This document shows, one piece after another, positions 1 through 64,000 of a stretch of 64,000 bases of DNA. Every line of letters begins with the position of its first letter. Position 1 is the first letter of the stretch. The DNA is from Burkholderiales bacterium (GTDB lineage Bacteria; Pseudomonadota; Gammaproteobacteria; Burkholderiales; Burkholderiaceae_C), in contig JACPUE010000058.1 of NCBI GenBank assembly GCA_016192425.1, positions 62,001 to 126,000 on the forward strand. The letters are read 5' to 3'. Below the pieces are notes generated by a model. The model ran no database searches, had not been told where the DNA came from, and saw nothing but the letters and a program-made list of their open reading frames with translations. A program made the translations under genes and the position numbers.

Positions 1-230
1 TTTTTTGCTTCTTCAAAGCTAAGAAGACTGCTGGTCTCATCCAACGTGAATCCTAACGTTTGTGCGCGCTTGATGAATTTGACTCGCCGGACAACCGCTT
101 CGCCATACTTGCGCTGCCCGCCCTGCGGGAGTAGGGGCTCAGCAATCAGACCAATGCGCTGGTAATAGCGGATCGTGTCGATCTTTACGCCTGCCGCGTT
201 GGCAGCTCGGCCAATTGTCATGTCGTTCAT
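1..230 (-). CDS. merR: MerR-family regulator, N-terminal part (cut by window start)
   Basis: Reading leftward from the ATG at 228-230 gives 76 codons without a stop before the window edge. The product starts MNDMTIGRAANAAGVKIDTI and continues with RYYQRIGLI, the winged-helix DNA-binding domain of the MerR family, followed by the start of the dimerisation helix. The metal-binding C-terminus with the mercury-liganding cysteines lies outside the window, so the metal is inferred from the divergent merT and merP genes. A second in-frame ATG at 219-221 is possible. The protein should bind the dyad at 255-270 and activate merTP by untwisting the long spacer, while repressing its own gene. Confidence 0.85.
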   Translation of the reverse strand, partial: MNDMTIGRAANAAGVKIDTIRYYQRIGLIAEPLLPQGGQRKYGEAVVRRVKFIKRAQTLGFTLDETSSLLSFEEAK

Positions 231-248
231 GGCATTTCCAAATAGTGC

Positions 249-280
249 TTGACTCTGGACTCTAGTCCAGACTTTACATT
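249..280 (+). promoter_or_regulatory. MerR-type operator/promoter for merTP
   Basis: A -35 box TTGACT (249-254) and a -10 box TTACAT (274-279) are separated by 19 bases, the long spacer typical of MerR-activated promoters. The spacer holds a perfect dyad, CTGGACT (255-261), two bases, AGTCCAG (264-270). It lies between divergent merR and merT, 35 bases before the merT start. The role follows from how the MerR family works; the boxes and dyad are seen directly. Confidence 0.8.
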
Positions 281-314
281 AGCCTATCCCTTGTTGGGTT
301 GGAAGGATTTGTGC

Positions 315-656
315 ATGGACATTAAAGTCAAATCTTCAATGGTCGCAGCTGCGCTGGCAGCCGTTGGCGCTTCTGCGTGTTGCGCTGGACCTCTCATCCT
401 TTTGTCGCTCGGCATTGGCGGGGCCTGGATTGGCAACCTGACCGCGCTCGAGCCCTACCGACCCATCTTCGTGGCCTTGGTCGCGGTGTTCATGGTCATG
501 GCTTGGCGACGGCTTTACCGCGAGCCGACGTGCGCTCCCGGAGATGTCTGCGCCATCCCTGAGGTGGCCGCGCGGCAACGAACCATCTTTTGGGTCGTGT
601 TGGCAATGGTCTGCCTCATGGCGGCATCACCCTGGCTTCTTCCCTTCATCTTTTAA
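315..656 (+). CDS. merT: MerT mercuric ion transporter
   Basis: This 113-residue inner-membrane protein moves Hg(II) from MerP into the cytoplasm. It has three hydrophobic helices (about residues 9-35, 44-62, 90-112). A vicinal cysteine pair (ACCAGP) sits in the first helix and a second cysteine pair (TCAPGDVCAIP) in the loop between helices 2 and 3, as expected for MerT. I chose the ATG at 315 because GGAAGGA at 301-307 is a good ribosome binding site; the frame is open further upstream but that stretch is the promoter. It is followed 10 bases later by merP. No merA follows in the window. Confidence 0.9.
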   Translation: MDIKVKSSMVAAALAAVGASACCAGPLILLSLGIGGAWIGNLTALEPYRPIFVALVAVFMVMAWRRLYREPTCAPGDVCAIPEVAARQRTIFWVVLAMVCLMAASPWLLPFIF

Positions 657-666
657 GGACACCACC

Positions 667-948
667 ATGCGTTCATATCTTTTGGCCCTCTCGATTTTCC
701 TTTCAATCAACGCTTTCGCTGGAACGCCAAAGACAGTCACCCTCGACGTAAAGAACATGACTTGTGAGCTTTGTCCCGTGACGGTCAAGAAGGCTTTGGA
801 GAAGACGCCTGGCGTCGCAAAAGCCCAAATCGACTTCGCGAAGAAGACCGCAACCGTCACCTTTGACCCCGATGTCGCCACCGTGGCGGCTTTGGCCCAG
901 GCCACAACCAATGCTGGATACCCCTCCACTGCGCGGGAGGTCAAGTGA
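667..948 (+). CDS. merP: MerP periplasmic mercury-binding protein
   Basis: The 93-residue product has a signal peptide (about residues 1-18, cleaved after INAFA) and one heavy-metal-associated domain with the metal site NMTCELC near residue 33, matching the MerP GMTCxxC signature except Asn for Gly. MerP captures Hg(II) in the periplasm and hands it to MerT. AAGGA at 656-660 serves as ribosome binding site. The stop codon overlaps the GTG start of the next gene (GTGA at 945-948), so the two are translationally coupled. Confidence 0.9.
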   Translation: MRSYLLALSIFLSINAFAGTPKTVTLDVKNMTCELCPVTVKKALEKTPGVAKAQIDFAKKTATVTFDPDVATVAALAQATTNAGYPSTAREVK

Positions 949-1166
949 GCAACCCGATTCAAACCGCATCGACCTTGACATGTCCCGAATGCGGCCATGC
1001 CATCAAGCTTGAGATGCCGACGGACGCCTGTCAGTTCTTTTACGAATGCGAAGAATGCAAGACCGTGATGCGCCCACTGCCGGGAGACTGCTGTGTTTTT
1101 TGCAGTTATGGAGATGTGAAGTGCCCGCCCATCCAAGCGCAATCGTCCTGCTGCGCTACTAGATAG
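945..1166 (+). CDS. GDCCVxC-domain small cysteine-rich protein
   Basis: This 73-residue protein starts with GTG overlapping the merP stop. It has CPEC near the N-terminus, CEEC in the middle, and the signature GDCCVFCSYGDVKCPP, followed by a cysteine pair near the C-terminus: twelve cysteines in all. The signature defines a family named GDCCVxC (seleno)proteins, in which one cysteine can be selenocysteine; here all positions are ordinary TGC/TGT codons. Members are often linked to mercury genes. A role in metal binding or delivery is inference from the cysteines and the operon position. Confidence 0.75.
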   Translation: MSNPIQTASTLTCPECGHAIKLEMPTDACQFFYECEECKTVMRPLPGDCCVFCSYGDVKCPPIQAQSSCCATR

Positions 1167-1167
1167 T

Positions 1168-2466
1168 CTAGGCTCGCGCCACAGGCATGTCACTAAATTT
1201 GGTGGTGTATTGAGGCGTAAGTCTTTCTTGCCTCATCGACCAGTCGCGGTGCGCACCCACGCCGACAGCGCTTCCTACATGGATGGCACCGCGTCCAAAC
1301 CGATCATTGATGGCATCCATTGCGGCCATCAATCTTCCGCGATCCCGTGTTTCAGGCGCACCGAAGTCAAACTCGCCTTGTGAGACGTTGTCCGGCATCA
1401 AGTCCAGCAGCATGACTCCTGCCTTGGAGAGTTTGAATCCCGGTTTGTAAATCTGGGTGACTCCCATTACAGCGGCCTGAACCAGATGCCTCGTGTCCGC
1501 CGTCGGACGGCGCAGCGGTATGACTATGCTTTTGGAGAAGTGTGGCCCCTGTCGGAAGGGGGACGTGTGGGCGAACACCAGTATCTGACCAGCCAAGCCG
1601 GATTGACGCCGCAGCTTGGCTGCCGCACGGCTGGTGAACTCGCTCACCGCCTCGATGAGAGGCTTAACTTCAGTGACGGGCTGACCAAATGAGCGGGTGC
1701 AAGCAATCTGTTTTTTAGGGCTTGGCGCGTCATCCAAGCTGATGCATGCCTCCCCCTGCAATTCTCTGACTGTGCGCTCCAATACAACGCTCCAACGATC
1801 ACGAACCATGGATGGACTCAATCTTGCGAGGTCGAGAACCGAAGTCACCCCTGCGTCACGCAGTTGCTGTCCGATGCGCCGACCGACCCCCCACACTTCG
1901 CCCACATCGGTCGCAGCCAATATGGCATCCACATCAGATCCAGGGAGGTTTAACAAGTTGCAGACCGTAGCCAAACTCTCAGGGTAACTGCCAGGCTTTC
2001 TTTCGGCGGTCTTGGCAATGTGATTGGCCAGTTTGGCCAGTGTCTTGGTGGCACCAATACCGACGCCGCAGGGGATGCCAGTCCACTGATTGATCCGGTC
2101 ACGCACAGCATGCGATCTCTTAGTCAGGTCGCCGCGAACCCCATCAAGCCCAATGAATGACTCGTCGATGCTGTAGATCTCCTGGGCAGGGCCCAACCCA
2201 GCAGCGATGCTCATCATGCGGTCGCTCATGTCTCCATACAAAGCGAAGTTGGCCGACAGCGCGACCAGACCTTCCTGTTCTTCCAAGTGCCGGATCTCGA
2301 ACCACGGCGCGCCCATCTTGACTCCCAGCGCCTTGGCCTCGTTGCTGCGTGCAATCGCACACCCATCATTTGAAGACAGCACAACCACTGGACGACCGTT
2401 CAAACTGGGCCGAAACACGCGCTCACAACTGACGTAAAAGTTATTGCCATCAACCAGAGCAAACAT
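1168..2466 (-). CDS. umuC: UmuC-like Y-family DNA polymerase
   Basis: The 432-residue protein is full length for the UmuC/RumB family (E. coli UmuC is 422). The N-terminal catalytic block includes [18 protein letters not shown] with the metal-binding Asp, and the [11 protein letters not shown] motif near residue 100 supplies the Asp-Glu pair. A thumb with helix-hairpin-helix, a little-finger domain and the C-terminal UmuC domain (DUF4113-like) follow. It performs translesion synthesis, normally with processed UmuD. There is no umuD beside it in the window. It starts 21 bases after the stop of the HTH/coiled-coil gene and is probably co-transcribed with it. I see no LexA box (CTGT-N8-ACAG) in front. 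Confidence 0.85.
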
Positions 2467-2487
2467 GAACAGAGCCTTTGGACAGGA

Positions 2488-2889
2488 CTAAACGCCTGTG
2501 CCTTTTGGTTGAAGAATCGAAACCACTTTGCCAGTAGCCATGCCTTTGAGTAAGGCTACTTCGTTCAGAAGCACTTGGTTGACAGATGCAAGTTTGGCCA
2601 AGTCCGCGCGCGCCTCTGCCAGTTCCTGCCTCAGAGCACGGTTGACCTCGCGCTCACGAACCAGCGCATCATGCTTGGCATCGCGCTGAGTTCGCGTCGC
2701 CTTGCCTACCAGCCCTCTGATTATTTCGGCGAGGTCCGGGTAGGTGTTGTGAATCAGTGCAGGGGTGACTCCAGCCAACTTCGCAACCGCAGAGATGGAC
2801 ACCTTGCTCTGGCCAGCCTGCACCTGCGCAATGGCCTGCTGAATTTCATCAACGGTCTTTTTTCGGCTACGAGCCTTGGGGTCACTCAT
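2488..2889 (-). CDS. Small HTH plus coiled-coil protein, TnpC-like
   Basis: The 133-residue product has a basic N-terminus (PKARSRKK), a TetR-like helix-turn-helix (about residues 32-60, with AVAKLAGVTPALIHNTYP) and a long charged coiled coil (about 75-120). Small HTH/coiled-coil proteins of this kind accompany multi-recombinase modules such as TnpC of Tn554 or the small partner of gamma-mobile-trio elements; which group it belongs to cannot be settled by eye. I chose the ATG at 2887-2889 because GGAG lies seven bases upstream and the ATG overlaps the stop of the preceding fragment; an ATG four codons upstream (2901) is possible. umuC follows 21 bases later. Confidence 0.6.
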   Translation of the reverse strand: MSDPKARSRKKTVDEIQQAIAQVQAGQSKVSISAVAKLAGVTPALIHNTYPDLAEIIRGLVGKATRTQRDAKHDALVREREVNRALRQELAEARADLAKLASVNQVLLNEVALLKGMATGKVVSILQPKGTGV

Positions 2890-3138
2890 TTGGAGCTCCA
2901 TTCAGATTTGACGTATCCGGTGTCAGTAGAACACCAAGGTCTACCATCACTTGGCGCGCCCATTGAACGTCACGCTCAGCACGTTGCCTGACCGCTGGGC
3001 CAGCATCGTCAATGGTCAACAATTCGGTCTGTTGCGCATAGATGCCTTTCCAGATCTCGGCAAACGACTCATCAATGACGCCGTTCTTGCATCCAACGCA
3101 CCGGGTCGCTTCATACAGACCCGCGCCACCACACCCCT
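2882..3138 (-). pseudogene. C-terminal remnant of a gene (possible recombinase), cut by the IS
   Basis: Translating leftward from the IS edge at 3138 gives 84 codons open to a TGA at 2882-2884. The product contains CGGAGLYEATRCVGCKNG, with C-x2-C spacing that suggests a zinc site, then an acidic and charged tail. The stop overlaps the ATG of the HTH/coiled-coil gene (ATGAGTGA), so the two were once a coupled operon. No start codon or upstream part exists: the other side of the IS is non-coding. From its position in front of a TnpC-like gene I infer the end of a tyrosine recombinase (TnpB or GmtY type), but no catalytic motif remains. Confidence 0.5.
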
Positions 3139-3156
3139 TGAATCGCCCCGGATTCC

Positions 3157-4032
3157 CTAGACACTTTTGAGCCGTTGGGAATGGCGTCGTTCGAACTCTA
3201 CCGGCGAAGTATCTCCGGCAGTGCCGTGGCGCCGCTTTGGGTTGTAGAACATCTCGATGTAGTTGAAGACGTCGGCCTTGGCGGCATCGCGCGTTAGATA
3301 GATCTGGCGGCGGATGCGTTCGCGCTTGAGCAACTGGAAGAAGCTCTCGGCCACGGCGTTGTCGTGGCAGTTGCCGCGACGGCTCATGCTGCAGATCAGC
3401 TTGTGGTCGCGTAGGAAGTCCTGCCAGTCATGCCCAGTGAATTGACTGCCTTGATCCGAATGCACTGTGACTGGCTGCTCGGGTCGACGACGCCACAAAG
3501 CCATCACCAGCGCATCGAGCACCAGCCCGGTATCGATGCGGCTACCCATTGACCAGCCGACCACCTGACGCGAGAACAGATCGACCACCACGGCCACGTA
3601 CAGCCAGCCCTCATGGGTGCGGATGTAGGTGATATCAGTCACCCAGGATTGATTGGGCTGCGCCACGGTGAACTGGCGCTGCAGGTGGTTGGGCGCGACG
3701 ACCGCGGGCTTGCCACCACGCATGCTAGGGCGACGGCGGTAGCCGGTCTGCGAGCGCAGTCCTTCGAGTTTGAGCAATCGGGCCACGCGGTGCTTGCCGC
3801 AGGACTCGCCTAGATCGCGCATGTCCAGGGTGAGCTTGCGGTAGCCGTACACGCCGCCGCTCTCCAACCACGCGTGCTTGAGCAGGCCCAGCACCCGTTG
3901 ATCGTCCTGGGCACGTGGGCTCACCGGATCGGCCTTCCAGGCGTAGTAGCCGCTGGGGTGCACCGTCATGATCTTGCACATGCGGCGCACGCTGTGCTCG
4001 TGTTCATGCCGCTCGATAAATGCGTACTTCAC
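3157..4032 (-). CDS. IS3-family transposase OrfB (DDE domain)
   Basis: The 291-residue product is the catalytic part of the transposase. It has the HTH_21-like N-terminus (VRRMCKIMTVHPSGYYAW) and an integrase core with the DDE triad visible in WVTDITYI, VHSDQGSQF and AVAESFF. It starts inside the end of orfA (4-base overlap, different frame). In this family the active enzyme is the OrfAB fusion made by -1 frameshifting. No internal stop or frameshift is seen, so the element may still be active. Confidence 0.92.
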   Translation of the reverse strand: MKYAFIERHEHEHSVRRMCKIMTVHPSGYYAWKADPVSPRAQDDQRVLGLLKHAWLESGGVYGYRKLTLDMRDLGESCGKHRVARLLKLEGLRSQTGYRRRPSMRGGKPAVVAPNHLQRQFTVAQPNQSWVTDITYIRTHEGWLYVAVVVDLFSRQVVGWSMGSRIDTGLVLDALVMALWRRRPEQPVTVHSDQGSQFTGHDWQDFLRDHKLICSMSRRGNCHDNAVAESFFQLLKRERIRRQIYLTRDAAKADVFNYIEMFYNPKRRHGTAGDTSPVEFERRHSQRLKSV

Positions 4033-4307
4033 CCGGACTGCTTGGCAAAGTACGCTGCGGCCTTTTTTAAGATGTCGCGCTCCTCGGTCACACGCTTGAG
4101 CTCAGCCTTCAGGCGGCGCATCTCGTCGGCTTGCGTGCCCTGCGCTTGGCGCTGGTCAGGCGACATCTGCTTGGCTTTGATCCATTGATACAGACTGTGC
4201 TGGCTGACGCCAAGCCTGGCCGACACATCGGCCACCTTGTGGCCTCGTTCGGTGATCTGCTTGACCGCTTCGATCTTGAATTCTTCGGGGTATCTCTGCT
4301 TGCTCAT
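4029..4307 (-). CDS. IS3-family transposase OrfA (HTH)
   Basis: The 92-residue product has the HTH_Tnp_1 domain (YPEEFKIEAVKQITERGHKV, then DVSARLGVSQHSLYQWIK) and a leucine-zipper-like region (MRRLKAELKRVTEERDILKK). It binds the IS ends and dimerises. Near its end the minus strand carries AAAAAAG (plus positions 4062-4068), the usual -1 slippage heptamer, which would fuse it to OrfB. Confidence 0.92.
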   Translation of the reverse strand: MSKQRYPEEFKIEAVKQITERGHKVADVSARLGVSQHSLYQWIKAKQMSPDQRQAQGTQADEMRRLKAELKRVTEERDILKKAAAYFAKQSG

Positions 4308-4370
4308 GGCACCTCCTATTGGGCCTCAGGTTTGAGGCTCAGAGGTGTCTAGAAAACCCGGGGCGATTCA

Positions 4371-4899
4371 TCCTAGACTAGAATCGAGGTAACGGTCGGT
4401 CACGTATCGGCTGGAACGCCAGCGAATGGCGAACTACAACGGCAGGCGAACCTGTCTATATGCAAAGCCGGCGCTCCCGAGGCGCCGCATATAAATATTG
4501 AGTGGGTGGCGGTGCGGAACCGTCAACCCTCAGCGAGGGATTTTTCCCTCTCAAACTAGCCGAGGCATTGCGTTCCTCGCGCTTCAAATAATTACTGGCT
4601 GTTCTTGGGCCGGTAGTTTCATATGAGAGAAAATTTCTGGCGAGTTTTCGCCACGGAATTCTCTTTACTCACGCACGGCTAGTCCATCACTAAATCTCAT
4701 CGGCACGCTGCCGCGCCGATGCTTCCATGCTGGCCTTGCACTTTGCAAGCCTGTCCAATCCGCTGTCCGCTCGGATAGCGTAGTCCTTCTTATTCAATTC
4801 AACTCGTTTTTAGTGCGATTGGCCGTTTGTCGTGCGGCAAATAATTTTTCGACTCTCCCTTTTTAGCTTTCTCCCTTTTTTGTTTAAGGAGTATATTTT
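4371..4899 (+). other. 529-base non-coding region with serial hairpins upstream of the 269-residue gene
   Basis: I find no convincing gene here. The region holds a chain of inverted repeats. GGCAGG-cgaa-CCTGTC (4441-4456) abuts a nested hairpin with outer arms TATATGC/GCATATA and inner arms CGGCGC/GCGCCG (4457-4493). CCCTC, GAGGG and CCCTC at 4527-4550 can pair in two exclusive ways. Others are TGGCGA-gttt-TCGCCA (4638-4653), CATCGGC/GCCGATG (4698-4721), CTTGCA-ctt-TGCAAG (4735-4749) and CGCTGTCCG/CGGATAGCG (4761-4780, one G-U pair). It could be a structured leader or small RNA, or a recombination substrate. The base composition is more AT-rich toward 4900. Confidence 0.45.
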
Positions 4900-5709
4900 A
4901 TGGGTGCTGATAAATCATATTTTTCGGATCCTGGTAAGAATTTTGAGTTAATAGCAACGCTGGAGCAAAAAGTGACCTACCAACTGACGGCAAAAATTGA
5001 TGATGAAGTCGTCGAGGTTGGCGGAGCATTGGCAGAGCTGAAATTTGGTGAAATGAATTCGTTAGCCTCAGCTCTGAAAAATATGCTGACCAGCGCGCGT
5101 CTATGTGAGCCTGAGCTGTTGTTGATTGAATCTTCTGCACTTAGTAAACCTGGTGGTTCACTACTGCAGTCGCGCTTGTGTTGTTATGCGGAGGAAGGAG
5201 CTTTTGATCGAGTCAAGGCAGGTCTTCTTATTAGGGCGACGCTGCAGAAAATGCTGGGGCGCTCTGCCCAAAATGATCCTAACTATCTAGACGACACACA
5301 ATTTTCAGAAGAGGAGAGGGAGTGCGTGCAAACTGTTGTTCAGGATGCATTGAGAAGCCTGGCAAACAGAAAGATCAAGGCTCCTATCCACGTTAATTTC
5401 TGCGGTTCAAATATCTGTTTGGAGGGAAAGTTTGCGCCACGGGCGAACATGGCTGTTTATGAACCGAAGCAGATTTCCCTTTTTGGTCGGATGCTTGGAT
5501 TCGACACGGGTAGAAAAATCCTGCTGATGCAGATAGAGAGAAAGGTTGTAGATATCCACTATCTTGAGGATGAGCTTCCCCTTGTGCAGGTTGCCGAATT
5601 GGCTCAGCTCGGCTCAGAGACGCACGTTCGAGCGCGACAAACACTAGATCATCTGGGTCGTGAAGTTCTTTGTTATTCTTGCTTTGCGGAGCCCCGCGCG
5701 GTAGCTTAG
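4900..5709 (+). CDS. Unrecognised 269-residue protein in the integrated element
   Basis: I do not recognise this protein. A clear ribosome binding site AAGGAG (4886-4891) precedes the ATG. The product is soluble, without signal peptide or membrane segment, mixed alpha/beta, with an acidic middle (DDTQFSEEERE) and a cysteine pair (RLCCYA). The coding sequence is clearly lower in GC than the chromosome to the right, which fits acquisition. It is convergent with the giant recombinase gene, 11 bases apart. It may be cargo or an accessory of the recombination system; no function is claimed. Confidence 0.6.
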   Translation: MGADKSYFSDPGKNFELIATLEQKVTYQLTAKIDDEVVEVGGALAELKFGEMNSLASALKNMLTSARLCEPELLLIESSALSKPGGSLLQSRLCCYAEEGAFDRVKAGLLIRATLQKMLGRSAQNDPNYLDDTQFSEEERECVQTVVQDALRSLANRKIKAPIHVNFCGSNICLEGKFAPRANMAVYEPKQISLFGRMLGFDTGRKILLMQIERKVVDIHYLEDELPLVQVAELAQLGSETHVRARQTLDHLGREVLCYSCFAEPRAVA

Positions 5710-5720
5710 TATTTTTGTGA

Positions 5721-8700
5721 CTACGTGGTCAGCTTGCTTTGGTTGGCTGACCACGATAACGCCAAAGAAATAAGAAAAATTAGCATAAATTCATGACTTG
5801 AGCGAACAGATCCTGTGCCTCTGAGTCCAATCGCCGCACAGCGATCAATAATGCTTGCTAGCGGAAATCCACGCCGAACTGGATCCACTTGAAGTTTAAT
5901 GCCTTCGAGCTTCAATGTTTGTGTTGTAATTAATTGGAGTGAATTGTCGTCAGCGAATTTTTGTAGAGTCAATTCCCGGGAATTCGTGAAAAGTCGGAAA
6001 CTATCATTTTCAAGCTTCCAGCAGTTAATGACTTGTTTCATGAATTCAAAATGCTCTTTCTTCCACAAAAGCACCTGCCGAGAAGGACCAACGTAGGTGC
6101 TGATTTCCTCGCCAGCGTACGGGAAACTGGAGGATAGGGACTCATCCCACTTCACTAATTCTGTATGTCGTACCAGTTCAGCCCAGCGTGTCGGTTGAAT
6201 GCCAGAAAGCCAGTCAAGTGGGTGCGATCCTGATTTTTTTCTTGAAACTATGTGGCCCGTTTCGATCAATAAATTCTCTAGATGCTTTGCATTTTGGTCT
6301 GAGATATTTGTCGCCAACTGAGCGATGCCGAAATTTCTTCGCAGAACAAGCATCCGAACAAATTTGAGGGCCTCCGTAGCTGTGAGAGGACTTGTGGTAG
6401 TCGTGACAGAGTCTTGTTCAAATGTGCTTAAGTAGTCATGGATTAACGTGATCCTGTTAAGGTCAATCAACTTTTCCTGAAGATATTTGGACCTATCCTG
6501 TTGAGTGAATTTCTGAAGCTGAACGGAGCGGTTTGCCAAATTCGGAAAGTAATGTATGTAACTCCGAAATGTTGTGCTTGGTTGTGCATGACCCAGTAGT
6601 CGGGCGACAGCCCACGAACAGCGGCGTGTTGATTCCTCACTTCCCAGTACGAGGCGCCGCGCATTCTGGTGTGCGGCGCTGCCGATATCAAACGGATTCA
6701 AATTCGTACTGAGGCCCAAGAGATCAGCCACCCTGTTCGCAAACGTATGTCGGTTGTGATGCGGGCTGAGTTGATCGTTGCGGGTTACCTGTTGAATGAC
6801 AGTACCAATTCTTCTGAGCAGTCCTCGCCGCGCTTCCAAACCATCTAGCCCAAACTCGGTCGGGAAGAGTTCGTCTTTGTCATGCAAGATAGGGGTGGCT
6901 TGCCGTACCAAGAACCATTGCTCGATGATTGACCGCTCGTGCGCCGTCAAGCGAAAGAGGAGTGGAACTTGGCGACGGCTTGCTGGCGATTTCAGCCGGC
7001 GCAAATGATTGCTCCGAACCATGAGCACCACACAGTCCGGCGCCGGCTCCGTCCAGTCAGATCGCAACAGACATGCGGCCTCCATCCCGCGCAAGCCGAA
7101 TCGGTACATCAACAGATTGATGAACGCGCATTGAAGATCGCCCACGGATGCTTGGGCTGGAATGGGCGCAAGACAAGCATTGATGCGGAGGTACTCCAGC
7201 TCTGTGATGCAGCCAGCGGATACCAACAAGCTGGGCCCATCTGAAAAAATTTCTGACCAATCTGGGTTTTCGACTCCGAACGCAGCGTTCATCGTTTGGT
7301 GGAAGTCCTTCAGGCACTGGAGGGCTAGGTGGAGGGTCTTGTAGCCATTCCTTGTTACCTCTGAGCCGGACTCTGGTGACGACTCGGTTGGATCTGGAAT
7401 GCTCGAACGCGCGTCCATCAAACGAAGGTAGAAATCTGTGACATCTTCTTCTTCGCACGCCAGGAGATCGTGGTCGAAACCGACGGCCAGAAAGCACAGT
7501 GACAAGCTGCTGAAATATCTGTCGACAGAACTGACGCGAAGAAGGGTGCCCTTGCGGGTGCTTCTACGTAAGAGGTGCCGCACCCACTCCACCAGGAGAA
7601 GGCAACTTCTACCGGCGGACCCTCGGTATTGATCCAGCGCTCTGCAAAGTGCCGCGTCCATATTTCTGCGGCCAATCCCACCAGCGGTAGCGGCGGCGTG
7701 TTTTCTGAATATCGTCCGCACCTCGCCGAATAGCTTCTTGCTTGCCTCCTGTGAGATGGCGGGATCTGGCATTCCGGTTGGTGGCGAATGGTCTGCCGTA
7801 TCTTTGTCAACCAGAGCGGATAGATGAACTTCATGCTGGTCTGGAGATATCCTGGGTGGGCCTTGCTCGTCCTCGAAAATTTCCGAGCCGCTCTCCGTTT
7901 CGGATGCTTTGAATGTTCCGAAATCACCGGCCGCACCGTGCCGCAGTCTGATCCAGTCGCGATGCGGCAATCCGACGGATTGGAGGTCGCCATTCAGATA
8001 GGCCGTAAGTGAGGCGGGGAACTCCAGAAGGTTTGCTTGATGGACCAGTTGCGCGATTTCAGAGATCGTTGCAGTGGCGGTGTTTATGTGCGGGGCCAGC
8101 AGCCCGATCTCTTTGCAGAGCTTTTGCCACTGAACGGGAGGACTGCTCTTGCCCATGTCCAGGCCACGTTTTGTCGTACTGGCGCGGGCAAGGAAGTTCG
8201 CTGCGGCAACACTGATGGGGTAGCGTTTGACGGCGCAGCCCGAATCGATGTCCAAGTCAGGGGAATACTCCAGATAGTAGGATTGATCGAAATGCACAAG
8301 CCGAAAATTCTTGGCCACGAGCAGGTCTCGGAGCAGTGGAGGCTCTGTCACCCTAGACTCAAGAACGGTGAGCGCCGTGCCATAGAAAAGACATTCGCGA
8401 AGCGAGGTGCGGGAGAGCTCCATCGCTTCAAGGATGGGCTGCAGAGCATGAAGTGCCGCCGCTACCTTTTGGCGGCTGCCGATAGCTTGGTGCGAGAGCA
8501 ACGTGCGCTCCTCCAAGGCCGGCAGGTAGCGCTTTTTGAGACGTGGTCGAGTCCCATCCGCGCACCAGCGTTGACGAATCCAATCCTGAAGCGCTTCGTA
8601 TCGAAGGGAGCCGAGTGCTCGCGGGGTGCCCGAGTCGTTGAGCAGCATGCGTTGGCTCAGCATCTCCCACTCGTCGGCTGAGATTGAATCGACAGGGCGC

Positions 8701-11333
8701 TCGCCAACAAAACGAAGAATCTCACTTTGTGCTTCAGTCAGTGCGTCAGCGTGGCGTTTCGCGCGTCGAGTCTCACGGGCTGCGCTGCCGAATTGCGTAC
8801 CCTCTACAAGGCACGAATTGCCTGGCGTCAGGTCGGGAAAATCAAGGGGTGTGGTGTCCCAGCCAGGCGCTTGAAGTGGGGCAAACTGAAGCGCGGCGAA
8901 GAGCTGTTCAATGGCCGGGCGGATAGCCTCCAAATCCTGAAGCCTCACCCTCGACGAGAACCGACCGTATGTGGCCGTTCCCCCTTCTGCATGCCCGAGG
9001 AGGCCGTCGATGATCTCGGGGTCCTGACACAATCGGCGAAGGCTTGTGCTGGCTCGATGTCGGAATAGATTCCAGGGCAACGGCCAGGAGAAGACCTCCA
9101 TGGAGTCCAGCGTCACTTCAGATACTTCGAACCATTGCAGGCTTTTTCGTGCAGGGTCTTCTCTCAGGAAGAAAAGTGCTGGCATCGCGGTGCTGGTTGC
9201 TCCCGCAGATAGAGCCTGCAGCTCTTGAGAGAGAGGGGGATCCTGGCTGCTGAGGGAGGAGGCGAGGCGACGAAGGTGGGGCAGGTAGAAGTCTTGGAAG
9301 AGCCGGAGCACCTCGCTGGGAAGAACCACCATACGGCCGTCATGACGTTGGGAGGCAACTTTGTCCACGACGAACAAATACCTTTCGTCCCAGTCGACCT
9401 GCCCGAAGGACTCCAACGGGCTCGACACCGGCCGAATTGCAGTCGCGGCAAGTATTGCTGCGGTCATGTAGACCGTCACCGCGTTGTGATGGACAAGCCA
9501 GTTCTCTGCCGGGCCTGCCGCCAGACTGCCAATGTGCTGACGTACACGTGCAATTTCTTCGCGCAGCAATGGGTCAAGCGGGCTCAGTTCACTGCCGGCG
9601 ATGTTTTCTTGTGCTTGCGCGTTCAGTGGGAACAACGGAGGTGGCGCGAGACCCGCAGCGGTTATTCCTCGGTGGACTTCTGCTGTCTGAAAAGCTGCAT
9701 AGGCACAAGATCCCGGCAAACCACTTCGCGAGCTGCTCGCAAGCAGGCGACCGAGTACGGGGTCACCGGTTGCCTCGAAAACGCCTTGCTCAAGGACGTG
9801 TGCGAGCATGCCTGAGCGAACGCGTTCAAGGCCGGGCGTGTGTTTGCACATGTCGTTGAACATTGCCTCCGGCGAATTGTGGGCCGGTGACGACGGCCAA
9901 AGATCCAGGAGTGCGCGTGCCGACAGGCGCCCCGAGCCGTGCTGAGAAATAATCGCCGCAACCTCGTCTGGAAGCTGCACTTGAAGTTGGCCAGCGAGGG
10001 GTTCCAGCCACTGCGATGTCGCAGACGAAGCCTTCCATCCCCTCGGATGCCGGGGGGCGAGTTTCTGCAACGTCAGGGTGTCGGGGTCGATGCTCCAGTC
10101 CGGCCCACATTGACTGGAAAAGGAGATGTCGGTCGCTGCCATCCGAACGGATTTGGCCGTGTAGACAGCAATCCAAATGAATGCGCCCAAGAGGCGAAAA
10201 CTTTCGGGTGCATCTCGCGCGATTGCAGCCTGCCACCAGTTTTCCAGACAAGCCCGTTCAAACTGATTGAGGCGGTTGGTACTGAACGGGAGGAATTGCT
10301 GGTCTTCGATGGTGGCGAGAAGCACACCACGCGCTTCATGTTCCTGAGCCACCGGATTGAGGCGCTCATCAATCTTTGCTTCCCAGCATTCGGTCCCTTC
10401 GCCGCCATCCTGGTCGATGGATCTTCCTGTGATGGGCTGGGGGTCTTCCGCCAAAATTTCGCCAGAAGAAAACACAGTCGGCGCTGTACTTTGAGCGGAT
10501 GTTCCCCAAGGATGCTGACGGCTGGAAAACAAGCGGGCATATTGAGGGAAGGCACCCTTCGCGGTCAGAAGTTCGGCTCGGTCGGCCCGGATCGGCTCAG
10601 ATTCACAGTAGCTGCGCAATGTCCGGAGCAGTTTGATATGAGCCTTGACGCCGGGCCCCTCGTTGGACGCCAGTTCTAGCTTGCCGACCAGAGCCGCAGC
10701 TTCCCAAGCCAGATGCTGTCTATATATAGATAGTGATCCACTGGGGGGGCGAAGCCCAGCGAAAAGATCCCGCCAATCCCAGTCGCCAGAGACTGCTTGG
10801 CGCAAGCTCCACGACACCTCGACGAGCCGTTTGTCCGGCTCGGAGCCCTCATAGATGGCTGAGATGAACTGGATGAACGTCCAGGTTCGAAGTGTCTCCA
10901 ACCGGAGGTGGGCGGCTGCGTCAGGGTGATAGGCCCTGGGCACGCACAGCGCGAGGAGGGCAAATTCGCGCAGTGTGCCGCGCGGAAGCTGCGCGGCCAC
11001 CTGTTGGGCCGGAGGCAAATATGGATACAGACGGGCAATGGTTGGGGATGCCGCCAGGGATTCCATGAGCCGGCACAGCTCCGAAGTCGGCTCGGATTCA
11101 TCGGCCCATGAGGAGGCCATCTTCAACGGCACAGACTGGCGCAAGTACTCAATGATTGATCCGACGTACTCAGGATTGGCGCCGGTTTTTGACGCATCAA
11201 GTACCGAAAGCAGCGGACGAGTCAGCCCCAGTCGGTTGGCCCATTCAAGCAAAGGATGAAGCGAGACTGGAAGCCCAAAGGTCTCAAAAGTCTGTCCGCC
11301 CTGGTCATCCGAAATCCCGGGTCCGTTGTCCAT
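5721..11333 (-). CDS. Giant tyrosine-recombinase protein with two catalytic regions
   Basis: The 1870-residue protein has two regions with tyrosine-recombinase boxes. The C-terminal one (about residues 1390-1600) looks complete: YRFGLRGMEAACLL (first Arg), a Lys-rich strand (HLRRLKSP), HHNRHTFAN (His-x-x-Arg type) and LLGHAQPSTTFRSY with the His and the candidate nucleophilic Tyr. The other (about 600-800) has ATAIRPVSS, VVDKVASQ, NLFRHRAST (Asn where the first His is usual) and LLGHAEGGTATYGRF. About 270 further residues follow the second domain. Most tyrosine recombinases have 300-450 residues. It starts about 130 bases from the tRNA-fMet remnant and is probably the element's integrase. A GmtZ- or TnpB-like assignment is possible but unproven. 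Confidence 0.75.
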   Translation of the reverse strand: MDNGPGISDDQGGQTFETFGLPVSLHPLLEWANRLGLTRPLLSVLDASKTGANPEYVGSIIEYLRQSVPLKMASSWADESEPTSELCRLMESLAASPTIARLYPYLPPAQQVAAQLPRGTLREFALLALCVPRAYHPDAAAHLRLETLRTWTFIQFISAIYEGSEPDKRLVEVSWSLRQAVSGDWDWRDLFAGLRPPSGSLSIYRQHLAWEAAALVGKLELASNEGPGVKAHIKLLRTLRSYCESEPIRADRAELLTAKGAFPQYARLFSSRQHPWGTSAQSTAPTVFSSGEILAEDPQPITGRSIDQDGGEGTECWEAKIDERLNPVAQEHEARGVLLATIEDQQFLPFSTNRLNQFERACLENWWQAAIARDAPESFRLLGAFIWIAVYTAKSVRMAATDISFSSQCGPDWSIDPDTLTLQKLAPRHPRGWKASSATSQWLEPLAGQLQVQLPDEVAAIISQHGSGRLSARALLDLWPSSPAHNSPEAMFNDMCKHTPGLERVRSGMLAHVLEQGVFEATGDPVLGRLLASSSRSGLPGSCAYAAFQTAEVHRGITAAGLAPPPLFPLNAQAQENIAGSELSPLDPLLREEIARVRQHIGSLAAGPAENWLVHHNAVTVYMTAAILAATAIRPVSSPLESFGQVDWDERYLFVVDKVASQRHDGRMVVLPSEVLRLFQDFYLPHLRRLASSLSSQDPPLSQELQALSAGATSTAMPALFFLREDPARKSLQWFEVSEVTLDSMEVFSWPLPWNLFRHRASTSLRRLCQDPEIIDGLLGHAEGGTATYGRFSSRVRLQDLEAIRPAIEQLFAALQFAPLQAPGWDTTPLDFPDLTPGNSCLVEGTQFGSAARETRRAKRHADALTEAQSEILRFVGERPVDSISADEWEMLSQRMLLNDSGTPRALGSLRYEALQDWIRQRWCADGTRPRLKKRYLPALEERTLLSHQAIGSRQKVAAALHALQPILEAMELSRTSLRECLFYGTALTVLESRVTEPPLLRDLLVAKNFRLVHFDQSYYLEYSPDLDIDSGCAVKRYPISVAAANFLARASTTKRGLDMGKSSPPVQWQKLCKEIGLLAPHINTATATISEIAQLVHQANLLEFPASLTAYLNGDLQSVGLPHRDWIRLRHGAAGDFGTFKASETESGSEIFEDEQGPPRISPDQHEVHLSALVDKDTADHSPPTGMPDPAISQEASKKLFGEVRTIFRKHAAATAGGIGRRNMDAALCRALDQYRGSAGRSCLLLVEWVRHLLRRSTRKGTLLRVSSVDRYFSSLSLCFLAVGFDHDLLACEEEDVTDFYLRLMDARSSIPDPTESSPESGSEVTRNGYKTLHLALQCLKDFHQTMNAAFGVENPDWSEIFSDGPSLLVSAGCITELEYLRINACLAPIPAQASVGDLQCAFINLLMYRFGLRGMEAACLLRSDWTEPAPDCVVLMVRSNHLRRLKSPASRRQVPLLFRLTAHERSIIEQWFLVRQATPILHDKDELFPTEFGLDGLEARRGLLRRIGTVIQQVTRNDQLSPHHNRHTFANRVADLLGLSTNLNPFDIGSAAHQNARRLVLGSEESTRRCSWAVARLLGHAQPSTTFRSYIHYFPNLANRSVQLQKFTQQDRSKYLQEKLIDLNRITLIHDYLSTFEQDSVTTTTSPLTATEALKFVRMLVLRRNFGIAQLATNISDQNAKHLENLLIETGHIVSRKKSGSHPLDWLSGIQPTRWAELVRHTELVKWDESLSSSFPYAGEEISTYVGPSRQVLLWKKEHFEFMKQVINCWKLENDSFRLFTNSRELTLQKFADDNSLQLITTQTLKLEGIKLQVDPVRRGFPLASIIDRCAAIGLRGTGSVRSSHEFMLIFLISLALSWSANQSKLTT
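5724..5755. repeat. 10-bp perfect inverted repeat at the end of the recombinase gene
   Basis: CGTGGTCAGC (5724-5733) and GCTGACCACG (5746-5755) are perfect complements with a 12-base loop. The hairpin covers the last codons of the recombinase gene and lies 14 bases after the stop of the convergent 269-residue gene. No T-run follows on either strand, so it is not a textbook terminator, though it may stop both transcripts. Confidence 0.5.
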
Positions 11334-11403
11334 GAGGTCTCAATCGTTGAAATGCGGCGCGTCCTGCACCGACCGGAATCGTCAAAATTCCATGTGCATT
11401 CAA

Positions 11404-11435
11404 CGTTTTACATCATTTCTAGTCAATTGAAAACG
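11404..11435. repeat. Short inverted repeat between recombinase gene and tRNA remnant
   Basis: CGTTTT (11404-11409) and AAAACG (11430-11435) flank 20 bases of AT-rich DNA, in the gap between the recombinase start and the attachment site. It could be an arm-type binding site for the integrase or part of its promoter; this is inference from position. Confidence 0.3.
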
Positions 11436-11460
11436 AAAGATATGTTCTCATTAGCCTAGA

Positions 11461-11506
11461 GCTCATAACCCAAAGGTCGGAGGTTCAAATCCTTCTCGCG
11501 CAACCA
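11461..11506 (+). tRNA. 3' part of initiator tRNA-fMet (attachment-site remnant)
   Basis: The 46 bases begin in the anticodon stem (GCTCATAACCC, anticodon CAT) and run through the variable and T arms (GGTTCAAATCC) to the acceptor end GCGCAACCA. The A at position 72 is the initiator signature. The bases before 11461 do not form the D arm or the 5' half of a tRNA. This is what remains at one end when an element integrates into a tRNA gene; the intact copy should lie at the far left end of the element, outside the window. Confidence 0.8.
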
Positions 11507-11530
11507 ATCAGATGCGGCCCTGCCGCAAAA

Positions 11531-11560
11531 AACGCCCACTCATCAGTGGGCGTTTTTGTT
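11531..11560 (+). terminator. Rho-independent terminator after the tRNA-fMet remnant
   Basis: AACGCCCACT (11531-11540), loop CATC, AGTGGGCGTT (11545-11554), then a T-rich tract TTTGTTTG. A 10-bp perfect stem with a U-tract, placed 24 bases after the tRNA end: presumably the native terminator of the tRNA gene. Confidence 0.85.
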
Positions 11561-11624
11561 TGTGGAGCATCCAGCATCACCGGGCCAAGCCCATGCCATA
11601 CTGCTTTTTTAGGCACTGATAAGC

Positions 11625-14600
11625 ATGATGGATGAGCAAGCGCAGACCCTGGCCAGCACCCTGCAACCGGGGTGGCTGGCGCTGCATGGCAACCGCATGG
11701 AAGACCTGGCCCAGACCGTGGCCGAGTGGTTGCACCGCCATCCGCTGGAGCCGCTGGAGCCAGAGGTGGTGCTGGTGCAGAGCAATGCCATGGCCGAGTG
11801 GTTCAAGATGACCATGGCGGCGCGCAGCGGCATCGGTGCGGCGCTGCGGGTGGAATTGCCCTCGCGCTTTCTGTGGCGCAGTTACCGGCAGGTGCTCGGC
11901 GCGCAGGTGGGCGCCGACGCGCCCACGGATAAAGCCGCGCTGACCTGGCGGCTGCTGACGCTCCTGCCTGTGCTGACCGAGCAGCCCGAATACGCGCCGC
12001 TGGCGCACACATTGCGCAGCACCAGCTCCCACGACCACTACCTGCTGGCCCGGCGTCTGGCCGATCTGTGGGACCAGTACCAAGTCTATCGACCCGACTG
12101 GCTCGACGACTGGGCCCACGGGCGCGATGGTCTGCGCGGCCCGGGGGGCGAGCTTTCGCCTTTGCCCGAAAGTGAGCGCTGGCAGCCTGCGCTGTGGCGT
12201 GCGGTGCTGCAGGGGCTGGCCGAGGCCGAACGCCAGGCAGTGCGTCCGCAGGTGCACCGGCGTGCGCTGGATGCCTTGCGGCAGGAGCGCCTTCCTGCGC
12301 AGGGCGCCCCATTGCCGCGCCGTGTCGTCCTGTTCGGCATGGCGCATGTGCCGCAGCCGGTGCTGGACTGGCTTTGCGCCATGGCGCGTGGCAGCCAGAT
12401 TCTGCTGGCCATCCCCAACCCCTGCCGTTACCACTGGGCCGACATCATGGATGGCCGCGAGTGGCTGCGCATGCGCCAGCGGCGCCTTCCGGCGCGGGCG
12501 GGGCGGGATCTGGCCCTGGTGCCGCTGGAGCAGATGCACCTGCATGCCCATCCGCTGTTGGCTGTCTGGGGGCGCCAAAGCCGCGATTTTGTGCGCCAGC
12601 TCGACGCCTACGAGGAGGCTTCTGCAGAGCCTTCGCTGTGGGGTATGCCGCGTCTGGACCTGTTTGACGAGGGCGAGGCGCAGGACGCGCCCCTGCTGCT
12701 GCAGGTGCAGCACCGCATCCGCGACCTGGTGCCTTTGGCCGAGCATCCGCAGTGCCTTGTGGCCCCTGACGACCGCTCAATCCAGTTCCACGCGGCGCAC
12801 AGCGCGCTGCGCGAGGTCGAGGTGCTGCACGACCAGCTGCTGGAACTGCTGGCGCACCCGCCGCAGGGCAGGGCGCTGCACCCGCGTGACATCGTGGTCA
12901 TGGTGCCTGACATCGACGCGATGGCGCCCGCCATCCGAGCAGTCTTTGCGCAGTACCCGCCGGACGATGCCCGCCACATCCCCTTCGACATCGCCGACCA
13001 GAGCCCGCGCGCCAGCCAGCCGCTGATGGCCGCCGTGGAATGGCTCTGGGGCCTGCCCGCGCGGCGCTGCACCCTGAGCGAGCTGCATGCGCTGCTCGAC
13101 GTACCTGCCCTGGCGGCCCGCCTGGGCGTGCAGCCGCAGGACCGCGACACCCTGGTGTCCTGGATGGCCCAGGCCGGCATCCGCTGGGGCCTCACGCAAG
13201 ACCACCGCAATGCGCTGGACCTGCCCCTGTGCGGCAGCTACAACAGCGCGCACTTTGGCCTGCAGCGCATGCTCCTGGGCTATGCCGCAGGTGCGGCCAG
13301 CTTTGCCGGTATCGAACCCTGCACTGAGGTCGGCGGGCTGGACGCCGCCCTGGTCGGCGCCCTGGCCGCCCTGCTCGAACGCCTGGAAGCCTGGCGCCGC
13401 GAGGCCAGCGAGCCCGCCACGCCCGGGCAATGGGCGCAGCGCCTGCGCGCCCTCTGGGCGGCGTGCTTTGCAGCCACCGACGAGGGCGACCGCCAGGTGC
13501 TCGAAGCCCTGAACGCCGCGCTGGAGGCCTGGCTCCAGGCCTGCGACGTCGCAGGCTTTGCCCAGGCCCTGCCGCTGGAAACTGTGCAGGATGCCGTGAC
13601 GCACTGCCTGGAACTGCCCGTAACCCAGCAACGCTTCCGTGCCGGGGGGGTCACCTTTTGCACGCTCATGCCCATGCGGGCGATCCCCTTCGAGGTCGTC
13701 TGCCTGCTGGGAATGAACGACGGCGAATACCCGCGCCGCACGCCGCGCAACGACTTCGACCTCATGGCCCAGCCCGGCCAGGCGCGCCCCGGCGACCGTT
13801 CGCGCCAGACCGACGACCGCCAGCTCACGCTCGACGCGCTGCTGGCAGCGCGCCGTGTGTTCTATGTGAGCTGGACCGGGCGCAACGTGCGCGACAACAC
13901 CGAGCAGCCGCCCTCCGTGCTGGTGGCACAGCTGCGCGACTACCTCCAGGCCGCCTGGGGCCTGCAGGTGCTGGACGAGCGCACCACCGAACACCCGCTG
14001 CAGCCCTTCAGCGCACGCTACTTCCAGGGCGAAGCGGGCTTGTTCACCCACGCCCGCGAATGGCGCGAAGCCCATATCCGCGCGCCCGCAGGCGCCCCAG
14101 AGGCTGTGCAAGCGCTGCCGCCGCACGGCGCCGCTGCACCCTTGGCCCTGCGCGACCTGGCCGACTGGATGCGTCACCCGGCACGGTACTTTCTGCGCAC
14201 GCGCCTGGGCGTGGTGTTCGACCGCGGCGACGATGCGCCGGAAGACGCCGAGCCCTTCCACCTGGCGGGGCTGGAGAACCACACCGTCGCGCGCCAGATG
14301 CTTGACCACCTGCCCGCCGACTGGGCAGCCTTGCCCGACAGCGCACCCCGGCAGCACCTGGGCCAGGCCCTGCAGCGCCTGCGCCGTGCGGGCCTGCTGC
14401 CCCTGGGGGCACCGGGCGAACAGCTCGTCGCCCAGTGGGACGCAGAGTGGCTGCCGGTGCTGCAAACCTGGCAAGCCCTGCAGCGTGCCCATGCCCAGCC
14501 CGCCGCACGGGTGCAGGTCTGCCGAACGCTCCAGGATCCAAATGCTATTGATTTGATAGCTGCTTGCGCTTATCAGACGGGCGCAAAGGCGAAAAATGAC

Positions 14601-15212
14601 CATCAATCCATATCGGCGCCCAGCCTGCAGGACTGGCTCGACGGCCTGCGTTGCAACGCAGCGAGGCCGGCCGTGTGGATGGCGCTGAGCCCCTCGCGCC
14701 TGCTGCGCGACGCGAAAAAACGCAGCCTGCGCACCGACCTGCTCATCCACCCCTGGCTGTGCAGCCTGGCCGCAGCGGCCAGCGGCACCGCGCTGCAAGG
14801 GCTGCTGGTGGCGCGCGACGTGTGGCTGGCATGGGAGCCGCTCGCACCCGAAGCCGCCCGTGCCCAGCTCGACCTCTGGCTGCACGCCTGCAGCCAGGGC
14901 CAGAGCGCCCCGCTGCCCCTGCCGCGCCGCACGGCCTTGGCGCTGCTGGAGAACGAATCCGCCGCACGCACCGCCTACGAAGGCAACAGCCAGCAGGACG
15001 GTGAGGTGCAAGACCCGGCCTGGGCACGCTTTTACCCAGACTACGACGCACTGGCCGCAGACGGCCGCCTGGCGCAGGCCGCCCAGGCCCTGTGGGCGCC
15101 GCTGGAGCAGTGGGCCCACACCGCCGTCCGGGTGCACGACCATGGCGCCACCACCGCCACCACCGCCACCACCGCCACCACTGCAGCGGGCAGCACGGAG
15201 GCTTCCCTGTGA
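11625..15212 (+). CDS. recC: RecC, exodeoxyribonuclease V gamma subunit
   Basis: The 1195-residue protein is the Chi-recognising, non-ATPase subunit of RecBCD, which processes double-strand ends. It begins with the conserved RecC segment GWLALHGNRMEDLAQTVAEW and contains VEVLHDQLLELLAHP and VCLLGMNDGEYPRR, typical of the family. It is a little longer than E. coli RecC (1122). Two odd features account for part of this: an in-frame dispersed repeat near residues 973-992 and an Ala-Thr-rich tail from a 9-base tandem repeat. Its stop overlaps the recB start. The tRNA-fMet terminator lies upstream, so a promoter should sit around 11560-11620. Confidence 0.92.
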   Translation: MMDEQAQTLASTLQPGWLALHGNRMEDLAQTVAEWLHRHPLEPLEPEVVLVQSNAMAEWFKMTMAARSGIGAALRVELPSRFLWRSYRQVLGAQVGADAPTDKAALTWRLLTLLPVLTEQPEYAPLAHTLRSTSSHDHYLLARRLADLWDQYQVYRPDWLDDWAHGRDGLRGPGGELSPLPESERWQPALWRAVLQGLAEAERQAVRPQVHRRALDALRQERLPAQGAPLPRRVVLFGMAHVPQPVLDWLCAMARGSQILLAIPNPCRYHWADIMDGREWLRMRQRRLPARAGRDLALVPLEQMHLHAHPLLAVWGRQSRDFVRQLDAYEEASAEPSLWGMPRLDLFDEGEAQDAPLLLQVQHRIRDLVPLAEHPQCLVAPDDRSIQFHAAHSALREVEVLHDQLLELLAHPPQGRALHPRDIVVMVPDIDAMAPAIRAVFAQYPPDDARHIPFDIADQSPRASQPLMAAVEWLWGLPARRCTLSELHALLDVPALAARLGVQPQDRDTLVSWMAQAGIRWGLTQDHRNALDLPLCGSYNSAHFGLQRMLLGYAAGAASFAGIEPCTEVGGLDAALVGALAALLERLEAWRREASEPATPGQWAQRLRALWAACFAATDEGDRQVLEALNAALEAWLQACDVAGFAQALPLETVQDAVTHCLELPVTQQRFRAGGVTFCTLMPMRAIPFEVVCLLGMNDGEYPRRTPRNDFDLMAQPGQARPGDRSRQTDDRQLTLDALLAARRVFYVSWTGRNVRDNTEQPPSVLVAQLRDYLQAAWGLQVLDERTTEHPLQPFSARYFQGEAGLFTHAREWREAHIRAPAGAPEAVQALPPHGAAAPLALRDLADWMRHPARYFLRTRLGVVFDRGDDAPEDAEPFHLAGLENHTVARQMLDHLPADWAALPDSAPRQHLGQALQRLRRAGLLPLGAPGEQLVAQWDAEWLPVLQTWQALQRAHAQPAARVQVCRTLQDPNAIDLIAACAYQTGAKAKNDHQSISAPSLQDWLDGLRCNAARPAVWMALSPSRLLRDAKKRSLRTDLLIHPWLCSLAAAASGTALQGLLVARDVWLAWEPLAPEAARAQLDLWLHACSQGQSAPLPLPRRTALALLENESAARTAYEGNSQQDGEVQDPAWARFYPDYDALAADGRLAQAAQALWAPLEQWAHTAVRVHDHGATTATTATTATTAAGSTEASL
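14541..14600 (+). repeat. Dispersed repeat (family 1) inside recC
   Basis: The stretch GCTATTGATTTGATAGCTGC (14544-14563) continues with TTGCGCTTATC and matches four intergenic copies in this window at 22055, 38906, 49729 and 56076. It is read in frame as NAIDLIAACAYQTGAKA without disturbing the gene, unlike the surrounding GC-rich coding sequence. Confidence 0.75.
15146..15181 (+). repeat. 9-base tandem repeat at the recC 3' end
   Basis: About four units of a CCACCGCCA-type 9-mer encode a Thr-Thr-Ala run near the RecC C-terminus. Because the unit is a multiple of three, changes in copy number would keep the frame. Confidence 0.7.
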
Positions 15213-18200
15213 GCACGCCCCCGCTGCACCCGCACAGCGACGCGCCCCAGGTGCTCCACCCGCTGGACTTTCCGCTGCACGGCAGCCGCCTCATCGAGGC
15301 CAGCGCAGGCACCGGCAAGACCTGGACCATCGCCGCACTCGTGCTGCGCCTGGTGCTGGGCCATGGGGGGGCGCAAGGCCACCCGCAGCCGCTGATGCCC
15401 GCGCACATCCTGGTCATGACCTTCACCCGCGCCGCCACGCGCGAACTCTCCAGCCGCATCCGTGCGCGGCTGGTGCAGGCGGCGCAGTGCTTTCGCGGCC
15501 AGGCCCCGGTGCCCGAGGGCGACCCTTTTCTGGCCGCGCTGCTGCAGCAATACCCCCCCGGACCGCAGCGCGAGCACGCGGCCTGGCGGCTGGCGCTGGC
15601 CGCCGAGGCCATGGACGAAGCGGCCGTGTTCACCATCGACGCCTGGTGCCAGCGCATGCTGCGCGAGCACGCCGTGGACAGCGGACAACTGGCCGAAGAA
15701 GAACTGAGCACCGACGAACGCAGCCTGCAGGCCCAGGCCGTGCAGGACTACTGGCGCCAGCAGTGCTATGGGCTGACCCCTGCGCAGTTCGACGCCGTGG
15801 CCCGCGTGTGGCCCCATGTCGATGCGCTGCACGCCGACCTGCGCAAGCTCCTGGACGCCGACCTGCCCGCGCTGGCGCAGCCCGCCACGCTCGCCCAGTG
15901 CCTGCAAGCGCAGGCACAGCAGCAACAAACCCTGCGCGCAGGCTGGCCGCCGCGCGTGCAGGCCCTGCGCGACTGGCTGGAAGTGCAACTGCAGCAGCAC
16001 AAGGCCCACTGGGACGGGCGCAAGATCCAGGCAGGGCGTTGCACCACCTGGCTCGACGCCCTGCAGCAATGGCTGGACGGCGACCTGTGGCTGCCGCTGG
16101 ACTGGCCCGAAGCCGCCTGGCGCCGCCTCACCCCCCAGGGGCTGAGGGAGGCGCGCGTTGCCAGCGCACCGCCGCTCGATGTGCCCGAAGCCTCTGCCGC
16201 GCTGGAGCACCTGCAGCAGGCGCTGCAAGCGACCGCACCGCTGGCCGCGCAGCTGCGCCTGCACGCCGCCACCCAGGTGCAACAGCGCGTGGCCCTGCTC
16301 AAGCGCCAGGGCCGCGTGCTCGGCTTCCACGACCTGCTGCTGCGCCTGGTGCAGGCCTTGCAGGCGCCGCAGGGCGCACGCCTGCGCGAGCGCATCACCG
16401 CGCAGTACCCCGTGGCGCTGATCGACGAATTCCAGGACACCTCGCCCCTGCAGTACCGCTTGTTCGAACTGCTGTACGCGCCGCAGGCGCCCCAGCCCGA
16501 CACCGCGCTGCTGCTCATTGGCGACCCCAAGCAGTCCATCTACGGCTTTCGCGGGGCCGACATCCACAGCTACCTGCAGGCGCGCCGCGCTACCCAGGGG
16601 CGCCACTACCTGCTGGACACCAACCACCGCTCCACGCAGGCGCTGGTCGGCGCCGTCAACCACTTGTTTGGCCAGGCCGAAGCGCGCGGGGGTGAAGGCG
16701 CCTTCCTGTTCCGCAGCGCCCAGGGCGGTGAGAACCCCTTGCCCTTCGTGCCCGTGCAGGCGCGTGGGCGCCCTGAGCAGTTCCAGACCGCCGACGGCCC
16801 CGTGCCCGCGCTGGACATCCACCACGATTTGGAACTGGCGGGAGTGCCCGAGCAGCGCGAACGCTTTGCCGCGCGCTGCGCCGCCCAGATCGTGCAATGG
16901 CTGGGCGACGCGCAGACCGGCTTTGTGCAGACCGGCGTTGCGCAGGCCGATACCCCTTGGCGCCGCCTGCGCCCGGCAGACATCGCCGTGCTGGTGCGCT
17001 CGCGCACCGAGGCCGCCGCCGTGCGGCGCCAGCTGCAGCAGCGGGGTGTGGCCTCGGTGTACCTGTCCGACCGCGACTCGGTGTTCGACAGCGACGAGGC
17101 ACACGACCTGATGTGGTGGCTGCAGGCCGTGGCCGACCCGCAGGACGCCAGCCTGCTGCGCACCGGCATGGCCACCCGCCTCATCGGCCTGGGCCTGGAC
17201 GAGCTGGCCGCGCTGGCCGACGACGACCTGGCCTTCGAGCAGCGCAGCAGCCAGTTGCGCGCGCTGCATGCCATCTGGCGCACCCAGGGCGTGCTGACCA
17301 TGCTGCGCCAGACCCTGCACCAGTTCGACCTGCCCGCCCGCTGGCTGCGCGAAAGCGGCGGCGAGCGCCGCCTCACCAACGTGCTGCACCTGGCCGAACT
17401 GCTGCAACAGGCCAGCGCCCACCTGGAAGGCGAACACGCACTGCTGCGCTGGCTGCACACCCAGGTGCACGAAGACCGCATGGCCGGGGACGAACAAATC
17501 CTGCGCCTGGAGAGCGACGCCGACCTGGTGCAGGTCGTCACCGTGCACAAGAGCAAAGGGCTGGAATACCCCGTGGTCTGCCTGCCCTTCGCCTGGAGCG
17601 TGCCCGATGTGCGCGCCAAAGCGGGCGAATACCCCGCGCTCCCCGACGCCCAGGGCCAGCGCCACCAGCACTTGCACTGGACCGACGAACTCAAGGCGCA
17701 GACCGCCCACGAGCGCCTGCGCGAAGACCTGCGCCTGCTGTACGTGGCCCTCACCCGGGCACGCCACAGCGTGTGGCTGGGCTTTGCCGCCGTGCGCGTG
17801 GGCAACGGCAAGCAGTGCCGCACGCACGACAGCGCCCTGGGCTGCCTGCTGGCCGGGCCCCAGGCCGCGCTGGAGCCGCACGACTGGCAGATGCAACTGC
17901 AGGCCCTGGCCGAGGCCCGGCCCGCGCTGCTGCGCGTGGTGCCTGCCATCCCGCTGCCCGTGCCCCGGCAGGCCCTGGCCCCGGCGGCCCCCGCGCCGAT
18001 CCTTGCCCTCAGCACACCATATGCTGCGCAGTTCGACCGGCGCTGGGGCATAGGGAGCTTCTCGCAACTGGTGCGCGCCAGCGCGCCCCTGTCCGTGCCG
18101 CTGGCCGCCATGGCGCTCCTGCGCCCGGCCGACGACGAACTCCAGCCCCTGGCGCCGCTGGATGTGCCCTCCGCACCGGCTGCCCCTCCCAACCCCTGGG

Positions 18201-19006
18201 CCGGCACACCCTGGGGCCGCACGCTAGACCTGTTTGACGACACCCCGCTTGCAGCGCAAGACCTGCAGGCAGCGCAGACAGCGCCCTGGCACCAGTTCGT
18301 GCGCGGCAGCGCGGCAGGCAATTTCCTGCACCAGCAGCTCGAATGGCTGGCAGCCGAAGGCTTTGCGCTGGAGCCCGAAGGCCCCCTGGCCGAGCGCCTG
18401 CGCAGGCGCTGCGAGCGCGCGGGCCATGGCGAGTGCGCCGCCGATGTCCTGCAATGGCTGCGTGCCGTGGTGCACACCCCCATGCCGCCGCTGGGCGCAC
18501 CGCTGCGTGGCCTGCAGCGCCTGCTGCCCGAAATGGAATTCTGGCTGCCCGTGCACCGCCTGCGCGCCGCCGAGGTCGATGCGCTGTGCCGCACCCACCT
18601 GCTGCCCGGGCGCGAACGCCCGGCGCTGCCCGAGCGCGAACTGCGCGGCATGCTCATGGGCTTTGCCGACCTGGTGTTCGAGCACGGCGGGCGCTACTGG
18701 GTGCTGGACTACAAATCCAACCACCTGGGCGACAGCGGCGCGGCCTACACCGCAGAGGCACTCGATGCCGCCCTGGCCGCGCACCGCTACGACGTGCAGG
18801 CCGCGCTCTACCTGCTGGCCCTGCACCGCCTGCTGCGCGCGCGCCTGGGCGCTGCCTACGCACCGCAGCAGCACCTGGGCGGTGCGCTGTTCTGGTTTCT
18901 GCGCGGAATCGACGGGCCCCAGGCAGGCCTGCGCCACCTGGCGCCGCCACCCGCCCTGCTCGACGCGCTCGACGCCATGCTCGACCCTGCTGAGGCCGCC
19001 GCATGA
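15209..19006 (+). CDS. recB: RecB, exodeoxyribonuclease V beta subunit
   Basis: Starting at the GTG that overlaps the recC stop (GTGA), the product has 1265 residues. It is the 3'-5' helicase and the nuclease of RecBCD. Visible motifs: Walker A in EASAGTGKTWT (about residues 29-39), Walker B in LIDEFQDTSPLQY (about 404), VTVHKSKGLEYPVV (motif V region) and LLYVALTRAR (motif VI region). The nuclease domain shows MGFADLVFEHGGRYWVLDYK (about 1150-1170), with the Asp and Asp-x-Lys catalytic residues. The frame is open upstream of the GTG but inside recC, so the overlap decides the start. recD overlaps at its end. Confidence 0.93.
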   Translation: MSTPPLHPHSDAPQVLHPLDFPLHGSRLIEASAGTGKTWTIAALVLRLVLGHGGAQGHPQPLMPAHILVMTFTRAATRELSSRIRARLVQAAQCFRGQAPVPEGDPFLAALLQQYPPGPQREHAAWRLALAAEAMDEAAVFTIDAWCQRMLREHAVDSGQLAEEELSTDERSLQAQAVQDYWRQQCYGLTPAQFDAVARVWPHVDALHADLRKLLDADLPALAQPATLAQCLQAQAQQQQTLRAGWPPRVQALRDWLEVQLQQHKAHWDGRKIQAGRCTTWLDALQQWLDGDLWLPLDWPEAAWRRLTPQGLREARVASAPPLDVPEASAALEHLQQALQATAPLAAQLRLHAATQVQQRVALLKRQGRVLGFHDLLLRLVQALQAPQGARLRERITAQYPVALIDEFQDTSPLQYRLFELLYAPQAPQPDTALLLIGDPKQSIYGFRGADIHSYLQARRATQGRHYLLDTNHRSTQALVGAVNHLFGQAEARGGEGAFLFRSAQGGENPLPFVPVQARGRPEQFQTADGPVPALDIHHDLELAGVPEQRERFAARCAAQIVQWLGDAQTGFVQTGVAQADTPWRRLRPADIAVLVRSRTEAAAVRRQLQQRGVASVYLSDRDSVFDSDEAHDLMWWLQAVADPQDASLLRTGMATRLIGLGLDELAALADDDLAFEQRSSQLRALHAIWRTQGVLTMLRQTLHQFDLPARWLRESGGERRLTNVLHLAELLQQASAHLEGEHALLRWLHTQVHEDRMAGDEQILRLESDADLVQVVTVHKSKGLEYPVVCLPFAWSVPDVRAKAGEYPALPDAQGQRHQHLHWTDELKAQTAHERLREDLRLLYVALTRARHSVWLGFAAVRVGNGKQCRTHDSALGCLLAGPQAALEPHDWQMQLQALAEARPALLRVVPAIPLPVPRQALAPAAPAPILALSTPYAAQFDRRWGIGSFSQLVRASAPLSVPLAAMALLRPADDELQPLAPLDVPSAPAAPPNPWAGTPWGRTLDLFDDTPLAAQDLQAAQTAPWHQFVRGSAAGNFLHQQLEWLAAEGFALEPEGPLAERLRRRCERAGHGECAADVLQWLRAVVHTPMPPLGAPLRGLQRLLPEMEFWLPVHRLRAAEVDALCRTHLLPGRERPALPERELRGMLMGFADLVFEHGGRYWVLDYKSNHLGDSGAAYTAEALDAALAAHRYDVQAALYLLALHRLLRARLGAAYAPQQHLGGALFWFLRGIDGPQAGLRHLAPPPALLDALDAMLDPAEAAA

Positions 19007-20991
19007 ACGCCACTCTCGAACGCCTGCAGCAATGGGTGGACGCAGGCTGGCTGCGCCACCTCGACCGCGCACTGGCACGCTGGGTGGCCGAGCTCGATCC
19101 CCAGGCCCGCCCCGAGCTGCTGATGGCCACCGCCGTGCTGGCACACCTGGAAGGGCGCGGCCACACCTGCCTGCCGCTGGACGCATTGGTGCGCGATCCC
19201 GCTGCCCTGCTGGCCTGGCCCGCGCCCGCGCCCCAGGCCCTTGCCCAGGCCTGGCACGCGCTGCCGCAGCGCCTGGACGATTGGCTCCATGCCCTGCGCA
19301 GCAGCCTGGTGGTGCGCGAGGAGGGCGCTGCGCAAGATGCTGGCCAGCCCCTGGTGCTGGGGGGCAGCGCCAGCGCGCCGCTGCTGTACCTGCGCCGCTA
19401 CTGGGGCTACGAAACCCGCGTGGCGCAGGCGCTGCGCGAGCGTGCCAGTGCGCCGCTGCCGGTCGATGAAGCCCTGGCAAGCCAGTGGCTGGCGCGCCTG
19501 TTTACGCCCGCCCCGCCGGGCCAGGCGGCAGACGCCGAAGCACGCACCGGGATCGATTGGCAGCAACTGGCCTGCGCCGTGGCGCTGCGCTCGCGCGTGG
19601 CTGTGCTCACCGGCGGGCCGGGCACCGGCAAAACCTACACCGCCGCCCGCTTGCTGGCCCTGCTGGCCGCCATGGAGCCGCCGGACAGGCCCTGGCGTGT
19701 GGCCCTGGCCGCCCCCACCGGCAAGGCGGCAGCGCGCCTGCGCCAATCCATCGACGGCGCGCTGCAAGACCTGCAAGCGCGCCTGCAGGGCGCCCTGGAC
19801 CTGCAGGCCCTGGCCCAGCGCCTGGGCCCGGCGCGCACCCTGCACGCGCTGCTGGGCGCCCGGCCGCACACGCGCCAGATGCGCCACCACGCGGGCCACC
19901 CGCTCGATGTGGATGTGCTGCTGGTGGACGAAGCCTCCATGGTGCACCTGGAGATGATGGCCGCGCTGCTCGACGCACTGCCCGCCAACGCGCGCCTGGT
20001 GCTGCTGGGCGATAAGGATCAGCTCGCCTCGGTCGAGGCTGGCGCCGTGCTGGGCGACCTGTGCCGCGACGCGTCTGCCGGCCGCTACAGCCCAGAGACA
20101 CGGCGCTACCTCCAGGCCACCACCGGCCAGACCCTGCCGGATGCCTTGCTCGAACCCGGCACCCAGGCGCCCGCGCTGGCGCAGCACATGGTCATGCTGC
20201 GCGAGAGCCGCCGCTTTGGCGGCCCCATTGGCGCACTGGCGCAGGCGGTGAACCAGGGCCATGCCCCCCAGGCCCGCCACATTCTGGAGGCCGAGCCCCA
20301 GGGCGGCGTGCGCCTGCTGGCCAGCCCTGACCCCGCCGCCGCTGTGCAACTGGCCCTGCGCGGCCGCGTGGGGGCTCCGGCCTGCTACCGCGACTATCTG
20401 CGCGCGCTGTCAGTGCAAGCGCCCGGTCAGGAAGACGCCCATGCCGCCTGGGTGCACAGCGTGTTGCAGGCTTTCGATGGATTCCGGCTGCTGTGCGCCG
20501 TGCGCGAAGGCCCCTGGGGGGCTGCCGGGCTCAACCGCGCGGTCGAATCGGCCCTGCGCAGCGCCGGGCTGCTGCCGGGGCGCGGCGAGTGGTATGCAGG
20601 CCGCCCCGTCATGGTCACGCGCAACGACGCAGGGCTGGGGGTCTTCAACGGCGACATCGGCATCGTGCTGCCCGCGCCGGGCGGCGGCCTGCGCGCCTAT
20701 TTTGCCGACGGCCCGCACCTGCGCTCGGTGGGCGTGGCCCGGCTGGCGCATGTGGAAACCGCCTTTGCCATGACGGTGCACAAAAGCCAGGGCTCGGAGT
20801 TCGGGCACACCGCCCTCGTGCTGCCGCCCCAGGCCGCCGGGGCCTTGCTCAGCCGGGAACTGGTGTACACCGGCATCACCCGCGCGCGCAAGGCCTTCAC
20901 CCTGGTGGCCGCGCAACCCGGCGTGCTGGAGCAGGCCCTGCGCCAGCGTACGCAGCGCAGCAGCGGCCTGCCTGCGCGGCTGGAGGCTTGA
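19003..20991 (+). CDS. recD: RecD, exodeoxyribonuclease V alpha subunit
   Basis: The 662-residue protein is the 5'-3' helicase of RecBCD (E. coli RecD is 608). Walker A is VLTGGPGTGKTYTAARL (about residues 198-214), Walker B LLVDEASMVHLEMM (about 306-320), and the C-terminal UvrD_C_2-type block AMTVHKSQGSEFGHTALVLP (about 588-607). The ATG overlaps the recB stop (ATGA, 19003-19006), so recC, recB and recD are translationally coupled. In E. coli recC and recB are separated by ptrA; here they are adjacent. Confidence 0.93.
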   Translation: MNATLERLQQWVDAGWLRHLDRALARWVAELDPQARPELLMATAVLAHLEGRGHTCLPLDALVRDPAALLAWPAPAPQALAQAWHALPQRLDDWLHALRSSLVVREEGAAQDAGQPLVLGGSASAPLLYLRRYWGYETRVAQALRERASAPLPVDEALASQWLARLFTPAPPGQAADAEARTGIDWQQLACAVALRSRVAVLTGGPGTGKTYTAARLLALLAAMEPPDRPWRVALAAPTGKAAARLRQSIDGALQDLQARLQGALDLQALAQRLGPARTLHALLGARPHTRQMRHHAGHPLDVDVLLVDEASMVHLEMMAALLDALPANARLVLLGDKDQLASVEAGAVLGDLCRDASAGRYSPETRRYLQATTGQTLPDALLEPGTQAPALAQHMVMLRESRRFGGPIGALAQAVNQGHAPQARHILEAEPQGGVRLLASPDPAAAVQLALRGRVGAPACYRDYLRALSVQAPGQEDAHAAWVHSVLQAFDGFRLLCAVREGPWGAAGLNRAVESALRSAGLLPGRGEWYAGRPVMVTRNDAGLGVFNGDIGIVLPAPGGGLRAYFADGPHLRSVGVARLAHVETAFAMTVHKSQGSEFGHTALVLPPQAAGALLSRELVYTGITRARKAFTLVAAQPGVLEQALRQRTQRSSGLPARLEA

Positions 20992-21033
20992 CCTCTCAGC
21001 GATCCATTCCGCAAACGCGGCACCCGCAACGTA

Positions 21034-21113
21034 TGCAACCGGCGCGCCCCAGGTCAGGGCCGCCCGCGATGCATGAAACTGGCGCGCCCCATGCCAGGGC
21101 TCCCGCGCAAGGG
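21034..21113. repeat. Two imperfect 40-bp direct repeats after recD
   Basis: GGCGCGCCCC occurs at 21041-21050 and 21081-21090, each followed by a CAGGGC and a CCCGCG block, giving two degenerate 40-base units. They lie in the gap between recD and the convergent dksA-like gene. No function is evident. Confidence 0.5.
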
Positions 21114-21131
21114 CCGCCCCGCCGCGCCGGG

Positions 21132-21203
21132 AGCGTCCCCCCTCCCGAATCGCGCAGCGATTCGAGAGAGGGGGGAAGGCGCCGAAGGCGCCTCAGGGGG
21201 GTG
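21132..21203 (-). repeat. Dispersed repeat (family 2), copy 1
   Basis: On the minus strand this reads ACCCCCCTGAGGCGCC, then TTCGGCGCC, TTCCCCCC, TCTCTCGAATCGC and a second complementary arm ending in GGGGGGACGC. It contains two hairpins, GGCGCC/GGCGCC and GAATCGC/GCGATTC. The same layout appears at 48799-48862. It may act as terminator for the convergent recD and dksA-like genes. Confidence 0.6.
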
Positions 21204-21205
21204 TT

Positions 21206-21562
21206 TCACTTCTCAGCCTTTTCCTGGCAACCCAGGCAGCGCGTCGCCTCGGGGGCAGCGTGCAGGCGGGCGTCGCCAATCTCGGCGCCGCAGTCCGTGC
21301 ATTCGCCGTAGCTGCCCGCCTGAATGCGCTCCAGCGCTGCGTCGATGGCGGCGAGGTGGGCGGTTTCATGTTCGCCCAGGGCGAATTCAATATCGCGCTC
21401 GGTGTTGACCTGTGCGCGCGAATCCTCGGGGTGGCCAAAATGCTGTGCCGCTGCATCGGCACGGCCCACCGGGCCGCCGCGCTGGGCGGCGAGCTGCTCC
21501 AGCACCTGGCGGCGCAGGGTGAGCAGTTGCTGTTGGAAAGGGGCGGCTTGTTCTGTGTTCAT
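21206..21562 (-). CDS. DksA/TraR-type C4 zinc-finger protein
   Basis: The 118-residue product has an N-terminal coiled coil (LLTLRRQVLEQLAAQ and following) and a C-terminal C4 zinc finger: CTDCGAEI ... RCLGC. The DxxDxA tip of true DksA is not evident, and the protein is shorter than DksA (151 in E. coli), so it is a DksA-like family member rather than DksA itself; it probably binds the RNA polymerase secondary channel. I took the ATG at 21560-21562; an upstream start at 21604 adds 14 residues of low plausibility. Confidence 0.8.
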   Translation of the reverse strand: MNTEQAAPFQQQLLTLRRQVLEQLAAQRGGPVGRADAAAQHFGHPEDSRAQVNTERDIEFALGEHETAHLAAIDAALERIQAGSYGECTDCGAEIGDARLHAAPEATRCLGCQEKAEK

Positions 21563-21696
21563 GGGCTTGTACCGTATGGTGTGTGGTGTGGTGGACGGTT
21601 TCATCTTGCGCCCGGCCCTGGCGCAATGGGTTGATGGTGGTCAAGAAAACCGGGCGCCTGCCCTCGGTCGCCACCCGTGCCTCCTACAATGCCCCG

Positions 21697-22065
21697 ATGC
21701 TGACCACGCGCTCCCGCCATTGGTTTGCCGGTCTGTTGCTGGCGTGCTGGGCCGTGGTTCAGGTGCCTGGGGCGTTTGCCCGGCCGCCCGGCGGGGCGGG
21801 CTGGGATGTGCAGCGGATTTGTTCGGCCCAGCAGTCCGGCCAGTGGCGTGCGCTACCGGCGCCGGATGTGCCGGATGCGCCAGCGCCCGGACATGCCAAG
21901 GGCTGCCCGCTGTGCCCGCCCCAGCCCTGGATGGTGCCTGTGGTGGCGCTGCCGGTGCTGGCAGCACAGGCCTTCGCCAGCCCGGTGCAGAGCAGCCAAG
22001 AGCGCGGGGCCATGGCCTGCAGGGTGGCCCTGGCACAGGCGCGCGCACCCCCTCAATTGCTATGA
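21697..22065 (+). CDS. DUF2946-like secreted small protein
   Basis: The 122-residue product has a signal peptide (residues about 5-28, LLLACWAVVQVPGAFA) and, in the middle, a cysteine/histidine segment (HAKGCPLCPPQP) followed by a second hydrophobic helix (VVALPVLAAQAFA). This layout matches the DUF2946 family, which is often found beside copper genes. The next gene is a PCuAC copper chaperone, supporting a link to periplasmic copper. I chose the ATG at 21697 for the signal peptide; the frame is open further upstream. A family 1 repeat overlaps its last codons. Confidence 0.6.
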   Translation: MLTTRSRHWFAGLLLACWAVVQVPGAFARPPGGAGWDVQRICSAQQSGQWRALPAPDVPDAPAPGHAKGCPLCPPQPWMVPVVALPVLAAQAFASPVQSSQERGAMACRVALAQARAPPQLL

Positions 22066-22112
22066 AAATAATAGCTGCCTGCGCTTATGAATAGGGCGCT
22101 GGAGCCTGATTT
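22055..22112 (+). repeat. Dispersed repeat (family 1), copy 2
   Basis: AATTGCTATGAAAATAATAG continues with CTGCCTGCGCTTATGA and ends in GGCGCTGGAGCCTGATTT. It overlaps the last codons of the DUF2946-like gene and lies between it and the PCuAC gene. Same orientation as the copy in recC. Confidence 0.7.
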
Positions 22113-22164
22113 AACTTGCATTTTGTTATTGCCTGGATGGCATCGTCTTGATTTGGAGAGAACC

Positions 22165-22656
22165 ATGAACTTCCCCCGCGCCACTTCTTCCTTCCTCTTT
22201 GCTGCAGCACTGTTTTCGGGGCTGGCCCAGGCCCAGACGGCGGCGCCCGTTGCCGTTGACGGCGCCTGGGCGCGCGCCAGCGTGCAGGGCCAGAAGGCCA
22301 CGGGGGCCTTCATGCGCCTGACCGCCAGCGAAGCCACGCGCCTGGTCGGCGTTTCCACGCCCGCAGCCGGTGTGGCCGAGGTGCACGAAATGAAGATGGA
22401 AGGCGATGTGATGAAAATGCGCGCCATCGCTGGCCTGGATCTGCCCGCAGGCCAGGCTGTGGAGCTCAAGCCCGGCGGCTACCACGTCATGCTGATGGAT
22501 CTGAAAGCTCCTTTGGCCAAGGGCAGCACCGTGCCGGTGACCCTGCTGTTCAAGAACGCACAGGGCGCCGAGAGCAAGCTGGAGCTGCAAGTCCCCGTGC
22601 AGGTGCAAATGCCCGCCATGCAGGGTGGGCATGGCAGCCACGGCATGCACAAGTGA
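22165..22656 (+). CDS. Periplasmic copper chaperone, PCu(A)C family
   Basis: The 163-residue protein has a signal peptide (about 1-23, ending LAQA) and the PCuAC cupredoxin-like fold. The copper ligands fit the H-M ... M ... H-x-M pattern: VHEMKMEGDVMKM (about residues 74-86) and GGYHVMLM (about 109-116). It delivers Cu(I) to cytochrome c oxidase. The His/Met-rich tail (MPAMQGGHGSHGMHK) adds possible copper sites. GGAGAG before the ATG at 22165 serves as ribosome binding site. Confidence 0.88.
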   Translation: MNFPRATSSFLFAAALFSGLAQAQTAAPVAVDGAWARASVQGQKATGAFMRLTASEATRLVGVSTPAAGVAEVHEMKMEGDVMKMRAIAGLDLPAGQAVELKPGGYHVMLMDLKAPLAKGSTVPVTLLFKNAQGAESKLELQVPVQVQMPAMQGGHGSHGMHK

Positions 22657-22784
22657 TCTGCGCGCCCGCACCCGCCTTGCCGTGGCAGGGCGGGTGCGCA
22701 GGGCAGGGGTGATGCCCATGGCGCACAGGGGCCGCGTTGGGGTAAGCTGTCCCCATCCTCGACTTTCCACCCACCGGAGCGGCC

Positions 22785-23624
22785 ATGAGCGACACATCCC
22801 CCCTCGGTTTCGGCAAATTCGTGCCGGGCTTTGAATTCCTTCAGAACCTGGCCAAGGGCGCTTCCAGCAGCATTCCGCAGTTGCCCAACCTGTCCCATTG
22901 GGTGGCCCCCACCATCAGCGTGGAGGAACTGGAAAAACGCATCGAGGAACTCAAGGCGGTGCAGTTCTGGCTGGAGCAGAACTCACGTGCGCTGGCGGCC
23001 ACCATCCAGGCGCTGGAGGTGCAGAAGATGACACTGGCCACCCTCAAGGGCATGAACTTCAGCGTGGGCGATGTGGCCAATGCCTTCAAGCTCAAGACCG
23101 CAGACACCGTGATGGAGGGCGTGCACAAGGCCAGCGACACGCTGGCGCATGCGGCGCAGGCCGTCTCCGGCGCTGCCAGCCGGGTGGCCGATATTGCCGC
23201 GCCCGAAGAGCCCGCTGCCCCTGCCGCGGGCAAAGCTGCCCAACCCAAACCCAAGGCCAAGGCGCATGCCAAGGCCGACGCGGGGGGGGCCTCCGGGCTG
23301 ATCGACCCTATGCAATGGTGGGGCGCGCTGACGCAGCAGTTCCAGCAGATTGCCGCCAGCGCCATGAAGGATGCCGCCAAGCAGACAGCGCTGGACACCA
23401 CGCGCAACATGGCCACCGGCCTGGCCAAGGAGGCCCTGAAAACCGCCACCGGCATGGCTGCGCGGGGCGTGCAGTCGGTGCAGGGCGCCGCACGGCGCGC
23501 CGCGCCCGCCGCACCTGCGGCTGAACCCCGCGCCGCCGCCAAGGCCCCGGCGCGCAAGTCCGCCGCCCGCAAGGCAGCGGCACCGCGCAGTCCGGCCAAG
23601 AAGGCGGCCCGCAAGTCCGGCTGA
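22785..23624 (+). CDS. phaM: PhaM, polyhydroxyalkanoate granule regulator
   Basis: The 279-residue product has the conserved PhaM N-terminal domain (VAPTISVEELEKRIEELK, VQFWLEQNSRALAATIQALE) and a long Ala/Lys/Pro-rich C-terminus with histone-H1-like repeats (PARKSAARKAAAPRSPAKKA). In Ralstonia eutropha PhaM activates PHA synthase and ties granules to the nucleoid through the basic tail. It stands alone here; phaC is not in the window. A ribosome binding site GGAG lies a few bases before the ATG. Confidence 0.85.
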   Translation: MSDTSPLGFGKFVPGFEFLQNLAKGASSSIPQLPNLSHWVAPTISVEELEKRIEELKAVQFWLEQNSRALAATIQALEVQKMTLATLKGMNFSVGDVANAFKLKTADTVMEGVHKASDTLAHAAQAVSGAASRVADIAAPEEPAAPAAGKAAQPKPKAKAHAKADAGGASGLIDPMQWWGALTQQFQQIAASAMKDAAKQTALDTTRNMATGLAKEALKTATGMAARGVQSVQGAARRAAPAAPAAEPRAAAKAPARKSAARKAAAPRSPAKKAARKSG

Positions 23625-23672
23625 CAGCGCTGCGCAGCCCTACCCAGCACGCCAGGCGCCGCAGGACAGTTC

Positions 23673-24968
23673 ATGAAGCGATTTCCCACCGCCCACGCCA
23701 CCCATCCGCAGTGGCGCATGGCCGTGGCCCTGGTGCTGGCGCAGCTGCGCGCGCAGATGGCCTTGCCGGGGTATGCCGCCGCACCCACCCTGGGCCTGAT
23801 CTACATCACCGACCACTACGCGGCCGAGGCGGCTGCGCTGCTGGATGTGCTCTCTGCCGAACTGCCCGAGGTGACCGACTGGAGCGGCACCGTGGGCGTG
23901 GGTGTGTGCGCCTCGGGGGCCGAGTACCTGGACGAGCCCGCCCTGGCCGTCATGCTGCTGGACCTGCCGCCGGACCAATACCGTGTGTTTTCCGGCGTTG
24001 CGCCTTTGCCGCGCAGCGCCAGCGGGGCGTTTGCAGCGCACACCGCCCTGGTCCATGCCGACGGCCACGCGCCCGACCTTGCAGGCCTGATCGCTGAAAT
24101 GGCACAGCGCACCCGCACGGGCTACCTGTTCGGGGGCGTGTGTGCCAGCCGTGGCGCGGGCGTGCAGTTTGCCGTAGCTGGCAATGGCAACCTGGCCGGG
24201 CATGGCGCCGCAGGCGGGGTGTTCAGCGGCGGCCTTTCAGGCGTCGCCTTCGGGGCCGGGGTGGAGCTGATATCGCGCGTCACCCAGGGGTGCCAGCCCG
24301 TGGGCCCCACGCACCACATCACTGCCGCTGATGGCAATGTGGTGCTGGAACTGGACGGCCAGCCTGCCCTGGCCGTGCTGCTGCAAACGCTGGATGTGTC
24401 CTTGCAGGACGACCCGCAGGAGGCGGTGCGCCGCATCCGATCCACCCTGGCCGGGCTGACCAGCGCCGACAGCCTGCTGGCGGCTGGAGGAGGCACCGGT
24501 CACTTTGGCGCCGACACGCGGGTGCGGCACATCCTCGGGCTGGATGGCGCACGCCAGGGGGTGGCCCTGGCCGAGGCGGTGGAGCCCGGCATGCAACTGG
24601 CCTTTTGCCAGCGCCATGCGGCAGCGGCGCGGGCCGACCTGGTGCGCATCTGCACCGAAATCCGCGAGGAGCTGGCCCCCGAAGAAACCGAACCTTCAGC
24701 CGCCAGCATGCAGCGTTCGCGCATTGGGAAAGGCGCTGCGCCCGCACTGGCACCAGGCCGCCAGCGCGAGGTGGCAGGCGCCATTTACGTGAGCTGCTCA
24801 GGCCGGGGCGGCCCGCATTTTGGCGCGCCGGGCGCCGAGCTGCAGATCGTGCGCCATGCCCTGGGCGACGTGCCCCTGGTGGGTTTCTTTGCTGCAGGCG
24901 AAATTGCCCGCGACCAGCTTTATGGCTATACCGGCGTGCTGACGGTTTTCTGCGCCACGCCCGATTGA
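23673..24968 (+). CDS. FIST N/C domain sensor protein
   Basis: The 431-residue cytoplasmic protein begins with a FIST_N-type region (LGLIYITDHYAAEAAALLDV, GTVGVGVCASGAEY, GYLFGGVCASRGAG) and ends in a FIST_C region (VPLVGFFAAGEIARDQLYGYTGVLTVF). FIST proteins are presumed small-ligand sensors. There is no attached output domain, so it would have to act with a partner. It sits 48 bases after phaM in the same direction. Confidence 0.8.
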   Translation: MKRFPTAHATHPQWRMAVALVLAQLRAQMALPGYAAAPTLGLIYITDHYAAEAAALLDVLSAELPEVTDWSGTVGVGVCASGAEYLDEPALAVMLLDLPPDQYRVFSGVAPLPRSASGAFAAHTALVHADGHAPDLAGLIAEMAQRTRTGYLFGGVCASRGAGVQFAVAGNGNLAGHGAAGGVFSGGLSGVAFGAGVELISRVTQGCQPVGPTHHITAADGNVVLELDGQPALAVLLQTLDVSLQDDPQEAVRRIRSTLAGLTSADSLLAAGGGTGHFGADTRVRHILGLDGARQGVALAEAVEPGMQLAFCQRHAAAARADLVRICTEIREELAPEETEPSAASMQRSRIGKGAAPALAPGRQREVAGAIYVSCSGRGGPHFGAPGAELQIVRHALGDVPLVGFFAAGEIARDQLYGYTGVLTVFCATPD

Positions 24969-24993
24969 AGCCCAGGGGGCGCAGCCGCCGGGG

Positions 24994-26166
24994 TCAGTCC
25001 TTCTCGGTGGGGAGCCCCTCGGCAGCCCACTCGGGCAGGCCGCCCCGCAGCCAGTACACGTTCTTGAGGCCCTTGCCAGCAGCCCACTTGGCGGCCTTGT
25101 AGGACTTCCAGCATTCGGCCCCATTGCAGGCAAATACCAGGGGTTTGGCGGGCAGCTTGTCCAGCGCGCTGAAGTCGTCGGCGGCAGGGTCGAAGGCCAC
25201 GTCCTTGAGGCTCTTTTCGATATAGGGCGCCCACACGGCGCCCTTCATGCGCTTGGCATGGAATTCCTTCTCGGTGCGCGTGTCCACCAGCAAGGCGCCC
25301 TGGCCCTGGAGCTGCTGCGCTTCCTTGGCGTTGACCTTTTGCACATCCGGCAGGGCCACCGGGGTGAACAGGCCCAGCTCTGCCACACGCTTGTATTGCG
25401 CCGCTTCAGGCCGCAGGGTGGCCGGTGCCAGGCCCGAAGATTCGCTGGAGGCGGCAAACCATTGCGCCACGCGGTTGCGCAGCTCGGCCGGGAGTTCCTT
25501 CTTGACCACCACCGTGAACCCACCAGGCACGGGTTGGCTCGACGCCAGCACCTTGGCGACCTTGGGTTGTGCGGCAGACCACTCGATCCAGTCGTCCTCG
25601 CGCACCACGGTGGCGTCGGTGGCGCCCAGCAACAGTGCCGTCAGCCCCGCCTGGGGGTATTTCTCGTACTGCACCCGCTTGAGATCCTTGAGCGACAGGC
25701 CTGCCTCGTTGAGCATGCCGCGGGCCATGTAGGTGTAGATGGAGTCCTGCTGGGGAAGGTACAGCCGCCCCCCTTTCAACGTGCCCACAGTGCCGGTCGC
25801 AGAGGTGGCCACCAGCACGTATTTCTGCGACTTGTGGTTGGCTCCCACCAGTTCGTAGCCACGGTCCAGGGCGGATGCGGCCACCTGTGCCGGGCCAATG
25901 AAGACATCGTACCCGGCACTGCGCGTGGCACGCATGACGTCGGCAAGGTCTTCGCTGACGGTGACCGATGCGCTCTGCCCGGCGGCCTTGCCCAGGCTGG
26001 CTTCCATCTGGTTGCGCAAGATGGTGTGCGCCGCCTTCTTGGCCGTGGGCTCCACCGCCACGATGGCGGTGATTTCCGCTTGGCTCCAAGCGCAAAAACA
26101 TCCCAGGCCCAGTGCTGCCAGGGTTGTCCGCAAACGAGAGAAACGGGAAAGTGGTGCTGCAGTCAT
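24994..26166 (-). CDS. PhnD-like periplasmic binding protein fused to rhodanese
   Basis: The 390-residue protein has an N-terminal signal region (about 1-30), a PhnD/SsuA-type phosphonate-like substrate-binding domain (about 30-265: ITAIVAVEPTAKKAA, YDVFIGPAQVAAS, LLLGATDATVV) and a C-terminal rhodanese domain (about 275-388) with LVDTRTEKEFHAKRMKG and active-site loop ACNGAECWKS. It is divergent from sorAB with 249 bases between the starts. I infer a periplasmic role with an oxidised sulfur or oxyanion substrate feeding or sensing sulfite metabolism. Whether the rhodanese Cys is the first or second in the loop cannot be decided by eye. Confidence 0.8.
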   Translation of the reverse strand: MTAAPLSRFSRLRTTLAALGLGCFCAWSQAEITAIVAVEPTAKKAAHTILRNQMEASLGKAAGQSASVTVSEDLADVMRATRSAGYDVFIGPAQVAASALDRGYELVGANHKSQKYVLVATSATGTVGTLKGGRLYLPQQDSIYTYMARGMLNEAGLSLKDLKRVQYEKYPQAGLTALLLGATDATVVREDDWIEWSAAQPKVAKVLASSQPVPGGFTVVVKKELPAELRNRVAQWFAASSESSGLAPATLRPEAAQYKRVAELGLFTPVALPDVQKVNAKEAQQLQGQGALLVDTRTEKEFHAKRMKGAVWAPYIEKSLKDVAFDPAADDFSALDKLPAKPLVFACNGAECWKSYKAAKWAAGKGLKNVYWLRGGLPEWAAEGLPTEKD

Positions 26167-26243
26167 GGCGGTTTGGCAGAGACAAAGAGAGTGGGGAAGA
26201 CGTTGCCGTTAGGGGGAGGAATATGCCCCAGCTCATCAAGCGC

Positions 26244-26282
26244 AGGAACAATTGTTCCTCTAAATGTGAATTTTTTACATTT
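26244..26282. promoter_or_regulatory. Palindromes in the sorA/rhodanese divergent region
   Basis: AGGAACAATTGTTCCT (26244-26259) is a perfect 16-base palindrome. Immediately after it AAATGT (26262-26267) and ACATTT (26277-26282) form a second dyad. They lie 78 bases before the fusion gene and about 135-170 bases before sorA, where an operator for both would be expected. The regulator is not identified in the window. Confidence 0.6.
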
Positions 26283-26415
26283 GCTGACAATGAGAAGGCT
26301 TCGCAACACGCTGGCCTGCCCCGAGAATGGCCGGGCTCATCCGGTGCCCTGCGCTGTGCGGTGCAATGCCGCGCGGGCGACGGGTATCGCCAAACACTTT
26401 TCAGAGGGAGTCATC

Positions 26416-27630
26416 GTGAAACCAGCCAACACATTGCAACGACGTCAGATGCTTGCGGCCAGTGCCGCAGGCCTGGGGGCCTTGGGCCTGGGCGGCTTGA
26501 CCACGCAGGCCCATGCGCAGGGCGCTGCCGCACCTGCGGCCAAGCCTCTGCCATCGCTGGCCGCGTGGAAAGACCCCAAGGCCATGATCGTGCACAGCAG
26601 CAGCACCCTGGAAACACGCCGTGCAGCCTATGGCACCAGCGTCATCACGCCGACCAACCGCCTGTTTGTGCGCAACAACCTGCCTGCGCCGGATGCATCC
26701 ATCCTGGAGCAGCGCGACGCCTGGACCGTGGCGTTTGACGGCGTGAAGAACCCCCGCTCCCTCACCGTGGCTGATCTCAAGACCCTGGGGGTCGAGACCG
26801 TGGCCACCGTGCTGCAATGTTCGGGCAATGGCCGGGGCTTTTTCCCGAGCAAGCCCAGCGGCACCCCCTGGCAAGTGGGTGCCGCCGGCTGCGTGCTGTG
26901 GAGCGGCGTGCCGCTGCGCACGGTGATCCAGGTGCTGGGGGGCGCAGAAGAGGGCGTGGCCTACCTGACCGGCACCGGCGGCGAGAAGCTGCCCGAGGGT
27001 GTGGATCCTCTGAGTGTCCTGGTGGAGCGCTCGGTGCCTCTCAAGGCGTTGGACGATGCGCTGCTGGCCTGGGAAATGAACGGTGAACCCCTGCCGCTGG
27101 CGCATGGCGGCCCCTTGCGCCTCATCGTGCCGGGCTACCAGGGCGTCAACAACGTCAAGTACGTCAAGCGCGTGGCCTTGACGGCCGAGCAGTCGCGCGC
27201 AGGCATCATGGCCAACCGCTATCGCATGGCGCCTCCGGGCACCAAGGGCAACCCCAGCCAGCCTTCGGTGTGGGAAATGGGCGTCAAGTCCTGGATCAAC
27301 GGCCCCTTGCCCGATCAGGGCAGCTTGCGCGCGGGCTGGGTGCAGATCCATGGCGTGGCCTTTGCAGGCACCCGTGCCGTGCGGGCCGTCGAGGTGTCTG
27401 TTGACGGTGGCAAGAACTGGCAGCAGGCGCAGTTGGTCGGCCCGGATCTGGGGCGCTTTGCCTGGCGCCAATTTGTCTTGCCAGTCCAGTTGTCCGCCGG
27501 GACGCACATGCTCGCCAGCCGTGCCATCGACTCTGCTGGCAATGTGCAGCCAGAAGGTCGTGTGGACAACCTTGAGGGCTACAACAACGCCAGTTGGCAG
27601 GATCACGCGATCACTGTCACCGTGGCATGA
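26416..27630 (+). CDS. sorA: SorA-type sulfite:cytochrome c oxidoreductase, molybdenum subunit
   Basis: Starting at GTG 26416, with GAGGGAG upstream, the product has 404 residues. It has a twin-arginine signal (QRRQMLAASAAGLGALGLGG), an oxidoreductase molybdopterin domain with the conserved molybdenum-ligand Cys in VLQCSGNGRG (about residue 135), PGYQGVNNVKYVKRV, and the C-terminal Mo-co dimerisation domain (VSVDGGKNWQQA). It oxidises sulfite to sulfate in the periplasm and passes electrons to SorB. The frame is open far upstream, but the Tat signal and ribosome binding site fix the start. Confidence 0.88.
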   Translation: MKPANTLQRRQMLAASAAGLGALGLGGLTTQAHAQGAAAPAAKPLPSLAAWKDPKAMIVHSSSTLETRRAAYGTSVITPTNRLFVRNNLPAPDASILEQRDAWTVAFDGVKNPRSLTVADLKTLGVETVATVLQCSGNGRGFFPSKPSGTPWQVGAAGCVLWSGVPLRTVIQVLGGAEEGVAYLTGTGGEKLPEGVDPLSVLVERSVPLKALDDALLAWEMNGEPLPLAHGGPLRLIVPGYQGVNNVKYVKRVALTAEQSRAGIMANRYRMAPPGTKGNPSQPSVWEMGVKSWINGPLPDQGSLRAGWVQIHGVAFAGTRAVRAVEVSVDGGKNWQQAQLVGPDLGRFAWRQFVLPVQLSAGTHMLASRAIDSAGNVQPEGRVDNLEGYNNASWQDHAITVTVA

Positions 27631-27974
27631 AGCATTCCGGGCTGCGGCGGGTGGGTGCTGGTGGCGTGCTGGGCGCGCTGCTGCTGGGGCTTGCGGGCAC
27701 TGCGCAGGCCGCAGACCCGCAAATGCTGGAGCGCGGCAAGGCGCTGTTCTCCAGCGTGCAGCCTGCCTGTGCGGTGTGCCACACGCTCAAGGCCGCAGCA
27801 TCCACCGGGCAGGTGGGGCCGGACCTGGATGAGTTGCAGCCCGACGCCGACCGCGTGCTGCGCGTGGTGCGCAATGGGCTGGGCGTGATGCCTTCGTTTG
27901 AAGGCCAGCTGACCGAGCAGGACATGCGGGCACTGGCAGCATTTGTCGCGCATGCCTCGGGTGCGGTGCGCTGA
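27627..27974 (+). CDS. sorB: SorB-type c-type cytochrome subunit
   Basis: The 115-residue protein has a signal peptide (to about AQAA, residue 28) and one haem-binding motif CAVCH (about residues 46-50), with a likely distal Met in GLGVMPSF. Its ATG overlaps the sorA stop (ATGA). It accepts electrons from the molybdenum subunit. The start in the sorA frame overlap is preferred over an upstream in-frame ATG that would spoil the signal peptide. Confidence 0.87.
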   Translation: MKHSGLRRVGAGGVLGALLLGLAGTAQAADPQMLERGKALFSSVQPACAVCHTLKAAASTGQVGPDLDELQPDADRVLRVVRNGLGVMPSFEGQLTEQDMRALAAFVAHASGAVR

Positions 27975-28076
27975 CACGGACTACACTGCGGCGCTCAAGC
28001 GGCCAGGGGCATTGCACAGCATCGGCAGGGGGGTTGCCAATCGCTGGGCCATGGGGCCGCACCAACAAGGGGGCGC

Positions 28077-30197
28077 ATGCCGGTGTGGAGTCTCTTTCGT
28101 CAGTCGGTTCGGACACAGTTGCTGTTGCTGCTGTGTGCGGCCATGCTGCCGCTGCTGGTGCTGCTGTTTCGCCAGATCTACCTGGAGCGCCAGGACGCCA
28201 GGGAGTACGCTTATGGGCAGGTGCGCATTCTGGCGCAGCATACCGCGCAGGGCCTGAACCAGTTGCTGCTGGACCATGAGGCGGTGCTTCAGCGCATTGC
28301 GCAAAGGCCCTCCGTGCAGGCGCTCGACGGCAAGGCATGTGATCCGCTGATTGGGGAATTTGTGCGCGTCTACCCAGGGTTCACCAACCTGGTGGTGCAG
28401 GATCTGGAAGGGCGCAACGACTGTTCCTTCCTGGAGCGCAAGATCACACCCGAGCAATTGGCCCGGGTGCCCGGCTATGTGCAAGCCCGTACCACCGAGG
28501 GGATGACCGTGGGCGGTGTTGCGCTGGGGCCGCTGTCGGGGCGCTGGGTTGCGTCCTTGTTCCATCCGGTGCGCAATGTGCAAGGCCATCTTGCGGGGCT
28601 GATCAGCCTGCCCATCGACCTGGAAGTCCTGGGGGGGCGGATGCTGGCGGCAGTGCCCGCCAATGCGTTGGTTGTGGTGGTGGACGCGCAGGGCCGCATT
28701 CTGATGAGGTCGCAGGATGCGCGCACCTGGACCGGCCTGCCCTTGCCAGGCCCCATGCAAACCATGGTGGGCAGCAGTCCGGGAACCATGGCGGCCGTCC
28801 AGAGCGCCGATGGGGTGGAGCGGCTGTTCGCGGTGGCTGACGTTCCCCGGGCCGGGTGGGTCGTGCTGGCGGGCCTGCCGACCGCCGAGGTCTTTGCCGA
28901 GGCCAACCGCTCCTTCCGCTGGGGCCTGATTTCGGCGCTGGGTTTGCTGGGGCTTGCTCTCCTGCTGGCCTGGCGCATGGGCCAGCGCATTGTGCGGCCT
29001 ATCGACGCGCTGCACACCGCCGCCTCGCAGGTGGCGGCTGGACACACCCAGGCCCGTGTGGAACTGAGGGCGGGCCCACGCGAGCTGTATGCGGTGGCCA
29101 CGGAATTCAACCGCATGCTCGACAGCCGCGAACGCGTGCTGGCACACCTCGCCGAGAGCGAGGCACGGTTCCGCACGCTCTCGGATCTGTCGTCCGACTG
29201 GTACTGGGAGCAGGATGCGCAGCACCGCATCGTGCGCTTCGACGGCCGCATCGAGCAAGGCACAGGGCTGCCCGAACAGGCCTTTCTGGACAAGGCGCGT
29301 TGGGAGCTGCCGGCCCTCAACCTCACCGAACAGGACTGGCAGGCGCACCGTGCCTTGCTGGATGCGCGCAAACCCTTCCGTGATTTCGAGATCGCGCGCC
29401 TGGACGCCCAGGGGCATATCCGCTGGGGCGCCGTCAGTGGCACCCCGGTGTGGGACGCGCAGGGCCAGTTCGTGGGCTACCGGGGCGTGGGGCGCGACAT
29501 CACCGATGCCAAGCGCCAGGAGCAGGAGCGCATGCGCATGTCCCTGCACATCGAAGAACTCTCGCGCAGGCTGGTGCAGTCGCAGGAGGATGCGCGTCGG
29601 CGCTTTTCACGCGAGCTGCACGACCGCACCAGCCCCAACCTTGCGGCCCTGCGCATCAACCTGGACATGCTGAGCCAGGCGCCGCCGCAGCAGCGCAGCG
29701 CGCCTGAGTACGCAGAGCGCCTGGAGGACATGCGCGCCCTCATCGAAGACACTACGCTGAGCGTGCGTGAAATCTGCGCCGAGCTGCACCCCCCCGTGCT
29801 GGACCGGGGCGGCCTGCTGGCTGTGGTGCGCAGCTACGCCGAACCGTTTGCCCGCCGCACCGGCCTGCAGGTGCAGGTGCTGTGCGAACATGCAGAAGTG
29901 CGCCTGGCGCCAGACCTGGAGCTGGCGCTGTTCCGTGTCATCCAGGAGGCGCTGACCAACGCCGCCAAGCATGCCCATGCCCGCAGCATCACGGTGCAAC
30001 TGCAGTTGCAGGCCAGGCCGCTGCGGGTCTGCATCACCGATGACGGCGTGGGCTTCGACGTGGAGCCGGCCCTGCGCGAACGCCGCACCGCAGGGCTGGG
30101 CCTCATCAACATGCGCGAAACGGCGGAGTTTGCCGGCGGACGGTTCAGCCTGGAATCCGCACCAGGCCAGGGAACCCGTATCTGTGTTGAAATCTGA
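28077..30197 (+). CDS. Sensor histidine kinase, NarX/NreB-like output
   Basis: The 706-residue membrane kinase has a TM segment (about 13-30), a periplasmic double-Cache-like region to about 275, a second TM (about 282-300), HAMP (about 300-353), a PAS domain (about 360-485) and a HisKA_3 dimerisation domain with the phospho-acceptor His in RELHDRTSPNLAALRINL (about residue 516). A HATPase_c domain follows with EALTNAAKHA, DDGVGFD and GLGLINMRE. This output type pairs with NarL/FixJ regulators, and one follows 35 bases later. The signal is unknown. Confidence 0.9.
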   Translation: MPVWSLFRQSVRTQLLLLLCAAMLPLLVLLFRQIYLERQDAREYAYGQVRILAQHTAQGLNQLLLDHEAVLQRIAQRPSVQALDGKACDPLIGEFVRVYPGFTNLVVQDLEGRNDCSFLERKITPEQLARVPGYVQARTTEGMTVGGVALGPLSGRWVASLFHPVRNVQGHLAGLISLPIDLEVLGGRMLAAVPANALVVVVDAQGRILMRSQDARTWTGLPLPGPMQTMVGSSPGTMAAVQSADGVERLFAVADVPRAGWVVLAGLPTAEVFAEANRSFRWGLISALGLLGLALLLAWRMGQRIVRPIDALHTAASQVAAGHTQARVELRAGPRELYAVATEFNRMLDSRERVLAHLAESEARFRTLSDLSSDWYWEQDAQHRIVRFDGRIEQGTGLPEQAFLDKARWELPALNLTEQDWQAHRALLDARKPFRDFEIARLDAQGHIRWGAVSGTPVWDAQGQFVGYRGVGRDITDAKRQEQERMRMSLHIEELSRRLVQSQEDARRRFSRELHDRTSPNLAALRINLDMLSQAPPQQRSAPEYAERLEDMRALIEDTTLSVREICAELHPPVLDRGGLLAVVRSYAEPFARRTGLQVQVLCEHAEVRLAPDLELALFRVIQEALTNAAKHAHARSITVQLQLQARPLRVCITDDGVGFDVEPALRERRTAGLGLINMRETAEFAGGRFSLESAPGQGTRICVEI

Positions 30198-30232
30198 TCC
30201 CCGCCCCCACCCTGCGGTCGAATGCCACACCC

Positions 30233-30874
30233 ATGAAGACACGGATTCTCCTGGCCGATGACCATCAGCTGTTCCGCGAGGCCTTGTGCCACCTGCTGGA
30301 CTCGCAGCCCGACCTGGAGGTGGCCGGACAGGTAGGCAACGGCCTGCAGGTGCTGGAGCAGGCCCGCCTGACGGGCGCCCAGGTCGTGTGCATGGACATC
30401 AGCATGCCGGGCATGGACGGTACCGAAGTCACGCGCAGCCTGCTGGCCGCGCTGCCCCAGGTCAAGGTGGTGGCGCTGTCGGCCTATTCGGACCAGCAGT
30501 ATGTGCTGGACATGCTGCAGGCTGGCGCCATGGCCTATGTCACCAAGGCCGAGGCCAGCGACGAATTGCTGCGCGCCATCCGGGCCGTGCTGCAAGGCCG
30601 CAGCTACCTGTGCCCCGACGTGGCCGCCGTGGTCACCGGCGCTGCCGTGGCCCAGGGGGGCGCCACACCCAGCGCAGCGCGCCTGGGCGCACGCGAGCGC
30701 CAGGTGCTCAAATTGGTGGCCGAAGGCTGCACCTCCAACCAGATTGCGGACCTGCTGCACATCGCACCCTCCACGGTGGACGTGCACCGCCGCAACATCA
30801 TGCGCAAGCTCAACCGGCACAGCGTTGCCGAACTCACCCGCTACGTCATCAACAACGAGCGCGGCGTGCGCTGA
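30233..30874 (+). CDS. NarL/FixJ-family response regulator
   Basis: The 213-residue product has a receiver domain (ILLADDH at 5-11; phospho-acceptor Asp in CMDISMPGMDG, about 54; Lys in YVTKAEA, about 105) and a LuxR-type HTH (LGARERQVLKLVAEGCTSNQ to RNIMRKLN, about 147-200). It is the partner of the kinase just upstream. A perfect 8-bp inverted repeat 43 bases after its stop, in front of the chemoreceptor gene, is a candidate binding site. Confidence 0.92.
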   Translation: MKTRILLADDHQLFREALCHLLDSQPDLEVAGQVGNGLQVLEQARLTGAQVVCMDISMPGMDGTEVTRSLLAALPQVKVVALSAYSDQQYVLDMLQAGAMAYVTKAEASDELLRAIRAVLQGRSYLCPDVAAVVTGAAVAQGGATPSAARLGARERQVLKLVAEGCTSNQIADLLHIAPSTVDVHRRNIMRKLNRHSVAELTRYVINNERGVR

Positions 30875-30916
30875 CGCATACCAGGGTTACCCCTTAACGG
30901 AATCCTGGCGCTCGCC

Positions 30917-30936
30917 ACTACCGGTTTTCCGGTAGT
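30917..30936. promoter_or_regulatory. Inverted repeat upstream of the chemoreceptor gene
   Basis: ACTACCGG (30917-30924), TTTT, CCGGTAGT (30929-30936) is a perfect dyad 58 bases before the chemoreceptor start. A preceding TACCCCTTAACGG contains a NarL-like heptamer (TACCCCT). It may be the operator of the neighbouring response regulator. It is also short enough to be part of a terminator for the two-component operon, but it has no clear U-tract. Confidence 0.45.
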
Positions 30937-30994
30937 CCAATTACCCGGACAGGGGAATTGTTTCAGGGTGTATGCCTCTTTACAGTTCCATCCC

Positions 30995-32992
30995 ATGTCT
31001 TCCTTGATGCACCGACTGGGCCTGGCCCAGAAATTCATGATCCTGGGCCTGCTGGCCCTTGTGATGGTGGCCTTGCCCACCGTGCCGTACCTGCAGCGTG
31101 CATTTGCCGATGTGGCGCTGGCCGAGCGCCAGGCCCTGGGCGGGCAGGCCATGGGCGAGGTGAACCGGGTGATTCAGTTCAGCCAGATCCACCGGGGGTT
31201 GTCGGCCGGCATGCTCAGCGGGAACGAAGCCCTGGCCCAGCGGCGGCCTGGGGTGGGTGCGTCGCTGGGGCAAACCATGGAGCGGATGGATGAGCTCCTG
31301 AAATCCATCCAGGCCAGTGCGGCCACACAGGCCTTGTGGGGGCAGCGGCGCCAGGCCTGGGCTGCGCTGGAGCCCGGCGTGTCGGGACGGCAGCTTTCGG
31401 CGCAGGAAAGCACGCGCAGGCACACCGAACTCATTGCGGGCCAGTTTGTCTTTGCCGATGCCTTGATGGATGAGTTCGGCCTGACCCTGGACGGGCAGCT
31501 TGCCACACACATGCTGTCGCGCTCCAGCCTGGTCGATGCCATGCAGCTGGCTGAAACCATGGGGCAGATGCGTGCCCGTGGCACGGCCTTGCTGAGCCAG
31601 GGTGACATCACCCCGCAGGGGCGCTCGGCCATGGAGTTTCTGGTGCAGCGTGCGCAACAGGCCAGCGACAACTGGTACCGCAACCTGGGCAAGGCCTTCA
31701 CGGCCGATGCAGCCCTGCGCAACCGCCTGGAGGCGGCGGCCAGGCAGCAGCGTGAGGCTGTCAGCGCTACCTTGCAGCTGGCACAGAAGGAACTGGTCGA
31801 TGCGCCGCAGGCCAGCCTGAAGCCCGAGGTGTACTTCGATACCTTCACCCGCACCATCGACGGGATATATACCTTCAACACCGAAGCCGTGGCGCTGCTG
31901 CGCCAGGTGCTCCAGAACCAGGCCACCCAGGCCAGCCGCCTGGCTTACGGCATGCTGGCCCTGCTGGTGGTGGGCGTGGGTGTGGCATTTGCGCTGGCGC
32001 TGGTGTTTGTGCGCAGCATCACCGGGCCTGTGCGCCAGGCCGTCGGGCTGGCCCATGCGGTGGCGGCTGGCAACCTCACTACTCGTGTCGATGCGCAGGG
32101 CAGCAACGAAATCAGCAGCCTGATGCGTTCGCTCATGGAAATGCAGGAACGCCTGGCCGTGGTGGTGAACCAGGTGCGCGCCGGTTCTCACCAGGTGGCC
32201 ACGGCCAGCACCCAGATTGCCATGGGCAACCACGACCTTGCTGCACGGACCGAAAGCCAGGCCAGTGCACTGGAGCAAACCGCTGCCTCCATGGAGCAGC
32301 TCAACTCCACCGTCCAGCAGAACGCTGAAAACGCGCGCCAGGCCAACACCCTGGCCCACAACGCCAGCACCGTGGCGGCCAAGGGCGGTGAGGTGGTCGC
32401 CCAGGTGGTCGAGACCATGAAGGGCATCAACGACAGTTCACGCAAGATTGCCGACATCATCCAGGTGATCGACAGCATTGCGTTCCAGACCAACATCCTG
32501 GCGCTCAATGCCGCCGTCGAAGCCGCCCGCGCGGGTGAGCAGGGCAAGGGCTTTGCCGTGGTGGCCAGCGAGGTGCGATCCCTGGCCGGGCGCAGCGCCG
32601 AGGCGGCCAAGGAGATCAAGCAGCTCATCACCGCCAGCGTCGAGCGCGTGGAGCAGGGCACGGCCCAGGCCGATGAAGCCGGCCACACCATGGTCGATGT
32701 GGTCAATGCCATCCGGCGCGTGACCGAACTGATGAGCCAGATCAGCACCGCCAGCCACGAGCAAAGCATGGGCGTGGCACAGGTGGGCGAGGCCGTGACT
32801 CAGCTCGACCAGGTGACGCAGCAGAACGCTGCACTGGTGGAGGAAATGGCTGCTGCGGCCGACAGCCTCAAGATGCAGGCCCAGGATCTCGTCACCGGGG
32901 TGGATGTGTTCCGGCTGGAGGCGGTGCAGGCCATGCTGCAGGGCTTTGCAGGTGCAGCCGACCCAGGGGCACCCAGGCGCCTGCCCGCATGA
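30995..32992 (+). CDS. Methyl-accepting chemotaxis protein with NIT-like sensor
   Basis: From the ATG at 30995 the product has 665 residues. TM1 is about 14-33; a helical periplasmic domain (about 34-310) with [18 protein letters not shown] resembles the NIT nitrate/nitrite-sensing helical bundle. TM2 is about 317-340, then HAMP (about 341-395) and the signalling domain with the conserved tip [20 protein letters not shown] (about 500-520) and [15 protein letters not shown]. The upstream GTG at 30968 is an alternative start. The stop overlaps the start of the diguanylate cyclase gene. Confidence 0.9.
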
Positions 32993-35900
32993 CGCCGGGC
33001 CTGTCGGAAAGGGGCAACCATGCTGCGGCACGCCAGCCGCTGCTATCGGTGCGCCCCTTTGTGGCATTGCTGGTGGCGGTGGCATTGGTGTTGCCGCTGA
33101 CGGGCTGGCTGGTGGTGCGCATCCAGGGGCCGCAGACCGAGCAGGACGCCTTTGCCAGCCTGGTTGCGATCGTGCGGCTCAAGACCGACCAGATCGAGAA
33201 CTGGCTGGGGGAGCGGCAAAAGAACGCCGAGCTGCTGGCTGCAGACGCCGTGTTCGCAGTGCAGGCTTCGCGCCTGCTGCAAAACCCGGCCCATGGCATC
33301 GTCGAACAGCAGGCCATTCTGGAACGCTTCTCGCTGCTGCGTTCGGCCTTTGACTACGACCGGATCGAACTCATCGCCGCCGATGGACAGGTGGTGTCTT
33401 CTCTGGGGGAAGGGTGGGAGTTGCCGGGCCGCGTGGTCGATTTGCCCGACCACCACCCGCAGGGTGAGCGGATGGTTCGCCTGTCCATGCAATCGGCAGG
33501 CCAGGGCGAAACCCTGCTGCAATGGCTGGTGCCCGTGTACCACCTGGCCTCTGGGGAGCCGCGCTTCGTGGCCTGGGTGCGGCTGAGCATCTCGCCGCAG
33601 CGATTCCTGTTTCCCGTGCTCCAGACCTGGCCTACGTCCAGCCCCAGCGGCGAGACCCTGCTGGTCACCCGCGAAGGCGACCAGGCCGTGTTCATGAACG
33701 AATTGCGCCACCGCAGCGGCACGGCCATGAAGCTGCGGTTTCCGATGGCGCAAGAGGATCTTCCCGCGGCCGTGGCCCTGCGGTCTGGCGCCCCTGGCCA
33801 GGTGCTGGGGCGCGACCACCGGGCCGTCCCCGTGCTGGCGGCCTACCGCCCTGTGGCCGGAACCGATTGGCGTGTCGTGGCCAAGGTAGACCGGGACGAA
33901 GTGCTGGCCCCTGTGCATGTGCTGGCCTGGTGGGTCGGGGGCGTGACCACCCTGGCCATGCTGGCCTTGGGCGTGGTGCTGGCGCTGTTCTGGCGCCAGA
34001 TCCGGCAAACCCAGCAGTGGCGCGAATGGGCGCAGCAGCAGCGCTCGGACCGCATGATGGAGCAGTTCTTCTCGCTGCCCTTCATCGGCATTGCAACCAT
34101 TGACCTGCGCCAGCGGGCGTGGGGCCGCATCAACCGGCAGTTTGCCGACATTGTGGGCCTGAGCCCCGAGCGCATGCGCAACACGCCCTGGGCGGCGCTG
34201 GTGTCAGGGCCTGACAACGTGCACGACTGCAGGGGCTTTGCGCGGGTGGCCGCCGGTCGTGACAGCGTGTATGCCGTGGACCGCAGAATCCGCCGGGGGG
34301 ATGGAACCAATGCCTGGGTCAGCCTGCAGCTGCGGCGCCTTGCGGCGCTGCACGAAGGCGACAGCCCCCAGTGCGTGGTGATGCTGCAGGACATCACCGC
34401 CAGGGTGCAGTCGGAGGCGCGCATCCAGCGCCAGGCGCGGCTGTATGCAGCGCTCAGTGCGTGCAACCAGGCGATTGTGCAAAGCCCCGACGAAAACGTG
34501 CTGTTTGCGCACATCTGTGAAACGGCGGTGCGCCTGGGCGGCATGCAGTCGGCCTGGATCGGGCGCCCCGCGCCGCAAGGCGATGACCTGGTGGCCCTGG
34601 CGGCCTGCGGTGCTTCGCCGCAGGCCCTGCCTGGCCAGGGCACGGCACGCACCGCGCTGCGGGAGGATCGGGCCGTCTGGATCGAAGACCTGCCAGGGGC
34701 TGCGCCTACCGTGGCGATTGCGCTGCACTGCACGGGCGCCGTTGATGCTGTGTTCGTGCTGGTGGCAGAGCCCGGCCAGGTGTTTGACGAAGACGCCAAG
34801 CGCCTGCTGCTGGAAATGGCCACCGATGTGGACTTTGCCCTGGGCTACTTTGCGCATGAGCGCCAGCGCCGCCGCACCGAACAACAACTGCGCCAGTCGC
34901 AGGGCCAGCTTGAATTGGTGCTCAAGGGTTCGACCGATGCGCCCTGGGAATGGGATCTGCGCACGCAGCGCCTGGAGTTTTCCGTGCAGGGATGGCACAT
35001 GCTGGGCTACGGCGTGGCTGACATGCCCAGGGGGGCGATGCGCTGGAGGACCCGCATCCACCCGCAAGACCTGCGCGCCCTGCCAGCCGCGCTGGAGAGC
35101 CTGCTGCGCTCCGACACCACCGTGGTGGTGCAAGAGCTGCGCTTGCGGCACAAGACGGGCCGCTATGTGCCTGTGCTGGCGCGGGGCTTTGTCACGCGCG
35201 ATGCGCAGGGCCTCCCCCTGCGCGTGACCGGCACGGCCATGGACCTGACGCTGCAGCACCAGACCCGGCAACTGGATGCCCTGCGCACGCATGCCCTGGA
35301 ACTCATCGCCAGCGAGCGCGATGTGGGGCATATCCTGGCCCAGCTCCTGGCGCGGCTGGAGGCCGAACTGCCCGGCGTGCGCGCCGTGGTCTGGCTGCTC
35401 GACGCCCAGACGGGCGCGCTTGTGCCGCGCGCCGCAGCAGGCATGGCAGGCCTGCTGGACCAGGCGAGCAGTGCGCTGCCTGCAGGCCCGCAAGACGAAG
35501 CGCGGGGCATGGTGGACTGGGGCGACGCGGGCCAAGACCTGCCGCAATGGCCCAGCCCGCCACTGCGCTGCGTGGTGCACTCCATGGCCTTTTCGGGTGG
35601 CTGGCGCCAGTGCACGGCGCTGCCTATCCGCTCTGACAGCGATGGGCTGCTGGGCGTTCTGGATCTGCACCACAAGCGCAAAGGCCAGTGGCCGCAGCAC
35701 GAGCGCACGCTGGTGGAACGCGTGCGCCATTTTCTGGGCAGCGCGGTCCAGCGCAAGGCCTTCGAGGCCCAGCAGCGCCTGGCTGCAGAGGTGTTTTCGC
35801 ACAGCAACGACGGCATCACCGTGACCGACGCGCATCTGAAGATCCTGCTCGTCAACCCGGCGTTCACCACCATCACCGGCTATGCGGCGGACGAGGTGGC

Positions 35901-37464
35901 AGGGCGCAATCCGCGCATGCTGGCGTCGGGGCGGCATGGCGGGGACTTTTACGGTGCCATGTGGCGCCGCATCCAGGAGCATGGCCTTTGGCAGGGCGAA
36001 ATCTGGAACCGGCGCAAGAACGGCGAGGTGTACCCGCAGTGGCTCACCATCAGCCGCATCCAGGACGCCGAGGGGCGGATCACACACTACATCGGCATCT
36101 TTTCGGACGTGAGCCAGCGCAAGGCCGACGAGCAGCGCATCCGCTGGATGGCGCATTTCGACCTGCTTACCGGCCTGCCCAACCGCGCGCTGCTGGCCGA
36201 CCGCTTTGCGCACGACGTCAGCATGGCCCAGCGCGCCAGCGAGCCGCTGGCGGTGCTGTTCATGGATCTGGACCATTTCAAGCACATCAACGACTCGCTG
36301 GGCCATGGCGCCGGTGACGAACTGCTGGTGGCCGTGGCGCGGCGCATGCGCGAGCAGGTGCGCGAGCAGGACACCGTGGCACGCATGGGGGGCGACGAGT
36401 TCGTGCTCGTGCTGCCCGGCACCGACAAGGACGGCGCAGCCCGCCTGGCCACCAAGCTGCTGGAGGCCGTGGCCGCGCCCATGGTGGTGCGGGGGCACGA
36501 GCTCATGGTCACGCCGTCGCTGGGCATTGCGATGTACCCCGAGGACGGCGAAGACCTGGAAACCCTTTCGCAGCATGCCGATGTGGCCATGTACCGCGCC
36601 AAGCAGGAGGGGCGCAACGCCTACCAGTTCTTTTCGCCCGACATGCAGGCCCAGGCGGCGCGCACCCTGCAACTGGAGGGTGCGCTGCGCCGCGCGCTGG
36701 AGCGCGGCCAACTGCTGCTGCACTACCAGCCCCAGCGCAGCCTGCGCGGCGAGCGCATCGTCGGGGTCGAGGCGCTGATCCGCTGGCAGCACCCCGAATG
36801 GGGCATGGTGCCCCCGGCAGAGTTCATCCCCCTGGCAGAGAAGACCGGGCTGATCGTTCCCATTGGCGAATGGGTGCTGCGCACCGCCGTGGCGCAACTG
36901 GCGCGCTGGCGCCAGTCCGGCTTGCCTGCGTTGACCATGGCGGTCAACATTTCTGCGGTGCAGTTCAGGCACCCGGACCTGCCCGGCCTGGTCAGCCAGG
37001 TGCTGGGCAAGGCCGGGCTTGCGCCGGCCTGCCTGGAGCTGGAACTGACCGAGGGCGTGGCCAGCGACGACCCCGAGCGTGCCGTGGAGATCATGGCCGA
37101 CCTGCATGCGCGCGGCGTGCGCATGTCGATCGACGACTTTGGCACGGGCTACTCGTCGCTGAGCTACCTCAAGCGCTTCCAGGTATACAAGCTCAAGATC
37201 GACCAGTCCTTTGTGCGCGACATCAGTGTCGATGCCGAAGACAAGGCCCTGGTCAGCGCCATCATCCACATGGCGTCCAGCCTGGGCCTGCAGACCATTG
37301 CCGAGGGCGTGGAGACCGAGGAGCAACGCCGGTTCCTGCAGGCGCAGGGCTGCGACGAGATCCAGGGCTACCTTTGCAGCCGCCCCCTGCCTGCAGCCGA
37401 TTGCGAACAGTTTCTGCGCACGCAGATGCGCATGCTCGCCGCTGCGGCATCTGCCTTGGTGTGA
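32989..37464 (+). CDS. Multi-sensor GGDEF/EAL protein (c-di-GMP turnover)
   Basis: The 1491-residue protein starts at the ATG overlapping the chemoreceptor stop (ATGA). Order: TM (about 23-45), extracellular sensor, TM (about 308-332), PAS (about 355-480), GAF (about 485-620), PAS (about 640-760), GAF (about 770-925), PAS (about 930-1050), GGDEF (about 1050-1215), EAL (about 1225-1480). GGDEF is intact ([13 protein letters not shown]) with an inhibitory site REQD five residues before it. The EAL motifs [24 protein letters not shown] and EGVETEEQ are intact. Both activities are therefore possible. Co-expression with a chemoreceptor suggests that one stimulus controls both motility and c-di-GMP. 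Confidence 0.9.
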
Positions 37465-37590
37465 TTTCATTTCTAAATCACCCGTGTCGTTGTTGCTTCG
37501 CCTTGCCGTGCTACAGCACTGTCTGCGGCTTCGCGCCTAGACACGAATGATTTGGAAATGGAATGAGTGGCTGCGTGCGGCGGTGCGGGA

Positions 37591-38895
37591 TCAGGCCGCA
37601 GGCAGCAGCCGGGGCTGGGGCGTTTGGCGCATGCCGGTGAAGGCGAAGTCCACCTCCGGCACGCGGCCGCTCACGATGTCGGCCAGTGCTTTGCCCGAGC
37701 CGCAGGAATGCGTCCAGCCCAGCGTGCCATGCCCGGTGTTGAGGAACAGGTTGGCCAGCTTCGTGCGGCCGATCAGCGGCACGTTGCTCGGCGTGGCGGG
37801 GCGCAGGCCGGTCCAGAACTCGGCGCGGCTGGTGTCGCCCGCGCCGGGGAAGAGCTGCTCCACGCGGCGCACGATGGCCTGGCAGCGCGCGGGGTTCAGG
37901 TTGCGGTCGTAGCCGTTGAGTTCGGCCGTGCCCGCGATGCGCAGGCGGTCGCCGCGCTCGCTGGTGTAGCGCGAGAACACCAGCTTGAACTCGTCGTCCG
38001 TCAGGCTCACCTGGTGGGCCAGGCGCGCGTCCTTCACCGGCAGCGTGACCGAATAACCCTTGGCCGGGTAGATGGGCAGCGAAAGGCCCAGCGGCTGCGC
38101 CAGCAGCGGGCTGAACGAGCCCATGGCCAGCACGTAGGCATCGCCGCGCGCGTGCTCGAAGCGGCCCTCGGCGTTGGTCAGCTCCACATGGTCGATCTCG
38201 CCGCCCGCCGTGCGCAGCGCCGTGATGTGCGCGCCCATCTGGAAGCGCACGCCCGCCTGCTCGCAGAGCCTGGCCAGCTCGCGCACGAACAGGTTGGCAT
38301 CGCCCGACTCGTCCTCTGCCGTGTAGGTGGCACCCGCCAGTTGCGGGCGGATGTGGGCCAGCGCGGGTTCGATGCGCACGGCCTCGTCGGCGCTGATGAC
38401 CCGGCGCTCGCAGCCGAGCTGACGCATCTGTTCGGCCGGGGCCAGGGCGCCGTCGAATTCCTTGGCGGTGGTGTAGAAGTGCAGGATGCCCTGCATGCGC
38501 TGGTCGTACTGGATGCCCGTGTCGCGGCGCAGCTGCTGCAGCGCGCTGCGGCTGTAGGTGCCCAGGCTGACGATCTGGCGGATGTTGTGGCGCGTGCGTT
38601 CGGGCGTGCAGTTGCGCAGGAACTGCAGGCCCCAGAGCCACTGGCGCATGTCGGCGCGCAGGCGGAACAGCAGGGGTGCATCCTCCTGGCCCAGCCACTG
38701 CAGCACCTTGAGCGGCGCGCTCGGGTTGGCCCAGGGCTCGGCATGGCTGACCGAGATCTGGCCGCCGTTGGCGAAGCTGGTTTCCGCACCGGGCGTGGCC
38801 TGGCGGTCGATGACGGTCACTTCGTGGCCGAGCTGCTGGAGGTAATAAGCCGAGGTCACGCCGAGCAAGCCGGCGCCAAGAACGAGCACGCGCAT
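37591..38895 (-). CDS. dadA: DadA-like FAD-dependent D-amino-acid dehydrogenase
   Basis: The 434-residue protein has the N-terminal FAD-binding motif VLVLGAGLLGVTSAYYL, SFANGGQISVSHAEPWA (typical of DadA) and a C-terminal GWTHSCGSGKALADI. It oxidatively deaminates D-amino acids and passes electrons to the respiratory chain. A tandem glycine riboswitch lies 99 bases upstream of the start, with a family 1 repeat between, so the gene should respond to glycine. This makes glycine, or a route yielding or using it, a plausible substrate, in addition to D-alanine. It is convergent with the GGDEF/EAL gene, 126 bases apart. Confidence 0.88.
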   Translation of the reverse strand: MRVLVLGAGLLGVTSAYYLQQLGHEVTVIDRQATPGAETSFANGGQISVSHAEPWANPSAPLKVLQWLGQEDAPLLFRLRADMRQWLWGLQFLRNCTPERTRHNIRQIVSLGTYSRSALQQLRRDTGIQYDQRMQGILHFYTTAKEFDGALAPAEQMRQLGCERRVISADEAVRIEPALAHIRPQLAGATYTAEDESGDANLFVRELARLCEQAGVRFQMGAHITALRTAGGEIDHVELTNAEGRFEHARGDAYVLAMGSFSPLLAQPLGLSLPIYPAKGYSVTLPVKDARLAHQVSLTDDEFKLVFSRYTSERGDRLRIAGTAELNGYDRNLNPARCQAIVRRVEQLFPGAGDTSRAEFWTGLRPATPSNVPLIGRTKLANLFLNTGHGTLGWTHSCGSGKALADIVSGRVPEVDFAFTGMRQTPQPRLLPAA

Positions 38896-38905
38896 TTTGA
38901 GAGCC

Positions 38906-38959
38906 TTTTAAGGTTCTAGCGCTTGTCAGGCGTGCGTGAGCAGCTATTGTTTTGATAGC
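38906..38959 (-). repeat. Dispersed repeat (family 1), copy 3
   Basis: The minus strand reads GCTATCAAAACAATAGCTGC and ends in AAGCGCTAGAACCTTAAAA. It lies between the glycine riboswitch and the dadA start, ending about 10 bases before the start codon, so it occupies the 5' untranslated region. Confidence 0.7.
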
Positions 38960-38993
38960 GTGCAGTTGGCGCGTCTGCCAAGCTGCCGCTCCC

Positions 38994-39174
38994 CCTGTCC
39001 CTGTGACCTGAGAGATTCACCCCGCGCCAACCCGGCGCGGGGCTTGCTCCTTCGGTGCGCCACGGGCGTGGCGGCTCTCCAGACGGCTTTGATGATGGTG
39101 CAGTACGGTACCTGAGCGTGTATGGGAGTTTGCGCCTTCGGTGAGGCGGCTTGCGCCGCCTGCTCTCCTGCAAG
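38994..39174 (-). ncRNA. Tandem glycine riboswitch upstream of dadA
   Basis: On the minus strand two glycine-aptamer-like units follow each other. The first runs from GGAGAGCAGG (about 39167) through ACCGAAGGCGCAA (39141-39129) to CGCTCAGGTACC (39118-39107). The second runs from TCTGGAGAGCC (about 39084) through ACCGAAGGAGCAAG (39056-39043) to AATCTCTCAGG (39016-39006) and GGGACAGGGGG. These are the conserved GGAGAG, CGAAGGRGCAA and CTCAGG blocks of the gcvT-type aptamer. Tandem aptamers bind glycine and usually switch expression on. The expression platform would lie between 38994 and 38896. Confidence 0.88.
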
Positions 39175-39227
39175 GCGCATTCTAGGTGCAGGTGTCTGCT
39201 AATGCACCACAACAGATGCTGATGGCC

Positions 39228-39764
39228 TCAGTTCCGGTGGGGGTTGTCCGGCCTGCGGTCGTGGCGGTTGCGCACGCCGTCGCCGTCGCGGTCGCGGTCG
39301 TAGCGGTTGGGAACCCCGTCATGGTCGCGGTCGTGCCGTGGGTGGGGCTTGCCGCTGTTGGGGTGGCGGTCGTACTGGTTGGGAATGCCGTCGCCATCGC
39401 GGTCACGGTCGTAGCGGTTGGGCACGCCGTCGTGGTCCATGTCATGGCCTCTGCCGTGGTTCCAGCCGCCCTGGCGCCAGTGCCACTGGCCGTTGATTTC
39501 CACCCACACGGGCGGGCTGTACACATAGCCGGGCCGGGACTTGATCCAGTACCCGTTGACCCAGACATACTGGTCGCCGCGCCATTCCCAGTGGCCGGGC
39601 ACCCAGACCTTGCCGGGCCGGGCGGGCGGCAGGACTTCATAGCGCGGTGGTGGTGGCGCGGTCTGGATGACCAGGGTGGCGGTGGTGCCTGCCTGCACCG
39701 GGGCCGAGACAGCGCAGAGCGCCAGCAGGGCAATGGATGCGGCGGCGAGGGTGTTGCGTGCCAT
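39228..39764 (-). CDS. Secreted YXWXXGYW and thrombospondin-type-3-like repeat protein
   Basis: The 178-residue product has a signal peptide (about 1-25, ending PVQAG), a Trp/Tyr-rich domain (WVPGHWEWRGDQYVWVNGYW, then WVEINGQWHWRQGGWNH) of the YXWXXGYW repeat family, and an Asp-rich tail with repeated DHDGVPNRYDRDRDGDG units. These resemble calcium-binding type 3 repeats. GAGGAGATATCC before the ATG at 39762-39764 decides the start. The tail is repetitive at DNA level too. An envelope or extracellular calcium-binding role is inference. Confidence 0.75.
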   Translation of the reverse strand: MARNTLAAASIALLALCAVSAPVQAGTTATLVIQTAPPPPRYEVLPPARPGKVWVPGHWEWRGDQYVWVNGYWIKSRPGYVYSPPVWVEINGQWHWRQGGWNHGRGHDMDHDGVPNRYDRDRDGDGIPNQYDRHPNSGKPHPRHDRDHDGVPNRYDRDRDGDGVRNRHDRRPDNPHRN

Positions 39765-39935
39765 GGATATCTCCTCACAAGTGATTCCTTGCGGAACCGA
39801 AAAGCCTGATCGTGCGAGCCTTGTGTAAAGCCAGTGTAGTGCGTGGGAGAAGAATTGTGTGTGGCTGTATTCCGTGGCGCAAACAGGCGGCCTCGGTGTG
39901 ATGGATTTCACATTCCTGGCGGGGGCGAACATTCC

Positions 39936-40343
39936 TCAGCGGCGGGTGCCGCGGCACAGCGCCATCGCGGGCGGCAGCGCCAGCCAGAAACCCGAAGCGG
40001 GCATGAGCACGATTCCCGCCAGCGCCAGCCCGAGCACGCCCCATCCCAGCGTCCTCAGGGCCTGGAGCGCGGCGGCATTGCTGCGTTCCAGAAGTGCGAT
40101 GGCCCAACCCAGCAATGCAAGGACGATGCCAAAAAGCCCAAACCACACCACGGCGCCCAGCATGGGGTCTGTGCCCACGCTGTCGAAGACGCCGCGGCGT
40201 GCAATCTCATTCCATTGGGGAAGGAATTCAACGACGGCAAACACCGTGTGCACGGCCGCAACGGCCATCAGCCAGAGGCCTTTCCAGGCCGTGCGCCAGG
40301 GCGCTCCATTACGGAGAAGGGGGGCGGAAAGCGGGGGTGTCAT
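39936..40343 (-). CDS. Small integral membrane protein, unrecognised
   Basis: The 135-residue protein has four predicted membrane helices (about 22-41, 60-82, 95-112, 114-130). I do not recognise the family with certainty. Its ATG overlaps the stop of the ABC1-kinase gene (ATGA), making it the last gene of the TetR-led operon. Unlike the frame further upstream, only this start gives a sensible membrane protein. Confidence 0.6.
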   Translation of the reverse strand: MTPPLSAPLLRNGAPWRTAWKGLWLMAVAAVHTVFAVVEFLPQWNEIARRGVFDSVGTDPMLGAVVWFGLFGIVLALLGWAIALLERSNAAALQALRTLGWGVLGLALAGIVLMPASGFWLALPPAMALCRGTRR

Positions 40344-41680
40344 GGACTGTTCCTTTCGGGTGCCTTGCCTTGGATGCGGGGAGCGTGGGTGTGCACCCGT
40401 GCGCCCAGCAGAGAGAGCAGGTGCATGAGGCCCATCCACATGCGCTCGAACGCAGGCATTTCGCCTGGAACCTGCGCCAGGTGCTGCCCCAGCACGCGCT
40501 GGTGCTCCGGGGGTGTGATGGGCGGCGGTTGCTTGGTGCTGAAGTCGAAAACCGGCTGGGTGAAGGGCTCGATCTGCCAGGCCTGCATGCCTGCCAGGGC
40601 GGGGGCGAGTTCGCTGGTGTAGGTGGCCAGGCTGAGCTCGGGCCTGCCCAGCCCCATGGCCTGGTAGGCCTGCAGCACCAGTGCGTCGCGCAGCGGGTCG
40701 GTGGCGGGCCGCAGCAGTGCAGACCAGGCCTGCGCCACCTGTACCCGGAAACCTTCCGACAGGCTGCGCGTGCAACCGAAATCGAGCACGCCCACCGAGC
40801 CATCGGCGGCGAACAGGAAGTTGCCGGGGTGCGGGTCGGCATGCACCCGGCCCAGCCCGAAGATGCAATGCATGAACCAGTCCCACAGGTGCTGCCCTGC
40901 CTGGTTGCGCAGCGCCTGGGCTGGTTTGGTCGCCAGCCAGGCGTCCAGGTGCAGCCCCGGCAGGTACTGCTGGGTGAGCACCTGGGCCCGTGTGTGTGAC
41001 GCAATGGGCTGCGCCATGGCCATGCCGGGCATTGCGGCGTGCGTGGCAAACCACTGCAGTTGTTCGGCCTCCTGCAGGTAGTCCACCTCGCGCAGCAGTG
41101 TGGCCTCGATCTCGTCCATGACGCTGTCCACCACGCTGTCGGCAGGCAGGGGCAGGTCGGTGCGCGCCAGCGCGCGCAGTGCGGTGCGCACCAGTTGCAT
41201 GTCGCTGGCGATGGTGGCGGCAATGCCGGGGTACTGCACCTTCACTGCCACCAGGCCGTGCCCCGGCAACTGCGCGCGGTGCACCTGGCCCAGGCTGGCG
41301 GCGGCAAAGGCGGTGGGTTCGAAGTGTGTGAACAGCGCTTCGGGCTCCTGCCCGAAGGCCTGGCGGAACACGCGCCCCACCAGCGCACGGTTCAGCGGCA
41401 GCGCCTGGTGCTGGGCGCGTGCCAGCTCGTGGCGCACGCCCTCGGGCAGCAGCGTGGGATGCATGCTCAGTACCTGCGACACCTTGAGCGCCGTGCCGCG
41501 CAACTGCCCCAGTGCGCCAAAGAGGATGCGGCCCACGGCGGCCTCGTGCTCGGCCTGTGCCTGGGGTGACGGCGCGCGCAGGCGGTGCCCCAGGTGGGCC
41601 GCACCAATGCGCGCTGCCGCCACGCCCGTGATGGCGCTACGCGCGAGCCGGCTGGTGCGCGGCGCGTCAGCGCTGGCCAT
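40340..41680 (-). CDS. ABC1/UbiB-family (ADCK) atypical kinase
   Basis: From the ATG at 41678-41680 the product has 446 residues. It shows the family motifs: KVSQVLSMHP (the KxGQ-like motif, here with Ser), AAASLGQVHRAQLPG (Ala-rich loop), VAVKVQYPG (ATP-binding Lys), GRVHADPHPGNFLF (catalytic loop) and VGVLDFGCTR (metal-binding Asp). UbiB relatives act in ubiquinone or lipid handling. It overlaps the DUF2867 gene by 14 bases. Confidence 0.82.
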   Translation of the reverse strand: MASADAPRTSRLARSAITGVAAARIGAAHLGHRLRAPSPQAQAEHEAAVGRILFGALGQLRGTALKVSQVLSMHPTLLPEGVRHELARAQHQALPLNRALVGRVFRQAFGQEPEALFTHFEPTAFAAASLGQVHRAQLPGHGLVAVKVQYPGIAATIASDMQLVRTALRALARTDLPLPADSVVDSVMDEIEATLLREVDYLQEAEQLQWFATHAAMPGMAMAQPIASHTRAQVLTQQYLPGLHLDAWLATKPAQALRNQAGQHLWDWFMHCIFGLGRVHADPHPGNFLFAADGSVGVLDFGCTRSLSEGFRVQVAQAWSALLRPATDPLRDALVLQAYQAMGLGRPELSLATYTSELAPALAGMQAWQIEPFTQPVFDFSTKQPPPITPPEHQRVLGQHLAQVPGEMPAFERMWMGLMHLLSLLGARVHTHAPRIQGKAPERNSP

Positions 41681-42227
41681 GGGCGGGCTCCGGCACGCGC
41701 TGCAGCATGGCGCGCACGATGCGGCGATGGAAGGGCGTGACCACGGCCATGTAGGCGTGTCCCAGCGCGTTGTGGATGTGCACCACGGTGCTGACCGCGA
41801 GCGTGGCGGGCGCATCGCCCCGGCGGTGCTTGCTCAGCGACACCTGCACGTCGAGGTGCCTGTCGTCCTGCCCCAGCACCACTTCGGTGTCGCTGAGGTG
41901 GCGGATCAGGAAGATGCCCACGCGGTCGCCCACGCGGTAGCTGCCCGCGTCGCTGGGGGTGCGGCCGCTGGCGAGCGGGTGCGCGTCATGCAACTGGCCC
42001 AGGTCCTTCAGGCCCACCAGGCGCACCAGCCGGTTGCGCAGGGCCATGAGCTGCTGCGTCCAGCGCGGCGTGCGGGCCACCACGTCCAGCCAGGTCTGGA
42101 GAGCCTGGCGGGCCGGATGGGGGTCGGCCACCTCGTAGGCGTCGAAGAACTGTGCGCCGGGCAAGGCGGCGTGGATGGCCGTGCCGGGCGGGATGCTGAT
42201 GGATTTCACCGTGGCGGGGGTTGTCAT
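41667..42227 (-). CDS. DUF2867-domain protein
   Basis: The 186-residue protein carries features of DUF2867: DAYEVADPHPARQALQTWL, RLVGLKDL, VGIFLIRHLSDTEVVLGQDD, RHLDVQVSLSK. No membrane helices or catalytic motif are evident; the fold may be lipid-binding, but that is inference. Its start overlaps the stop of the tetR gene (ATGA, 42224-42227) and its end overlaps the ABC1 gene. Confidence 0.75.
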   Translation of the reverse strand: MTTPATVKSISIPPGTAIHAALPGAQFFDAYEVADPHPARQALQTWLDVVARTPRWTQQLMALRNRLVRLVGLKDLGQLHDAHPLASGRTPSDAGSYRVGDRVGIFLIRHLSDTEVVLGQDDRHLDVQVSLSKHRRGDAPATLAVSTVVHIHNALGHAYMAVVTPFHRRIVRAMLQRVPEPAHGQR

Positions 42228-43084
42228 GCGGCCTTCTTTCTGCGCGGCGCGGCAGGGGCGGCCGCCTGGGCTGCAGCGCGCGGCTTGCGCGCTGCGCGGG
42301 GTGCGGCTGGCGGTGCGGCGGCTTTGCGCATGGGGCCGGGCGCTTCGGTCGGGCGCGGCATGTCGCCCATCGCTTGGCGTGCCATGTGCAGCATGCCCAG
42401 CAGGCCGCTGCCGTGTTGCGCCAGGCGTGCCATCTGGCTGCGCAGCACGAAGCCGCCGAGCTGCAGCACGCGGCTGACCAGCCCGCTGCGCAGGGTCTGC
42501 ACCAGCACGCCCAGCGACAGGTCCACCAGTTGTGTGGTGTCGGCAAATTCATCCGAAGTGTCGGCCAGCCAGTAGGCCGCCACTGCGGCAAGGTAGTCGG
42601 TGTAGAGCCCGCCCGCCATGCCCTTGAAGTCGCAGGGCTCGATCTCGCCCGCTGCCTCGGCGGCTTCCAGAAAGCTGGCCACGGCTTCGCGCAGGGCCTG
42701 GCGCGCGGCCAGGGGCTCGGCCAGCATGGTCAGCGGTGAGCGCTGCGCCAGCGTGCGCACCTGGGCCACGAATTCTCGGTCGGGCAGCAGGCGTTCGAGC
42801 ACTGCGTCGGTCAGGCGCTGGAGCTTTTCCTGCAGCTGGTAGCCGGTGAAGCCGGGCGTCTGCAGGGTGTCGGCCAGCGCCTGCTGCACCACGGCGTCGA
42901 GGTAGCCCAGCACGATGCGGTCTTTGGTGGGGAAGTACTTGTAGATCGTGGCGTCGCCAATGCCAGCGGTGCGCGCGATGTCCTTCATCGTCGTGCCGTC
43001 GAAGCCCTGGCGGGTCATCAGATCCACCGCGCTGGCCACGATCTGGCGGCGCGTGGCATCTTGCTGCTGGCGGGTTGTTTTCAT
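42224..43084 (-). CDS. TetR-family regulator with basic Ala-rich tail
   Basis: The 286-residue product has a TetR N-terminal domain (RRQIVASAVDLMTRQGF, TTMKDIARTAGIGDATIYKY) and a long ligand domain with a hydrophobic segment near 200-245. The C-terminal 40 residues are Ala/Pro/Arg/Lys-rich (RKPRAAAQAAAPAAPRRKKA), unusual for TetR proteins. It heads an operon with the DUF2867, ABC1 and membrane genes. An imperfect dyad at 43094-43121, 10 bases before its ATG, suggests autoregulation. Confidence 0.82.
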   Translation of the reverse strand: MKTTRQQQDATRRQIVASAVDLMTRQGFDGTTMKDIARTAGIGDATIYKYFPTKDRIVLGYLDAVVQQALADTLQTPGFTGYQLQEKLQRLTDAVLERLLPDREFVAQVRTLAQRSPLTMLAEPLAARQALREAVASFLEAAEAAGEIEPCDFKGMAGGLYTDYLAAVAAYWLADTSDEFADTTQLVDLSLGVLVQTLRSGLVSRVLQLGGFVLRSQMARLAQHGSGLLGMLHMARQAMGDMPRPTEAPGPMRKAAAPPAAPRAARKPRAAAQAAAPAAPRRKKAA

Positions 43085-43093
43085 ATTGCTACC

Positions 43094-43121
43094 CTTTAAC
43101 TGGCGTAATTGCCAATTTAAA
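43094..43121. promoter_or_regulatory. Putative TetR operator
   Basis: CTTTAACTGGC and GCCAATTTAAAG flank GTAATT to form an imperfect dyad just upstream of the tetR start. AT-richness here contrasts with the surrounding coding DNA, consistent with promoter overlap. Confidence 0.45.
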
Positions 43122-43166
43122 GAATAGTAAATTCTGTTTGATGCGTCAAGCAAGCTTTGCGCAAAA

Positions 43167-43898
43167 TCAGCGCCGCATCTGGGCAAATGCCTCGAACTCC
43201 CAGCTGCGCAGCGCCAGCAACAGGGTGTAGCCCTCACGCTCGGCCTGGGGCAGGCGCTGGTCGGCCAGGTGCTGCTGGGCAAAGTCCTGGGCCACGCGCT
43301 GCATGCGTTCCATGAAGGCGGGCGCCAGGGCGCGGCTGATGTTGCCGTGCACCAGCAGCACGCCCTCGCCGGGGCCGTCAAAGCCGCCTGCAAAGTAGTC
43401 GAGCAGCGCATGCTCGCGGAAGTAGTTCATCACCGGGCCGTGCGGGCGCCAGCGGAAAGTCTTGGCCAGCTTGAGGCGGTAGCGGTTGAGCGGGCGCAGT
43501 TCGATGATGCCGATGCGGTCGAGCTGGGCCAGGTATTTGATGCCCTCGGCCTCGCTCAGGCGGTAGGTGGCCACGATCTGCTCCAGCGTCCACTGGCTGA
43601 GCACCGAGATGGCCACCAGCAGCAGCTTCTTGTCGCTGACCACAGCCTTTTCCTGCTCCTGGCTCAGCTCCTGGAGCAGCGGCTGGCTGTCGGCCACACG
43701 CCGCGCCAGGTCGGCAAAGTCCAGCGCCAGCGCGCGGCAGATGGCGTCGATGCGCGACAGCGGCATGTCGCCCTTGGCCAGCATGCGCTTGACGCTCGAT
43801 TCGGCCATGCCCAGGGCCACGGCCAGGTCGGCATAGGTCATCTGGGCGGACTTGAGTTCCTTCTTCAGGGCGGTGACGAGGTCGGCGGTGGTGCTCAT
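43167..43898 (-). CDS. XRE-type HTH transcriptional regulator
   Basis: The 243-residue protein has an N-terminal Cro/CI-type HTH (MTYADLAVALGMAESSVKRM, about residues 20-39) and a ligand or dimerisation region without a recognised domain. A perfect dyad GGGTATC-N7-GATACCC lies directly against its ATG, so autorepression is likely. The same dyad recurs in front of the gene at 48325. The gene ends 82 bases from the tetR start. Confidence 0.8.
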   Translation of the reverse strand: MSTTADLVTALKKELKSAQMTYADLAVALGMAESSVKRMLAKGDMPLSRIDAICRALALDFADLARRVADSQPLLQELSQEQEKAVVSDKKLLLVAISVLSQWTLEQIVATYRLSEAEGIKYLAQLDRIGIIELRPLNRYRLKLAKTFRWRPHGPVMNYFREHALLDYFAGGFDGPGEGVLLVHGNISRALAPAFMERMQRVAQDFAQQHLADQRLPQAEREGYTLLLALRSWEFEAFAQMRR

Positions 43899-43919
43899 GG
43901 GTATCGATTATGGATACCC
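43899..43919. promoter_or_regulatory. Operator GGGTATC-N7-GATACCC at the XRE gene
   Basis: GGGTATC (43899-43905), seven bases, GATACCC (43913-43919) is a perfect dyad touching the ATG of the XRE regulator. Binding there would block translation start and promoter access. It is also 93 bases upstream of the divergent ceramidase-like gene. Confidence 0.65.
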
Positions 43920-44012
43920 GCAGTGCACCAGGTAGCGCCTGCTGCTTCTTTTGGGCGCTGCGGTGCGGCGCGGCCACCACACTGCGCCCATTCATTCACA
44001 AGGACACCCGCC

Positions 44013-44885
44013 ATGACCCTCCTGAGCACTTCCCTGAACGCTGCCCGCCGGGCACGCCCGCGCACCGGCGCTGCGGTGCAATGGCTCGAAGCCTCCCTGC
44101 TGGCAGCCGTGCTGGCCTTGCTGGCGCTTGCGCTGGGGGGTCCCGTGCTGCACGACCACCCCCACCAGCACAGCTTTGCCGACCAGCGCACGCTCTGGGG
44201 CATTCCCTGCGCGCTGGACGTGCTGAGCAACCTGCCGTTTGCGTTGGCGGGCGCCTGGGGGCTGGTGCTACTGGGCCGCGTGCGCCCGGGGGCGCTGGAT
44301 GCCGCCACACGCGCCACGGCCCGCTTGTTCTGCGCGGGGCTGCTGCTGACAGCGGCGGCTTCCTCCTGGTACCACTGGCAGCCCGACGACGCCGGGCTGC
44401 TGTGGGACCGCCTGGGCATGGCGGTGGCCTTTGCCGGCATGCTGGGGCTGGCCGCAGCCCAGCGCGTGAGCCCGCGCGCCGGAGGCGCCACGGCGCTGGT
44501 GGCATTGGCCTCCGGGCCGCTGGCCGTGCTGTGGTGGGCGCACACCAGCAACCTGCTGCCCTGGGCCGTGGTGCAACTGGGCGGCATGCTGCTGGTGCTG
44601 GGCCTGGCCTGCCTGCCGCAGCGTGTAGGCGCACTGGCGCTGCGCTTGGGGGCCGTGATTGCGTGGTACGGTGCGGCCAAGCTGTTGGAGCTGGGTGACC
44701 ACGCCGTGTTCGAAGCCACGGGCCAGTGGGTGGCGGGCCACAGCCTCAAGCACCTGGCGGCAGCCGGGGCGGCCTGGCCGGTGCTGCGCGCGTTGCATTC
44801 AGTTACGGTGCGTGGTCATGGCGTGGCCGCGGCGGGCGGGCACAATGGCGCCCCATGCCCGCACGGCGCCTGCAGCCAGCACTGA
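44013..44885 (+). CDS. Ceramidase-like (CREST family) membrane protein
   Basis: The 290-residue protein has about seven membrane helices. Motifs match the CREST superfamily of membrane hydrolases: SFADQRTLWGIPCALDVLSN near the N-terminus, SSWYHWQPDDAGLLWDRLGM (Ser, His, Asp) and HSLKHLAAAGA (His-x3-His pattern) near the C-terminus. These residues form the zinc site in alkaline ceramidases. The substrate is unknown. A His/Cys-rich tail (HGACSQH) is present. The gene is divergent from the XRE regulator and may share its operator. Confidence 0.75.
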   Translation: MTLLSTSLNAARRARPRTGAAVQWLEASLLAAVLALLALALGGPVLHDHPHQHSFADQRTLWGIPCALDVLSNLPFALAGAWGLVLLGRVRPGALDAATRATARLFCAGLLLTAAASSWYHWQPDDAGLLWDRLGMAVAFAGMLGLAAAQRVSPRAGGATALVALASGPLAVLWWAHTSNLLPWAVVQLGGMLLVLGLACLPQRVGALALRLGAVIAWYGAAKLLELGDHAVFEATGQWVAGHSLKHLAAAGAAWPVLRALHSVTVRGHGVAAAGGHNGAPCPHGACSQH

Positions 44886-44927
44886 CAGCGCCCCGCCAGC
44901 CACAACAAAAAGCACGGAGAGAGACGC

Positions 44928-46859
44928 ATGAGCACACCCGCACACAGCTCCCATGGCAGCGGCCATGAAGACCCGAACCAGTTCGCCCTGCTGCGCCAGC
45001 GGCGCTTCGCACCCTTTTTCTGGACGCAGTTTTCCGGTGCGGCAAACGACAACCTGTTCAAGTTTGCCTTCACGGTGATGGTGACCTACCAGCTCAGCGT
45101 GTCCTGGCTGGCGCCGGCGATGGCGGGGCTGGTGATCGGTGCGCTGTTCATCCTGCCGTTCCTGCTGTTTTCGGCCACCTCGGGGCAGCTCACCGACAAG
45201 TACGACAAGACGAAGATGATCCGCTTCGTGAAGAACCTGGAGATCGCCATCATGCTGGTGGCTGCTGCCGGGTTCATCACGGGCAACGTGCCGGTGCTGC
45301 TGCTGTGCACCTTTTTGATGGGTGTGCACTCCACGCTGTTCGGCCCGGTGAAGTTTGCCTACCTGCCCCAGGTGCTGAACGAGCGCGAACTGACCGGCGG
45401 CAACGGCATGGTGGAGATGGGCACCTTTGTCGCCATCCTGCTGGGCAACGTGGCTGGCGGGCTGCTGGTGGCGCTGCCGGGCATCGGGCACACCACCGTG
45501 GCGGTGGCCTGCGTGGCGGCAGCCCTGGTGGGGCGTGCGGTGGCGCAGTTCATTCCCCCCGCACCGGCCACGGACCCTGGGCTCACCATCAACTGGAATC
45601 CCGTGACCGAAACGCTGCGCAACCTCAGGCTTGCGCACGAAAACGTCGTGGTTTTCCGCTCGCTGCTGGGCATCAGCTGGATGTGGTTCTTTGGCGCTGT
45701 GTTCCTGAGCCAGTTCCCCAGCCTGGCCAAAGGGGTGCTGCATGGCAACGAGCAGGTGGCTTCGCTGCTGCTGGTGGTGTTTTCGGTGGGCATCGGTATT
45801 GGCTCGCTGCTGTGCGAAGTGCTCTCGCGCCGCCATGTCGAGATCGGCCTGGTGCCGCTGGGTGCCATCGGCATGAGCGTGTTCTCCATCGACCTGTACT
45901 TTGCTTCGCGCGCGCTGCCGCCTTCCGAGGTCATGGGCCTGGCGGCCTTTCTGGACATCGGCGCGCACTGGCGCGTGATGCTGGACCTGGCGTTGCTGTC
46001 GCTGTTCGCAGGCCTGTACAGCGTGCCCATGTACGCGCTGATCCAGATGCGCGCCCAGCCCACGCACCGCGCGCGCATCATCGCGGCCAACAACATCCTC
46101 AACGCGCTGTTCATGATCGCCAGCTCGCTGATCGCGGGCGCGCTGCTCGGCGCGGGCTTCAGCGTGCCGCAGATTTTCCTGTTCACCGGCCTGGCCAACG
46201 CGGTGGTGGCGGCCTACATCTTCCTGCTGGTGCCCGAATACCTGCTGCGCTTCGTGGCCTGGGTGCTTTCGCGCCTGGTGTACCGCTTCAAGGTGCAGGG
46301 CGATGAAAACCTGCCCGTGCAGGGCGCTGCCGTGCTGGCGTGCAACCATGTGAGCTTCATCGACGCGGTGCTGCTCATGGCCGCCAGCCCGCGCCCCATC
46401 TACTTTGTGATGGACCACCGCATCTTCCGCATGCCGCTGCTCGGCAGCCTGTTCAAGCTGGCCAAGGCCATCCCCATTGCCTCGCAGAAGGAAGACCCGG
46501 CCACCTACAACGCCGCATTCGAGCGCGCCGCACAGGTGCTGCGCGAGGGCGATCTGCTGGCCATCTTCCCCGAGGGCGGCATCACACGCGACGGGCAGTT
46601 GCAGCCGTTCAAGGGCGGCATCGTCAAGATCCTGGACCGCGCCCGCGCCGACGGGCTGGACGTGCCCGTGATCCCCATGGCGCTGACCAACCTGTGGGGC
46701 TCGTACTTCAGCCGCATCGAGCAGGGCGGCGCCATGGTGCGGCCGTTCCGCCGCGGCATGTTCAACCGCGTGGGGCTGAACGTGGGCGCGCCTGTGGCAC
46801 CCGACCAGGCGCAGCCCGAGGCGCTGCAGGCCCGCGTGGCGGGCCTGCTGCAGGCTTAA
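44928..46859 (+). CDS. MFS lysophospholipid transporter fused to PlsC-type acyltransferase
   Basis: The 643-residue protein has an N-terminal MFS half (about 20-430, LplT-like: FWTQFSGAANDNLFKFAF, FGPVKFAYLPQ) and a C-terminal acyltransferase (about 440-640) with NHVSFIDAVLL (NHx4D), PIYFVMDHRIFRMP, FPEGGITRDGQL and VPVIPMAL. It resembles Aas/LplT fusions but lacks the AMP-binding acyl-ACP synthetase domain. It probably flips lysophospholipids and reacylates them. The stop overlaps tail-to-tail with the next gene through a shared TTAA. Confidence 0.85.
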   Translation: MSTPAHSSHGSGHEDPNQFALLRQRRFAPFFWTQFSGAANDNLFKFAFTVMVTYQLSVSWLAPAMAGLVIGALFILPFLLFSATSGQLTDKYDKTKMIRFVKNLEIAIMLVAAAGFITGNVPVLLLCTFLMGVHSTLFGPVKFAYLPQVLNERELTGGNGMVEMGTFVAILLGNVAGGLLVALPGIGHTTVAVACVAAALVGRAVAQFIPPAPATDPGLTINWNPVTETLRNLRLAHENVVVFRSLLGISWMWFFGAVFLSQFPSLAKGVLHGNEQVASLLLVVFSVGIGIGSLLCEVLSRRHVEIGLVPLGAIGMSVFSIDLYFASRALPPSEVMGLAAFLDIGAHWRVMLDLALLSLFAGLYSVPMYALIQMRAQPTHRARIIAANNILNALFMIASSLIAGALLGAGFSVPQIFLFTGLANAVVAAYIFLLVPEYLLRFVAWVLSRLVYRFKVQGDENLPVQGAAVLACNHVSFIDAVLLMAASPRPIYFVMDHRIFRMPLLGSLFKLAKAIPIASQKEDPATYNAAFERAAQVLREGDLLAIFPEGGITRDGQLQPFKGGIVKILDRARADGLDVPVIPMALTNLWGSYFSRIEQGGAMVRPFRRGMFNRVGLNVGAPVAPDQAQPEALQARVAGLLQA

Positions 46860-48037
46860 GCGGGCAGTTCTACCCCGAAAGTCAACCCTGCATGGGCCTG
46901 CAAGCGATGGATCAGCGCCTGTCCCAGCGCGGGAGCCGTGGTCCAGATGCCGCCTGGGGTGCTGTGGTTTTCCAGCAGGCAGAGGGCGGCCTCGGCGATC
47001 ATCTTCGAGGTCGAGCCATAGCCGGGGTCGCGGTCGCCCGCCACGGCCACGCGCAGGCGGTGCCCTGCGGTGTCCTCGCCCAGGAACAGCACGTCGTAGT
47101 GCCCGGCCTCGCGCTCTGCGCGCGAGGGGCCTTCGCCGGGCTGGGGACCGGCGTCCGAGCCCAGCGACTTGTCGGACGCCACGGCATTGGCAAAAGCCTC
47201 GCCCTTGGCGCCAGGGCCGGTGACCAGCATTTCGTCATACACAAAGTCCTGCCCGTAGGCATGGCCCAGCAAAAAGTTGGAGCGGTGCACATTGCGCGTG
47301 TTGATGGCGGCCATGACGAAAGGGGCTACCCAGACGCCTTCGCCCAGCGCCTCATCCACCATGGGCTTGCTGCCCGAGGGCTGGCGCGGGCCGCTGAAGC
47401 CGGGCGTGAGCGCGAAGGGGTCGCGCAGCAGGTCGAGCACGCCGGGCTCGCTGGCAGCGGCGGCCAGCGTGGCCTTGAGGCTGGCGGCCGTGCCGCCCGA
47501 GAAGGTGCCTTTCATTTTTTGCACCCGGCCGCGCACGCGGCTGGCGGGGTGGCCAAAGCGCGCCTGCATCTCGGTTTGCAGCAGGAACACGCCCAGGTCG
47601 AACGGGATCGAGTCGAAGCCGCACGAGAACACGATGCGCGCGCCGCTGGCCTTCGCCTGGGCCTCGTGCATGTCGATCATGCGGCGCATCCAGGCGGGTT
47701 CGCCGCACAGGTCCACGTAGTCCACGCCGCTGGCCGCGCACGCAGCCACGAGCTCGTTGCCATAGAGCTGGTAAGGGCCCACGGTGGTCAGCACCAGGCG
47801 GGTGCTGTCCATCAGCACCTGCAAGCTGGCGCTGTTGCGGGTGTCGGTCACGACGAGCGGCGTGTCGGCGGGGGCGCCCAGTTCGTCGCGCACGGCGGCG
47901 AGCTTCTCGGCGCTGCGCCCGCCCATGGCCCAGCGCAGGCCGCTGCCTGCGGGGTAGCGCTGCAGCAGGTATTCGACGACGAGGCGGCCGGTGAATCCGG
48001 TGGCGCCGTGGACGACGAGGTCAAAGGGCTTGGCCAT
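46856..48037 (-). CDS. Saccharopine-dehydrogenase-like / trans-acting enoyl reductase family enzyme
   Basis: From the ATG at 48035-48037 the product has 393 residues. The Rossmann motif DLVVHGATGFTGRLVVEYL is at the N-terminus; VLTTVGPYQLYGNELVAACA and YVDLCGEPAWMRRMID are typical of this family. The C-terminal half has FSGGTAASL. Some relatives reduce enoyl groups in lipid synthesis, but the substrate here is unknown. It ends head to head with the acyltransferase gene (shared TTAA). Confidence 0.8.
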   Translation of the reverse strand: MAKPFDLVVHGATGFTGRLVVEYLLQRYPAGSGLRWAMGGRSAEKLAAVRDELGAPADTPLVVTDTRNSASLQVLMDSTRLVLTTVGPYQLYGNELVAACAASGVDYVDLCGEPAWMRRMIDMHEAQAKASGARIVFSCGFDSIPFDLGVFLLQTEMQARFGHPASRVRGRVQKMKGTFSGGTAASLKATLAAAASEPGVLDLLRDPFALTPGFSGPRQPSGSKPMVDEALGEGVWVAPFVMAAINTRNVHRSNFLLGHAYGQDFVYDEMLVTGPGAKGEAFANAVASDKSLGSDAGPQPGEGPSRAEREAGHYDVLFLGEDTAGHRLRVAVAGDRDPGYGSTSKMIAEAALCLLENHSTPGGIWTTAPALGQALIHRLQAHAGLTFGVELPA

Positions 48038-48169
48038 GGTGTGTTTCTTTCGCAGGGTGCAGCGCGGCACAGGCGTGCCCCGGCATTGTGGAAGCTGCAC
48101 GCCGCGTGCGGGTGTCGCCCAGGTGCTGGCCGAGTGCTGTCAGCGGTTTTGTGCATTTGTGCCCGCATC

Positions 48170-48190
48170 AAGTATCAGAAAGTGATACCC
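48170..48190. promoter_or_regulatory. Second 7-7-7 operator, AAGTATC-N7-GATACCC
   Basis: AAGTATC (48170-48176), seven bases, GATACCC (48184-48190) matches the XRE operator at 43899 with the same spacing; the right half is identical and the left differs at two bases. It lies 135 bases before the gene at 48325 and 133 after the start of the divergent reductase gene. The intergenic stretch 48038-48324 holds no other clear feature. Confidence 0.5.
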
Positions 48191-48324
48191 GGCAGGCCGG
48201 TGCGCGCCGCTTTGGCATTCCAATGCGGACGGCTGCGCGCCGCCTGTGCACCATGCGCACATGGTTGCCACGGTGCTGCCAACATCTTTCGAAATCCATC
48301 CATCATTCAGTCAAGGAAAACGCG

Positions 48325-48786
48325 ATGACCACATTGCTTCACAAGACCCTGGGCCGCCTGTTGCTGGCCGCAGGAATGGCCTGTGCCCTGGTGGCTGCAC
48401 CGGTGCGGGCGCAGAGCGAGGTGTCGGCGGCTTTGTCGCTGCTGCCCGTGGCCTCGGTGCTTGGCGCCGCATCGGCAGGGCCTGCGGCTTCGGGCGCGGC
48501 GCTGGTGCTGCCCGTGGCCTTGTCGGTGGATGGGGCGGTGCTCACCGTCAAGGCCGTGGAGGCCTCGGCCAAGGGCACGGTGTATGTGCTGGAGCGCGCA
48601 TCCGATGGCGCACGCGCCAGTGTCGAGGTCGTGGGAAGCGGCGCAAAGGCCTCGGCCCATGCCGTGGGCACGGCGGTGACCTGCAGCGTGATCGGCACGG
48701 GTGTGGTTCTCTCGGTTGCGGGCGAGGTGCTGGCCTTTGTGCCCAATGCCCTGGGCCAGGCCCTGCTGCACAACGAACGGTTGTAA
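48325..48786 (+). CDS. Secreted small protein, unrecognised
   Basis: The 153-residue product has a clear signal peptide (MTTLLHKTLGRLLLAAGMAC to about APVRAQ) and a small-residue-rich body with two hydrophobic stretches (about 45-62 and 117-140). No known domain is recognised. CAAGGAAA upstream serves as a weak ribosome binding site. A putative XRE operator lies upstream. It is followed 6 bases later by the DUF2145 gene, so they may be an operon. Confidence 0.65.
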   Translation: MTTLLHKTLGRLLLAAGMACALVAAPVRAQSEVSAALSLLPVASVLGAASAGPAASGAALVLPVALSVDGAVLTVKAVEASAKGTVYVLERASDGARASVEVVGSGAKASAHAVGTAVTCSVIGTGVVLSVAGEVLAFVPNALGQALLHNERL

Positions 48787-48791
48787 AAAAA

Positions 48792-49727
48792 ATGAAGAAC
48801 ATCCCCCTGAGCCGCTACGCGGCTTCCCCCTTCTCTCGCGCTACGTGCGGGAAGAGGGACGCCGCCGGTGGCCTGGCAAAGCCAGTTCCACGGCGTCCGC
48901 TGGCGTGGTGCATTGCCAGTGTCATCCGCCGCGGGTGGTGCGTGGCGCTGCTGGCCGCCATGGCAATGGCCGCCGCACCGGCCCATGCGGGCCGTTCCTG
49001 CGAGGCACGCAAGCCCACGCCCCAGCTCATCGAGCGCGGCATGGAGCTGGCACAGCGCACAGCTGCTGCGCTGGAGGCCGAACACACCCGCAGCAGCACC
49101 CGCGTGGTGGTGCTGGCCCGCGCCGGGCAAGACCTGGGCAAGTACGGCCTGCGCTACTCGCACCTGGGCTGGGCCTACCGCAACGATGCGGGTGTCTGGC
49201 GCGTGGTGCACAAGCTCAACGAATGCGGAGGCACCGAGGGCCACCTGTACCGCCAGGGCCTGGGCGAGTTCTTCCTGGATGATCTGTGGCGCTACGAGGC
49301 CGTCTGGGCCGTGCCCACGCCGGATGTGCAGCAGCACCTGCTGGCGCTGCTGGAAGATGGCACCCGCGTGCGCACGCTGCAGCACGCGCCCTACAGCATG
49401 GTCAGCTATGCCTGGGGGCGCAAGTACCAGCAGTCCAACCAATGGGCGCTGGAGACCCTGGCCGCTGCGATGGAGCCCGCCACAGTGCGCACGCGCGACC
49501 AGGCCCAGGCCTGGCTGCAGTTCAAGGGCTACGAACCCAGCGCGCTCAAGATCGGCGCACTCACGCGCCTGGGCGGGCGCGTGGGGTTGGCCAACATTGC
49601 GTTTGACGACCATCCCAACGACAAGCGCTTTGCCGACCGCATCGAAACCGTGACCGTTGATTCCGTGCTGGCCTGGCTGCAGCGGACCCAGCTGGCTGCG
49701 GCGCCGCAGGTGTTGCAGTTGAAATAG
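48792..49727 (+). CDS. DUF2145 protein with repeat-derived N-terminus
   Basis: From ATG 48792 the product has 311 residues. The family core starts at GRSCEARKPTPQLIERGMEL and includes ARAGQDLGKYGLRYSHLGWA, WRVVHKLNECGG and YRQGLGEFFLDDLWRYEA, typical of DUF2145 (periplasmic, function unknown). The expected signal peptide is present (CVALLAAMAMAAAPAHA), but about 50 residues precede it, encoded by the family 2 repeat and following DNA. An alternative GTG near 48940 would leave a very short leader. True start uncertain. Confidence 0.75.
   Translation: MKNIPLSRYAASPFSRATCGKRDAAGGLAKPVPRRPLAWCIASVIRRGWCVALLAAMAMAAAPAHAGRSCEARKPTPQLIERGMELAQRTAAALEAEHTRSSTRVVVLARAGQDLGKYGLRYSHLGWAYRNDAGVWRVVHKLNECGGTEGHLYRQGLGEFFLDDLWRYEAVWAVPTPDVQQHLLALLEDGTRVRTLQHAPYSMVSYAWGRKYQQSNQWALETLAAAMEPATVRTRDQAQAWLQFKGYEPSALKIGALTRLGGRVGLANIAFDDHPNDKRFADRIETVTVDSVLAWLQRTQLAAAPQVLQLK
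48799..48862 (+). repeat. Dispersed repeat (family 2), copy 2, inside a gene start
   Basis: ACATCCCCCTGAGCCGC followed by GGCTTCCCCC, TTCTCTCG and GGGAAGAGGGACGC corresponds block by block to the minus strand of 21132-21203. It starts a few bases after the presumed ATG (48792) of the DUF2145 gene and is translated into its N-terminus. Confidence 0.6.
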
Positions 49728-49728
49728 T

Positions 49729-49789
49729 AAAAAGCGCTGCTGGTGCCCATGAAACAAGCGCCAGCAGCTATCGAAACAGTAGCAATTTT
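49729..49789 (-). repeat. Dispersed repeat (family 1), copy 4
   Basis: On the plus strand AAAAGCGCTGCTGGTGCCCA continues to GCCAGCAGCTATCGAAACAG and TAGCAATTTT. It fills the gap between the DUF2145 and zinc-ribbon genes. GCGCTGCTGG and CCAGCAGC can pair, giving a stem that might terminate or attenuate transcription. Confidence 0.7.
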
Positions 49790-49801
49790 CTCGGGGGCAT
49801 C

Positions 49802-50929
49802 ATGAGCAAAGCACTGCGTCTGTCTGAAAAATGGTTCCGCCGTGGCCTGTGGCTGGTGGCCTTGGTGTTTGCGGGCTTTCTCATCGGCCTGGGCGGCACC
49901 ATCGTGGGCGACCTGCCCAAGGTCGAAGCGCCGCTGCAGGTAGACGACTTCCTGGACCGTACCGAGGCCACCAAGCTGCGTGCGCGCAGCAAGGAGCTGC
50001 AGCAGGCGGAAGCAGACGCGCAAGAGGCGCTGGAACAGGCCCAGCTGCAGCGCAGCAAGGCGCGCAGCGAAAGCCAGGCCGAGCGCGAATCCTTCAGCCA
50101 CTGGCTGGCCGCGCGCAGCGTGACGCAGCGCGCCGAGCACGACCCAGAGGTGCTGGCACGCACCCGCGCGCTGGACCAGCTCAAGCTGGCCGAGCGCCGC
50201 ACGCAGCAGGCCGTGGAGGCGCAGCAGCAGGCGCTGCTCGATGCGCGCCAGTCCGCCAGCGCCACGCGCAAGCAGCTCCAGGCCATGGAGGACGAGGCCT
50301 ACCAAAAGCTCAGCGCCGAGCGGCGCAAGGTGGAGCTGCGGGTGTTCCTCTACCGCCTGGCGCTCACGCTGCCGCTGCTGGCCATTGCGGGCTGGCTGTT
50401 CGCCAAGAAGCGCAAGGGCACCTACTGGCCCTTCGTCTGGGGCTTCATCATCTTTGCGCTGTTTGCCTTCTTTGTGGAGCTGGTGCCCTACCTGCCCAGC
50501 TACGGCGGCTACGTGCGCTACATCGTGGGCATTGCCGTCACGGCGCTGGTGGGGCGCTACGCCATCCTGGCGCTGGGCCGCTACCTGGAACGCCAGAAGC
50601 AGGCCGAGGCCTTGCCCGACCAGGAGCGGCGCAAGGAGCTGGACTACGACGTGGCGCAGGCGCGCCTGGCCAAGAACGTCTGCCCAGGGTGCGAGCGCAC
50701 GGTGGATCTGAAAGACACCCACGTGGACTACTGTCCCCATTGCGGCCTGTGCCTTTTCGATCGTTGCGGTGCCTGCAGCACCCGCAAGAGCGCGTTTTCC
50801 CGCTATTGTTTTTGCTGCGGTACATCGCGCCAGGGCAGCAAGGCGCCACTGGCCAGCGCCGGTGCCGAGCTGCACCGCAGCGCGCCCGGCATGTCGCCGA
50901 CAACCGATTCAGTCACCAAGGAGGAGTGA
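49802..50929 (+). CDS. Membrane protein with coiled coil and C-terminal zinc ribbon
   Basis: The 375-residue protein has one TM (about 14-36), a long charged coiled coil (about 55-185), three or so TM helices (about 190-265) and a Cys-rich tail with CPGC, CPHCGLC, CGAC and CFCCG, forming probable zinc ribbons. I do not recognise a named family. It is directly adjacent to the TelA gene (stop TGA then ATG, no gap), so the two are co-translated and probably act together at the membrane. Confidence 0.7.
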   Translation: MSKALRLSEKWFRRGLWLVALVFAGFLIGLGGTIVGDLPKVEAPLQVDDFLDRTEATKLRARSKELQQAEADAQEALEQAQLQRSKARSESQAERESFSHWLAARSVTQRAEHDPEVLARTRALDQLKLAERRTQQAVEAQQQALLDARQSASATRKQLQAMEDEAYQKLSAERRKVELRVFLYRLALTLPLLAIAGWLFAKKRKGTYWPFVWGFIIFALFAFFVELVPYLPSYGGYVRYIVGIAVTALVGRYAILALGRYLERQKQAEALPDQERRKELDYDVAQARLAKNVCPGCERTVDLKDTHVDYCPHCGLCLFDRCGACSTRKSAFSRYCFCCGTSRQGSKAPLASAGAELHRSAPGMSPTTDSVTKEE

Positions 50930-52153
50930 ATGTCCCAGCCCAATTCCGCACCCCAGGCCGCCGCGCCCAGCACGGCCGGTGCCGTTTTTCAACTGACACC
51001 GCCAGAGGTGGTGCAGCCGGTCAGCGACCAGGTGGCCAAGACGGCTGTGCCCCTGGCGCCTGAGGTCACCAAGGCGGTGGAGGACCAGGTCGAGCGCTTT
51101 GTGGCAAGCCTGATGACCGAAGACGTGCAGAGCGAGGGCTTTCGGGCCAAGCTCGACAGTGCCTTTGCCCTGGGCCGCGAGGAGGTTTCCATGGCATCCA
51201 GCCTGATGCAGGGCCGGTTCATGGACCGCAATTTTGTCGGCGTGGAAGACAGCAGCGCGTTCCGCGCCATCCAGGACATGCGCCGCCAGCTCGACGAGCT
51301 CAACCCCGGCAAGGAGGGCGATCTGTTCCAGCCGCAAAAACTGCTGGGGTTCATCCCCTTTGGCAACCGGCTGCAGAACTATTTCCGCAAGTTCCAGAGC
51401 GCAGGGGGCCAGCTGCAGAAAAGCATGGAGCAGCTGTATGCGGCGCGTGACGACATGCAGCGCGACGTGGTCGAGATCGAATCGACCCGCAGCAAGCTGT
51501 GGGACGCCATGCAAAAACTTGCGGGCGCCATCCGGTTTGCAGAACTGCTGGATGGCCGCCTGGCCAGCAAGGTCGAATCCCTGCGCGCCACCGACCCGCA
51601 GCGTGCCAAGGCCCTGGAGCAAGAGGTGCTGTTTTATGCGCGGCAGAACCTGCAGGACATGCTGACCCAGCAGGCGGTGTGCACCAACGGCTACCTTGCG
51701 CTGGACGTGCTGAAGAAAACCGGGCGCGAAATGATGAACGGCTGCTCGCGCGTGGCCACCACCGGCATGAGCGCCCTGGCCGTTGCGCAAACCGTGGCGC
51801 GCGCCACGGGCAACCAGATCCAGGTGATGGAGATGCTCACCGGCGTCAACAGCACCATCGAGAGCCTCATCGCCGAAACCGGGCGGCAGCTCAACACCCA
51901 TGTGGAGAAAACCACCCAGTTTGCGCAGAACCCCATGGTGGGCATCGAGAAGCTCAAGGAGATGTTCGACCAGACCTTCAAGGCCATGGATGCCATGGAC
52001 GACTTCCGCTCCAAGGCCATCGCCGTGATGGGGCAGAACAACGCGATGATCGCGTCTGAAATCCGGCGCGCCGAGCAATACATCGACAAGGTGCGCATGG
52101 ACCAGGCGAAAAAGGCCGCCAGTGCCCAGTTGGGTGGGCCGGTCAAGCTCTGA
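50930..52153 (+). CDS. TelA-family toxic anion resistance protein
   Basis: The 407-residue protein matches the TelA/KlaA family (toxic anion resistance) in its helical core: LNPGKEGDLFQPQKLLGFIP, FIPFGNRLQNYFRKFQSAGG, LYAARDDMQRDVVEIESTRS, NGYLALDVLKKTGREMMNGC. It is mostly helical and cytoplasmic. TelA family proteins are linked to tellurite and to colicin and antimicrobial resistance; the real role here is unknown. GGAG immediately before the start supports the call. Confidence 0.85.
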   Translation: MSQPNSAPQAAAPSTAGAVFQLTPPEVVQPVSDQVAKTAVPLAPEVTKAVEDQVERFVASLMTEDVQSEGFRAKLDSAFALGREEVSMASSLMQGRFMDRNFVGVEDSSAFRAIQDMRRQLDELNPGKEGDLFQPQKLLGFIPFGNRLQNYFRKFQSAGGQLQKSMEQLYAARDDMQRDVVEIESTRSKLWDAMQKLAGAIRFAELLDGRLASKVESLRATDPQRAKALEQEVLFYARQNLQDMLTQQAVCTNGYLALDVLKKTGREMMNGCSRVATTGMSALAVAQTVARATGNQIQVMEMLTGVNSTIESLIAETGRQLNTHVEKTTQFAQNPMVGIEKLKEMFDQTFKAMDAMDDFRSKAIAVMGQNNAMIASEIRRAEQYIDKVRMDQAKKAASAQLGGPVKL

Positions 52154-52192
52154 CCGGGATTCTTGTTTTTAATGTTCTAAGAGGGAAAAAGT

Positions 52193-52654
52193 ATGGCAAC
52201 CCGTTACATGGTTCAACGCGACACCGCCGCATGGCGCTTGCAGGTGCGCATCTCTTTTGCACTGTCCATCCTGTGCGCCGCCATTGGCGTGATCAACATG
52301 CCCGGCCAGGACCTGGATCGGGCCTTTCTGGCCATCGGCATGTTCTTCTGCCTGTTCACCACCTTCACCGTGGCCAAGGCGCAGCGCGACAACCGCGACG
52401 GACAGGTGGACACCTCGCAATGGGTGCTGGCCGTGTGGATCGCTTTTGCAGCAGCCATCCTGCTCACGGGCTGGGGGCTGTGGCGCATGCAGATCGAGCA
52501 ATGGCAGAAGTACTACATGCTCGTGAGCTGGCTGTTTCTGGTGAGCTCGACGTTCACGCTGTCCAAGACGGTGCGCGACGGGCAGGAAGCCGACCTGCTG
52601 GAGCGCCGCGCCGCTGCGGCGCGGGCCAAGGAGGGCGATAGCGCCTCGTCTTGA
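52193..52654 (+). CDS. YiaA/YiaB-family inner-membrane protein
   Basis: The 153-residue protein has four membrane helices in two YiaAB-like pairs (about 20-38, 42-62, 82-100, 105-122) with the pattern FLAIGMFFCLFTTFTVAKAQ. It follows the TelA gene by 39 bases and is probably in the same transcript. Function unknown. Confidence 0.75.
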   Translation: MATRYMVQRDTAAWRLQVRISFALSILCAAIGVINMPGQDLDRAFLAIGMFFCLFTTFTVAKAQRDNRDGQVDTSQWVLAVWIAFAAAILLTGWGLWRMQIEQWQKYYMLVSWLFLVSSTFTLSKTVRDGQEADLLERRAAAARAKEGDSASS

Positions 52655-52661
52655 CCGCTGC

Positions 52662-53468
52662 TCAGCGCGACTTCTTGGATTCCAGGAATCGCTGCTGGCG
52701 CAAGACATGCTCGGCCGCACTGCGGCCGATTTTCTTTTCCCGCTGCAGCACTTCCTCGTGCAGCATGCGCAACTGCTGCAGCAGCGCCTGTTCCGCGCTG
52801 GGCTGGCCTTCGTGCAGTTGGGCCTTGCGCTGCGCTGCGGGCACACGCAAAAACGCCTGCAAACTGTCGGGAAGGTAGCGGCGCAGGCATTCGCGCAGGA
52901 ACAGGCGGTCTTCCAGCGTGAAATGCTCGTCATGCGCGGGCCGCTGCGGGCCAAGGCGCTGGAATGCCTCCTTGATGCGCACCACCTGCGCAGCAGCCTC
53001 TTCGCTCAGCTCGGCGGCTGCGGCATGCAGGCTTGCGTCAAAGGCCGCCAGGGCCGTACTGTCGAACAGGGCCGCAGGGCCGGTGGCTTCTTCAGCGGAG
53101 TTGGACCTGGGGCGGGCGGCCCACCACCCAGCAGCGCCCAGCGCTGCCGTGGCAAGCCCCAGCACCAGGGGCCAGCGCGAAGACTGGATGGCCCCGAGCA
53201 TGGCCACCACAACCCCTGCCGCAGTGACCACGCCTGCAAGAATCTGCAGGGGCGTCGCCGGTGCATGCTTTGCCTGGAACTGCTGGGCAAGGGTGTCAGT
53301 CAAGGGTGCGCCCAGCCTGCTGCGTGCCTGGACGCGGTCCAGCCGCTCGGCCATGTCGGGAGGCAGTGGCGCTTCGTTGCGCAACAGGCGGTCATGCTGC
53401 AGGGCCGTGCGGCGGTTGATGGGGCCGTCGCCGGTGACAACACGGGAGTCTTCGTGCGCAGAGTTCAT
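52662..53468 (-). CDS. Hypothetical protein with a TM pair and coiled C-terminus
   Basis: The 268-residue product has an unstructured N-terminus, two hydrophobic helices (about 76-113) and a C-terminal helical region with LFLRECLRRYLPDSLQAFLR. It ends 8 bases from the convergent YiaAB gene and may belong to the TelA locus. I took the start at 53468 (MNSAHED); the frame allows 53495. Family not recognised. Confidence 0.6.
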   Translation of the reverse strand: MNSAHEDSRVVTGDGPINRRTALQHDRLLRNEAPLPPDMAERLDRVQARSRLGAPLTDTLAQQFQAKHAPATPLQILAGVVTAAGVVVAMLGAIQSSRWPLVLGLATAALGAAGWWAARPRSNSAEEATGPAALFDSTALAAFDASLHAAAAELSEEAAAQVVRIKEAFQRLGPQRPAHDEHFTLEDRLFLRECLRRYLPDSLQAFLRVPAAQRKAQLHEGQPSAEQALLQQLRMLHEEVLQREKKIGRSAAEHVLRQQRFLESKKSR

Positions 53469-53540
53469 CTGGTTCTGTGGAGGTGAGTGCGCCAAGCGTA
53501 GCCGATTCTCGGGCGCCAGCGCATTCGGGGCCCACCCGCG

Positions 53541-54047
53541 TCAGGTGCGCCAGCGATTCCAGCGCATGCGCCACTGGCGGCGCAGCACACGGGCCATGCG
53601 CCAGGGCCAGGAGGCCCGCACCTGCGACAGCAGTTGCTGCTTGATCCGTGACCAGTGGCCCCACAGCCGCGCAAACCACGCCAACTGCATCAGCGCCGGT
53701 TGCGTGAGGGTGAACAGGCGCGCCACCACTGCGGTGCCCACCAGTTTGGCACCGATGACCACCGCCATTCCCACCGCCACATGGCCATGGCTGATGGCCC
53801 ACAGCGCCAGCAGTTTGACCGGCAGCAGGGCTAGCGTGGGCAGCGCAAACAGCGCCAGCGCTCCCCAGGGCGGCAGGCTGCGCACCCACGCCTCCACCCA
53901 GCGGAACCCCGGCCAGCGGCCCATGCGCGCCAGCAACTGCTGCAGCGGCTCCCAGCCCCACTCTTCAAAGACAACGACCAGCGCAACCAGCCAACCGCCC
54001 AGGCGCAGAGCCTGGCGCCACAACGACCGCATCCAATGGCGCAGCAT
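53541..54047 (-). CDS. Small membrane protein, unrecognised
   Basis: The 168-residue product has TM helices (about 10-27, 55-77, 80-105) and a strongly basic Trp/Arg-rich C-terminus (QWRMRWNRWRT). It begins 14 bases after the GST stop and may be co-transcribed with it. Start 54032 is an alternative. No family recognised. Confidence 0.55.
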   Translation of the reverse strand: MLRHWMRSLWRQALRLGGWLVALVVVFEEWGWEPLQQLLARMGRWPGFRWVEAWVRSLPPWGALALFALPTLALLPVKLLALWAISHGHVAVGMAVVIGAKLVGTAVVARLFTLTQPALMQLAWFARLWGHWSRIKQQLLSQVRASWPWRMARVLRRQWRMRWNRWRT

Positions 54048-54060
54048 GCCGGAGTTCGGT

Positions 54061-54747
54061 TTACTGCATGACGACAGGCCCGCCCTTGGCCAGCGCGCGC
54101 TGGTAGGCGGGGCGCTGTTGCATGCGCTCGCGGTAGGCCTGCAGGTGTGGGTGGCGTGCTGTGGCGCCGGTGCGCGAGAGGGCGGCCTCCACGGCAAAGC
54201 TCATCTGGAAGTCGGCCATGCTCAGGTGCTCGCCTGCAAACCAGCGGTGCTGCGCCAGGTGGCCCTCCATGAACTCCAGGGCGGTGCCCAGGTTCGGGTC
54301 GATGAGTTTTTTTTGCACCTGCTCGCACAGCGTGCGCGCAATGGGCCGCACAAAGAAGGGCATGGGCTGCGTGGGGATGGTGAGAAACACCATCTTCATC
54401 ACCAGCCAGTTCATCAGCGAGCCTTCGGCGTAGTGCATCCAGAAGCGGCACTGGCGGTGCTCGGGCGTGCCGGGCTGGGGCACCAGGTGCGCCAGTTCGG
54501 CCGGGGCACTGCTGGCAAAACGTTCCGCCAGGTATTCGATGATGGCGCCCGATTCCGCAATCACGTCGTCCCCGTCGGTGATGACGGGCGATTTGCCCAG
54601 CGGGTGCACGGCTTTCAAGGAGGCCGGGGCCAGCTTGGTGCGCGGGTCGCGCCGGTACAGCCGCAGGTCATAGGGCACGCCCAATTCTTCCAGCAGCCAC
54701 AGGACGCGCTGTGAGCGCGAGGTTTCGAGGTGGTGTACGGTCAGCAT
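54061..54747 (-). CDS. Glutathione S-transferase family protein
   Basis: The 228-residue protein has the thioredoxin-like N-terminal domain with VHHLETSRSQRVLWLLEELG and the glutathione-contact segment KSPVITDGDDVIAESGAII, then the helical C-terminal domain (AGEHLSMADFQMSF). It probably conjugates or reduces small electrophiles. The catalytic Ser is likely in ETSRSQRV. An alternative start three codons upstream exists. Confidence 0.85.
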   Translation of the reverse strand: MLTVHHLETSRSQRVLWLLEELGVPYDLRLYRRDPRTKLAPASLKAVHPLGKSPVITDGDDVIAESGAIIEYLAERFASSAPAELAHLVPQPGTPEHRQCRFWMHYAEGSLMNWLVMKMVFLTIPTQPMPFFVRPIARTLCEQVQKKLIDPNLGTALEFMEGHLAQHRWFAGEHLSMADFQMSFAVEAALSRTGATARHPHLQAYRERMQQRPAYQRALAKGGPVVMQ

Positions 54748-54809
54748 GTGCGCCATGGTAGCGGGCAAGGACGCTGTGCGCTGCCGAGAGCCCATTCGAT
54801 GGCCTGTTG

Positions 54810-55988
54810 TCATGCCCCGGCGCGCAGCAAGGGCCGCAACGCCAGCAGCCCCAGCGCTGGGCCCAGGGCCAGCCCCGTGAGCAGGGGGCCGAGCGGGACA
54901 TGGGCGGACAGCTCGACAAACAGCAGGATGCTGACGATGGAGATGCCAAAGCCTATGCTGTTGGTCAGCGTGAGCACGCTGCCCACGGCCTGCGGCGGCG
55001 CATTGCGTGCCGTGAGCGCAGAAAACTGCGGCGAATCGCCCGACACCGTGATGCCCCACACCAGCAGCCAGGCATAGAACAGTGCATCGGGCGCCTGCAT
55101 GAGCCAGGGCGCCAGCAGGCAGCACAGGCCGCTGGCGGCCAGTTGTACTGCCGCCACGCGGGCGCTGCCCCAGCGCGGCGCCAGCCAGCCGCCCACCGTG
55201 CAACCCAGCGCGCCCGCACCCAGTACCCAGAACGCGGCCCACGACAGCGCCGTGCCCTGCAGGCGCGTGGCCAGGATCATGGGCATCAGCACCCACAGCG
55301 TGTAAAGCTCCCACATGTGGCCGAAATAGCCCAGCACCGAACTGCGCACACGTATATTGGTGGCAATGCTGGCCAGCGCGCGCCACTGCAATGTGGTGAC
55401 GCGGGCCACTGCACCGGGCGGTTCCGGCAGCAGCGCGTGCAGCAGCACCCCGCCTGCAGCCGCCAGGCCGGCCACCCCCAGCATCAGGCTGGGCCAGGGC
55501 AGGGCGTCGCCCAGGGCGCGCAGCGCGTGCGCGCTGGCCGAGCCCAGAATCAACGCGCCGATCAGTAGGCCCAGCGCGCCGCCCAGCCCGCGCGTGTACC
55601 ACTGTGAGGCGATCTTCATGCCCACGGGGTAAATGCCTGCCAGAAAAAAACCGGTGGCAAAGCGCCAGCCCAGCAGGGCCGGAAAGCTGCCCACCATTGC
55701 CCAGGCGCCCACGGTGCAGCCAGCACCGGCCAAGGCGCAGACCAGAAACACGCGCCGCGCCGCAAACCGGTCGGCAATGGCCAGCAGCGCAAACACCAGC
55801 GTCCCCAGGATGAAGCCGAACTGCAGCGCCGAGGTCAGCGTGCCCACGGCGGTGGCGGGCCAACCCAGTTCGCGCTGCAGGTCGGGCATGACGGCGTTGA
55901 CTGCAAACCACAGGGAAGTACCTGCAAACTGTGCGGCCACCAGCACGGGCAGCACGCGGGGTGGGACGGCGGCCTGCATGGGCGTCAC
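54810..55988 (-). CDS. MFS transporter
   Basis: The 392-residue protein has twelve predicted membrane helices and typical major facilitator features: SLWFAVNAVMPDLQREL in the first helices and the loop 2-3 region ADRFAARRVFLVCALAG. The substrate cannot be told. It is 63 bases from the GST gene in the same direction. Confidence 0.85.
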   Translation of the reverse strand: MTPMQAAVPPRVLPVLVAAQFAGTSLWFAVNAVMPDLQRELGWPATAVGTLTSALQFGFILGTLVFALLAIADRFAARRVFLVCALAGAGCTVGAWAMVGSFPALLGWRFATGFFLAGIYPVGMKIASQWYTRGLGGALGLLIGALILGSASAHALRALGDALPWPSLMLGVAGLAAAGGVLLHALLPEPPGAVARVTTLQWRALASIATNIRVRSSVLGYFGHMWELYTLWVLMPMILATRLQGTALSWAAFWVLGAGALGCTVGGWLAPRWGSARVAAVQLAASGLCCLLAPWLMQAPDALFYAWLLVWGITVSGDSPQFSALTARNAPPQAVGSVLTLTNSIGFGISIVSILLFVELSAHVPLGPLLTGLALGPALGLLALRPLLRAGA

Positions 55989-56075
55989 TGCACCCAGTTT
56001 TCAACCTGGAGGCCAGGCACGCGCGCGAGCTCACGGGTGTTGTTGGTCATGTCATGCTTTGGAGAAATTTTGACG

Positions 56076-56132
56076 AAAATGGCTGTAGCGCTTATTGGTA
56101 AAGCGTAAGCAGCTATGAAAATGAGAGCTGAT
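56076..56132 (-). repeat. Dispersed repeat (family 1), copy 5
   Basis: The minus strand reads CTCTCATTTTCATAGCTGCT, then TACGCTTTACCAATAAGCGC, then TACAGCCATTTT. It lies in the 186-base gap between the MFS gene and the type IIG gene. Confidence 0.7.
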
Positions 56133-56174
56133 GGTTCCTGTTTTTGCATTCAGGTTGCTGTGGGCTGGCGTCCG

Positions 56175-59100
56175 TCATTGCAGTAGCGCCAAGTACTCTG
56201 GGCGTTTGGCGGCCAGGCCTTTGAAGCTGCGTAGCAGGTGGGCCAGTTCGGCGTCGGTCAGGCCGTACAGGCGGGCCACGGTGCGGTCGTTCTCGGCGCG
56301 CAACTGGTCGCAGGCCTTGGCGGTGGCAGGCACGTCGCCCGGCTGCACGTTGAACAGCGGGGCCAGTTCGGCAAAATCATCCCAACTAGCGGCAAGGCTC
56401 AACAGCAGGGCGTTTTGCGCGAGTCGGGCGTAGTCGGGGTGGGCAAGGATTTCGTCGTCGGTGGGCTGGGGGGTGGGCAGGCGGAACAAGTAGGTCTTGT
56501 TGGCGTGAATCTGGATCATGAAGCGCGCCAGCCAGTCCACCGGCAGGCTGTTGAACCAGGCCAGTGCAAACAGCAGACGCAGCGGTGAGGTGGCCTGTGT
56601 AGTGACGCCGCCTTCAGCATCCCGCAGGTAGACTTTTGGTGCGTTGAGATGGACGGTATTGCCCGCACCTACGTTCTTGGGCAGCAGGCCAAAGATCAGG
56701 GTGCGTTCGTTGGTGTCGCTGGCGATGTCCCGAAAGCCTAGGCGCACAAATTCGCGGTCGTAGCGCACCGCCGCTGCGTGCTTGCTGGCCTCGGCTTTGG
56801 GTACGCCCAGGTCTTGCGCCATGCGGTGCAGTTCCTTGCTGTGCAGCCTTGCGTCAAACGCTTGAGGATTCACCCAATACTGCGGTTCCTCGAACACATG
56901 GCTGTATTGCCAGATCATCTTGCCCTCGTACAGCGGCAGTAGACCCGGCGAGGGTTTCTCGATGAACAGATCCTTGTCATCGGTCATGTGCAGCTCGCGC
57001 CGAAAATCCAGCCAGTTAGGTGACAGCGCGGGGAAAGCGCTGTAGCACTTTTGCAGGATGGGCAGATCGGTGCCATCGCGCAGCTCCATCAGCGCCCATT
57101 GCTGGGGTGACAGCGCCTGAACCGTGTCTAGCGGGTACGGCACATGGGTTTCAGGCCGTTGCAGATCAGCGGCATCAAGCACGTAGAAGGCCGTGTCGAT
57201 GGGGGCTGGGTCTGCAGTGGGCGGCGTGTTGACCACCTGCATCAGGGCAAATTTGTAGCTGCGATGCACGTCCTGGAAAATGCCTTTGTTGTTCTCGAAA
57301 CTGTAGAAAAACCGCAATTGCGCTTGCGTGAAGATGTGTCGGCGCAGGCCCATGGAGCCCTCTTCAAACATCAGCGCGCTGGGAAGCACGTAGTTCAGGC
57401 TGCCGCCAGCGTTGAGCAGTTTCAGGTTGCGCTCGACGAACAACCGGAACAGATTGCCGTCGCCTGCCCCTTTGTTGAGCGGGAATACACCCTTGTCTTT
57501 GTAGTACTCGTTGGCGACGTTTCGGTCTTGCAGGGTGCTCTGGTACGCAGCGGCGATGTGGGTGCTTTCCAGCAGGCGCTTTTGTACAGCCGCCTTCTCA
57601 GTGTTTTTCAGGCTGCGGTAGTTGCTGTGGTATTGGGGGAAGAAGTCGGTGTCAGAAAACTTGGTCTTGTCCCACGGCGGGTTGCCAACGATCACGTCAA
57701 AACCTTTGCGCCCACCAGCAAACGCTTCGGGAAAGGCCACTTCGTAGTGAAAGAAGTGAAAGCGCTGGGCATAGGCCTCGACCTGGCGCAGCGCGGCAGT
57801 TTTGGTTTTGGCTTCGTCGAAAAGCTGTGTCAGCAGGTCGGGCGTTTTGTCCAGCGCTTCGCAGGCCGCTTTGTTGCCCTCGGCCAACAGGGCGCGGCGC
57901 GTGCAGATGAAACTGAGTGCACGTGATAACAGCTGTAGCTTGGGTGCAATGGAGTTCTTCCATAGCCGCTTGGATTGCTCCACCTCTTGTGCGGTGGTGT
58001 CGCGCATGGTGTCTAGCTCGTCCATCACGCTGCGCAGCTCGTCAAAGCGGGCGCTGAGGTTATCAACAAAAAAGTCGTTCTGCCGAACTTCGGTGGCGTT
58101 GTAGTCGATAAACTCTTGCACGCTGGCACCCATGAGGGCGTTGCCGTGCTGTACATGGTGTTCGATGAATGACAGCGGTGTGCCAAAGATGAAGCTGTCC
58201 ATCCACAAACTCAGGCGTGCCAGCTCTACAGCGAAGGGATTCAGGTCTACGCCGAAGATGCAGCGTTTGAGCAGTGCACGCTTCAAGATTTGCGCGTCCT
58301 CGGGGGTGTAGTCGAGGTTCAGAAACTTGAGCTGCTCGGCAATTTTGGCGCTCTCGGTGGCGACCAGCTTCTGCAGGTCGGCATCGGTTTCCAGGCGTTC
58401 GAGCGCCAAGTCGGTGAGGGTGCCCAGGGCTTCCACCAGAAAATGGCCGCTGCCGCAGGCGTTGTCCAGGATTTTCAGATCCATCAGGGCCTTGCCCTGT
58501 GCGCTTGCAGCGGCCAGAGCTTGCTGCATGGCTGCTTGCACCAGCGGCTGCGACAGCGAGGGTGGCGTGTAGTAGCTGGCGGAGGTCTTGCGCGAGTTGC
58601 TGGCGCTTTTGAGATACACGTCGCCTTTTTTTACGCTGATCTCGCGCAGGGCGCGGAAGCCTTTTTCCTTGCGCAGGAGGGCGCTGTCGTAGGCGTCGAA
58701 ATAGGCTTCGATGGATTTGCCGCGTGTGGCTGTGGTTTCGTATTCGAGGTACACGGCGGCTTCGCTGGCCTTTTCGAATCGGAACTCCAACAGCCCCTCG
58801 TAGATGCGCCCCAGGTGGGTGACGCTCATGTTCTTGAAGTCGCGCCGGGTGTCAAACAGCGTGGTGCCTCGGTGGGTTTTGTAGAGCAGCTTTTCCAGGA
58901 TCTGGCGCAGCGTGGCGTTGTCAAAGATTTTGGGCTGCAGCAGTAGGGGTGCGCGCTGAGGGTCGAACAGCCCACCGTTAAACAGCGGGATGTCGATGTC
59001 CTCAGCGCCTTCGTCGAGCATTTCGAAGAGCTGCTTGAGGGCATACACGCCATCGTGCAGCAGGCTGCGCGAACCTGGCTGGCCGGGTAGGCTTTGATAG

Positions 59101-60023
59101 ATCTGTTCCAGGCTGTAGCGGTTGTAAAACGGATGGCGGGCCAGCAGGTCGCGGTTTTTGTCTTCAAAGTAAACCACGAACAGCAGCCTGAACAGCAGCA
59201 CCACACTGTTTTCATAAATGCTGGCCATGCTGGCCTTGGGGTTGGCGCGGTGGATGGCGCGGCCCATGATTTCAAACAGAGAATCCTCGCCTGCGTAGCC
59301 GTAAATAACGGCTTTGAGGTTTTCTTCCACCGCCAGCGTGAAGTCAGCTGACGCGGCAATGGCCTGCTCAATGGCGTTGCTGGCACCGGCGGTGGTGGGC
59401 GGCACGTAGGTGTTCCGCCCAAAGAAAAACGCAAAAAGCGCCAATGCTTCGGCTCTCTCTCGCCCTTCTGGCAATGTGCAAATGGCTTCCAGATCAAATT
59501 GGACGTAGGTCTTTTTGGCCGTGACCTTGTCGGTGTCGTAGATGCGCCAGACGCGGCCATTGGTCAAAAAACCGAAGCGCACGCGCAGTGTGCTCAGGTA
59601 GTCCTGCAGTTGGTGGTGCGGGTTGTGGGCTCGGTCGGCTTTGCCAGTGTCCAGGGTTTTGCCCCAGGCTTTGGACTCGCAGATGGCGGTGATGAGTTGG
59701 TGATCCTTGTTCGTCACCAGTGCGTGGTCCTGGCTGGGGTGCAGTAAGAGGCACCAGTCGGGCTTTGCCAACTTGCCCTGCACGGTGAGGGTTTCTTGTG
59801 TGACGCTGATCCAGCCCAATTGCTTGAGTAGGGGACCAATGAACTTTTCTTCCAGTTGTGCTTCGCTGCGGATGGACAGTTCCGCCACATTGAAGTGTTG
59901 TTCTAGCCAGGTGCCGAGGCTGTAGGGTAGAGCGGCCTTGCCCAGTTCTTCGCGCTTGTGCGCGATGTAGCCCTCGTCCAGCAAAGTGTTGACCAACCAG
60001 GGATGGGGGAAAAGGTCTTGCAT
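56175..60023 (-). CDS. Type IIG restriction-modification enzyme (Eco57I-like)
   Basis: The 1282-residue single-chain enzyme has an N-terminal PD-(D/E)xK-like nuclease region (about 55-120: GPLLKQLGWISVTQETL, KPDWCLLL, AICESKAWGK). A large helical linker is followed by a gamma-class N6-adenine methyltransferase with motif I ILDNACGSGHFLVEAL (about residue 503), GVDLNPFAVELARLSLW, and catalytic motif IV DVIVGNPPWDK (about 780). A C-terminal target-recognition region includes YEGKMIWQYSHVF. One polypeptide would both cut and methylate. Separate R, S or BREX genes are absent. The gene ends 186 bases from the MFS transporter start. Confidence 0.85.
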   Translation of the reverse strand: MQDLFPHPWLVNTLLDEGYIAHKREELGKAALPYSLGTWLEQHFNVAELSIRSEAQLEEKFIGPLLKQLGWISVTQETLTVQGKLAKPDWCLLLHPSQDHALVTNKDHQLITAICESKAWGKTLDTGKADRAHNPHHQLQDYLSTLRVRFGFLTNGRVWRIYDTDKVTAKKTYVQFDLEAICTLPEGRERAEALALFAFFFGRNTYVPPTTAGASNAIEQAIAASADFTLAVEENLKAVIYGYAGEDSLFEIMGRAIHRANPKASMASIYENSVVLLFRLLFVVYFEDKNRDLLARHPFYNRYSLEQIYQSLPGQPGSRSLLHDGVYALKQLFEMLDEGAEDIDIPLFNGGLFDPQRAPLLLQPKIFDNATLRQILEKLLYKTHRGTTLFDTRRDFKNMSVTHLGRIYEGLLEFRFEKASEAAVYLEYETTATRGKSIEAYFDAYDSALLRKEKGFRALREISVKKGDVYLKSASNSRKTSASYYTPPSLSQPLVQAAMQQALAAASAQGKALMDLKILDNACGSGHFLVEALGTLTDLALERLETDADLQKLVATESAKIAEQLKFLNLDYTPEDAQILKRALLKRCIFGVDLNPFAVELARLSLWMDSFIFGTPLSFIEHHVQHGNALMGASVQEFIDYNATEVRQNDFFVDNLSARFDELRSVMDELDTMRDTTAQEVEQSKRLWKNSIAPKLQLLSRALSFICTRRALLAEGNKAACEALDKTPDLLTQLFDEAKTKTAALRQVEAYAQRFHFFHYEVAFPEAFAGGRKGFDVIVGNPPWDKTKFSDTDFFPQYHSNYRSLKNTEKAAVQKRLLESTHIAAAYQSTLQDRNVANEYYKDKGVFPLNKGAGDGNLFRLFVERNLKLLNAGGSLNYVLPSALMFEEGSMGLRRHIFTQAQLRFFYSFENNKGIFQDVHRSYKFALMQVVNTPPTADPAPIDTAFYVLDAADLQRPETHVPYPLDTVQALSPQQWALMELRDGTDLPILQKCYSAFPALSPNWLDFRRELHMTDDKDLFIEKPSPGLLPLYEGKMIWQYSHVFEEPQYWVNPQAFDARLHSKELHRMAQDLGVPKAEASKHAAAVRYDREFVRLGFRDIASDTNERTLIFGLLPKNVGAGNTVHLNAPKVYLRDAEGGVTTQATSPLRLLFALAWFNSLPVDWLARFMIQIHANKTYLFRLPTPQPTDDEILAHPDYARLAQNALLLSLAASWDDFAELAPLFNVQPGDVPATAKACDQLRAENDRTVARLYGLTDAELAHLLRSFKGLAAKRPEYLALLQ

Positions 60024-60167
60024 GTGCTGTGCTCAGGGCGTGTGTTTGGGATACGGGCGTTGGATTGTGGCGAAAAATGGGCTCGCCTCGGTCAGCCTTG
60101 TGTTTTGTGAGGCGCCATGCCATTCAACCCGGGTGCCCGATCTGGATGCAGGAAATGAAGGGGCGCC

Positions 60168-61355
60168 TCATGGATAGGCCCTCAAGGCAAGTTCGTGGCA
60201 CAGCGTGGCCAGCGGCATGGCCTGCACGCCATGGCCCAGGGGGAAGGGTTCGTCGCCGGGGTAGATGACCAGCTTGCGCGTGGGTTGCAGGTCTTCGCAG
60301 GCACTGTGAAAACCGCGTTCGACCTTGGGAGTCAGGCTGCGTTTGACTTCGATGGCCCACAGGTCGTTGTTGGGCCAATGCAGCAACAGGTCGATCTCGG
60401 CGCCGCTGCTGGTGCGATAGAAGTAGCCCTGGACGTTGGCGGGGGCGCAGGTCAGCAGGTTTTCAATGCACAGGCCCTCCCAACTGGCGCCCACCACGGG
60501 GTGGGACAGCACGGCCTCTTTGGTTTCGATGTCCAGCAGCGCGTGCACCAGGCCGCTGTCGCGCACGTAGACCTTGGGGGACTTCACCAGACGCTTGCCC
60601 AGGTTGGCGTGCCAGGGCGTCAGGCGCCGCACCAGCAACAGGTCGCACAACAGGTCGATATAGCTTTGGGCGGTTTTGGCGTCCACACTCAGATTGCGCG
60701 CGAGCTGGGCCACATTGAGCAGGCCGCCTTGCTGATGGGCCAGCATGGTCCAGAAGCGGCGCAGGGTCTCGGCCGCAATGCGAGGCCCAAACTGCGGGAT
60801 GTCGCGTTCGAGGTAGGTCCGAATGAAATTCTGCCGCCAACGCATGCTGCGCGCATCGCTCGGGGCGCCCAGACTTTCCGGAAAACCGCCGCGCAGCCAG
60901 AGTGTGTCAAGGCTGGTTTCGGGGCGGGCCGCGGCCTGGACTTCAAGGATGTCCAGAGGATTGAGATCCAGGTAGGCGATACGGCCCGCCAGGGATTCGC
61001 CGGACTGCTTGAGCAAATCCAGCGAGGCCGAACCCAGCAACAGGTACAGACCCGCGCGGCGGCCATCGCGGCGGGCCTTATCGATCAGCCCTCGCAGCAC
61101 GGGGAACAGGCCGGGCGCGCGGTGGACTTCGTCAATGATGACCAGCTTGTCCAGATGATCGGCAAGGTATAGCTCGGGCTGCGCCAGCTTGCTACGGTCG
61201 CGCTCGGACTCCAGATCGAGGTAAAGACTGGAAACGGTTTTGGCGACCTTCAGCGCCATCGTCGTTTTGCCCACCTGCCGTGGCCCGAGCAAGGCCACAG
61301 CGGGGGTGTGCCGGAGTTCTTCCGTGGCAAGGGCGAGAAGGCGTCGCTCAAACAT
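60168..61355 (-). CDS. AAA ATPase with DUF4143 domain
   Basis: The 395-residue protein has Walker A LLGPRQVGKTTMAL (about residues 22-35), Walker B KLVIIDEVHRAPGLF (about 69-83) and a C-terminal DUF4143 domain (about 200-360) that resembles a PD-(D/E)xK nuclease fold (SSGAEIDLLLHWPNNDLWAI, EVKRS). Such proteins are common in accessory and defence loci. It lies next to the type IIG enzyme, in the same direction, 144 bases away. Function unknown. Confidence 0.82.
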   Translation of the reverse strand: MFERRLLALATEELRHTPAVALLGPRQVGKTTMALKVAKTVSSLYLDLESERDRSKLAQPELYLADHLDKLVIIDEVHRAPGLFPVLRGLIDKARRDGRRAGLYLLLGSASLDLLKQSGESLAGRIAYLDLNPLDILEVQAAARPETSLDTLWLRGGFPESLGAPSDARSMRWRQNFIRTYLERDIPQFGPRIAAETLRRFWTMLAHQQGGLLNVAQLARNLSVDAKTAQSYIDLLCDLLLVRRLTPWHANLGKRLVKSPKVYVRDSGLVHALLDIETKEAVLSHPVVGASWEGLCIENLLTCAPANVQGYFYRTSSGAEIDLLLHWPNNDLWAIEVKRSLTPKVERGFHSACEDLQPTRKLVIYPGDEPFPLGHGVQAMPLATLCHELALRAYP

Positions 61356-61401
61356 CCTTGCAATTCTGGAGTCTTATTCCTGTATTTGCAAGGTTTTTTG
61401 C

Positions 61402-63136
<1,735 letters not shown>

Positions 63137-63172
63137 CGGCGGGACGCTGGCGGGGTGCGCAGGCTGCGGCTT

Positions 63173-63547
63173 TCAGGCAGCCTTGCGCGGCGCCTGCAGC
63201 TTGCCGTGGGGCAGGGTGGACAGGCGCGAAAACATGCGCCGCACATAGCCGCGCACCCACAGGCATTTGTTCAGCTCGTCCACGGGCAGCGGGCCGGAGA
63301 CGACCACGATGTCGTTGGCCACTTCCTGTGCGCCCGCGGCGCGCAGGCGGCGGCGCATGTTGCTGGCCCAGGACTGGATGCGCGTGGGGCTGCCGTGCTG
63401 GTGCACCTGGCCCGTGTGCAGGTCAAACGCGATGGCCACGGTGTCGGTCTTGAGCTTGAAGCGCCGCTCGCCGGTGATGGTGCTGGGGGCCTCACGCATG
63501 TCGTACAGGTAGTAGCTGCCTGCCTTGAGCTGGTATTGCAAGTCCAT
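63173..63547 (-). CDS. Small conserved protein of unknown function
   Basis: The 124-residue product (MDLQYQLKAGSYYLYDMREA onward) is soluble and basic near its end (VRRMFSRLSTLPHGK). No domain recognised. It is compact and has a plausible start at 63545-63547, but coding evidence is only moderate. The gap 63548-63746 downstream of the phospholipase gene holds no other feature I can support. Confidence 0.5.
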   Translation of the reverse strand: MDLQYQLKAGSYYLYDMREAPSTITGERRFKLKTDTVAIAFDLHTGQVHQHGSPTRIQSWASNMRRRLRAAGAQEVANDIVVVSGPLPVDELNKCLWVRGYVRRMFSRLSTLPHGKLQAPRKAA

Positions 63548-63746
63548 GGGTCGTCGTCTCCGTGGCTGAATTGTCCGGTCTGTGGCCACCCGCAATGCGC
63601 TGGATAAACGGTGGGAATGCGCTGCTTATCGCTGGCATGGCACCGGTGGCGCGCTCAACCGGCTGCCGGGCGCGCTGCGCATTGTCGCGTGTGGGCATGA
63701 GCGCTACAAGAAAATCAGGGTGCGATTGCGTAACGGCTTGTGTCAA

Positions 63747-64000
63747 TCAAAAATCCACCAGGCTCAGGCCCACGGTGAACACGGTGCGCTTGCGGTTGTA
63801 GTCCACCAGGCTGTCGCCGTAGCCGCTGAACAGCTGGGTGTGCAGGCGCAGGTTGCTCTTGCCGCCGCCCAGCCCCGAGCCCAGGGCCTGCATCCACTCC
63901 AGCCGCACCGAGCCGCGCGCCGAGGATGCGAGCGAATGGCGCAGCGTCACGCCCAGGGTGTGGTCGCGGCTCGGGTTCCAGAAGGCGGAGACTTCGCCCC
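63747..64000 (-). CDS. pldA: Outer-membrane phospholipase A, C-terminal part (cut by window end)
   Basis: Only the C-terminal 83 or so residues are in the window. They are beta-barrel-like, with FWNPSRDHTLGVTLRHS, LRLHTQLFSGYGDSLVDYNR and the end GLSLVDF, which match the final strands of the PldA/OMPLA family and end in the aromatic residue used by the BAM machinery. The catalytic His-Ser-Asn residues lie outside the window. Confidence 0.7.
   Translation of the reverse strand, partial: GEVSAFWNPSRDHTLGVTLRHSLASSARGSVRLEWMQALGSGLGGGKSNLRLHTQLFSGYGDSLVDYNRKRTVFTVGLSLVDF

Follow-up and report, generated by a model that had tools for sequence, protein, structure and literature searches.

In the XerC/XerD heterotetramer, which carries out recombination at dif, the two strand exchanges are divided between two non-identical active sites, and in Flp cleavage takes place in trans, the Tyr of one of its identical and complete subunits acting in the pocket of the neighbour. 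The protein analysed here, P0001, is encoded in a 64,000-nucleotide stretch of DNA from a Burkholderiales bacterium (C59:62001-126000, hereafter the window; the genome comprises 3.67 Mb in 68 contigs). Like XerC/XerD it appears to have two non-identical sites, and its domains D0, D1 and D2 and a core-binding domain match profiles of Xer-size proteins; it differs in that the P0001 family is one chain or two neighbouring genes and in that one site lacks a Tyr of its own. The donation of a Tyr to the next catalytic unit that we propose below recalls Flp, but donor and acceptor would here be two different, complementary degenerate domains in tandem.

Nearest in concept, on the partial text of the two sources available (PMC5385486; PMC10214605), are the GInts and the SEs, each with several recombinases of which one is degenerate. 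GInts are described in the available part of PMC5385486 as four genes, ginABCD, including the GinD factor, with att repeats of 10-11 nt in the islands described. The likeness to P0001 lies in several recombinase-fold proteins being needed together and in large genomic islands with adaptive cargo (PMC5385486, in part), the difference in the tRNA 3' end and 48-bp repeat of the P0001 island and in its lack of a ginABCD operon. As far as these partial sources go, they disagree over the degeneracy of GinC, the motif being absent in one (PMC10214605) and only the first Arg missing in the other (PMC5385486). A ginC-ginD-like remnant at window positions 2488-3157, separate from P0001, led to GInt-like operons in relatives, in which ginA, ginB and ginC were assigned by gene order and not from published sequences. 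Five GinC-like sequences have their own conserved R, K, R, H and Y columns, and the GinA-like proteins match D2 (E=7.1e-10), a match that we read as general recombinase homology. A GInt origin of P0001 was rejected, D1 giving E=0.28 against the five GinC-like sequences and 0.57 against three GinB-like ones.

SE elements, in the accessible part of PMC10214605, consist of the four genes intA-tfp-intB-srap, circularise with a strand bias and leave a 6-bp footprint, and their Tfp is described there as lacking the R-H-R-Y motif. They resemble P0001 in that a degenerate protein of recombinase fold is encoded ahead of a large active recombinase; they differ, going by the description of Tfp, in that D1 keeps most of the motif except the Tyr. 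By gene order P0001 is not an SE: the 80 loci analysed below carry D0-D1-..-D2 on one to three genes and not intA-tfp-intB-srap, conserved neighbour genes having been sought in the first locus set only. By the same partial account (PMC10214605) the RIT archetype is a row of three recombinases, each 315-410 aa long and each with the Tyr, and Tn554 TnpABC is without a Tfp counterpart; both resemble P0001 in having more than one tyrosine recombinase per element. The gene sizes and domains of the 80 loci do not fit those of RITs, which were also set aside. A search of the open-access full-text literature, a scope beyond which most subscription papers lie, returned no description of such an architecture.

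Domain organization of P0001

In the window the gene and its parts are placed as follows.

5721-11333, minus strand: P0001, multi-domain tyrosine recombinase and proposed island integrase (open frame, domain profiles and position at attR)
10524-11276, minus strand: N-terminal helical region, residues 20-270 (AF2 helices, conservation)
9648-10301, minus strand: D0, degenerate recombinase catalytic fold retaining a Tyr, residues 345-562 (hhalign, conservation)
9699-9701, minus strand: codon of Y545, the proposed nucleophile donated to D1 (conservation)
8838-9581, minus strand: D1, recombinase domain with R634, K658, R667, N755, R758, H781 and S793, residues 585-832 (profiles, conservation)
7899-8516, minus strand: D1.5, possible fourth, degenerate recombinase fold (weak), residues 940-1145 (AF2 helix/strand order)
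7278-7631, minus strand: core-binding domain of D2, residues 1235-1352 (hhalign)
6498-7256, minus strand: D2, catalytic domain, residues 1360-1612 (residue conservation, Xer profile match)
5754-6416, minus strand: C-terminal region, residues 1640-1860 (profile HC, recognised in part of the family)

The open frame translates into 1870 aa from an ATG start without an internal stop. A first-pass annotation of this DNA had described two tyrosine-recombinase regions in the chain, the first with the motifs AIRPVSS, NLFRHRAST and GHAEGGTATYGRF and the second with FGLRGMEAA, HHNRHTFAN and GHAQPSTTFRSY. All of these motifs are found in the translation, both regions are confirmed by profiles and kept in relatives, and each region, when searched separately as had been suggested, gives recombinase matches; the count of two nevertheless overlooked a third recombinase-like domain upstream (residues 345-562). 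With the single sequence, Pfam (E up to 1) returned Phage_integrase as its sole match, at residues 1405-1534 (E=2.5e-4), with a score of 21.3 bits that lies below the curated cut-off of 27.1. NCBIfam gave XerC (E=0.001) and, for residues 757-786 of the first region, a weak match of XerA type (E=0.24), and a PHROG integrase matched residues 1271-1610 (E=6.6e-12); neither Pfam nor PHROGs found anything in the first region. GmtX/Y/Z matches were absent from NCBIfam at E up to 1, the inclusion of these models in the library being unconfirmed, PADLOC recognised none of four proteins, and the viral contigs scanned with P0001 gave no match. Plasmid records matching P0001 numbered 192/72,556, 190 of them from Acinetobacter and all below 60% identity, and the best 40 of the 192 cover residues 1245-1640 only.

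To judge from residue conservation, D2 has a complete active site, the R-K-H-x-x-R-H-Y set of tyrosine recombinases being found within this one domain. Among 66 non-redundant sequences R1415, K1448, R1454 and R1528 are each present in 66/66 and H1525 in 63/66, and H1582 and Y1592 occur in 64/65 and 65/65, respectively, of the sequences with a letter there. D2 matches Xer-size proteins at E=1.3e-20 and, in the PDB, XerC-like, XerA and XerH sequences (best E=1.3e-11), and residues 1235-1352 match the N-terminal (core-binding) part of Xer-size proteins (hhalign E=1.2e-8). The N-terminal region, in which R178 is invariant (36/36 non-redundant sequences), and the C-terminal region gave no match to recombinase profiles (E=0.61 and 0.053, respectively, against Xer, both as controls).

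D1 also matches these recombinases. Against 19 Xer-size proteins hhalign gave E=3.5e-12 (0.91 with the reversed profile), a profile of 35 relatives found XerC-like (3.1e-8) and XerD (7.5e-8) sequences in the PDB, and Phage_integrase was found in 18/35 of the D1 members at E up to 0.1 (best 1.6e-5); the comparison with GinA-like proteins was not significant (E=0.28). The D1-only profile A5 also matches many short frames of about 300-340 aa (E 1.7e-9 to 9e-7), and D1 therefore resembles Xer-size recombinases. Across 54 non-redundant sequences R634, K658 and R667 are present in 54/54, D657 in 53/54, R758 and H781 in 52 each with 2 gaps each, and S793 in 50/54, and the second active-site His is replaced by Asn (N755) in 48/54. 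The His-to-Asn change reported for the first domain is hence present, as a family trait and not as a private loss. The Tyr that had been assigned to the first region (TYGRF, residue 789) did not hold up, this column containing Tyr in only 12/54 sequences, column 792 in 15, column 800 in 8 and every other column of 782-800 in at most 3; Y789 is present in P0001 and its near relatives, and the earlier reader's assignment is therefore understandable. The first-pass annotation had also raised the question of whether homologues lack the Arg, His and Tyr of this region: the Arg, Lys, Arg and His are kept, the Tyr is not. On this conservation D1 keeps the catalytic positions except the Tyr, with Asn for the second His, and the full set is not found within D1.

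Directly upstream of D1, profile comparison places D0 as a third, degenerate recombinase domain. By hhalign D0 matches D2 at E=2.4e-5 (6.5e-5 when the alignment is deeper), scoring 38 where reversed controls score about 11. It also matches the 19 Xer-size proteins, at E=6.5e-7 (reversed control 0.55). Y545 falls on the Xer catalytic Tyr once the D0-Xer alignment is extended to the ends; the ends of the extended D0-D2 alignment are not paired Tyr-on-Tyr. In alignment A11, which holds 50 of the 66 D0 sequences listed, Y545 is the sole invariant column among 317. It is present in 36/36 non-redundant sequences of the first alignment, whose median pairwise identity is 17%, and in 54/54 when both locus sets are combined; between residues 345 and 832 the positions kept in at least 95% of these 54 are D402, Y545, G580, R634, D657, K658, R667, R758 and H781. 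Against the PDB, at E up to 10, the A11 profile matched four sequences, including XerA (1.3) and XerD (2) with the Tyr aligned in both, matches that are not significant alone but appear specific. D0 gave no match to GinA-like proteins or Arm-DNA-bind_2 integrases (E 0.07-0.38), and no A11 member matches Phage_integrase at E up to 0.1.

The D1-only profile supplied 29 further loci from outside the first alignment, 25 of which have both D0 and D1 in one frame. Position 545 is Tyr in 25/25; R634, D657, K658, R667, R758, H781 and S793 are likewise present in 25/25, and N755 in 24/25; in L164 and L168 D0 lies in a separate frame, with the Tyr in 2/2. Two of the 29 (L172 and L180) were unscorable on a short stretch, and several others, such as L173-L178, are close relatives. 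Because the aligning profile already contains the Tyr, this count is a check and no independent proof.

D1.5 was compared with recombinase profiles using a smaller alignment (E=0.025 to 0.55, not significant) and a deeper one (E=0.05 to 0.53), and the lone PDB match of its profile at E up to 10 was a ferritin (0.43); a recombinase fold is retained here as a possibility on the modelled helix/strand order. AF2 models of the N- and C-terminal halves (mean pLDDT 74 and 68; pTM 0.66 and 0.39) have, in our own reading, recombinase-like helix/strand orders. Foldseek matched the C-terminal half to XerH, Cre and lambda Int (best XerH, E=9.5e-5, probability 1.00), and the N-terminal half to the 3nkh integrase, XerH, Tn1549 Int and XerD at E 0.78-7.2 and probability of at most 0.51, the best recombinase match (E=0.78, rank 2) being poor. 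By profiles and conservation the chain contains at least three recombinase catalytic domains, D0 followed by D1 and then D2, the last preceded by a core-binding domain.

Insertion of the island in a tRNA-Met gene

The end of the island beside P0001 has the following features in the window.

11461-11508, plus strand: attR, copy of the tRNA-Met from the anticodon to the 3' end plus 2 bp (48-bp exact repeat, alignment)
11625-15212, plus strand: recC-like gene (name by eye), chromosomal flank directly past attR (empty-site comparison)
4900-5709, plus strand: 269-aa convergent gene that accompanies the recombinase in close relatives (relatives, same position)

An exact second copy of the 48-bp attR sequence lies 46,879 bp further left, at C59:26582-26629, and this left copy is the anticodon-to-3' part of an intact tRNA-Met (C59:26551-26627). 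P0001 reads inwards, and its start codon lies 127 bp from attR, close to the distance of about 130 bases given in the earlier reading. The tRNA-bearing left flank aligns as far as base 2475 of L227 (G1345), from a genus relative, where the alignment of the right flank begins at base 2474, and by this comparison L227 carries the exact empty site of the island. The corresponding matches in L228 (G1335) leave 26 bases between them: that of the left flank runs to 1527, and that of the right flank begins at 1554, at a point 24 bases into the query. ARAGORN found a tRNA-Met at the island's site in 5/15 loci scanned (L227, L228, L232, L240 and L243). Because of the 48-bp repeat, its intact tRNA-Met partner and the empty site in L227, the 46.9-kb island is taken as shown to be a precise insertion in the tRNA-Met 3' end, adjoining the recC-like gene. 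The marks of a tRNA-targeted island, namely a gene at one end, a direct repeat of the tRNA 3' end and an empty site in relatives, are all found here.

Relatives of the 269-aa gene occupy the equivalent place in L026, L038, L039, L040 and L044, and the gene itself is without a family match in searches of Pfam, NCBIfam, PHROGs or PADLOC. The island also contains a second, conventional integrase gene of the Arm-DNA-bind_2 type (C59:54970-56460), about 28 kb from attL and 17 kb from attR. By eye, the island cargo is metal-resistance-like.

Relatives, gene architecture and tRNA neighbourhood

The nearest named relatives are in Acidovorax facilis DSM 649 and Acidovorax sp. NO-1 (87% identity) and in A. 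soli (90%, residues 479-1870), which would make an Acidovorax-like host probable. P0001 matches occur in 13/250 family genomes, its own genome counted, and a search of further genome contigs gave 10 loci, 3 of them seemingly repeating L026-L028. Profile A1 (E up to 1e-6) matched 18/369 class genomes and 44/398 phylum genomes, counts that include short frames of about 300-550 aa looking like ordinary recombinases, and the D1-only profile A5 matched 58/381 and 14/78 genomes. The analysed set of 80 loci, the window and 79 others, is a selection from many further matches in which some loci are close relatives or share one genome; L041-L043 (copies) and L030 (a contig fragment) were excluded. P0001 is an intact member of a widespread family of proposed integrases.

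The domain order is D0-D1-D1.5-CB-D2-C wherever the parts are recognised, the parts not all being recognised in each locus. D0, D1 and D2 lie within one gene in 30/80 loci, counting L040 with its N-terminus cut, and in two genes split between D1 and D2 in 35/80, counting L029, in which the stop between the frames lies elsewhere. A separate D0 is followed by a D1-..-D2 gene in 4/80 (L104, L207, L213 and L216), and 11/80 are partial or otherwise arranged, among them L224 with D0, D1 and D2 as three genes. As recognised by profiles, then, the domains keep the same order whether they are encoded by one, two or three genes; single chains in the family are about 1700-1980 aa long. In a midpoint-rooted FastTree tree of 69 loci, built on 479 columns of D1+D2, the root separates all two-gene loci but L029 from the one-gene loci, among which the D0-separate loci are found; this may be read as one old fusion or fission with D0 detached later.

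The family is enriched beside tRNA 3' ends. A strict T-arm-plus-acceptor pattern found 18 such ends in the 1-kb upstream regions of the genes (74,954 bases) versus 10 in the other 1,251,112 bases; an earlier run with fewer loci gave 16 places in 860 kb and none after one base shuffle. The 18 upstream places are in 16/80 loci, 17/18 have the same orientation, and according to ARAGORN 15/18 are 3' fragments and not complete tRNAs; the remaining 64/80 loci have no tRNA 3' end within 1 kb upstream, some contigs stopping there. In L199, tRNA copies with a 77-bp repeat flank a decayed unit of 6.35 kb, whose recombinase is interrupted by an IS. The suggestion made at first reading, that P0001 is likely to be the integrase of its island, is a predicted role with which the gene at attR, the empty site and the recurrent tRNA-3'-end neighbourhood agree.

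A proposed divided active site and its alternatives

The tandem arrangement noticed in the first-pass annotation is real and more unusual than first reported, and we infer its function from sequence comparison. In D1 all but the Tyr is conserved, and in the adjoining D0 the Tyr alone is invariant; a composite site would be the simplest reading of this pairing. Because D1 is without a conserved Tyr and the Tyr of D0 is invariant, D0 may donate its Tyr to D1, and a divided active site is probable in the P0001 family. The working hypothesis that we modestly favour is that P0001 is the island integrase and a built-in heterodimer, with a composite D0/D1 site and a self-contained D2 site. The tandem, built-in dimer proposed earlier survives in this as two recombinase regions in one chain, and not as a first domain with its own Tyr, the conserved Tyr being in D0.

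Under this hypothesis Y545 of D0 would enter the R/K/R/H pocket of D1 to form one composite active site, and D2 would be the second, self-contained one. A single P0001 chain would occupy one att core, where one strand would be cut by D0/D1 and the second by D2, and a pair of chains would synapse attP with attB in the tRNA gene; the Tyr might be donated to D1 of its own chain or, following the Flp example, to that of the adjacent chain in the synapse. More tentatively, and with slightly less than even expectation, we suggest that the divided centre (D0 as donor, D1 as acceptor), D2 and the possible D1.5 form a single-chain pseudo-heterodimer or pseudo-tetramer whose primary structure fixes the subunit order and the donation of the Tyr to a neighbour, for both of which other tyrosine recombinases depend on the assembly of separate subunits. 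If the hypothesis is true, the active site of a tyrosine recombinase has been pulled apart and its halves kept in modules, even in separate genes, and the family would offer, in nature, strand exchanges that can be silenced one at a time through a single residue (Y545 or Y1592). The long-standing questions of the strand that each site cuts and of Tyr donation in cis or in trans would then be directly testable.

A rather unlikely alternative is that D0 and D1 are a non-catalytic DNA-binding scaffold that holds the synapse, as suggested for the Tfp of SEs, and that D2 alone cuts, in which case only one strand could be exchanged at each site, leaving a Holliday junction for replication or the host to resolve. 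Such a role would suit a D1 without a conserved Tyr, and there are parallels in Tfp and GinC, described in the available part of PMC10214605 as having the recombinase fold without the catalytic motif and as perhaps only binding DNA, and in ginC, reported as essential in that of PMC5385486, though GinC there has the motif minus the first Arg. A scaffold would, however, have no need for the conserved R, K, R, R and H in D1 or for a Tyr as the sole invariant residue of D0, and no relation between D1 and the five GinC-like sequences could be detected (E=0.28, from a thin profile).

The composite-site integrase also has to be weighed against the still less likely case that P0001 is a passenger or accessory and that the island was inserted by the Arm-DNA-bind_2 integrase at C59:54970-56460 or by another enzyme. 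An integrase of this type does lie inside the island, and such a gene is present in the DNA examined for 21/80 loci; 14 loci of the first set have one near, 5 of them with a small excisionase-like HTH gene (by eye). Position speaks against it, the other integrase lying about 28 kb and 17 kb from attL and attR and P0001 127 bp from attR, as does the clustering of tRNA 3' ends just upstream of P0001 relatives. The absence of such an integrase from the stretch examined in 59/80 loci points only weakly the same way, the window's locus being itself one of the 59 although its island has such a gene beyond that stretch.

That P0001 is instead a tandem dimer whose first domain uses its own Tyr, weakened by the His-to-Asn change, is very improbable: TYGRF is present in P0001, at a spacing to the active-site His near that of real sites, but Tyr occurs in 12/54 sequences at 789 and 15/54 at 792, and no column of 782-800 is higher. 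A single-domain recombinase with a long unrelated N-terminus, for which the restriction of the single-sequence Pfam match to D2 might speak, is less credible still and is contradicted by the matches of the D1 and D0 profiles to Xer recombinases. The D0 and D1 profiles reveal an integrase family that single-sequence searches of Pfam, PHROGs and NCBIfam see weakly and mainly at D2.

Neighbouring genes of the 1870-residue recombinase

Convergent to the gene for P0001, the multi-domain tyrosine recombinase, lies a gene encoding 269 aa, which gave no match to a known family and also accompanies it in close relatives, and we speculate that its product could be a partner of P0001, for example a directionality factor. 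A conventional integrase gene is present elsewhere in the island, outside the window, and genes of this kind were found in the fetched DNA of 21 of the 80 family loci.

Window 4900-5709, + strand: 269-aa gene, companion of P0001 in close relatives
Contig JACPUE010000058.1, 54970-56460 (locus L025, 10970-12460): Arm-DNA-bind_2 and Phage_integrase gene

Some neighbours of the family genes recur across the first set of loci. Six loci encode a protein with an HD domain, matched by Pfam HD in L103; two groups of five and four loci carry small HTH genes. The loci with recurrent neighbours include L102, L103, L106, L118 and L129, among others.

Island cargo and a GInt-like remnant

The names of the efflux, two-component, ATPase and mercury genes below were assigned by eye from gene listings, as was the likeness between the two polymerase-type genes, which lie near each other in the island.

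Contig 36766-53261 and window 249-948: genes resembling copper/silver efflux, two-component system, metal ATPase and mercury genes
Contig 60537-61703, - strand: second gene, similar to the UmuC-like one
Window 1168-2466, - strand: UmuC-like polymerase gene
Window 2488-3157, - strand: remnant of an operon like that of GInt islands (ginABCD), made up of a ginD-like gene and the 3'-terminal part of one resembling ginC

The remnant is interrupted by an IS3-family element, and relatives sit within ginABCD-like operons. Its ginD-like gene encodes 137 aa, to which DUF6262 and TetR_N were matched weakly, with scores below the cut-off.

Conserved residues and distant matches

Arg 178 of P0001, located in an N-terminal helical region without other matches, is invariant in the 36 non-redundant sequences (36/36). 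Ser 793 is found in 50 of 54 sequences, 12 residues C-terminal to the active-site His of D1 (the recombinase domain at residues 585-832); this nearly invariant residue falls in the stretch of D1 where Tyr would be expected.

Since a D1 profile search gave six matches in a single genome (G1327), one of them a short frame, several family elements can share one host. Distant matches to P0001 were found in 190 Acinetobacter plasmid records, and among the 40 matches listed these fall in the D2 part of P0001, D2 being the domain with the complete active site. In the single record inspected, the match is a gene encoding 1066 aa.

Locus L132, 6711-9911: distant P0001 match of 1066 aa, on an Acinetobacter plasmid
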